From a virus: DNA of 30,396 bases. Each line of letters opens with the position of its first letter. The stretch's first letter is position 1. The notes beneath the pieces are model-generated. The model made no database searches and had not been told where the DNA came from. It worked only from the letters and a program-made list of their open reading frames with translations. Location: the IMG/VR virus record IMGVR_UViG_3300028829_002358, positions 1 through 30,396 of that record; one strand, written 5' to 3'. Both the position numbers and the translations under genes were made by a program. Shown here piece by piece: positions 1-30,396 of the stretch.

Positions 1-651
1 TCCAACCGCACCCGAGATACAGCGGGTAAAGCAGGTAGCCAAGCGCACGACCTGATCGAGCACTACATACTCACGATAGCCGAGGGTTCATCGTGGGATT
101 GGGACGTGTCACTTGGTGGTGCACCCGAGCCAGTGAAGCAGATCATCGCACGCTTCCAAGACTTCGAGCGTGAGTGGGAGCCTGAGTGGGAAGCCACTGA
201 GTTGACCGTGTTCAATGCGACTGCGGGTTACGCAGGTTCGCTGGACTTCATCGCTCACATACCCCTGCTAGGTGAGGGACTCACACTCGGTGACTTCAAG
301 ACCGGACGAGGTGTGTTCCCCGAGACTGCATTGCAGATGGCAGCGTACCGACACGCTGAGTTCGTTGAGACTGCGGGTCACAAGGCGAGCGTGCCTATGC
401 CCAAGACTGAACGATCGATCGTGGTGCACCTACGTCCTGACGATGACAAGTCGTACCAAGACAAGCACCCGAAGTCGTACTACGAGGTCATCCCAATGGA
501 CACAGGTGAGGAAGTGTTCGAGATGTTCAAGTACGTCACGCAGGTAGCGTGGTTCACACGTGAGGGTGGTGACTGGCAACACCCACCCGTCACCGTCGCT
601 GAGTTACGAGCGGCAGCGTTCGTTGAAGGCGGGTCAACACTTGCAAATTGA
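1..651 (+). CDS. PD-(D/E)XK nuclease, Cas4/RecB-like (5' end outside window)
   Basis: The reading frame is open from base 1, so the gene begins upstream of the window; 216 residues are visible. It shows the RecB/Cas4 nuclease motif order: an upstream GxxxH-like segment (GKAGSQAHDLIEHY, near residues 10-23), the motif II aspartate in AGSLDFIAH, the motif III DxK in LGDFKTGRG, and the QxxxY helix in LQMAAYRHAEF. Proteins of this PDDEXK_1 type cut DNA ends as metal-dependent exonucleases. In phages they usually sit in replication or recombination clusters, which fits the RuvC-like gene 3 kb downstream. No Cys cluster for an iron-sulphur centre is visible in the remaining part. The methionine at 106 is internal to the domain and is unlikely to be the true start. 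The family call is fairly sure; the exact role in recombination is inferred. Confidence 0.8.
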   Translation, partial: SNRTRDTAGKAGSQAHDLIEHYILTIAEGSSWDWDVSLGGAPEPVKQIIARFQDFEREWEPEWEATELTVFNATAGYAGSLDFIAHIPLLGEGLTLGDFKTGRGVFPETALQMAAYRHAEFVETAGHKASVPMPKTERSIVVHLRPDDDKSYQDKHPKSYYEVIPMDTGEEVFEMFKYVTQVAWFTREGGDWQHPPVTVAELRAAAFVEGGSTLAN

Positions 652-820
652 GGACTTGCGTGAGTTGGGCATTGAGATCAAGGTCACTTGCCCTGACTAC
701 ACGTCGATGCGAACAGGCACGAACGAGCCTGACGAATGGCACGAACTAACTGGTTCGTGTGACAACGAGGGTATGCGTGTGCAACGGCTGACGTACACCA
801 ACCCACACACAGGAGAGTAA
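641..820 (+). CDS. Small hypothetical protein
   Basis: A 59-residue acidic protein of unknown function. The frame is open further upstream, to an ATG at 560, but that part lies inside the nuclease gene and reads as low-quality Arg/Ser-rich shadow sequence. The TTG at 641, about 10 bases after an AAGGCGGG stretch and overlapping the nuclease stop by 11 bases, is the more likely start. Two Cys (in VTCPDY and GSCDNE) are too few to claim a metal site. It is followed after two bases by the next gene, whose AGGAG ribosome-binding site lies inside this gene's last codons, so it is probably co-translated in the early operon. The start codon is uncertain. Confidence 0.55.
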   Translation: MQIEDLRELGIEIKVTCPDYTSMRTGTNEPDEWHELTGSCDNEGMRVQRLTYTNPHTGE

Positions 821-822
821 CG

Positions 823-1092
823 ATGAGCCAAGCATTAGAGAGACGAATCGAAGAACTTTACAACGATCTCAACAACGCACTCGAGCACGTTGGGGAGATG
901 GCACAACAGGCTAACACCGGGGAATACTCCGACCTGTACGACATAGCGTCGGGGTGCACCGATGAAGTGTCGATGCTACGGAAGTACGCTGACCGACTCG
1001 AGAAGATCGGCAAGGATGCTGACGCCGAGGGAATCCCGATTGAGATTGCCGAGGAAGAAGCCATAGCGAGGGGGGTGAAACACGGATGGTAA
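823..1092 (+). CDS. Small helical hypothetical protein
   Basis: An 89-residue acidic protein preceded by a good ribosome-binding site (aggagagtaacg before the ATG). The sequence is almost entirely helical by eye: an N-terminal heptad-like stretch (LERRIEELYNDLNNALEHV) followed by a second helix around KYADRLEKIGKDAD, suggesting a coiled-coil dimer. No catalytic motif is visible and the family is not recognised. It lies in a run of small, tightly spaced early genes and overlaps the next gene by 7 bases. The antisense frame over this region is open but lacks a ribosome-binding site and was not called. Confidence 0.75.
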   Translation: MSQALERRIEELYNDLNNALEHVGEMAQQANTGEYSDLYDIASGCTDEVSMLRKYADRLEKIGKDADAEGIPIEIAEEEAIARGVKHGW

Positions 1093-1301
1093 GCACAGCT
1101 AAGTGCGTGCATCACTGGATGATAGACGCACCTGACGTTGATACCGAGACAGACTCCGAAGGCACATGCAAGAAGTGTCACGCAACTATGAGATTCAGTA
1201 ACGCAACAGCCTCATCGGAGTGGTACGGGTACAACAAGACACGACCGTGGACGAAGGACATAGCTAAGGCGACTAAACGCCAGAAAAGGCAAGGCACATG
1301 A
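1086..1301 (+). CDS. Small zinc-ribbon-like protein
   Basis: A 71-residue protein with ligands arranged as Cys-x-His-His-Trp near the N-terminus (AKCVHHWMI) and a Cys-x2-Cys pair after about 20 residues (GTCKKCHATMRF). This His/Cys plus CxxC pattern is common in small phage proteins that begin with a CxHxW motif and end in a basic tail; the tail here is KATKRQKRQ. It probably binds one zinc ion and perhaps nucleic acid, but no function is established. The ATG follows a run of G residues (gggggtg) at reasonable distance and overlaps the preceding gene by 7 bases. Its stop overlaps the next start as ATGA, indicating translational coupling to the Gp3-like gene. Confidence 0.75.
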   Translation: MVSTAKCVHHWMIDAPDVDTETDSEGTCKKCHATMRFSNATASSEWYGYNKTRPWTKDIAKATKRQKRQGT

Positions 1302-2518
1302 GCAAGAGGATACTCGACCTGCAAGCGAGGTTCTCCGAGGTTGGACGCATCCGGCTAGGTGAGAAGCAGGGCAACAGACCTGCGAAGATCGACACGTTGC
1401 GGTTCACGTCACAGAACCACGACTTGATTGAGCAGATAGTCACGCTGTACGGGGGGCAGGTGACACCGTGGGATTCACCACGTGGTAGCGAGTGGCAATG
1501 CTACATACAAGCGGAAGAGATAGACATAATCATCCCGCCATCGGACGAGTCGATCACGACATCGTACGAGATATGGTCGGGTGGTGGGATGCAACGCTAC
1601 TGTGACGGGCAGACGATGAAGCGTCCCGGCTCCGACGAGGAACGTGACTGCCAGTGTGCCGGTGACATAGCGAACGGGGGTGAGCGTGAGTGCAAGATCA
1701 AGGCACGCATGATTACGTGGCTCCCGAAGATTCAGACGCTCGGAGTGTGGCGACTCGAGACGGGCAGTTGGTACGCAGCAGGTGAGTTGACCAAGATGAT
1801 CGACATGCTACTCGACGCATCGATGCAACTCCAACGTGCGGTGACTGCAAAGCTACGACTAGACAGACGTGTGGTGAAACGAGATGGCAAAACATTCCGC
1901 TTCAACGTACCCATCATCACGCCAGTCGGTGACGTAGCTGTAATCCTCGAAGCGTCAACACCTATGGCTGCACTACCCGAGGCACGTGACGTGCGTGATC
2001 GACCTGACATGGCAGCGTTACCGCCGAGCGCACCAGTCACGAGCGTGTGGCCGAGCGACGAGCCGAGCAACCTTGAGGGTTACGTCGAGCCTGACATGGA
2101 TGACGCGAATGACAACATGGCTGTTGATAACTACGTGCAGCCTGTGGATAACGCACCTGACGACCTGCTTGTGAAGGGCAAGCACACGCAGCTGATGATA
2201 ACTCTCGAGGCTGTCGGGTACACACCCGATGAGCGTCACGAGTTGGTTAGCTACGTGACGGGCGGCGCATCACAGTCGACGAAGCAACTCAGGTACAGGG
2301 ACATGGCTGATGTGTGGAAGCGCATCGAGACACGTGCCACGTCCGAGGTGCAGAAGTTGTTCATCGATTTGTGGGCTGAACCGACACGAGGTTGGGCTAT
2401 CTTGCACAAGGTGAGCGGACTCGATGCTCCCGTAGCTGACTGGAAACTGAACGAATGGCTGCTTGCGTTATCGCATTGCCAGTCACTCACGAAGGAGATG
2501 GATTCAACCGATGAATAA
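1298..2518 (+). CDS. Gp3-like phage protein (phiC31 gp3 / recombination directionality factor family)
   Basis: This 406-residue protein matches the Gp3-like family as I know it: an N-terminal LQARFSEVGRIRLGEK segment, then KIDTLRFTSQ, LYGGQVTPW, the WSGGGMQRYCDG signature, a Cys cluster (DCQCAGD and ECKIKARM), LGVWRLETGSWYAAGEL, and a beta-strand end at FRFNVPIITPVGDV. The N-terminal 220 residues carry the family. The C-terminal half (Pro/Asp-rich linker, then a helical region around residues 290-400) looks like an added module. In phiC31, gp3 redirects serine integrase towards excision. Most relatives, in lytic phages too, have no proven role, and no integrase is present in this window. Cys and His residues suggest a zinc site. 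The ATG overlaps the upstream stop (ATGA). Confidence 0.75.
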   Translation: MSKRILDLQARFSEVGRIRLGEKQGNRPAKIDTLRFTSQNHDLIEQIVTLYGGQVTPWDSPRGSEWQCYIQAEEIDIIIPPSDESITTSYEIWSGGGMQRYCDGQTMKRPGSDEERDCQCAGDIANGGERECKIKARMITWLPKIQTLGVWRLETGSWYAAGELTKMIDMLLDASMQLQRAVTAKLRLDRRVVKRDGKTFRFNVPIITPVGDVAVILEASTPMAALPEARDVRDRPDMAALPPSAPVTSVWPSDEPSNLEGYVEPDMDDANDNMAVDNYVQPVDNAPDDLLVKGKHTQLMITLEAVGYTPDERHELVSYVTGGASQSTKQLRYRDMADVWKRIETRATSEVQKLFIDLWAEPTRGWAILHKVSGLDAPVADWKLNEWLLALSHCQSLTKEMDSTDE

Positions 2519-3011
2519 TAACCCTACGCACGAGCGTGCTCGCGAGCGGTCTATGAATGATGATGAATTAGTTAAGTTAAAACAAGCACGTGAACGTGTA
2601 GATACCGAACCTCATCACCATCATGAAACGCTCGCACGAGAAATTGAGGCGTGGTGGGGCGTGACCAATGGGGATGAGATGGTCAACAGCTACGGCGATG
2701 AGGCGGTCAAGTTTGCACACGAGAAGATGCAGGGATTTTCACCCGAACAACTCGACTCGATACGAAACTTGGGCGGTTACTTTCGCAGGTTGTGTGCTCA
2801 GAATATACCCACCAGTGGAGCACAGCCGTTAGCACGCAGCGTCCCGCACCTCAAGCGCAAGCTAGAGGCTGATAAGCAAGTGGACGAGGGCTACGTCGAA
2901 TCACTTGAGCGACGTAACGCAGCCGCGGAGATACCCGGCACACTAGAACATCGAATCAAGTATGGGAGTACGAACGATGGTGATTGCAAACAACAAGCGT
3001 CACGACCCTGA
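2511..3011 (+). CDS. Hypothetical protein, possibly replication-associated
   Basis: A 166-residue charged protein. The ATG at 2511 was chosen because it follows gaaggag and overlaps the preceding stop by 8 bases; an in-frame ATG at 2553 is an alternative, and the frame upstream to 2463 is shadow sequence. The N-terminus is polar and disordered with a four-His run (PHHHHET, near residue 36). The centre, REIEAWWGVTNGDEMV to FSPEQLDSIRNLGGYFRR, looks like a small helical domain. The C-terminus is basic and helical (LKRKLEADKQ). I do not recognise the family. It overlaps the next gene by 35 bases in another frame. Position between the Gp3-like and MazG-like genes suggests a DNA-metabolism role, but only by neighbourhood. 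Confidence 0.65.
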   Translation: MNNNPTHERARERSMNDDELVKLKQARERVDTEPHHHHETLAREIEAWWGVTNGDEMVNSYGDEAVKFAHEKMQGFSPEQLDSIRNLGGYFRRLCAQNIPTSGAQPLARSVPHLKRKLEADKQVDEGYVESLERRNAAAEIPGTLEHRIKYGSTNDGDCKQQASRP

Positions 3012-3255
3012 GATAGCGAACATGATTGCCGAACAGGTGATGCGCGAGTTCGACAGGGCTACGCTGCTGCACGCTACTCAAGCGAGTATGCACGAGGGCT
3101 ACGCTATCCTGCTCGAAGAGTTGGATGAGGCGTGGTACGAGGTCAAGCATGGCGAGCCAAGCAAGGCACTCGACGAGATGATACAGGTTGCAGCGATGGC
3201 AGTCCGATTCATACACGACCACGTGCTCAGGACGGGCGGCGGTAGTGACAACTAA
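2977..3255 (+). CDS. MazG-like all-alpha NTP pyrophosphohydrolase-type protein
   Basis: A 92-residue helical protein. The centre reads LLEELDEAWYEVKHGE, then KALDEMIQVAAMAVRF, resembling the EExxE...ExxD metal-binding helices of MazG-type nucleotide pyrophosphohydrolases, which hydrolyse (d)NTPs to monophosphates. The second motif is DExxQ rather than ExxD, so metal binding may be altered and activity is uncertain. Phages often carry small MazG-like proteins in their nucleotide-metabolism genes. The ATG at 2977 follows gggag at good distance; an in-frame ATG five codons earlier is less well placed. The gene overlaps both neighbours, so it is translationally coupled. Confidence 0.6.
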   Translation: MVIANNKRHDPEIANMIAEQVMREFDRATLLHATQASMHEGYAILLEELDEAWYEVKHGEPSKALDEMIQVAAMAVRFIHDHVLRTGGGSDN

Positions 3256-3418
3256 CGCTCATTGCAGCAAGAGACAACCTGAGGAGCGAGCACGTAACCC
3301 ACGTGACTCGCACCCGGGCTGTCCCGGTGAGGTGTGGGAGTACAGAAAACTATACGGTGGCAATGATCGCACGCTTGTTGCGTGTGACTGTTCGTGCCAT
3401 CAGGAGACAACAACATGA
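3245..3418 (+). CDS. Small Cys-rich hypothetical protein
   Basis: A 57-residue protein with cysteines as HCSKRQ near the start, HPGCPGEVW in the middle and CDCSCHQ at the end, a pattern that may hold one zinc ion. Start: the GTG at 3245 (GTG ACA ACT AAC) overlaps the MazG-like stop by 11 bases and follows gggcggcgg. The frame extends upstream to an ATG at 3188, but that stretch lies within the previous gene. Its stop overlaps the RuvC-like start as ATGA. Function is unknown. Compact size, Cys content and coupling to a nuclease gene fit a small accessory or nucleic-acid-binding protein, but this is inference. Confidence 0.55.
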   Translation: MTTNAHCSKRQPEERARNPRDSHPGCPGEVWEYRKLYGGNDRTLVACDCSCHQETTT

Positions 3419-4008
3419 GACAGATCATAATCGCTATCGACCCCGGCACGGAACGCTCGGGTTGGATGATATTCGATCGTGACAATAAGCCGTGGCAATG
3501 GGGGTGGTGGGAGAACGAACGCATCATCGACAACTTACTCGACGGGTTCGTAACGCTAGTGATCGAGGACATGGCACACTTCGGCCCGAACATACGGGCA
3601 GGGCGTGACGTGTTCGAGACGTGCAAGTGGATGGGCAGGTTCGAGCAGAAGGCAGGTAACGCCACGTACTTAGGTCGAGTGCAGATCAAGACGCACATCA
3701 CGGGCATGGCATCGAGCAAGGACAAAGACGTACGCATTGCTCTGATCGACCGCTTCGGTGGTGAGCGTGAAGCTATCGGCGGTATCAAGTGCGCCACATG
3801 CAAGGGCAAGGGGTGGACTGGTCGTGGTCGACCGGCATGTACCGACTGTCATCACACCAACCCCAAAGCGCCGCTAGTTCCCGACGAACTTGGTTGCGGG
3901 TACGAGGTACACCCCGGCGTACTGCACGGCGTGAAGTCACACGAGTGGAGTGCGTTGGCTATCGGTCAGACGTATATCGATTCACTAGATGCGGAGGTGG
4001 CGATGTGA
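3415..4008 (+). CDS. RuvC-like Holliday-junction resolvase with zinc-finger insertion
   Basis: The 197-residue protein starts with the RNase H-fold strand of RuvC, IIIAIDPGTERSGW (Asp9 catalytic). The second acidic motif is LVIEDMAHFG (Glu51). The helix SSKDKDVRIALIDRFGG (residues 100-115) fits the family, and the C-terminal motif is SHEWSALAIG (His176/Glu177). Canonical RuvC has a further Asp in HxxDAL; here it is Ser179. Between the helix and the last motif sits a DnaJ-type insertion with CATCKGKG and CTDCHH (residues 126-146), and further Cys161, likely binding zinc. Phage RuvC-like enzymes resolve branched DNA before packaging. The ATG at 3415 follows aggaga at 8 bases and was preferred over the ATG at 3394. 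It overlaps both neighbours by 4 bases. Confidence 0.8.
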   Translation: MRQIIIAIDPGTERSGWMIFDRDNKPWQWGWWENERIIDNLLDGFVTLVIEDMAHFGPNIRAGRDVFETCKWMGRFEQKAGNATYLGRVQIKTHITGMASSKDKDVRIALIDRFGGEREAIGGIKCATCKGKGWTGRGRPACTDCHHTNPKAPLVPDELGCGYEVHPGVLHGVKSHEWSALAIGQTYIDSLDAEVAM

Positions 4009-4346
4009 GTAGCTATCACCCTGAGTGGGTCACAGACGAGGACATGTTGCGATACAAGAAAGCGACCAAAGACGTGTTCAACGTGCTCGTTCACGCAGCA
4101 GGTACATACGTGCCGGTCAGTGTGATCGAGCACCTTACGTCTACACTACGTGTAGCTGCTCGCATCAACACGCTACGTGATGACTGGTACATAGACACGA
4201 AGAGAGGCGATGATAACCGTGCGGCGTACAGGCTCGCAGGTAAACGAACAAGCACACGACTGCCTAAACCTCACTGTAACTCGTGTACGTGCCATATAGC
4301 GGCACTTCCTGACGTATTACCCGGGCAGATAGGACTAGGGTTATGA
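4005..4346 (+). CDS. Small HTH-like DNA-binding protein
   Basis: A 113-residue protein starting at a GTG that overlaps the RuvC-like stop (GTGA) and follows ggagg. Residues about 35-80 look like a winged-helix or HTH unit: TYVPVSVIEHLTSTLRVAAR, then INTLRDDWYIDTKRGD and AAYRLAGKR. The arrangement (a helix pair, an INTLR...I.T wing, then a Y-R-L strand) resembles the small HTH domains of phage and prophage proteins that read ARI..LR..G..I.T.....YRL. The C-terminus has a Cys cluster (HCNSCTCH) that may bind zinc. It could be a transcription factor of the early region, but no target site was found. Confidence 0.65.
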   Translation: MSSYHPEWVTDEDMLRYKKATKDVFNVLVHAAGTYVPVSVIEHLTSTLRVAARINTLRDDWYIDTKRGDDNRAAYRLAGKRTSTRLPKPHCNSCTCHIAALPDVLPGQIGLGL

Positions 4347-4717
4347 CACTCGAACAACTGAAAGCTGACCTGCTGACGGATGTAAGCCCAGCGATACTCG
4401 GTGAGTCGCAAGCACGAATCATCGAACGTACACAAAGGTCGATAGCCACCCGCATACAGAAGATCATCGACAGCCAGCCAGAGCGGTGCGACGTAGTAGC
4501 CGACCCTTGCACCCGTAACGGTAGCGAGTGCCTAGTGCATTACCACGCTATGCGACACGGTGTCGCTGGCAAGTTCCAGCAAGCAGGGGGCGAGAAGGGT
4601 GAGCCGGTGTGCGGTTACAACCCTCACCTAGCACCGAATGGTTGCGAGATAGCGCAGGTTCACAGCCATCCCGATACGGTTTGGCAAGACAAGGCGGGGG
4701 CGAGTAGATGCAGATAA
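4343..4717 (+). CDS. Cys/His-rich hypothetical protein
   Basis: A 124-residue protein coupled to the upstream gene by an ATGA overlap. The N-terminal half is helical and charged (residues 1-48). The C-terminal half carries several Cys and His residues: RCDVVADPCTRNGSECLVHYH, then VCGYNPH, NGCEIAQVHSHPD and a terminal Cys. This could be one or two zinc sites, or extra disulphide-capable residues. The family is not recognised. It is the second-to-last gene of the rightward block. Its 3' end overlaps the next small gene by 10 bases. Confidence 0.65.
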   Translation: MTLEQLKADLLTDVSPAILGESQARIIERTQRSIATRIQKIIDSQPERCDVVADPCTRNGSECLVHYHAMRHGVAGKFQQAGGEKGEPVCGYNPHLAPNGCEIAQVHSHPDTVWQDKAGASRCR

Positions 4718-4878
4718 CATACGCCGAACTCTCGCTGTACCCGTTCCACAGGCGTGAGGCTATCCTGTCGGCGGCGTTTGAGTGGTATCTGAACCGGCAG
4801 ATGACGCTCCCGCTTGAGGACGAGAGTGCTTCGACAGACCAGCACGCCGACCAAGCCGCATCCAATCAGCCCACGTGA
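4708..4878 (+). CDS. Small hypothetical protein at the end of the rightward block
   Basis: A 56-residue protein, MQITYAELSLYPF at the N-terminus and a polar Gln/Ala/Ser-rich tail. A purine-rich ggcgggggcgag precedes the ATG at good spacing and the start overlaps the preceding gene by 10 bases, as at other junctions of this block. The middle segment FHRREAILSAAFEWYLNRQ looks like an amphipathic helix. It overlaps the oppositely oriented gene at 4760-5026 by 119 bases, tail to tail, so one of the two C-termini may be little constrained. No family is recognised. Confidence 0.55.
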   Translation: MQITYAELSLYPFHRREAILSAAFEWYLNRQMTLPLEDESASTDQHADQAASNQPT

Positions 4879-5026
4879 TCTCACACCCACCGTCGCTCAT
4901 CTCGAGTAGCTCGTTGGCGGCGGTGGGTGACGTGCAGTCCTCGAAAGCTGCACCAATCCGCATCACTCTCAAGTAGTCACTTGGTATGAGGCGTGCCATC
5001 GTCCATATCCATAGCTTGTATCTCAT
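4760..5026 (-). CDS. Hypothetical protein, last gene of the leftward block
   Basis: An 88-residue protein with a clear aggagattacg ribosome-binding site. The ATG overlaps the TatC-like stop as ATGA, so it is coupled to tatC. The N-terminal segment is hydrophobic and basic (MRYKLWIWTMARLIPS), possibly membrane-associated. The central part (AAFEDCTSPTAANELLEM, then GGCEITWADWMRLGRR) is a small mixed domain with two Cys. The last 25 residues are Ser/Thr/Gly/Pro-rich and lie opposite the last rightward gene. No family is recognised. Close coupling suggests it acts with the TatC-like protein or in a late lysis or membrane function, by inference only. Confidence 0.65.
   Translation of the reverse strand: MRYKLWIWTMARLIPSDYLRVMRIGAAFEDCTSPTAANELLEMSDGGCEITWADWMRLGRRAGLSKHSRPQAGASSAGSDTTQTPPTG
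4884..4929. repeat. Perfect 9-bp inverted repeat at the convergent gene junction
   Basis: CACCCACCG at 4884-4892 and CGGTGGGTG at 4921-4929 are exact reverse complements separated by 28 bases, beginning 6 bases after the stop of the last rightward gene. A GC-rich hairpin here could help end transcripts arriving from either side, but no T-run follows on either strand, so a classical intrinsic terminator is not shown. The element lies inside the coding part of the leftward gene at 4760-5026, so the repeat may also be coincidental coding sequence. Confidence 0.4.
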
Positions 5027-5922
5027 CGTAATCTCCTGATCTTGTCTCGTAGCTTACGCCATGCCCAACGTGCGCCCACGTGCGGCCGCTTCGCAATCCA
5101 TACCAGCACATCGATCACGCTTTGCAGTATCCAAATCACTAGCCAACGTACGCCACGATACACGTAGAAGTCTGCGAAGTAGTTGCCCGTGTGTCGGTGC
5201 GTTACCCACACCGATAGCACGCCCACCTCGAACAATGCGTACATGGGGATGAACACGCTGAACGTGAGCGTACCCTCGATCGATGGCGTGATGAACACGG
5301 CGAACGCCAGTAGCCCGAGCGTCAGGTGTAAACGCTTAGAACTCAGTTGGTGGTACGTGATGACGTTGCCCTTACCGAGCAGGTAGACAACGATTGGCAG
5401 TACGAACACGAAGCCTATCGACACGCCTAGCTGCGTGATCTCTTCGAGGTAGTCGTTGAGGTCGATCACGGCGACCGCTACGCCTTTGTTGTAATCGAGC
5501 AGGAACGTGGTCATCACGCCCAAGACCACGTAGTAGAAGAACGCTAACCCTGTGATGAACGCACCCAAACTCAGCGACAGGAACACGGTCGTGTATGCCC
5601 ACCACCGATAGGGAATCAGACGTTTCGCTAGACCAAGAAGCCCGTACGTGAGCACGAGTACGAACGTGATGAGGAACGTCTTGGTTGCAAGACTGATCGA
5701 CGCACCAAAGCTAGAGGTCAAGCCCGTGTATACGAGGCGACCCTCGAACGGTGACAGTCGCCCTTTAGCGGGTGCGATCAAGAACTCGATGACCTCTTCG
5801 CTATACGCGAACGTGTAGCCAGCCACGATCAGGCCGAGTAAGGCTCCGAGTCCAACGTACTTACGTACGTGTGTACCGAGCGTGAACCCCGCCGCTCGCC
5901 AGAGCAGGACGAGTGCGAGCAA
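5023..5922 (-). CDS. tatC: TatC-like twin-arginine translocase membrane protein
   Basis: A 299-residue polytopic membrane protein with six TatC-type hydrophobic segments (about residues 21-40, 72-99, 107-142, 162-184, 197-215, 219-240) plus an extra C-terminal one (258-277) and a basic tail. Family landmarks seen: FLIAP after TM1 (the conserved Pro of periplasmic loop 1), FFYYVV in TM3, DLNDYLEEI before TM4, FVLPIVVYLL in TM4, FITPS after TM5, and IPMYALFEVGV in TM6, almost the same as E. coli IPMYCLFEIGV. Missing: the loop-1 PxLxxxE motif (E. coli Glu103), replaced by KRLIPYRWWAY, and the TM4 Glu170, replaced by Val174. TatC normally binds RR signal peptides and builds the Tat pore with TatA/B. 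The start is TTG with a weak ribosome-binding site, probably coupled to the upstream gene. Confidence 0.8.
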   Translation of the reverse strand: MLALVLLWRAAGFTLGTHVRKYVGLGALLGLIVAGYTFAYSEEVIEFLIAPAKGRLSPFEGRLVYTGLTSSFGASISLATKTFLITFVLVLTYGLLGLAKRLIPYRWWAYTTVFLSLSLGAFITGLAFFYYVVLGVMTTFLLDYNKGVAVAVIDLNDYLEEITQLGVSIGFVFVLPIVVYLLGKGNVITYHQLSSKRLHLTLGLLAFAVFITPSIEGTLTFSVFIPMYALFEVGVLSVWVTHRHTGNYFADFYVYRGVRWLVIWILQSVIDVLVWIAKRPHVGARWAWRKLRDKIRRLR

Positions 5923-5925
5923 TGA

Positions 5926-6114
5926 CTAATCGTCTCGTGCGCTTGCACGGGCAGCACGCTTGGCGATTTCCTCTTCAACTTTTGCGTTGACTTCGTTCGC
6001 CTGATCGCGCTTGTTCTTGTAGATCGCCGCTGCTCCAAGCAGTAGCACGGCGACGATGATGAACGAGAGTGTCATCGTGTCGGGTACGGGTATTACGGCT
6101 AGTGTGTTGAACAT
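5926..6114 (-). CDS. Small single-span membrane protein, TatA-like in layout
   Basis: A 62-residue protein: a short N-terminal part, one hydrophobic span (TMTLSFIIVAVLLLGAAAIY, about residues 13-32), then a highly charged helix (KNKRDQANEVNAKVEEEIAKRAARASARDD). This order, a short membrane anchor followed by a charged amphipathic helix, matches TatA/TatB in layout, but the TatA FG motif and LPEL-type hinge are absent. The ATG at 6114 was preferred because agagagac precedes it; an in-frame ATG lies 12 codons upstream at 6150. The gene ends with TAG, and TatC follows in the same frame after one more codon. TatA is a plausible role given the neighbour, but a holin-, spanin- or chaperone-like membrane peptide is equally possible. 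Confidence 0.7.
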   Translation of the reverse strand: MFNTLAVIPVPDTMTLSFIIVAVLLLGAAAIYKNKRDQANEVNAKVEEEIAKRAARASARDD

Positions 6115-6115
6115 C

Positions 6116-6193
6116 TTATAGTCTCTCTCTTGCGGATTCCAGAACGTCAATCACTCGACTGGCGTTGATTACAAAATCATCGAACGCTTTCAT
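6116..6193 (-). CDS. Tiny candidate ORF (25 aa) in the membrane-gene cluster
   Basis: The product is a 25-residue peptide, MKAFDDFVINASRVI then DVLESARERL, with the look of one amphipathic helix. It fits exactly into the space between the 59-aa and 62-aa genes: its ATG lies inside the end of the upstream gene (17-base overlap) after gaggg, and its TAA is one base before the next ATG. The placement and ribosome-binding site favour a real gene. The small size gives little statistical support, so it may only be a translational bridge. Confidence 0.38.
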   Translation of the reverse strand: MKAFDDFVINASRVIDVLESARERL

Positions 6194-6356
6194 CAGCCCT
6201 CGGTGGCTTATCACGGCGAAAACGATTACGAAACACATGCTTCTTGACGTCTTTAGCCACCTCGGGGGCGACCATCTCTGTCGTTATACCAGCAGCCGTG
6301 CCTAAGCCTAAACCGGCAGCTAGGTACATGAAGAAAATTCTAGTGGAAGAGATCAT
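6177..6356 (-). CDS. Small single-span membrane protein with basic tail
   Basis: A 59-residue protein: MISSTRIFFMYLAAGLGLG begins a Gly-rich membrane span (about residues 6-27), followed by an acidic-to-basic amphipathic stretch (TTEMVAPEVAKDVKKHVF) and an Arg-rich tail (RNRFRRDKPPRADESVR). Its ATG overlaps the stop of the upstream gene as TAATG. The topology is TatA-like or class II/III holin-like. No specific signature decides between them. Together with the 62-aa protein and TatC it makes a cluster of membrane proteins at the end of the late block, which is where lysis or export functions often sit. Confidence 0.65.
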   Translation of the reverse strand: MISSTRIFFMYLAAGLGLGTAAGITTEMVAPEVAKDVKKHVFRNRFRRDKPPRADESVR

Positions 6357-6688
6357 TACTTGTCACGCTTCCCGAGTGCGCCCTCGAACGCACCCTTGAT
6401 ACCGGCAATACCCATGTCCATCCACTCACCTAGCGCACGGTTCCCCGGCGCCTTAGCTGCGGCCTTGAGGCGGTCGGTGTCAATCACACCGTCAAGCTGC
6501 TCGTTTATGTCATGTGCGATCTTCCCGAGGTTTAGTCGTGGAATAGTCGTGACTTCTTCACCACCATCACCGTCGCTATCGCTATCGGTAGGCACACTAA
6601 TAGGTGCTTCTTCGACGGGCGGGGGCGTGACGGGCGCGGCAGCTTCGGGTTCAATAATGTTTTCCTTGTCGATCATTCGGTCTGACAT
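6356..6688 (-). CDS. Acidic hypothetical protein with C-terminal amphipathic helix
   Basis: A 110-residue protein with a good ribosome-binding site (ggagggtaacg before the ATG). The first half is acidic and Pro-rich (EPEAAAPVTPPPVEEAP, then DSDSDGDGGEE), probably unstructured. The second half is helical (LNLGKIAHDINEQLDG) and ends in a Gly-rich amphipathic helix (GEWMDMGIAGIKGAFEG) with a basic terminus. No family is recognised. The C-terminal helix could contact a membrane or another virion protein. It overlaps the 59-aa membrane protein by a single base, so it may share its expression and function. Confidence 0.7.
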   Translation of the reverse strand: MSDRMIDKENIIEPEAAAPVTPPPVEEAPISVPTDSDSDGDGGEEVTTIPRLNLGKIAHDINEQLDGVIDTDRLKAAAKAPGNRALGEWMDMGIAGIKGAFEGALGKRDK

Positions 6689-6690
6689 CG

Positions 6691-6924
6691 TTACCCTCCG
6701 AGCAATGTACGAGCACCGTCGAATGTCTCTTGCACTCGTGTCTTAGCTGCTGCACTTAGCCCTGACCACACGTCCACACTCTTCGTGATCGGGTCAGGCT
6801 GTGCCACGTCGTTGTGCTTGAGCATAACAGAATAGTTCACGCTAAGGCCGCTGATCGTTACACCGTCAGGCTCATACGTGGCGGTCAGGGTCTTAGGTGT
6901 GATAGATGTCGTTACGATTGGCAT
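6691..6924 (-). CDS. Small probable structural protein
   Basis: A 77-residue protein. The N-terminal 50 residues are strand-rich (TTSITPKTLTATYEPDG, then VTISGLSVNYSVML), and the C-terminus is a short helix (AAAKTRVQETFDGARTLL). It is linked to the upstream gene by a TAATG overlap. Small beta proteins in this position, between the big tail protein and the end of the late block, are often minor virion components. No specific family is recognised. Confidence 0.65.
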   Translation of the reverse strand: MPIVTTSITPKTLTATYEPDGVTISGLSVNYSVMLKHNDVAQPDPITKSVDVWSGLSAAAKTRVQETFDGARTLLGG

Positions 6925-7226
6925 TAGAGAGCCTCGAGGTAGGTGACTTGTATCGCTTGACCGTCAGAGTCTACATCAACCCATACGGTTGACAGGTCGA
7001 ACGGCTGCATCGGGACGGTTGGGTACGGCGGTATCACGAGTGGCTCATCGGTGTGATGAAGACTGCGCCCTGCCGTAGCGGACACGTTCTCGTCACCGAT
7101 GTACGCACTCGTACCAGTCTCAGCTGTGAACTCAGCCCACATCACGAGCGTACCCGTTGACGTGACCTGTTCTTGCGTACCCGCAGTCGTGACTGCCTTG
7201 CGTATGACCTTGAGAAGTGCGGGCAT
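6924..7226 (-). CDS. Small beta-sandwich structural protein
   Basis: A 100-residue protein, mostly strands: QEQVTSTGTLVMWAEFTAE, GTSAYIGDENVSATAGRSL and FDLSTVWVDVDSDGQ. The pattern (a quantity such as xxIGDxxVxAxxGxxL, then DLSxVWVDxDxDGQxxxVxY) is common among short phage virion proteins encoded beside head or tail genes. The ATG overlaps the stop of the 1306-aa tail gene (TAATG), so it is translationally coupled. Its place in the virion is unknown; a head or tail decoration role is the best guess. Confidence 0.7.
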   Translation of the reverse strand: MPALLKVIRKAVTTAGTQEQVTSTGTLVMWAEFTAETGTSAYIGDENVSATAGRSLHHTDEPLVIPPYPTVPMQPFDLSTVWVDVDSDGQAIQVTYLEAL

Positions 7227-10200
7227 TAGCTACTCCAACTTGCTGAGTTCGGAACCACGAAGCATTGCATACTCACAGCACGCACGATCTGTGACTCGCC
7301 TGTTGTTGCGTCAGGGTAGTGTGCGACATCTACCTCTTCGTACCCGTTCACGTACGGGATGACAGTGTGAGCCACGCCCTCACGGTCGTACAACGTGGAC
7401 GCCCATAGGTCAGGGTCGAGCATCGCACGTAGCGCAACACGCTTGTCCTCACCACGTGTTGTCTCGTTGCCAACGTCGTTAGCAATCAAGGCTGTGAACT
7501 CGAACACGTCAACTATGCGAGGCCGTACCGTACCGGCGAGTGACAGTTGCGTTACAACTGGCGTCTCCGAATCTTCGGTGTGACCTAGCGTCAACTCAAT
7601 CTCAATGTCCTCGGACACTACGCTCGCTACGCTACCCGTCTTGAAATACTTTGTCTCGGCAGGTGACGTGCTGAACTCACCTAGCCCTGAGCCACCGAGT
7701 TCGTTGAACCCTGTACCGTCGAACGTGTTGTACTTGGCTGTGATCTTGCGACCGTTCGAGCCTAGCTTCTCGTCAGATTCGGATGACGTCTTGACCGTGA
7801 CCTCTTGCCAGTTGGTTTTCCAACCGGGGAAGCGTGTGATGCGTCCGGTTCTGAACGTGCCATCTGCCTCGAACTCGTACTCAGGGTCGTAGCGAGGATT
7901 CTCTGTGTTGGGAACGGATACCCACCCGAGTTTGTTATTCAACTCAGACCCGCTCGCAACCGTGTAGTAGACCTTCATGGATATGTGGTCAACGGATGCG
8001 ACATCACTCAAGTCACCTGTAACTGACAACCTAACTCCGAAGTCGGCATCGTTCACCATCGCAACCGTTGGAGAGATAGACCAGTTGTCCGACGTGCCAC
8101 CGTAACTCACGCTCGCATCTGACGTCGGCCACGCCGTAAGCGGGAGTGCCTTGTCATCACCCGCAGGTGTACCGGAAGCGTTGAGCAGTTGCAACGTTGC
8201 GTCTTTGACTGTGCCGTTGGTCGACTTACGCTCGATACCCACAATGATGCCGTTGATCGTTGAGCCTGTTGGAACTGTGAACCCGAACCCTTGCACGTCG
8301 AGGTAGTCAGATGTTTCGTTCGTGTCGTAATGAATCGTGATCGTGACGTGATCGATACGTGCTTGTATATCAGTGACAGACGTACCCTTCGTGGCGCGTA
8401 TCTCAACACCAAAGTCGGACGCTACTACTTGCGCTCGTGTTGGTGTTAGACCCCACAGGTCAGAAGAACCACCGTAGTTCGCAACAGCATCGCTCGTACC
8501 CCACGCAGTTACAGCGTCAGCCTTATCGTCACCGACAAGCGAGCCACCCACCACGAGTTGCACCAACTTATCCACAACGTCTGTGCCTGTATCAACAGAC
8601 TTCTCAACATCAACTTCGATACCGAGTATGGTTGCGTCCGATGGCAGCACGCCGCCGAGCGAGAAGTTAGTCGCACGTAGCCCGTCTGTATCAGGCAGCG
8701 TGTAAGAGATTTGCATTGCAACGTAGTCGACCGAAGCAACTGGCGAACCCGCGCCGTTGTACTCATGAACTACGAACCGGAAACCGAAGTCAGCGTCCTC
8801 AATGTCTGCGACAGTCCAATCGCTCTTGCCCCACAACGATGCCGTGCCGCCCCATGTCTTGTCTGCCACGGTTGTAGACCAGCTACCAGCACCACCGGTA
8901 TCCGTTCCGCTGATCTTCGTGCCGTTGTTGTGCAACTGGAGGCTGCCGCCGTAGATTTCACCATCCACATCAGCGAAAGCGTCACCAATCTTAGTCTGAA
9001 TACCAGTGATGGTCGCCCCTGACGGGATACTGAACCCGAAGTTATCAGCCGTTAGATAGTTAGATGCGTACGGGTACGCGCCGCCCGGGTTGGGGTTGGT
9101 AGTGTGTGACCCGTCATCTGCTGTTGCGTTAGACGGGATGCTCCACGACGTCGAACCGATGCTTTGGTTCACGACAGTACCGGCTATTTGCCATCCTGTT
9201 TGAATAGAGTCCATGTCTGACGATGCACGTGAATCGTCGCTCGCACCTATGTTGCTGCCGTTATCCCAAGTCTCGCCGTTCGTGTAGTCCGTGACCGCAA
9301 CTGTGCCGGGAGATTTCTCTTGTTCAGCCGAAGTCTCGTTAGGCCACGTAGCGTACGTATCGTCGCTCGCAATAGCGTTAGTCTCGTTGCTCCACTCACG
9401 ACCGCTCGAGTTGTCCGTGACAGCAGCCGTACTCGGGGATGCTTCTGTGCTGATCGATGCAGTCTCACCCTCTTGGTCTTGGCTCGTCCAGAACAGTTTA
9501 GTTCCCGGCATCTGTGTGCCAGTTATCCAACCGTGCCGAACGATACCCGCATCGATCTCAGCTACATGACCCCATCGCCACTCTGTATTGCTAGTCGGTC
9601 GACCAGCCATGATGTTAGATTCGGTCGGGCTTGCGCTGTCCCGCTTCTGAACGAACGCATACAGCCACGTGTCATCTCCGATAGCCATTGAGACGGGGCC
9701 GTTGTACTCGTCGTACGCTGCGTTGTTGTCGCCCGGGTGAGCAGGTCGACGTGACGCAGGATTCATTCGCCAGAGTCCATGACTTCCAGCGGGAATGTAT
9801 GCGTCACCCAACCAGCCGTGTCCACCCTGTGATCGTGCCTGTTGCCTGTGGTGCGCCCAGCTGCTTGCAATGTTTCGGGGGATACCGTTCTCCCCGATGA
9901 TAAATACAGCATCCTCTTTCACGATGTAGAGAATGTTCGCCTCAACTACGAGGTCGAGTATGTCCGAGTCGCTGTTACCGATGGAGTAGTACATCCATCC
10001 ACCGCTTGACGGTGTGGTGCTCACAGCTAGGACGTTCGGGGCGACAGCTTTCCAGAGCGCGTCGTAACCGAACACGGTCTGCGTTACCGCGAGTTGATCT
10101 GCGTACCTATCGCTGCCTGATAGCGTGTTGTCTGTCCACGTGACCCCATCTGTGCTGTGTGTCCAGAGTCCAGACGCACCCTCACCGCGCCACATGCGAT

Positions 10201-11146
10201 CATTCATAACCACGCAGTCGGTGATGTTGTGCGACGCTAACTCCTGTGCTTTCCAACGGGGTAGCCCGTTGTCATCAGCATCAGCGGTATCAAGCATCCA
10301 CGTAGTGCGACCGGAGAACGAGAAGAGTGTATCCGTGCCGCTTATCTCGAGTTCAGCAAACGGCCCCGGTGGGCCAATGAGATATTCAACCTCGAGTTTC
10401 ATGTCATCGAAGTAAGCCGTGTCACCGTTGGCAGGTATGAGGTCGACGGTTAGCAGCGAGAGTGCCGCTGTCGATACGTCGAGACTGACACTCACATCTT
10501 CCCACGCATCTGTCGTGGTTGAGGTGAAGTCAACGTCACCGATGCTGTTGTTGATACGTGCTATCGCTGCACTATCGCCAGCTGGAACGTACACCTTGCC
10601 GGTGAGTGTGAGTCTGCATTGCAGGAAGTCGCCGTGTGCCAGTGTGAACCTGAGTAAGTCTCCCGACACTGACGTTAGAGAAACCGAGGCTGAACCCTCG
10701 CTTACGATGGTGTTCTCTTTCGCAGTAATAAGCGAGCCACCCACCTCAGTCCAACCAATAGGAACACTTGCGCCATCGAATAACTCCATGTTCCCGTTGT
10801 CGAGATAGTTGATGTCGCTTATGTAGCGAATCTTCGGGCCACTGAATATCTGATCTTCAACTAGCGTGTTCACGTTCTTGACTAGGCCGCCAAGTGCTGA
10901 ACCCTCGTGATGTCGCTCAAACCCGACACCCCTGTGAGATGATTCAATCGTGTATTCAAGGCGTACTTGTGGGTCGAATGACTCAGACCCGGGAGCATTA
11001 GGTGGCGCCGCAGAAGGAAGTATCGAACGTGTTGTCTTGCGGAACGCCACGCTACCATCTTCATTCGATAGAAGATTCAGCCCGACGTCCTCACTGTATC
11101 CCGGTGGGAGTATCGATATGTCTGCGTTACCTACTGCTCTTGCCAT
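7226..11146 (-). CDS. Large multi-domain tail/appendage protein with carbohydrate-binding-like and repeated beta modules
   Basis: A 1306-residue protein. Order seen: N-terminal region; a jelly-roll (CBM4/9-like) module at about 115-255, starting LDNGNMELFDGASVPIGW and ending YFDDMKLEVE; a Trp/Gly-rich, propeller-like region at about 260-565 (for example MWRGEGASGLWTHS and SHGLWRMNP); two direct 42-residue repeats at 570-653; three related beta modules at about 690-810, 818-935 and 945-1062, each with a GFxIPxGAxIxGI-type start, then a DLWG or DNWS motif and an ADFGV-A-SVDHVxMxIxYT-like end; and a C-terminal domain. Podovirus-like tails or adhesins often have such composition. A glycan-binding or receptor-facing role is inferred. 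It overlaps both neighbours by one base. Confidence 0.75.
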   Translation of the reverse strand: MARAVGNADISILPPGYSEDVGLNLLSNEDGSVAFRKTTRSILPSAAPPNAPGSESFDPQVRLEYTIESSHRGVGFERHHEGSALGGLVKNVNTLVEDQIFSGPKIRYISDINYLDNGNMELFDGASVPIGWTEVGGSLITAKENTIVSEGSASVSLTSVSGDLLRFTLAHGDFLQCRLTLTGKVYVPAGDSAAIARINNSIGDVDFTSTTTDAWEDVSVSLDVSTAALSLLTVDLIPANGDTAYFDDMKLEVEYLIGPPGPFAELEISGTDTLFSFSGRTTWMLDTADADDNGLPRWKAQELASHNITDCVVMNDRMWRGEGASGLWTHSTDGVTWTDNTLSGSDRYADQLAVTQTVFGYDALWKAVAPNVLAVSTTPSSGGWMYYSIGNSDSDILDLVVEANILYIVKEDAVFIIGENGIPRNIASSWAHHRQQARSQGGHGWLGDAYIPAGSHGLWRMNPASRRPAHPGDNNAAYDEYNGPVSMAIGDDTWLYAFVQKRDSASPTESNIMAGRPTSNTEWRWGHVAEIDAGIVRHGWITGTQMPGTKLFWTSQDQEGETASISTEASPSTAAVTDNSSGREWSNETNAIASDDTYATWPNETSAEQEKSPGTVAVTDYTNGETWDNGSNIGASDDSRASSDMDSIQTGWQIAGTVVNQSIGSTSWSIPSNATADDGSHTTNPNPGGAYPYASNYLTADNFGFSIPSGATITGIQTKIGDAFADVDGEIYGGSLQLHNNGTKISGTDTGGAGSWSTTVADKTWGGTASLWGKSDWTVADIEDADFGFRFVVHEYNGAGSPVASVDYVAMQISYTLPDTDGLRATNFSLGGVLPSDATILGIEVDVEKSVDTGTDVVDKLVQLVVGGSLVGDDKADAVTAWGTSDAVANYGGSSDLWGLTPTRAQVVASDFGVEIRATKGTSVTDIQARIDHVTITIHYDTNETSDYLDVQGFGFTVPTGSTINGIIVGIERKSTNGTVKDATLQLLNASGTPAGDDKALPLTAWPTSDASVSYGGTSDNWSISPTVAMVNDADFGVRLSVTGDLSDVASVDHISMKVYYTVASGSELNNKLGWVSVPNTENPRYDPEYEFEADGTFRTGRITRFPGWKTNWQEVTVKTSSESDEKLGSNGRKITAKYNTFDGTGFNELGGSGLGEFSTSPAETKYFKTGSVASVVSEDIEIELTLGHTEDSETPVVTQLSLAGTVRPRIVDVFEFTALIANDVGNETTRGEDKRVALRAMLDPDLWASTLYDREGVAHTVIPYVNGYEEVDVAHYPDATTGESQIVRAVSMQCFVVPNSASWSS
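9188..9439 (-). repeat. Tandem 42-codon repeat inside the 1306-aa tail protein
   Basis: Two consecutive 126-base units encode SPSTAAVTDNSSGREWSNET... and SPGTVAVTDYTNGETWDNGS..., both continuing NxxASDD. A third, incomplete copy (SWSIPSNATADDGSHTT) precedes the first full beta module. The units look like the linker or head part of the beta module copied without the module body, so the gene probably grew by unequal duplication. The period comes from the DNA: GTCCGTGAC recurs at 9287 and 9413. Confidence 0.6.
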
Positions 11147-12546
11147 TACCTGTCACTCGGCCCGTAGTTTCCGTAGTGTGATCGTCGCCCTGCTGGACTG
11201 AACATTGGCTGTACTGCTCTAGGTGCTGCGGTCATGCTGAACGCAGGTTGAGCCAGCAAGCTATCGATTGCACCCTGCCAGTCGAGTGCGAGTTGAGCCT
11301 GTACTGCGGCTCCACCTGAGCTAACCATCTGTGCCGTACCCATCTTCAACTCTACGATTGCAGTCATGAAAAGAAGTTCATCGAACGGTGCGTTGATTGC
11401 GTATACGTCAGTCTCAAGCGCAGCCTCTTCGATGTAGTCCTCGCCCTCAATAGCCATGAGGTGAGGTGTCTTGGTCATGGCGTCGAACGTCACGACGTTA
11501 CCAATAACAGCGTCGTTGGTTGGGTGTGTCGCAGGGAAACTACTCTGCGTGTGCCAGCCCTTGATGTCCTTGAGGTCTGATCGTGAAGATGGCCACGCCT
11601 TCGTACCTTCACGTATGTTCGCAGGTGCTCGACGGAACTGAGGCGGCATGTAAAGCACCTCGATCTCGCGGCCACCCTCTGTCCACACGGGGCCGAACTC
11701 GACCGTAGCCGAAGCTGCTATGTCTAGGTGGTACTCGATCGGATTAGATGGAGTGCCTGAGAGTATGGTCTGCTCGGCAGTCTGAACCTCTTCCCATCCC
11801 GACGCTCCTGTGTGGTACGCGATTGGGCCAACACCGTTCCCGTCTTGGATAGATACGCCACCGGAACTAGCTGCGACAGCGTAGATCATGGCGTGAAGAG
11901 TCAGCGTCTCGCCGTTATCTAACTGCTGGAACGATGGCATGATCGGGTCAGTTGCTATGTACCGTGCACCACCTGAGTCGGCAACAGCTTTGAGATTGTT
12001 CTTGCCGAAGTACGGTGCGGTCACGCCCTTGCTCAAGGTGAGTGCAGCGTTAGATTTCTTCCACCATGTCGGCGCGCTGCTTGAATCCCAATAATCCCAA
12101 AACCCATTCTGGATTCGGGAGTTGGATACGTGGTGTCCTACCCGGGGAATGAACGCCCACGGGTACACCTTCGAGGTGGCATTGTTCAACGCAAGCCGTA
12201 TTGACTCAGGGTGAATTGGTGAAACGTAGAAGTCCACCCCTGATTGAACCTGCGCTGAGTATGCCTCGTACACAGTGATGACGGTGTTACTAGAACCGTC
12301 TAGCTGGTCGAAGTCTTTGACACGAGACGCCTCGAGGATACCCGAGCCGGTCGGCCCCTGCGGAAGTATTGCCCAATGCGTGTCGTTGTACGTGTCATCG
12401 ACACGGTAGTTGAGCAGGTCACATTGAACTGTGGTTCCACCCGCTACTCCCGTTGCTGTTGTCACACGGGATGCAGGTAGCACAGGTTCTATCGCCCGTA
12501 GCTTTTCGAGTACAGATACTCGCGCTGCGGATAGGGCTGACGTCAT
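11146..12546 (-). CDS. Tail/head-tail structural protein with CBM-like module
   Basis: A 466-residue protein starting after aaggaaacgcc. The first 130 residues are helix then strand (VSVLEKLRAIEPVLPASRV and further beta segments), suggesting a virion attachment domain. About residues 147-285 look like a CBM4/9-type jelly roll (NGFWDYWDSSSAPTWW at its start, and ASATVEFGPVWTEGG at its end). The C-terminal 170 residues end in an Arg/Gly/Ser-rich tail. The next gene downstream also begins with a CBM-like module, so the pair probably builds one appendage. Head-tail adaptor-type proteins at this position are possible, but no specific adaptor motif is seen. Confidence 0.65.
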   Translation of the reverse strand: MTSALSAARVSVLEKLRAIEPVLPASRVTTATGVAGGTTVQCDLLNYRVDDTYNDTHWAILPQGPTGSGILEASRVKDFDQLDGSSNTVITVYEAYSAQVQSGVDFYVSPIHPESIRLALNNATSKVYPWAFIPRVGHHVSNSRIQNGFWDYWDSSSAPTWWKKSNAALTLSKGVTAPYFGKNNLKAVADSGGARYIATDPIMPSFQQLDNGETLTLHAMIYAVAASSGGVSIQDGNGVGPIAYHTGASGWEEVQTAEQTILSGTPSNPIEYHLDIAASATVEFGPVWTEGGREIEVLYMPPQFRRAPANIREGTKAWPSSRSDLKDIKGWHTQSSFPATHPTNDAVIGNVVTFDAMTKTPHLMAIEGEDYIEEAALETDVYAINAPFDELLFMTAIVELKMGTAQMVSSGGAAVQAQLALDWQGAIDSLLAQPAFSMTAAPRAVQPMFSPAGRRSHYGNYGPSDR

Positions 12547-12558
12547 GGCGTTTCCTTG

Positions 12559-12879
12559 CTAGATCAGGGCTACGAGTGCGCTTGCGGTTGTGCCATCATC
12601 GTAGACCAACGAGAACTGAATATCCAGAGTCGTGCCGCTTTGCACGTTCATGAATACAACATCAGTCCCGTCAATCATCGATAGCCGCACGTCACCACCA
12701 ACACCCACGTACAACCCTTTAGCACCGAGCGACGTCTCGATCACCTGATCGGCTTCGGTGACGTCAATCACCTCTGCGCTTACAGCTGGCCCGAGCAGGT
12801 TGAAATCACCTGATCGTCCAGAGTGTGACCCATGCTCGTAGTTCGAGTGCTGAGTTTTGTTTGGGAGTTTAGGTGGCAT
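12559..12879 (-). CDS. Small phage structural protein (GLYVGVGGDV family type)
   Basis: A 106-residue protein whose C-terminal 60 residues match a widespread short phage protein pattern: GLYVGVGGDVRLSMIDG, a Gly-Thr-Thr turn (VQSGTTLDIQFSLV) and a DDGTTASALVALI end. Relatives sit among head and tail genes and are thought to be minor virion proteins. The N-terminus is polar and His-rich (SNYEHGSHSGRSG), probably flexible. Ribosome-binding site is weak; the start follows the upstream stop by two bases, so translation is likely coupled. The exact virion location is not known. Confidence 0.65.
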   Translation of the reverse strand: MPPKLPNKTQHSNYEHGSHSGRSGDFNLLGPAVSAEVIDVTEADQVIETSLGAKGLYVGVGGDVRLSMIDGTDVVFMNVQSGTTLDIQFSLVYDDGTTASALVALI

Positions 12880-12881
12880 GT

Positions 12882-13211
12882 TTAGCTTGGAGTCCCGAAG
12901 TAGACAACGACCATCGTTGGTGTACCGGAGTCGGCTATTACTTCTGCGCTTGGAATCTGAGCGTGCTCAATCACGAAGCCTTTGCCCACGAGTTGCGTGT
13001 AGCCGGTAGCCGAAGTGACCGTCTTGTTATTGCCCCAATACACGGTAGCTGCGGGGATACACAAGATGCGAGTCGTTCCCGAAGGGACGGTAGCCGAGTG
13101 TTCTCCTGCGAGAGTACCGGACGTGGCGCTAAGAGTGAGAGTCTCGCCACCAATGACGGTTCCCTCTACGTGAGGTGTGGATACCCCTAGTTTGCTGTTC
13201 ACGGGTGACAT
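12882..13211 (-). CDS. Small beta-rich structural protein
   Basis: A 109-residue protein made mostly of strands: VIGGETLTLSATSGTLAGE, TTRILCIPAATVYWGN, and PTMVVVYFGTPS at the end. A gagggcataacc ribosome-binding site precedes the ATG. Small beta-sandwich proteins at this position, downstream of the decoration gene, are often head-completion or tail-joining proteins, but I do not recognise the family and no adaptor signature is visible. Confidence 0.65.
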   Translation of the reverse strand: MSPVNSKLGVSTPHVEGTVIGGETLTLSATSGTLAGEHSATVPSGTTRILCIPAATVYWGNNKTVTSATGYTQLVGKGFVIEHAQIPSAEVIADSGTPTMVVVYFGTPS

Positions 13212-13214
13212 TGG

Positions 13215-13463
13215 TTATGCCCTCTTGATAATGGTTTGCCACCCGAAGAGTTTCCGAAGAATCCACGGGGGCTGTTTAGATTGGTAGTCATCGAGAGCAG
13301 ACACGCTAGGTGCACGTTGGCTCCGTTTGATTATCTCCTGTAAGTCGTACATTACCCGCTTCGCTTCCTTGAGTGTCATCTCAGGCAAGAGAACTTCGAT
13401 GTTATCGACATCAAGATCATATCGTACGTAGCTTGTCTGTCCTTTGCGTGTCTGCTCCAACAT
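13215..13463 (-). CDS. Small hypothetical protein
   Basis: An 82-residue protein. The first part has strands around VRYDLDVDNIEVLLPEM, then a helix (LKEAKRVMYDLQEIIKRSQRA) and a basic Trp-containing C-terminus (PPWILRKLFGWQTIIKRA) that resembles an amphipathic or membrane-touching helix. The start lies directly after the decoration-gene stop, with aaggtcg about 10 bases upstream. No family is recognised; the position among head genes suggests a minor virion or assembly protein. Confidence 0.6.
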   Translation of the reverse strand: MLEQTRKGQTSYVRYDLDVDNIEVLLPEMTLKEAKRVMYDLQEIIKRSQRAPSVSALDDYQSKQPPWILRKLFGWQTIIKRA

Positions 13464-13465
13464 GA

Positions 13466-14344
13466 CTAAACGACCTTGAAGGTCACTACTGGCGGCATGA
13501 AGATGTGGTCATCACCATTTGTACCTTCTGCAACCTTGCGTACCTCGATGGAGAGTGTGCCTCCCGGCTTCACAATCGAGGCTGCGTCGAGTCCTCCTGA
13601 GAGGTCAATCTCAGCGAACGTGTCAACGGCTACAACTGCACCAGCGGTTGCGATTGAGTCTGTTACGACGTCGTTCGCAAGGCCAACATCAGTTGAGCCA
13701 ATCGCCCAACTGAGCGTGTCAGTTGCGTCTAGTGCCGTGTTGCAACTGTACTGAGCACGCCCTCGCACGATGGCGACTGCGTTCTCAGGGATTGCAAGTG
13801 TCCAAGTGATGTAGTCATCTGGTGCTGCAAGAACTACACCGGCTTGTGGGCCACTGTCGATAGCCAAGTTCGCTGATGTTCCAACGAGCAAGGATACCTG
13901 CCCTGCAACCTCAACTTCACGAGGAAGTGTGAGATCAATGATCGCTCGCTTGGTAGTGATCGCATAGCCCACAAGCTGAACGAGGTCGCCCTGTCCGGTT
14001 GGTGCTGTGTGAGTCAGGTTCCGAGCAGCGTCAGTGATGAGGTTCGATGACGTGTCTGTGTCGAGGTAGATAGCAGAACCCGCTGTGAACGGTGCATCCT
14101 CGTCGTAGATTTCCGCACGCTTCACACCGTGAAGTCGAGCGGTGTTCGTACCGTCGCCTGTCTGACCATGAGCAGCGATGTAAGTCGCTGCCGATAGGAC
14201 AGAATCAGCGTCGGCAAGTTTGAACTCGTTGTCGGTCACGTTGTCGTAGTAAACGAGATCACCCGCAGCTACTACAACTCCGCTATCGAGTGGGCCACCA
14301 AAGACATTTTTACTGTCAAGCGCCCGCACATTTGTCTGTGCCAT
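13466..14344 (-). CDS. Capsid decoration/head-fibre protein (DUF2190-like N-terminus)
   Basis: A 292-residue protein directly downstream of the major capsid gene, with a strong ribosome-binding site (aggagaaaaacca). The N-terminal 135 residues look like the small beta-sandwich decoration family often annotated as DUF2190: VVVAAGDLVYYDN, GSAIYLDTDTSSNLIT and QLVGYAITTKRAIIDL. The C-terminal half (about 145-292) is a second beta domain with a DYITWTLAIP...GRAQYS pattern and an acidic centre, perhaps an outward-facing fibre or Ig-like extension. It probably binds capsomers and stabilises the head. Confidence 0.75.
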   Translation of the reverse strand: MAQTNVRALDSKNVFGGPLDSGVVVAAGDLVYYDNVTDNEFKLADADSVLSAATYIAAHGQTGDGTNTARLHGVKRAEIYDEDAPFTAGSAIYLDTDTSSNLITDAARNLTHTAPTGQGDLVQLVGYAITTKRAIIDLTLPREVEVAGQVSLLVGTSANLAIDSGPQAGVVLAAPDDYITWTLAIPENAVAIVRGRAQYSCNTALDATDTLSWAIGSTDVGLANDVVTDSIATAGAVVAVDTFAEIDLSGGLDAASIVKPGGTLSIEVRKVAEGTNGDDHIFMPPVVTFKVV

Positions 14345-14392
14345 TTGGTTTTTCTCCTATCCACCTGTTGCGGTGGAAGTAGCTAGTCCAGC

Positions 14393-15340
14393 TTAGGCAG
14401 CTGAGTCGATACCGCCGAGTCCGATGATGGACTTAGGCTCAAATACGGCAGACCCCGGGTATCCGATGAGGCGGTAAACCTCTTCGTTCCGGTTCTTACG
14501 GATGCCGAGGTTCTGGAACTCGACGTCGAAGAATCCACCGTTGTGCAAGAGTGTGTAACCACCCTTATCCATGCCGAACTTCAAGGCGTAGATCGTTGTA
14601 GCTGTGGATGAACCCCACGTTGCTGCATCGGCGTACTGCTCTGAGTTCGAGATGTAGTCGTTCTCGATGATTGGAATGTCATCGAAGGTCTTGACGCGGC
14701 GACCGAACATTTCGATAGACGGTAGGCTAATGCCAGAACCGGCTGCGTTCATGAGGTTGGTCAGCTTGCGTCGCATGGTCTTGTTCATGACGAGAGCATC
14801 GGGCAGTCCCGGCTCAACTCCGTCAATCACCTCACGTAGACGAGCGATCGTGAGTTCAGTCTCGGCAGTACCGGGGCCATTCATCACGCCATCGTCCATC
14901 GCAACCATTCGATTTTCGACTCGGCACTTCTTCTCGATGCCATCGAACTGCAAAGAGTTCACGGCTGAGTCGCCGTTGATAACGAGATCAGCAAGTTTTC
15001 GACCGTAAGACTTTGACATCTTCTTCTTGAGAATTACAAGAGGGTCTTGCTTGCGTGCGGTCTTTTTCTTCTTGAGGTTCAGATAGTTCTGAACGTAAAC
15101 CGTCTTTAGCGTCTCGTTGCCTTCGGCAAATTCGATGTCTCCATCGACGAGTTCGCCTTCGTCAGACGCTTCCGCTGCGGTCGGGTTGACCGACTCACGT
15201 TCGTAGTCGTATGACGTACCGCCGACATCGCCTTCAAACTCAAGCCACGGCATGAGTTGATCTTCGGTGTAGATGGTGTCCCACACGCCTTGAACTTCAA
15301 AGGTCTGATCGACCTTATCCCACTGTGCAATAGTGGACAT
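14393..15340 (-). CDS. Major capsid protein, HK97-fold type
   Basis: A 315-residue protein with aggagcacccaaa before its ATG. Features of the HK97 fold: an N-terminal arm, an E-loop-like strand region (residues 40-90), a basic helix (VILKKKMSKSYGRKLADLVINGD, about 103-125, the spine helix), an A-domain stretch with PDALVMNKTMRRKLTNLM, PSIEMFGRRVKTFDDIPII, and a C-terminal strand pair GGFFDVEFQNLGIRKNRNEEVYRLIGY. It lies between scaffold and decoration genes, the usual order. It forms the capsid shell. No cross-linking Lys/Asn pair can be identified by eye. No separate prohead protease gene was found in this window. Confidence 0.85.
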   Translation of the reverse strand: MSTIAQWDKVDQTFEVQGVWDTIYTEDQLMPWLEFEGDVGGTSYDYERESVNPTAAEASDEGELVDGDIEFAEGNETLKTVYVQNYLNLKKKKTARKQDPLVILKKKMSKSYGRKLADLVINGDSAVNSLQFDGIEKKCRVENRMVAMDDGVMNGPGTAETELTIARLREVIDGVEPGLPDALVMNKTMRRKLTNLMNAAGSGISLPSIEMFGRRVKTFDDIPIIENDYISNSEQYADAATWGSSTATTIYALKFGMDKGGYTLLHNGGFFDVEFQNLGIRKNRNEEVYRLIGYPGSAVFEPKSIIGLGGIDSAA

Positions 15341-15351
15341 TTTGGGTGCTC

Positions 15352-16254
15352 CTAATATGTTTTAGGAGTTTTGCCCTCGTGATGCAATCCGAACTTCTGC
15401 TCAGGTGTGAGCGTCGAGATGTCTCGAGGTACAGAACTCCCTGACCCCTCTTGACCCTGACCGGCGTTGGAAGCTGCGTTGCGTTGCCGCGCCGTTAGCT
15501 TGCCTTCGTTGTCATCGGCTTCGAGGATGTCATCGTCGCTTTCAGAAGAATCGTCAGCAGCGTCGTTACCATCGCCATCACCCTCGCTCTTAGGCGTAGG
15601 AGGTGGCGGCAACTTAGCTGCCTCAGATGCGACAGACCGTTTGTACGAGTCGAACAACGTAAGGGCTGTGTTGAGTTGCCCACCTTTAGCGGGGTCAGCT
15701 AAGGCTTCGTTGTATAAACGAGTGACCTCAACCATCTCCGGTGCTTGCGGGTTCATCCCCGTAGTCCACCCCTCTTGCAGTCGGTCATAAACCTTCTGCG
15801 CTTGGGCGTTGTTTTCACGTACAGCTTGAGCCTGTCTCGACTCCTGTATCTTCTCTCGAGCCTTGCCAGTCGTAGCGCGTTGGGATTCATCGTCCAAACC
15901 ATCGTCGAAACTATCTAGCTGATCTGATGCTCGGGCATCGCCCCGGTCGGCAATTTCCGCAACCATATCTTCAAGAGTGTCGAACCGATTCACCAGTGAG
16001 GTGAGACTTGCTCCGGTAGAACTCGCTGTCTCAAGTTCAGATTCAAGTCGTGCAGATCGGCTTTGTTCTCCGCTAAAGCGTTTCTTGTACGGGTTGTCCT
16101 CGGATTCCCAATCGATACTCGCAGGTGTGTCGACACTATCTCCCTCTACGTCAGAGTTAGGAGCGTCAAGATCAGCCGCGTCTCGGTTTAGTCCGGTAGT
16201 CAATTCAGTATCTCTCTTCCGATGCGACATCCCCCGGCGGGAAGGTCGAACCAT
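15352..16254 (-). CDS. Probable scaffolding protein
   Basis: A 300-residue, highly charged, mostly disordered or helical protein immediately upstream of the major capsid gene, the usual place for scaffold. Long helix-forming stretches run from about residue 60 to 220 (KRFSGEQSRSARLESELE, then TGKAREKIQESRQAQAVRENN). An acidic patch (DDSSESDDDILEADDNEG) and a short C-terminal segment (LTPEQKFGLHHEGKTPKTY) complete it. Scaffold proteins guide capsid assembly and leave or are degraded. The start is uncertain: the ATG at 16254 or the in-frame ATG eight codons on (MSHRKRDTELT), which lies just after a GGGGG run. Confidence 0.75.
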   Translation of the reverse strand: MVRPSRRGMSHRKRDTELTTGLNRDAADLDAPNSDVEGDSVDTPASIDWESEDNPYKKRFSGEQSRSARLESELETASSTGASLTSLVNRFDTLEDMVAEIADRGDARASDQLDSFDDGLDDESQRATTGKAREKIQESRQAQAVRENNAQAQKVYDRLQEGWTTGMNPQAPEMVEVTRLYNEALADPAKGGQLNTALTLFDSYKRSVASEAAKLPPPPTPKSEGDGDGNDAADDSSESDDDILEADDNEGKLTARQRNAASNAGQGQEGSGSSVPRDISTLTPEQKFGLHHEGKTPKTY

Positions 16255-16287
16255 TATCGAAACAAATGTCGTAGCACGCGTAGCATA

Positions 16288-19200
16288 TTAGCGTAGAGGG
16301 GTCGGAGTCAAACCGTCCTGCCTCATTTCACGCAGCTGTGTGCGCTCATTCCGCACGTTCCCACGGTTCTTTGCACGGTGTCCATAGAAGTCTATGAGTG
16401 CCTGATCTACCGCAGGATTGTTCTTACGGATACGATCACGGCGGCGCGTAACCTGCTTCTGGATACGTGCAAGTCCACGGTACTGTCGCTTCATCGCTTC
16501 CTGAGTTAGCGGGTCTGACATTTCAAAGTGGTTCCAGACCATCAACATCTGATCGTTGTCACCTATGATGTCCCGTGCTTGCTGCCAGTAGCGAACTGCG
16601 TTGAGTTCTTCTCGTGCGTCACGTAGTGCGAATACGACTTCTTGTCCTGCAAAGTCAGGCTCAGACTGGAATCGCTCACCCTCTGCATTACGCCCGAGGT
16701 AGTTGTTCCTCATGCGGTTGTATAGGGTTTCGCCTTCTGCGTTGCCGAACTCAGACTTGAGAGACTTGAGGAACTCTGTTTCAGCCTTGTCCTTCTTGTC
16801 CCAATCGACTAGGCCGGTAGCCTCGTCCTCGTAGTTGTCTACGTTCTTCACCGTGTCCACGTACTCGTCAAAGATTTGGTTGAATAGAGTCTCACCCTCG
16901 AGTCGTGACTGACGCTTATCGTCGAGGTACTTGATTGCGTCCTCGTGTATACCGCTCTCTTCGAGCCTGATACGTGAGTTGCGTGCCTCTCGCATGATTG
17001 CGTCGTACTCTTCTCGGAACGTAGCACCGTTTTTGTGCACCTTCAAAGCGTTGGCGGCGCGGCCAACAGTGTCATCGATCATCGTGTCGATCGACTTACG
17101 GTCAGCAAAGTATTTGCCCACGGTAGGACTCTCGACAGTTTGAACCAACTCGTCGATCTCAGCGAGTCGACCACGGTTGTCCCTGTCCAATGCTTCGATA
17201 GTGTTGCGCTCGTCCACGTCGAGGTGTTCCCACTTGCGACCGTATGCGTCCTTAGCCAACTCGTTACGCATCGCTGCTCGCTGCTCGAAGATAGACATTG
17301 GACGCCCTCGGAGTCCTGTCGATTCCGCAACAGTTGAGATAGCAGACGGGTTCGGGTTGCCGATGCTTGGGTTGAGATACTCCTGCATAGCGAACGGTGC
17401 GAACTTCGGAGCCATGCCCTTGACCACGTAATCAGATGGTGTGTCTAGTGCCTGACCGTCGAACGTCTCGCCCAACATAAAGTCCCGTACACCGGGAGCC
17501 ATACGGTTGAGCCAGAAGTTAGGGATAGGGTTCTGAGCACGGTGCAGCGGGTCGAAGATGTTCCACTTCGTGAGATCACTCGCCTGATTATCGTCGAGTT
17601 CAGCCATTGAAGCTGCGCTCTTGAACACAGTATCGAGTAGTGCTCGAGTCGAACCACCAACACCCACACGTTGTCCACCTACGGTTACGGTCAACCACCC
17701 CGGCTTCATTGGGTTGAGTCCGTTCTCTTTGAACTCTTCCCACTGTCCGGTAGCCATTGCGTATCCAGCCATGAGCGTCGTAGATGCAGCGATCATTCCG
17801 CTGATCGACTTGACTGCTTCTCGTGTTGCAAGTCCTTCGATCTGACCTGCACCCTTCGCGCCGCCAGTCAACGCCTTCATCGCCTGACCCGTGACAGCGA
17901 AAGCTGATCGAGTGAAGCGAGGTGAGAACAGGAGCATCCCGCCCTCAAGCTGACGCTGAGTCTGACGTACTCCGAGCATCTGAGAGTTCAACGTGCCTGT
18001 GACGTTGTTGATGTACGTAGCGATCTCTCGCTTGGTCATCACGTTTGCAGCAAGCATCGGATTGAACGATTTCCAAAGTTCAACCTTGCTGATGTCTACG
18101 AACGTGTTGAATCCAGAACCTAAACGACCGAGAGGTTTGACGTCTCGACCCCATAGTTCAGTCATCTTTGCAACACGGCTACCACGAGGTGCGATCTTGC
18201 CGCCACCCCCGGGTATCCACTTAGGCGTCTTGCCCTCTTTCACTGTCAGCCAATTAGTCACACTCGAGAGCGTGCCTGTCCGGTCGATAGCGGTGAAGAA
18301 CTCGGAAGAACCTAGATCACCCCCGTTCTTCAAGAAGTCCATGATGTCGGGCAAGTTGTCGACTACGTATATGTCACGCTTCCCGGGCTGCAACACAGCC
18401 TCGAGAGAGTTGACCGCAGCCTTAGCAAATGTGAAAGGGTGCATCGCAGCAAGCAGCGACCCTTGTATACCCATCCAGCCAATGTCGGCTGAACCGGCAG
18501 CAAGAGTACGAGCAGTACCCGTGACCTTCTCGATGTTTCGTAATGCGTCGATACCGTTGTCGCCAAACGCTTTCTTCAATTCTTTAGCGTGCGACTGAGG
18601 TGCGAATGACTTTGCGAGTGGGCCGTTCTGGAAGTGAGTTACCTCGACCCTCGACTTCTTCATAGCTTCGCCGGTTTCACCAAACGCTTTCAACTGCATG
18701 TCTCGGCTCTTAGCTATTCGTTCCATGCGTTGAACCTTGAGGTTCTCAACTCGTGAGATCGTTGCTGCAACTAGGGCTACCTCTTTCTTGGCAAGTTCCA
18801 AGTCGTTCGTAATACCCAAGACCTCTTCCTCAAACTTCTGCACCCTGTTAGCAGATGTGTTGAGTCGCCCCGCAGCAGCTTTCGCCCTGTCGTTAGCCTT
18901 GTAGCTGACGCCAACCTTCTCGTTGAACACCCTCTTGGCTTGACCGTAATACTTACGTGCTTGGTTACGTGCGGTTCGAGCCTTGATCTTGTCTTGAGTT
19001 GATGCGGCCTTACCCTTCTTGAGTATGGCTGTGTACGCATCCTGAGCGTCCATGTAGGAAAGCTGTCGACGCACGAGAGTAATAAGCTGACCTTGTGCTT
19101 GGTTCGATGCAACAAAGGCTTCTCGACCGCGCCGCCCAGCATCAGCAGCCACGCTCTTTACATCGGACTTGCCACCCGTAACGTGAACTGCTTTCGACTT

Positions 19201-21294
19201 GCGATCAGATGCCTTACGCATGAGACGGTTCATGTTTGCAACGGCTGACTTCTCAGCCTTACGCAAGTGCGACAGGTCTTGCATCATGTTAGGGAACAGT
19301 CGCTCGAAAGCGTCCTTGTTCGTAACGACGATGTTCTCTCGCTTGAGATAGTTCATGGCGCGCTTGTCTGCGATCATCTGTGACAGCGTGATCGCCATTG
19401 ACTCGGCAGCTTCCATCGGGTGAGCGTAGAGGATTCCCTCGCGTGCGCCCTCTTCCATCGTCTCGAAGTGACGTGAGGACTCGAAGTCTCCACGACCTGA
19501 GCCGAAGCCATCACCCTGACCGTCCTTGAACATGAACTGCTTTGTCTCGCCAGCCTCGTCCCATATCTCGCCACTGATAGCTTCTCGGTGGTGGTATCGG
19601 AACATCTGATCGACGTCACCGAAGGCTTGTGTTGGCTCGTCCGCATCGTTCAATCCGAACTTGAACCCGACACGCTGTCCGTTCTTGACCTCGATTGCGC
19701 CTTCCCTCTCGGCAAGTTTCAACCAGTCCTCGGTGTACTTGTGAAATCGGTTTATAGCTAGGTTCTGATCTGGCGTCAGTCCTGTGAAATAGCTGTTCAT
19801 TCCTGAGCGTGTGCCTTTACCGCCCGGGAGAAGATCGCTCAATGCCAACTCAAGAATGTCACCCATCATGAAGCCTTCTGCTTCAAACTTGGCTATCTCT
19901 TCTTTCGTGAATCGAGGCTTGCCGGTTTCCTTGTCTATCTTCCCGAAGAACTTTCGCCCTTGCGGAGTGAGTTGCATGTTGCCCACACGTGTGCGACCGA
20001 ACTGGTCGACGTTGAATACCTTGTCGAATACCTCTCGGTTGACGTACGAAAGTCCGACACCGATCTGTTGTGCGAGTCGAGCAGCTGCGTTCTCACGAAT
20101 GACAGACGCCTTAGCCACACCGTTCTCACCGATCACGGCAGACGGGTCTGCGAGTTTGATTATGCGATCGTACGTCTGCTGACCTAGACCGGAGATGGCT
20201 TGGTAACGTCGTGTCGTTTCCTTGCCACGAATCATCTCGGGTATCTTGTTCAGTACGTTATCGAATCGCCAGTCCTTCGTAGTGATCTGCTCTATGTGTT
20301 CCTCTTCCGCAATAAGCCCCGGCGCAAGATCGTCCGGTTCAGGAGCGTGAGCGATTTGGCTCTGACGCTTCTCATAAGCCTTGTTAGGGTGGAGGACGTC
20401 AGAAACTGACTCTCTGGCGCCATGTATAACGTCACTCGGACTCGGAAGGCCAGCGATAGCAGCCCGAGTACCGGCTCCACCACTAGCGACTTCACCCGGG
20501 ATTTTAGCCGACTTAGACGCGATGTTACGGATGCCTCTTGCACCGATCGATTCGGTGACTCCGACCTTGAGGCCAGCCGCTGCCGATTGTCGCCCGACTG
20601 CTGCCGCAGCAAGTCCCGTGCCTTTACTGAAACCTCCTGTTGCAAATGTGAGGGCGAGGTCAATCGGGTCGAACCCTGCTTCGATAACGTCTTGGAAATC
20701 CAGTGTGATCGAGCCGTCCGGCGTAAAAGCGGTCGTGGCAAAGGGGATTTTGAAGGGGAGTTCGTAGGTTCCGTGGTGATCTTCCCACGCCTTGCGGACA
20801 GCCTTCGAGTGCGAAAGTCCGGCCTGTTTGTTCTCTGCAACTAACCTCTCCATCTTCTGCGTACCGGGGAGTGCCTTCTGTACTGCGTCAACAGCGTGAG
20901 GCGCAATCGTTTCAGCCACGTTCCCACTCCACTCAAGACCTGCCAGTACGCCCTGTCCAGCCTTGACTAGAGGGAAAGCGAACGGGCGCAAGAGTGTAGG
21001 CACATTCTTTACTGTGCCTTCACGCACGTCGCCTAACGCCTTGAGTGCTCCGCTACCGAAGTGTTCCTTTGGTGCTTGCACACCTAACTGATTTATTCCG
21101 GTAGGCGGGGTTGCTGTGAACCCGTCCGTTGCTTCTGGCTTCTTTACCGGAAGCGTCGAGAACGTGTCGGCAGGATTGGCGTCTAAGTATTTAGACGTAC
21201 CAGCCTGTGCGTTCTTGTCTTGGATAGCTTTGATTTTAGCCTGACGCTCTGCTCCGATTGCCTCGAAGTCGAGCGGGGTTGGTGGCTGTGGCAT
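16288..21294 (-). CDS. Large internal virion protein with LPD38-like (large polyvalent protein) domain
   Basis: A 1668-residue protein. The part from about 915 to 1260 resembles the LPD38 polyvalent-protein domain: a membrane-prone stretch (IGWMGIQGSLLAAMHPF), a basic block, IATYINNVTGTLNSQ, the LLFSPRFTRSAF motif and a second hydrophobic stretch (MIAASTTLMAGYAMATG), then MKPGWLTVTVGGQRVGV. Before it lie long charged helices (residues 650-870). Small Lys/Arg-rich and helical parts follow to the C-terminus. Polyvalent proteins of podo- and related phages are carried in the virion and enter the host with the DNA. No lysozyme or peptidase motif was found. It sits between a coiled-coil protein and scaffold. 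The start overlaps the upstream stop (TAATG). Confidence 0.7.
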   Translation of the reverse strand: MPQPPTPLDFEAIGAERQAKIKAIQDKNAQAGTSKYLDANPADTFSTLPVKKPEATDGFTATPPTGINQLGVQAPKEHFGSGALKALGDVREGTVKNVPTLLRPFAFPLVKAGQGVLAGLEWSGNVAETIAPHAVDAVQKALPGTQKMERLVAENKQAGLSHSKAVRKAWEDHHGTYELPFKIPFATTAFTPDGSITLDFQDVIEAGFDPIDLALTFATGGFSKGTGLAAAAVGRQSAAAGLKVGVTESIGARGIRNIASKSAKIPGEVASGGAGTRAAIAGLPSPSDVIHGARESVSDVLHPNKAYEKRQSQIAHAPEPDDLAPGLIAEEEHIEQITTKDWRFDNVLNKIPEMIRGKETTRRYQAISGLGQQTYDRIIKLADPSAVIGENGVAKASVIRENAAARLAQQIGVGLSYVNREVFDKVFNVDQFGRTRVGNMQLTPQGRKFFGKIDKETGKPRFTKEEIAKFEAEGFMMGDILELALSDLLPGGKGTRSGMNSYFTGLTPDQNLAINRFHKYTEDWLKLAEREGAIEVKNGQRVGFKFGLNDADEPTQAFGDVDQMFRYHHREAISGEIWDEAGETKQFMFKDGQGDGFGSGRGDFESSRHFETMEEGAREGILYAHPMEAAESMAITLSQMIADKRAMNYLKRENIVVTNKDAFERLFPNMMQDLSHLRKAEKSAVANMNRLMRKASDRKSKAVHVTGGKSDVKSVAADAGRRGREAFVASNQAQGQLITLVRRQLSYMDAQDAYTAILKKGKAASTQDKIKARTARNQARKYYGQAKRVFNEKVGVSYKANDRAKAAAGRLNTSANRVQKFEEEVLGITNDLELAKKEVALVAATISRVENLKVQRMERIAKSRDMQLKAFGETGEAMKKSRVEVTHFQNGPLAKSFAPQSHAKELKKAFGDNGIDALRNIEKVTGTARTLAAGSADIGWMGIQGSLLAAMHPFTFAKAAVNSLEAVLQPGKRDIYVVDNLPDIMDFLKNGGDLGSSEFFTAIDRTGTLSSVTNWLTVKEGKTPKWIPGGGGKIAPRGSRVAKMTELWGRDVKPLGRLGSGFNTFVDISKVELWKSFNPMLAANVMTKREIATYINNVTGTLNSQMLGVRQTQRQLEGGMLLFSPRFTRSAFAVTGQAMKALTGGAKGAGQIEGLATREAVKSISGMIAASTTLMAGYAMATGQWEEFKENGLNPMKPGWLTVTVGGQRVGVGGSTRALLDTVFKSAASMAELDDNQASDLTKWNIFDPLHRAQNPIPNFWLNRMAPGVRDFMLGETFDGQALDTPSDYVVKGMAPKFAPFAMQEYLNPSIGNPNPSAISTVAESTGLRGRPMSIFEQRAAMRNELAKDAYGRKWEHLDVDERNTIEALDRDNRGRLAEIDELVQTVESPTVGKYFADRKSIDTMIDDTVGRAANALKVHKNGATFREEYDAIMREARNSRIRLEESGIHEDAIKYLDDKRQSRLEGETLFNQIFDEYVDTVKNVDNYEDEATGLVDWDKKDKAETEFLKSLKSEFGNAEGETLYNRMRNNYLGRNAEGERFQSEPDFAGQEVVFALRDAREELNAVRYWQQARDIIGDNDQMLMVWNHFEMSDPLTQEAMKRQYRGLARIQKQVTRRRDRIRKNNPAVDQALIDFYGHRAKNRGNVRNERTQLREMRQDGLTPTPLR

Positions 21295-23186
21295 TATGCA
21301 AAGACTCTCTGACTATCTGCGATCTCTGTCGAACCTGTTCGAGAAGCTAGTAAGTTCTGGAAATCTGGCAGGTATTGACCCTGCATCTGTGCAAGCGAGT
21401 AGTAGACCTCTTGCTCTGCCGGTGTGAGTTGGGCGAGTGCTTGAGGACTCAGCAATGGTATCGAGTTCTGCGCTGTCTGCGGAGCACCGACCAATGCGTT
21501 ACGGAAAGCCATCTGCAATCCCGGTGGAAGCGGCGCACCATCTGGCGTAGCGGCCTGAGCACCTGAGAACTCCTGATCTGGATTACCGCTGCCGCCGTTG
21601 CCGCCCAAACTCTCGGGGCCGAACGTCGTGAACCCGGGCTGTTGCTGGATTCCCGGCTGCTGGATACCGCTGTTTGCAAATGACGCACCTTCGTTCTCTG
21701 CAAGGTTGACCTCTTGCGGTGCTGCTGCCGCTGCTGGTGCTGGTGCGGCTGGTGCTGGTGCGGCTGGTGCGGTTACAGCCTGTTCTGCCCCTGCTACGGG
21801 AGTACCGTCAGGGTTTATTGGTGTTGGGTCGTTACCGCCGATAAATGAAAGCTGTGTCTGAGCAGGGTTGAACTGAGGAACAGCACCCTCACCTGCTACC
21901 TGTGGCAGCGCGCCAGTGTTGGCGTTCACAGCCATGTTGATTCCGTTCATGCGGAAGTCCTGTGCTGCTGTCTGCTGCACGTTGGACTGACCGATTCGGG
22001 AGACACCCTGTGGCATAGGCCCACCTGCGCCGGTAGGTGCAAGACCTCGGGAGATGTTGAACAAGTCTGCGAAGTTGGCAGGTGATGATGACAACTCTTG
22101 AAAGAACTCGAGTTTGTCTAGGTCAAATGCTGCTCGATCTAATTCAAATCGCCGGTTCTGCAACTCTTGGTTGGCATTGAACAGGTCACGCTCAAGCTGT
22201 CTACCGGAGCGCTCTCGCTCGTCGATACGATCTTGCACGTCGAGTGCGTTCTGCCAGTTACCTTGAGCGATCTCTTGGTCATGCTGGATTCGATCACGTG
22301 CAATGTCCTGATCGATTCGCGCCATCTCTTCTTGAATACGTAGGCTCTCACGCTGAATCTCTGAGTCGAGTTCAAGCCGAGCAGTCTCGTTCTCAACACG
22401 CCGGTTGGCGAGATCAGAGGTGTGCTCCGTAACAGGGTCAATACCCATCGGGCCGCTTGCGTGTCGAAATCCAGTATCGTCGTAGGCGTAGAAGTTTCCT
22501 GACCCGGGCGGTTCTTCCCGAACGTCATCAATGAAATGTCCTGCGGCTGTAAGTCCAGCCAGCCACGAACGAATCGCAGCTGTGTCGCTTTGCCCACCGA
22601 AGTTGAAATCAGATAGTGACGCCTCGGCAGTAACGGACATACCGCCTGTACCATCGGCGTTTGCACCTACTACCCCGTCTAGGGTTTCGTCAGTTGAGAG
22701 CGTGTCAGTGGCAGCGTTCGGGTCTACTTCTGGCTCAGGAATAACGTCACCGAACTCGTTGACAGCCTGTCCGACAGAGTTTCGCATGACAGGCTTGAGT
22801 GCGAACTCAGACACGTCCTCGCCTGTGAACGGATTCACTGTTCCAGTGTTTATAGACGGAGCACCAAACCCCGGCTGTGATAAGTTTGGAACACCATCAT
22901 TCACGCTCGAACCGACAGCGTTCCGGTCGAAGGTTCCACCCTGATCGTAGATTGATGCACCGGCTGGCCCCTGCCCGAAACCTCTAGTCGGGGCAGGTCG
23001 GTTCAAGAATGTAGAAGGGTCAGCTACACTCTTGTGAGTTTGGCGTCCGCGACGTGTCTGAACCGCTGGCTCATCAGGGGCTAATGGCACAAGTTTCTGT
23101 GCCTGTCCTGCCAGCCTCCCCGAACCTGTTGTGCCGGGAGCACTTATAGGCAGTCCTGTGATTGGGTCTACTGCTGTTACTACCAT
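21294..23186 (-). CDS. Coiled-coil structural protein with low-complexity linkers
   Basis: A 630-residue protein preceded by ggagaag. Residues about 260-375 form a long heptad-rich helix (VENETARLELDSEIQRESLR, and further RQLERDLFNANQELQNRRF), likely a coiled coil. Around 470-490 is an Ala/Pro linker (APAAPAPAAPAPAAAAAP), followed by a Gln/Pro/Gly segment (QQPGIQQQPG). The N- and C-terminal parts are polar and disordered. It lies between the 118-aa and 1668-aa genes. Such proteins in podophages can be internal or ejection components, or fill a tail-related role; the function is inferred from location only. Confidence 0.65.
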   Translation of the reverse strand: MVVTAVDPITGLPISAPGTTGSGRLAGQAQKLVPLAPDEPAVQTRRGRQTHKSVADPSTFLNRPAPTRGFGQGPAGASIYDQGGTFDRNAVGSSVNDGVPNLSQPGFGAPSINTGTVNPFTGEDVSEFALKPVMRNSVGQAVNEFGDVIPEPEVDPNAATDTLSTDETLDGVVGANADGTGGMSVTAEASLSDFNFGGQSDTAAIRSWLAGLTAAGHFIDDVREEPPGSGNFYAYDDTGFRHASGPMGIDPVTEHTSDLANRRVENETARLELDSEIQRESLRIQEEMARIDQDIARDRIQHDQEIAQGNWQNALDVQDRIDERERSGRQLERDLFNANQELQNRRFELDRAAFDLDKLEFFQELSSSPANFADLFNISRGLAPTGAGGPMPQGVSRIGQSNVQQTAAQDFRMNGINMAVNANTGALPQVAGEGAVPQFNPAQTQLSFIGGNDPTPINPDGTPVAGAEQAVTAPAAPAPAAPAPAAAAAPQEVNLAENEGASFANSGIQQPGIQQQPGFTTFGPESLGGNGGSGNPDQEFSGAQAATPDGAPLPPGLQMAFRNALVGAPQTAQNSIPLLSPQALAQLTPAEQEVYYSLAQMQGQYLPDFQNLLASRTGSTEIADSQRVFA

Positions 23187-23543
23187 CTAATCTTCTCCTG
23201 CAATTTGAGCAGCCAACGTGATAAACGGTCGACCCCACTTACGTGCCAGCGCCATTCGCTGCTCTGGCTCCATGTTCTTTATACGCTGTTTCACTTGAGC
23301 ACGTGTCAGCTTGCGCTTCATCAACGGTGCAACTGCATCAGTTCTGAACTGCTTGCGCAGCTTTTCGCCGTACTCAGACGCCTCGCTTACGACTCTCGTA
23401 TACAGAGACGTGTCATTCTTCGTCTTGCTACCCCGGCGACCCACACGTGAATCCCGTTCAGCAATACTTTGCTGCAAGATGCCAGCGTCACCCAACTGAG
23501 GTGACTCTGACAACTGACTGAACGAAGAGTTTGATGAAACCAT
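23187..23543 (-). CDS. Small basic hypothetical protein
   Basis: A 118-residue protein. It starts with a Ser/Gln-rich part (MVSSNSSFSQLSESPQLG), followed by basic helical segments (YGEKLRKQFRTDAVAPLMK, RKLTRAQVKQRIKNM) and a closing WGRPFITLAAQIAGED. The start overlaps the portal stop (TAATG). The basic helices may bind DNA or a virion partner. No known family is recognised; it is most likely a minor head or internal protein coupled to portal. Confidence 0.65.
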   Translation of the reverse strand: MVSSNSSFSQLSESPQLGDAGILQQSIAERDSRVGRRGSKTKNDTSLYTRVVSEASEYGEKLRKQFRTDAVAPLMKRKLTRAQVKQRIKNMEPEQRMALARKWGRPFITLAAQIAGED

Positions 23544-25432
23544 TACGACCTAAATCCTGACAGTGAATCGTTTAGCGGCTCGGTCACTCGTGCACCGATA
23601 CGCCCTTGTGCCTCAAGCGGCTCACCTCGAGACGGTGTACCGAACTCCGCTTGTTCTGTTGGAACACCTGCTTGCGGTATTCCTGCACCGTCTACCGGAG
23701 CGAAGTCGCCAGAGTTCCCGGCATCGGGGCCATTGGGTGACTCAAGCGGGTTCTCCGGTGCACCTTCTTCTAGGGCTGCGAGGACATCATCGATTCCGAT
23801 TTCCTCTGACGCTACCCTAGCGTATATCTGCATCATCTCAGGCGATTGCATGACCTTCCACTTCATGATGCGCTGGATAACTTCATCGGCGTTCTCCACC
23901 TTGAGGAAGTCCTCGAGCACAGTCCACGGGTCAAGCAGCTGTTGGGTGTAGTAGTTGAGTCCGAGCATACCTCGACGGTCATCTCGAGTCGGGTCTACCG
24001 GCTCAAGGTCTACGTTGAAGTGGTACGCACCCTTCCACTCATCAGGGTTGATCGTAACGATCTCTCGACCGCTTGGCTGATCTCCCCACAAACTAACGGG
24101 TTCTTCTACCAAATGCTCCATGATCGAAGCTGCACGGTTGAGAAGAGTTGCAGCTTGGCGACTCATCCTCGTTGTGACTGGACGGAACAGTTGGCGAGCC
24201 TCACCCATGTGAAGTCCGCTCATTGTTCCAGACGTCATGCCTTCTTCCCTCATACCTTCAATGGCAGGGGAGAATGTATTTTCGGACTGAATTGCTTTCA
24301 AGTCCTGTTCATATCGGTCGAGCCAACGTGGAGGCTCAGGCAACTCCATTGGGCGAGGTGCAGTCTTGCCGATGTCGGGGCCTTTGGCAGATAGAACTGC
24401 GCCTAGCCCTGCTGCAAGTTCAGTGATGGTCTTGTCAGGGTCATCCGATACGAGTGGAGTCATGCCGTAAAGCTGTGCTTGCCAACTCTTGATCGAGCGA
24501 ATCCGAGACTCTTCCATCAACTCATCTTCGATGAAGAACAACATACCTCGTGACATATCTTCTGGCTTACCGCCGAGCCACGACCACGGGCCGAATCCAA
24601 ACTGGAACGGAGCGTACCCGTAGATGTTCTTGATGGCTCCACGCTCTGTGTCGCCGGTCGCTTCGACTGTGTAGGAGACGAGATCACCGTCACCCATAAC
24701 CATTCGCCAGTTACTCGACCAGTAGATCGTGACCTCTACGTTCTGGAAGTCACGCTTGTTCTTCGGGTTGTTCCAAGTTTGAGGCCACTGAGACTGAAAC
24801 TTTCGCTTGTTCATCTCGTAGCGTTTGACTACCCACTCAGGGTTAGCCGGTGAGGTTTCGTCGAACACAACAGTGTTCGGGTCTATCGCTTCTACTTGAA
24901 AAGCAAATCTCTCTGCCTGTTGTATCTGGAAGTGGTGACGTTCACGCTCGTACTGAGATCGGGTCTTGCCGCCCTTAGTCGGCGGGGTAGGCCACCTGTC
25001 GAAATGGAAGAACGGCCCCTCGAGACACCACATGCCCATCATTGCGTGCTTCGCTGCTGTCTCAAGCGGCGGCTGCATATTGTCTGTTGCTATGTTTTCA
25101 AGGAAAGCTGACCCCCACTTCTCTAGGCGGTCGGCAACTTCCTGTGCTTGGTTCGTCTTGTTACGTGCTGGATAGCGAACGATTGGTCGATCACTTACAA
25201 CAGTAGATGCGACACGGTGAACCTTTGCGCCACCCGTGCCGGGAAGAATAGGCTTGAAACGATCAGGGTCAGGCGGGTCTAAGAACGGCTGATACCGCCT
25301 ATTCACAATGTCCCACATGCGTTTCGTTTCAGTGATGCGAGTGCCGTGGGTTGAGAAGGCGTCGTTCGCCAGTTCTATAACCTCATGCAGCTCTGGTTTC
25401 TTCTCTGCATCTTCTCGTGTCTCAATCGCCAT
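23543..25432 (-). CDS. Portal protein
   Basis: A 629-residue protein directly following the large terminase gene (start overlapping its stop, TAATG), the standard place for portal. The sequence fits a podovirus/P22-type portal: helical N-terminal part (RMWDIVNRRYQPFLDPPDPD), a central region with aromatic-rich strands (TVEATGDTERGAIKNIYGY, FGFGPWSWLGGKPEDMSRG), a long helix region (LFFIEDELMEESRIRSIKSW) and a crown-like helical stretch (RPVTTRMSRQAATLLNRAASIMEHLVEE). The C-terminal 100 residues are polar and loose. The portal ring is the DNA channel at the head vertex. The identity rests on size, neighbours and this overall pattern. Confidence 0.8.
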   Translation of the reverse strand: MAIETREDAEKKPELHEVIELANDAFSTHGTRITETKRMWDIVNRRYQPFLDPPDPDRFKPILPGTGGAKVHRVASTVVSDRPIVRYPARNKTNQAQEVADRLEKWGSAFLENIATDNMQPPLETAAKHAMMGMWCLEGPFFHFDRWPTPPTKGGKTRSQYERERHHFQIQQAERFAFQVEAIDPNTVVFDETSPANPEWVVKRYEMNKRKFQSQWPQTWNNPKNKRDFQNVEVTIYWSSNWRMVMGDGDLVSYTVEATGDTERGAIKNIYGYAPFQFGFGPWSWLGGKPEDMSRGMLFFIEDELMEESRIRSIKSWQAQLYGMTPLVSDDPDKTITELAAGLGAVLSAKGPDIGKTAPRPMELPEPPRWLDRYEQDLKAIQSENTFSPAIEGMREEGMTSGTMSGLHMGEARQLFRPVTTRMSRQAATLLNRAASIMEHLVEEPVSLWGDQPSGREIVTINPDEWKGAYHFNVDLEPVDPTRDDRRGMLGLNYYTQQLLDPWTVLEDFLKVENADEVIQRIMKWKVMQSPEMMQIYARVASEEIGIDDVLAALEEGAPENPLESPNGPDAGNSGDFAPVDGAGIPQAGVPTEQAEFGTPSRGEPLEAQGRIGARVTEPLNDSLSGFRS

Positions 25433-26931
25433 TATCGGTCATCCCATCCGTATTCACGCTGATCGGGCATCAATGGTGCACCCGTTGGTCTTAGAGAGGT
25501 CGGTCGCATCCATGACCTCGGGGTTGGTTTTGTGTTTCGCACATTTGACCTCAAGTAATCAAGTGCCTGTGACATAGAGTCCACTTGGTCATCGAACCGT
25601 GCGTTAGGAAATCCTGCCATTTCAGTTGTGAAGTCTCCCACCCACGGGGCTTGCTCTGGCACGAACAACCTGCCAGCTTCGAGCAGACCTGTATGGCCTA
25701 CCGCTCTAGTAAATTTGTCACCCTTACCCATCGGGTCGACAGTCCTCAATTCCCATAAACTTGAGTCTACTTCGAGGTCACGAATCACTGATTGCCCAAG
25801 TCCACGGTTCTCGATTAGTACCACGTTCGGGCGCCTATCGTCCCGCAAATCATACAACAATGGGAGTAATTCACCATAGCGGCGGCGCGATCTGTCTACA
25901 AATGTCAGGTAGTAACCTTGCGGCCCGACGCACCATTCAGTCATAACTGTCCACGATGCGTCGGCAGACTCACCCGAAGCAAAGTCCCAACTGTGCATAC
26001 GGTACGAAAACTCCGGTGCTCGCTCCATCGGGTAACGCCCGAGTTTGACCATATCGAACACGTTGCCGCCCATAGCGGACGGGTCGCACAGGAACGTCAT
26101 CGTGTATAGCGAGTTCCCTTTACGCTTGCGGATACCTTCTAGTCTCGAGAGCGGATACTCTTCTGGCCAGTTGGCTTCACCCGAATCAGGGTCGATCGCC
26201 GGGGTCATCATCGCCTTGAACCCCATGCCACCGTCAGCTTCGTTCTCAGGGTTAGGCTCACGAGTGTAGAGAGGCCACAGATCAGCGTCACTCCAACGTG
26301 TGAGGATGGCGAACCATCTTCCAATTGGAACGTCGTTCGCATCTGTACGCAGCCGGTCGGACATTACACCTTTGAGCCAATCCCTCTGAGAGTTCATGGT
26401 CGACGGTGATCTCACGTCCTGCTGGTCAGTAAGGTCATCGGTGAAGATTTCCTCAAAGTGCATACCCTGTACTGCGCCTTCAACACCCACACCCATAAGT
26501 GTCGGCTCAGGCCGAGCAGCGTTCTTGCGCTTGATAAACATGGTGGTTCTGTTCCAACCACGGCGCGTATCAGGTTCTATGTGCGGGAATACAAGCTGGT
26601 ACTTCTTGTTGGTGGTGATCGTCTCTTCGACAGACATTACCTGCTTGGATGCTTGAGCCTCGGTGTTCATAGCGAGACACCTTGCCCAATCGGGATTCTG
26701 CCCGATTGAGTATTCGACCCACATACGAATCACTCGTGACTTCCAGAACTCAGGGGCAGCTGAGATCGCCACCTTCTTATCTTCTGGCTTGTCCGATTGG
26801 AGTATGTCTACCCACTCCATCATGTGCCGAGCCAGTCGTACATCATGCACGTACATGCAGAAGTATTTGAAGTCTCGTCGTGCGAGTTCTGCTTTAGCTA
26901 GTTCCTCGCGTGGAATCGCCTGTGTTGTCAT
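25432..26931 (-). CDS. terL: Terminase large subunit
   Basis: A 499-residue packaging ATPase-nuclease. The Walker A-like segment is ISAAPEFWKSRV (residues 57-67), of the PxxxKS type rather than the usual G-rich loop. A C-motif-like region and Walker B follow at EEIFTDDLTD (160-169). The RNase H-like nuclease part shows WDFASG (Asp316), LIENRGLGQ (Glu374) and FDDQVDSMSQAL (Asp447/448/451), the three acidic positions of this fold. It pumps DNA into the head through the portal and cuts it. It starts inside the end of the preceding gene (38-base overlap) and ends within the portal start. Confidence 0.9.
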   Translation of the reverse strand: MTTQAIPREELAKAELARRDFKYFCMYVHDVRLARHMMEWVDILQSDKPEDKKVAISAAPEFWKSRVIRMWVEYSIGQNPDWARCLAMNTEAQASKQVMSVEETITTNKKYQLVFPHIEPDTRRGWNRTTMFIKRKNAARPEPTLMGVGVEGAVQGMHFEEIFTDDLTDQQDVRSPSTMNSQRDWLKGVMSDRLRTDANDVPIGRWFAILTRWSDADLWPLYTREPNPENEADGGMGFKAMMTPAIDPDSGEANWPEEYPLSRLEGIRKRKGNSLYTMTFLCDPSAMGGNVFDMVKLGRYPMERAPEFSYRMHSWDFASGESADASWTVMTEWCVGPQGYYLTFVDRSRRRYGELLPLLYDLRDDRRPNVVLIENRGLGQSVIRDLEVDSSLWELRTVDPMGKGDKFTRAVGHTGLLEAGRLFVPEQAPWVGDFTTEMAGFPNARFDDQVDSMSQALDYLRSNVRNTKPTPRSWMRPTSLRPTGAPLMPDQREYGWDDR

Positions 26932-27406
26932 CTACAAATCCTGCCATTTGTTTGAGTTTGTCCTGATCGAACTCGCCCATTGCATTAGCTTGGCTCTCAG
27001 GGCTTAGGTTCCCGGCAGCATGATCTGCAAGGCTTTTCGATGGGGGGTCTTTAGCACCGAGCAGTTCCATGAGTAGCTTCTGAGAGGCAGCTTGACCACG
27101 CCTAGATGTGATTCCAAGTGCAACACCACGTATCTCTGCAAAGATTAGTGCTTGCCCGAGCGTTACTGCGGTCTTGATCTTGTCAGGATTTTCAACTTTG
27201 TATGCGAGCCATTCGTTCTGATCGATACCCGTGATCTGTATAGCGTCTGCCTCGCGCCATGCACGTGCTATCCAGCCGCAGACTTGAATCATCGGGTCAC
27301 TGGACTCAGTGTATTTGTCACGGAGTTCACCGAACGGGTCGAGTGGCCCCGACGCTTCCTTCATTGAGGGCTGCGCCGGGGTTTTCTTGTCTGACTTTCC
27401 AGCCAT
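26894..27406 (-). CDS. Probable terminase small subunit
   Basis: A 170-residue protein just upstream of terL, with aagggtaatc before the ATG. It is polar and helical: a disordered N-terminus (KSDKKTPAQPSMKEASG), a core (PMIQVCGWIARAWREADAI, then NPDKIKTAVTLGQALIF), and a C-terminal helical part (ASQKLLMELLGAKDPPSK). The last 12 codons overlap the large-subunit start. Small terminases recognise phage DNA and are very divergent, so the call relies on position, size and helix content; no HTH is obvious. Confidence 0.6.
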   Translation of the reverse strand: MAGKSDKKTPAQPSMKEASGPLDPFGELRDKYTESSDPMIQVCGWIARAWREADAIQITGIDQNEWLAYKVENPDKIKTAVTLGQALIFAEIRGVALGITSRRGQAASQKLLMELLGAKDPPSKSLADHAAGNLSPESQANAMGEFDQDKLKQMAGFVDDNTGDSTRGTS

Positions 27407-27408
27407 GA

Positions 27409-27927
27409 TTACCCTTCGTCGACAGGGTTGTTTCGCTTGTGCAGATTAGACCGCTTGTGTCCTGCAAGCCCCGCAGCCGTAGTGTGGTGCTTCGGAGTCT
27501 CGTTAGTGTCAGGGTCAGGGCAAGTCTCACAGTCATAGTGAGGGCCATCGTAGTCACAGAGCAATGACATTGGAACAGGCTCGTCTGTGACGATACGAAC
27601 ATCTTCACCAGCCATGATTCCAGCGATTCGCTCGTCTGATTCGGCTTGAAGTTCAGTCAGCACATCTTGTACTTCATCTTCCTGCCGCTGCAATTCAGCG
27701 TCGATCTCAGCCAAGATCGCATCGTACGAAGGGCCGCGCCGGTATATGTGGCACTCTTCTCCGCTATCACGCTTGGCGATGGTCGTTCCACCTGAGAGTT
27801 CAACGGTCTGCACGTGGTTGTCAGGCCACATGATCGCCATTGAACTAGCGGACGGTGAGCACGCTGTAACAAAGTGTCCTGCAACTCTTGGCCGAGTGCG
27901 TAGGTCATCTATGTGTGTGGTTGTCAT
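27409..27927 (-). CDS. Hypothetical protein with C2H2-like C-terminus
   Basis: A 172-residue protein preceded by taggagataccg. The N-terminal 60 residues are mixed strand (FVTACSPSASSMAIMWPDN, VELSGGTTIAKRDSG). A charged helix follows (AILAEIDAELQRQEDEVQD). The C-terminal part holds CETCPDP...AGLAGHKRSNLH, a CxxC plus LxxHxxxxxH layout reminiscent of a C2H2 zinc finger with a longer loop. It is the first gene after the structured intergenic element and stands before the terminase pair. DNA binding, perhaps linked to packaging, is possible but inferred. Confidence 0.7.
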   Translation of the reverse strand: MTTTHIDDLRTRPRVAGHFVTACSPSASSMAIMWPDNHVQTVELSGGTTIAKRDSGEECHIYRRGPSYDAILAEIDAELQRQEDEVQDVLTELQAESDERIAGIMAGEDVRIVTDEPVPMSLLCDYDGPHYDCETCPDPDTNETPKHHTTAAGLAGHKRSNLHKRNNPVDEG

Positions 27928-27973
27928 CGGTATCTCCTAATTGATTTAGTAACCCGCGGAGAATAACACAAAC

Positions 27974-28000
27974 GAAAAAGACCCCGCTATAAGCGAGGCC
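27974..28000 (-). terminator. Intrinsic (rho-independent) terminator, leftward
   Basis: Read on the minus strand, an 8-bp stem GGCCTCGC / GCGGGGTC (with two G-T pairs) and a TTATA loop is followed at once by TTTTT (positions 27979-27975). It stands between the small basic gene at 28164 and the gene at 27927, so it would end transcripts coming from the fibre genes, or a short RNA starting inside this gap. Confidence 0.75.
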
Positions 28001-28019
28001 AATTTCTGTGAGTTGATGA

Positions 28020-28102
28020 GACTCACGGAGAGTACGATGACGTCCCGCTTCGCGCTTCTCTTGTGTCGAAGGGTGCGGGGGCGGCCAAGCGTACCGTGAG
28101 TC
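28020..28102 (-). ncRNA. Nested-hairpin element, candidate structured RNA upstream of the packaging genes
   Basis: Outer arms 28020-28028 and 28094-28102 are perfectly complementary over 9 bp. After a 4-base bulge on one side, 28033-28036 pairs with 28090-28093. Further in, 28044-28048 (CCCGC) pairs with 28075-28079, and 28055-28058 with 28068-28071. The element lies 20 bases upstream of the intrinsic terminator and ends 62 bases from the nearest upstream gene. No coding frame of note is in it and it has no tRNA T-loop. It might be a small phage RNA, a leader element, or a DNA site for terminase. The symmetrical structure makes the strand uncertain; minus is given because of the terminator. 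Confidence 0.45.
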
Positions 28103-28127
28103 TTACATCACCCGATGCTGGCGTCAA
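28100..28127 (-). promoter_or_regulatory. Weak candidate promoter for the packaging region
   Basis: On the minus strand, TTGACG (28127-28122) is a good sigma70-type -35 match. At 16 bases distance, TAAGAC (28105-28100) is only a poor -10 match. The start point would fall inside the outer arm of the nested hairpin, which argues against it making the full element. It is reported because it is the only -35-like match seen in the one sizeable gap of the late block. Confidence 0.25.
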
Positions 28128-28163
28128 CCTAAATAGGCTTTGGAAACCTTGAATCAGCAGCCA

Positions 28164-28265
28164 TTACTTCTTCCGGCGAGCCATGCCTTTTTTGACAGGC
28201 TTCTTCTTGCTCTTCTTAGGAGGGCGACCTACCTTTGAACCGTAAGTCCCTTTACCTTTTGGCAT
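28164..28265 (-). CDS. Tiny basic phage protein (MPKGKGTYGSK type)
   Basis: A 33-residue, very basic protein: MPKGKGTYGSKVGRPPKKSK followed by more Lys/Arg to the end. A perfect aggagg precedes it; of two adjacent ATG codons the second (28265) has the better spacing (6 bases), so it was chosen over 28268. Short proteins starting with a GTYGSxVGRPPKK pattern recur in environmental phage genomes near structural genes. Nucleic-acid binding, perhaps in the packaged head, is a fair guess from charge alone. Confidence 0.75.
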   Translation of the reverse strand: MPKGKGTYGSKVGRPPKKSKKKPVKKGMARRKK

Positions 28266-28287
28266 CATAAACCTCCTGAGTTTCTAA

Positions 28288-28611
28288 CTACGGCTTTGCG
28301 TACTTAGTCTTGACCGCTGCGATTGCATCAGCCCATGTGGTCGTACCGTCTACGCTGTCATGGTACTGCATGTCTAACTGGTCAGCGATGCTTGGGTAAG
28401 CAGCAGCACGATACTGAGCGTACTTAGCAGACTGCCCACCATCAGCGATAAGCGCAGTCTCAACCTCTTGGTCGAATGATGCTTGCGCCCACTCGTCAAT
28501 CGTCTTGTCGTACTCAGCGGTCGTGAGAGCTATCGACACACCATCGACCATCTTTGTCAGGCTAGGATTGTCTGCCTTGATTGATGTTTTCCATTGGGCT
28601 AGTGTTGCCAT
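28288..28611 (-). CDS. Small tail-associated phage protein (YPSIADQLDMQYHD type)
   Basis: A 107-residue protein. Its C-terminal part AYPSIADQLDMQYHDSVDG, followed by TTWADAIAAVKTKYAKP, is a recurring motif of small phage proteins encoded beside tail-fibre genes, often labelled tail-fibre assembly or XkdW-like. The N-terminal half is helical (TTAEYDKTIDEWAQASF). Here it follows directly on the fibre-like paralogue (stop TAA and start ATG touching). A chaperone or tip-associated role with these fibre proteins fits; the exact function is unproven. Confidence 0.7.
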   Translation of the reverse strand: MATLAQWKTSIKADNPSLTKMVDGVSIALTTAEYDKTIDEWAQASFDQEVETALIADGGQSAKYAQYRAAAYPSIADQLDMQYHDSVDGTTTWADAIAAVKTKYAKP

Positions 28612-29151
28612 TTATCCTACTCCGTACATGTGTATTGTTCCTGAGTCGATGTTGCCGCTAGAGAACTTGAAACTGATTTCGTCGATAGCAGATGTTGTGT
28701 TGATGTAGCCAGAGGTCGGCATGGTCAACGTGTAATCGTCAGAATGTGCGCCATTTCCGTTTGACAAGAAGTGCTTCACGTAGGTTGTGCTAGATGGGTC
28801 GTAGAGAGTCAGTATTCCACTTGTCGATTGGTCATTATCGTTGCCTGTCGCCCTTGACCCAATTCGTTGATACGCCGTTCCCTGCGCTTGGTCTGAGCCT
28901 GTTTGGTAACCGAGAAGCGCCCCAGTGTTATTTTCTCTCAAATGAGCGTTGAACGCCGCGCTGGTAATCGTTTCGTTGAATCCAGTTTGCCCTGCTGCGT
29001 TGACTTGAAAGCCGAAATTTACACTATCAGTCGCAGGGTGCATGTTCACAAAGTGAAACTGGTACTCGTTGTACGTGGCATCAATGCCGGTCGTGAACGA
29101 TACGGTCGCTGATGCTGACGCTGTTACTGAGGAGATTAGAAAGAGTCCCAT
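28612..29151 (-). CDS. Receptor-binding/fibre-type beta protein, paralogue 3
   Basis: A 179-residue protein with the beta pattern FTTGIDATYNEYQFHFVNM, FNETITSAAFNAHLRENN, LYDPSSTTYVKHFLSN and the closing SFKFSSGNIDSGTIHMYGVG. The last 25 residues are almost identical in its two tandem neighbours. The form resembles the terminal, exposed lectin-like domains at the tips of phage fibres or the small surface proteins found in environmental phages. It shares a one-base TAATG junction with paralogue 2. The central part (residues 70-150) differs most between the copies, as expected where host binding is selected. Confidence 0.7.
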   Translation of the reverse strand: MGLFLISSVTASASATVSFTTGIDATYNEYQFHFVNMHPATDSVNFGFQVNAAGQTGFNETITSAAFNAHLRENNTGALLGYQTGSDQAQGTAYQRIGSRATGNDNDQSTSGILTLYDPSSTTYVKHFLSNGNGAHSDDYTLTMPTSGYINTTSAIDEISFKFSSGNIDSGTIHMYGVG

Positions 29152-29672
29152 TAGCTAACTCCAAACATCTTGATAGTGCCAGCGTCGATGTTGCCGCTGC
29201 TGAACTTGAAACTAATCTCATCAATAGCTGCGGTTACATTTATGTAACCAGCGGCATACGACTCCCTAGAATAAGCTGCGTAACCAGCCTGTTTTTGCAT
29301 CTCATGGGTACGAGATGTGAAGTGCGTCACGTAGGTTGTACTTGAAGGGGCGTACAGCGTCAAAGAACCACTGACTGAGGAATCGTTTAGATTGCTGGTA
29401 TCTCTTGTAAGAGGCTGGTACGCCGTTCCTTGCACTTGGTCCATAGTGTCTCTATATGTAAGCGCAGAGTTCCCGTTATCTTCTCGTAAATACGCTTCAA
29501 AGAATGTTGATGTAATAGTTTCGTTGAAACCGGAAGCACCTGCGGTGTTGGCTTGAAAGCCAAACTCTACGTCGTTGCTTGCCGGGTGCATGTTGGTCGA
29601 GTCGATGCCAGAGGTGATGTCTAAGGTTGCAGACGCACTGGCTATATGTGTGGAGATTAGTGTTAGTGCCAT
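29151..29672 (-). CDS. Receptor-binding/fibre-type beta protein, paralogue 2 (with internal deletion)
   Basis: A 173-residue paralogue of the genes on both sides, sharing NETITS, LYAPSSTTYV and SFKFSSGNIDAGTIKMFGV. Between GIDST and NMHPAS it lacks the nine residues seen in the other copies (YNEYQFHFV in paralogue 3 and the matching YDAYEFRFE region in paralogue 1), an in-frame loss of about 27 bases. That removes a beta strand near the N-terminus, so this copy may fold differently or be decaying. The reading frame is intact and coupling to both neighbours is kept (TAATG). Confidence 0.68.
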   Translation of the reverse strand: MALTLISTHIASASATLDITSGIDSTNMHPASNDVEFGFQANTAGASGFNETITSTFFEAYLREDNGNSALTYRDTMDQVQGTAYQPLTRDTSNLNDSSVSGSLTLYAPSSTTYVTHFTSRTHEMQKQAGYAAYSRESYAAGYINVTAAIDEISFKFSSGNIDAGTIKMFGVS

Positions 29673-30325
29673 TAGGCTTTCGCTATCCCGTACATTTTGA
29701 TTACACCAGCGTCGATGTTGCCACTTGAGAATTTGAAAGATATTTCGTCAATCGCTGCGGTCACATTTATGTAGCCAGCAGTTCCGTATTCCATTGAGTA
29801 GTTTCCCTCTTGCGAATACTGTGTCCTAGCGACGAAATGCTTCACGTATGTCGTGCTAGACGGGGCGTATAGCGTGAGAACACCTGCCCCCGATTGGTCG
29901 CTATCTGAACCAGCATCTTCATACAAACTTTGATAAGCCGTTCCTTGTGCTTGGTCTGCGCCAGTTCGGTAAACAATCCCAGTCACCGTACCAGTCTCTC
30001 TGTGGTATGCCCTGAACGATGTGCTAGTAATCGTTTCGTTGAATCCTGATTGACCACTAGCGTTGACTTGGAACTGAAAGTGGACGTTGTTTGTCGCAGG
30101 GTGTATTTTCTCGAAGCGGAACTCGTAAGCGTCGTAGGTGCTGTCGATACCGGAAGTGAACGACAGCGTAGACGATGCGCTCGCCGTAGCCGTTGCAATC
30201 AGCGTGTGTGCCTCGGTTACAGCACTTGGTACAGCAAGCCCGTTGAAGCCTTCGATTGATGCGTAAGCGACACCGTTGATGCTCGTATACGGAGCCTCGA
30301 TTGTGTTTAGTTTAGCGAGTGTCAT
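29672..30325 (-). CDS. Receptor-binding/fibre-type beta protein, paralogue 1 (with N-terminal extension)
   Basis: A 217-residue protein. Residues 1-38 (LNTIEAPYTSINGVAYASIE, then GFNGLAV) form an extension absent from the other two copies, resembling the short attachment or linker segments (VA.I.G.NG.AV) of phage virion fibre genes. The rest is the shared domain: GIDSTYDAYEFRFEKIHPA, FNETITSTSFRAYHRE, LYAPSSTTYVKHFVAR and SFKFSSGNIDAGVIKMYGI. The extension may anchor this copy to the virion while the two downstream copies assemble with it. This is inferred from layout. Confidence 0.7.
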   Translation of the reverse strand: MTLAKLNTIEAPYTSINGVAYASIEGFNGLAVPSAVTEAHTLIATATASASSTLSFTSGIDSTYDAYEFRFEKIHPATNNVHFQFQVNASGQSGFNETITSTSFRAYHRETGTVTGIVYRTGADQAQGTAYQSLYEDAGSDSDQSGAGVLTLYAPSSTTYVKHFVARTQYSQEGNYSMEYGTAGYINVTAAIDEISFKFSSGNIDAGVIKMYGIAKA

Positions 30326-30396
30326 TTACGCCAACTCTATGATCGACATATCAGGATTGAAGTACATAACGTCAGGGGATAGAGCGACTCCAACAA
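30326..30396 (-). CDS. C-terminal end of an upstream gene (cut by window edge)
   Basis: The minus-strand frame is open from the right edge to a TAA at 30328-30326, giving a last segment VGVALSPDVMYFNPD then MSIIELA. The stop touches the ATG of the first fibre-type gene, as at other junctions of this block, which supports a real gene. Too little is visible to assign a function; a virion protein is likely from context. Confidence 0.55.
   Translation of the reverse strand, partial: VGVALSPDVMYFNPDMSIIELA

Follow-up and report, generated by a model that had tools for sequence, protein, structure and literature searches.

At the end of its late gene block, a tailed-phage genome carries an intact gene for a member of the TatC family from which both glutamates that bind the twin-arginine signal in cellular TatC are missing. 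TatC is a core part of the bacterial protein-export machine. The window, that is the whole 30,396-base stretch analysed here, is a metagenomic contig held as a virus record in IMG/VR. Tentatively, we favour the reading that a lineage of tailed phages acquired TatC and retained it in the late operon, to act as a late-infection membrane protein that does not read twin-arginine signals. Our best guess is that its job lies at the host membrane, in lysis, in export or in acting on host TatA/TatB.

The window comprises a plus-strand early block, with an exonuclease, a gp3-like protein and a RuvC-like resolvase convergent with the late genes (3394-4008, plus strand; phrog_1770, E 2e-8), and a minus-strand late block. 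The latter includes the large terminase (25432-26931, minus strand; phrog_38, E 1e-60; PF17289), a 629-aa protein in the portal position, an HK97-type major capsid protein (14393-15340, minus strand; phrog_212, E 6e-32) and large tail-region proteins, among them a 1306-aa protein upstream of the small-gene cassette described below (7226-11146, minus strand). The large terminase, the major capsid protein and a tail-fibre-like protein all share the strand of tatC, in agreement with the phage structural neighbourhood reported in a preliminary description of this DNA. The sole cellular match to the terminase is to an alphaproteobacterial MAG (30% over 169 aa). A 1668-aa protein encoded between the capsid gene and the portal region (16288-21294) has no Pfam or PHROG match; it is conserved, at 24-29%, across 17 viral loci related to this one. 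Three tandem paralogous genes at 28612-30325 all match phrog_14820 (unknown function), and two contigs near-identical to the window, L004 and L005, lose collinearity inside this array, at about 29252-29600, so that the array seems to recombine or turn over faster than the remainder of the genome. A very basic 33-aa ORF (MPKGKGTYGSKVGRPPKKSKKKPVKKGMARRKK) lies between annotated genes at 28164-28265 on the minus strand.

The tatC ORF runs on the minus strand from a TTG start at 5922 to a TGA stop at 5023-5025 and encodes 299 aa, at the position first proposed. Its codon usage resembles that of the other phage genes and is unlike that of the wrong frames. The homology to TatC put forward earlier is borne out by Pfam: PF00902 matches the protein with 86.8 bits (E 2.3e-24; 87.3 bits when the whole record is searched) against a curated cut-off of 25.1 bits, and residues 26-226 align to positions 13-208 of the 208-position profile. 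In a PDB sequence search all significant matches are TatC chains (9e03, 9dzz, 9r91, 4b4a, 4hts, 4htt). Hydropathy analysis recovers the six spans of the family, which the protein thus shares with cellular TatC (PF00902; TIGR00945; E. coli TatC, PDB 9dzz/9e01; Aquifex TatC, 4b4a/4hts) together with the near-full-domain profile match; the six-span layout of the preliminary description is correct as far as it goes, but it did not include a further hydrophobic segment, the seventh, which spans residues 258-276 at the C-terminal end and is followed by a basic tail. The two motifs singled out earlier, ITP (residues 211-213) and IPMYALFEVGV (residues 225-235), are both present. The latter is identical to E. 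coli IPMYCLFEIGV at 9 of 11 positions, so that 'nearly the E. coli sequence' holds for the TM6 motif but not for the whole protein, whose identity to cellular TatCs is 22-25%. The score of 68.8 bits against the NCBIfam equivalog TIGR00945 is about half of its cut-off of 132.7 and lies below threshold. As to the glove-like TatC fold, an AlphaFold2 model built from two sequences only (pLDDT 52.9) returned TatC chains as its best six Foldseek matches, but with E values of at least 0.0038 and TM scores of about 0.3; this low-confidence model, too poor for interpretation on its own, appears to be in line with what the sequence shows but contributes little beyond that. Foldseek gave one convincing match in BFVD, UPI0003282282 (418 aa; probability 1.00), which may be another viral-labelled TatC.

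The differences from cellular TatC include the site where the signal is read. The solved structure of E. coli TatBC with a substrate shows E15 in contact with the first arginine of the signal via water and E103 in a salt bridge with the second, in a site that also includes H12, F94 and Y100 (PMC13323110). All of 38 cellular TatCs compared (mostly from Pseudomonadota, plus Streptomyces and Bacteroides-like sequences) have E103, and 36 have E15. In the window protein, positions 1-41 and 61-142 are free of acidic residues, which makes an equivalent of either glutamate impossible whatever the alignment. It also lacks P131 and a good equivalent of Y100, and has valine in place of E170; the position of D211 is occupied by glutamate in a loop one residue longer. 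The residues that it shares with cellular TatC are H12, P48, F68, Y126, T208-P209, P221 and E227. Scored by halves on the cellular profile, TM1-TM3 reaches 25.6 bits (cellular median 202.7, minimum 144.5) and TM4-TM6 53.0 bits (cellular median 130.3, minimum 91.9), and the TM4-TM6 half is thus the better retained of the two. Because E15 and E103 are lost, the protein has probably turned to another membrane job, perhaps lysis or takeover of the host export system.

A relative of the window shows that this gene is not peculiar to one assembly. A capsid-protein scan of viral contigs yielded 80 loci, and one of the contigs, IMGVR_UViG_3300006929_000035 (41,860 bases; hereafter G001), is syntenic with the window over the structural block. 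Identities are 44% for the large terminase, 52% for the major capsid protein (L029), 54% for the RuvC-like resolvase (tblastn), 36% for the portal-position protein, 29% for the 1668-aa protein, 39% for a 466-aa protein and 30% over 845 aa for the 1306-aa protein (L029). One end of G001 carries a TatC gene (PF00902, 67-70 bits) that converges with RuvC at a distance of about 255 bases. This TatC is truncated by the contig end and lacks its N-terminal half, and a tail ORF runs off the opposite end, consistent with a map that is circular or circularly permuted and in which TatC closes the late block as in the window. The viral-database search suggested in the preliminary description thus finds tatC in a second phage, again at the end of the late block. 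The opinion given there, that the gene is unlikely to be an assembly artefact, also gains support: the diverged relative has TatC at the same convergent junction beside RuvC, and the codon usage of the window gene is phage-like. When 55 other viral records were searched with PF00902, TatC was found in G001 only; many of these records are short, which makes absence from them weak evidence, and the larger ones examined are distantly related. Three close relatives of the window (L004 and L005, and L006 with about 81% DNA identity) are short contigs that stop before tatC, and the two records of the window/G001 clade that reach across the junction both have TatC. In G001, adjacent SbcC/Rad50-like (AAA_23) and SbcD-like (Metallophos) genes (L110:4298-7542) lie immediately ahead of RuvC and TatC, and a weak DNA polymerase III beta-clamp match is found elsewhere.

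The two phage TatCs have in common the extra C-terminal hydrophobic segment. Over 91 columns they are 26% identical, no higher than to cellular TatCs, and the tree has a very long branch (5.8 changes per column). With these 91 columns and very long branches the tree gave no answer on a single origin of the two genes, which is therefore argued from synteny. G001 TatC retains E170, an acidic residue at D211 in the P3 loop, and Q215; its N-terminal half is missing, and loss of the signal site is accordingly demonstrated in one phage only, that of the window.

In the window, tatC belongs to a run of small genes that ends the late block in the order 110-aa acidic protein (6356-6688), 59-aa protein (6177-6356), 62-aa protein (5926-6114), TatC and 88-aa protein (4760-5026), all on the minus strand, which matches the end-of-late-block position given earlier. 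The acidic protein heads the cassette, and the 59-aa protein, with one span and a basic C-terminus, is the second of its small membrane proteins; the first, the 62-aa protein directly upstream of tatC, has a negatively charged N-terminus, a single span and a charged helix. Coupling to both neighbours, as proposed before, is evident: the TAG stop of the 62-aa ORF ends 3 nt upstream of the tatC TTG, and the start of the 88-aa ORF, preceded by a good ribosome-binding site, overlaps the tatC stop as ATGA. The 88-aa protein is soluble and has no family match in profile scans. At 5922-5934 the 62-aa ORF, its TAG, one TCA codon and the tatC TTG share a frame, and read-through of this single stop would fuse both proteins. 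Such read-through could occur but need not be invoked: from the TTG, TatC already has an N-terminus of normal length (17 residues ahead of the histidine that aligns with H12), and several other genes of the window also stop at TAG. None of the small cassette proteins has a match in the rest of G001, whose own genes beside TatC are missing at the contig end.

No Tat partner or substrate was recognised beside this TatC. A search for PF02416 (TatA/B/E) at E <= 10 found none in the window or in G001, and was positive in 13 of 14 control genomes. The 62-aa protein has no PF02416 match and lacks the conserved FG hinge after the span that marks TatA/TatB, with hhalign probabilities of 6-10% against them (chance level), and the 59-aa protein has no similarity to TatA. 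No credible gene of the window or of G001 encodes a twin-arginine signal, and no holin or endolysin was recognisable among the window proteins scanned. Host TatA/TatB could serve as the partner. Since E15 and E103 are gone, the TIGR00945 score falls below its cut-off and no TatA/TatB-family partner is encoded, the idea that the protein simply acts as TatC is not supported: judged by its sequence, it belongs to the TatC family, but to call it a working Tat receptor would be unwarranted.

How a TatC retained in this form might serve a phage late in infection can be outlined from what is known of its relatives. TatB touches TM5 of TatC (PMC3712464), and according to a review TatA has a layout in common with the BhlA/TpeE holins and weakens membranes (PMC9527704). 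The 62-aa neighbour resembles these proteins in its N-terminal negative charge, its one span and its charged helix, a likeness of layout only, without demonstrated sequence similarity. The retained TM4-TM6 half may still dock a single-span helix of the TatA/TatB type, either that of host TatA/TatB or that of the coupled 62-aa phage protein. With the substrate gate gone, such gathering of helices would need no Tat substrate. The gathered helices would then locally weaken the membrane or let a folded phage protein pass, such as an unrecognised endolysin, and TatC would in this way belong to a module for lysis or late export, at the position that lysis genes commonly occupy. In this specific form, with TatC as a signal-blind nucleator of membrane weakening that works with a single-span partner (the 62-aa protein or host TatA) in a Tat-derived lysis or late-export device, the proposal is speculative and rather doubtful.

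In favour of the domesticated, signal-blind TatC we count the PF00902 match, the synteny in G001, the lost E15 and E103, the half-profile scores and the TM5-TatB contact, together with the late-operon position, the coupled 62-aa protein, the layout shared by TatA and holins and the lack of a recognisable holin or endolysin. Against it we count that no TatA/TatB family match was obtained and that the similarity of the 62-aa protein to them is at chance level; that the cassette genes of G001 are missing at its contig end, which leaves the small partners visible in the window only; and that G001 keeps E170 and the acidic residue at D211 while lacking the half in which the loss would be seen.

Much of the same evidence could be read as a sign of interference. 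As a decoy or dominant-negative protein, the phage TatC would enter host Tat complexes or soak up host TatA/TatB, and host Tat export would be shut off or rewired late in infection, with superinfection exclusion or envelope weakening as the outcome. A degenerate substrate-binding half next to a better retained docking half would suit this role, as would the lack of phage-encoded TatA/TatB, and transport-inactive TatC variants are still able to assemble with TatB (PMC3712464). We nevertheless hold it to be somewhat unlikely, as its place in the late operon points to a use when infection is ending and not to a takeover early on, and an identity of 22-25% to cellular TatCs may be too low for entry into host complexes.

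It is unlikely that the protein is instead a working Tat receptor with altered signal reading, the product of an auxiliary gene that would work with host TatA to export a protein of phage or host origin by means of a different targeting signal. The open frame is intact with phage-like codon usage, the window copy has H12, P48, Y126 and E227, and that of G001 has E170, Q215 and the acidic residue of the P3 loop; yet the window copy is without E15, E103 and a good Y100 equivalent, and a twin-arginine signal is missing from all credible genes of both phages. Less is to be said for a passenger gene acquired from a host and now decaying without function, which we consider improbable. The very long branch and the loss of otherwise invariant residues are what decay would produce, but the frame is open, its start and stop are coupled to those of its neighbours, its codons are used as in other phage genes, and the same junction is occupied in a phage with only 44% terminase identity.

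Records of TatC in viruses call for some caution. The preliminary description knew of no established phage role, and none was found in the literature searched: open-paper searches returned no study of phage TatC and no characterised virus-encoded TatC. A circular marine viral genome was labelled with TatC in a figure legend in 2023, without comment (Fig. 6 of PMC10564846), so that the bare presence of TatC in a virus is not wholly new. Virus_1/Virus_2 of that study share with the window a TatC (PF00902) annotation in a tailed virus with portal and terminase; the annotation there is a DRAM-v label only, without analysis of residues, synteny or function. Within PHROGs, phrog_36238 (unknown function) matches the window TatC at E 7.6e-12, but it matches E. 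coli TatC at 6e-79 and was rejected as a phage TatC family in view of this ordinary bacterial-type profile; it probably stems from a prophage prediction that extended into host genes. Among phage-labelled INPHARED records with TatC (CAKLQH020000005, CAKLQF020000005, MT837480, MT837203, OR848119, OR846728, MT835496), the Acinetobacter 'phage' MD-2021a and two faecal scaffolds proved to hold bacterial tatABC or bacterial neighbourhoods (tatABC next to metX and phoX; an operon of the radical-SAM type). The Salmonella matches are annotated bacterial TatC/TatD; the TatC-bearing 'phage' records of Listeria and Staphylococcus, and another two faecal scaffolds with TatC, are unannotated. Most GenBank 'phage' records with a TatC match appear to be bacterial contigs under a wrong label, which could mislead surveys of virus genes. 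The plasmid matches examined are ordinary tatABC loci. When IMG/VR was scanned with the TM6 motif IPMYxLFE, 13 stretches came up, of which none is TatC, and protein scans with the window TatC and its 1306-aa neighbour gave no matches.

Such mislabelling, and the origin of the window as a metagenomic contig, are what could be said for host contamination or a chimeric assembly, which is nonetheless scarcely credible and was set aside given the syntenic TatC in the independent contig G001, the identity of only 22-25% to cellular TatCs, and the coupling of tatC to phage-like ORFs with no tatA, tatB or tatD beside it. The evidence thus supports domestication of TatC by a phage over contamination.

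A TatC that has lost its signal-reading half and better kept its docking half amounts to a separation-of-function variant made by nature. With it, one can ask directly whether TatC is able to gather TatA independently of recognising a substrate, and whether phages make use of this for lysis or for control of host export. If TatC does act as a signal-blind nucleator, it would represent a holin system of a kind not described before.
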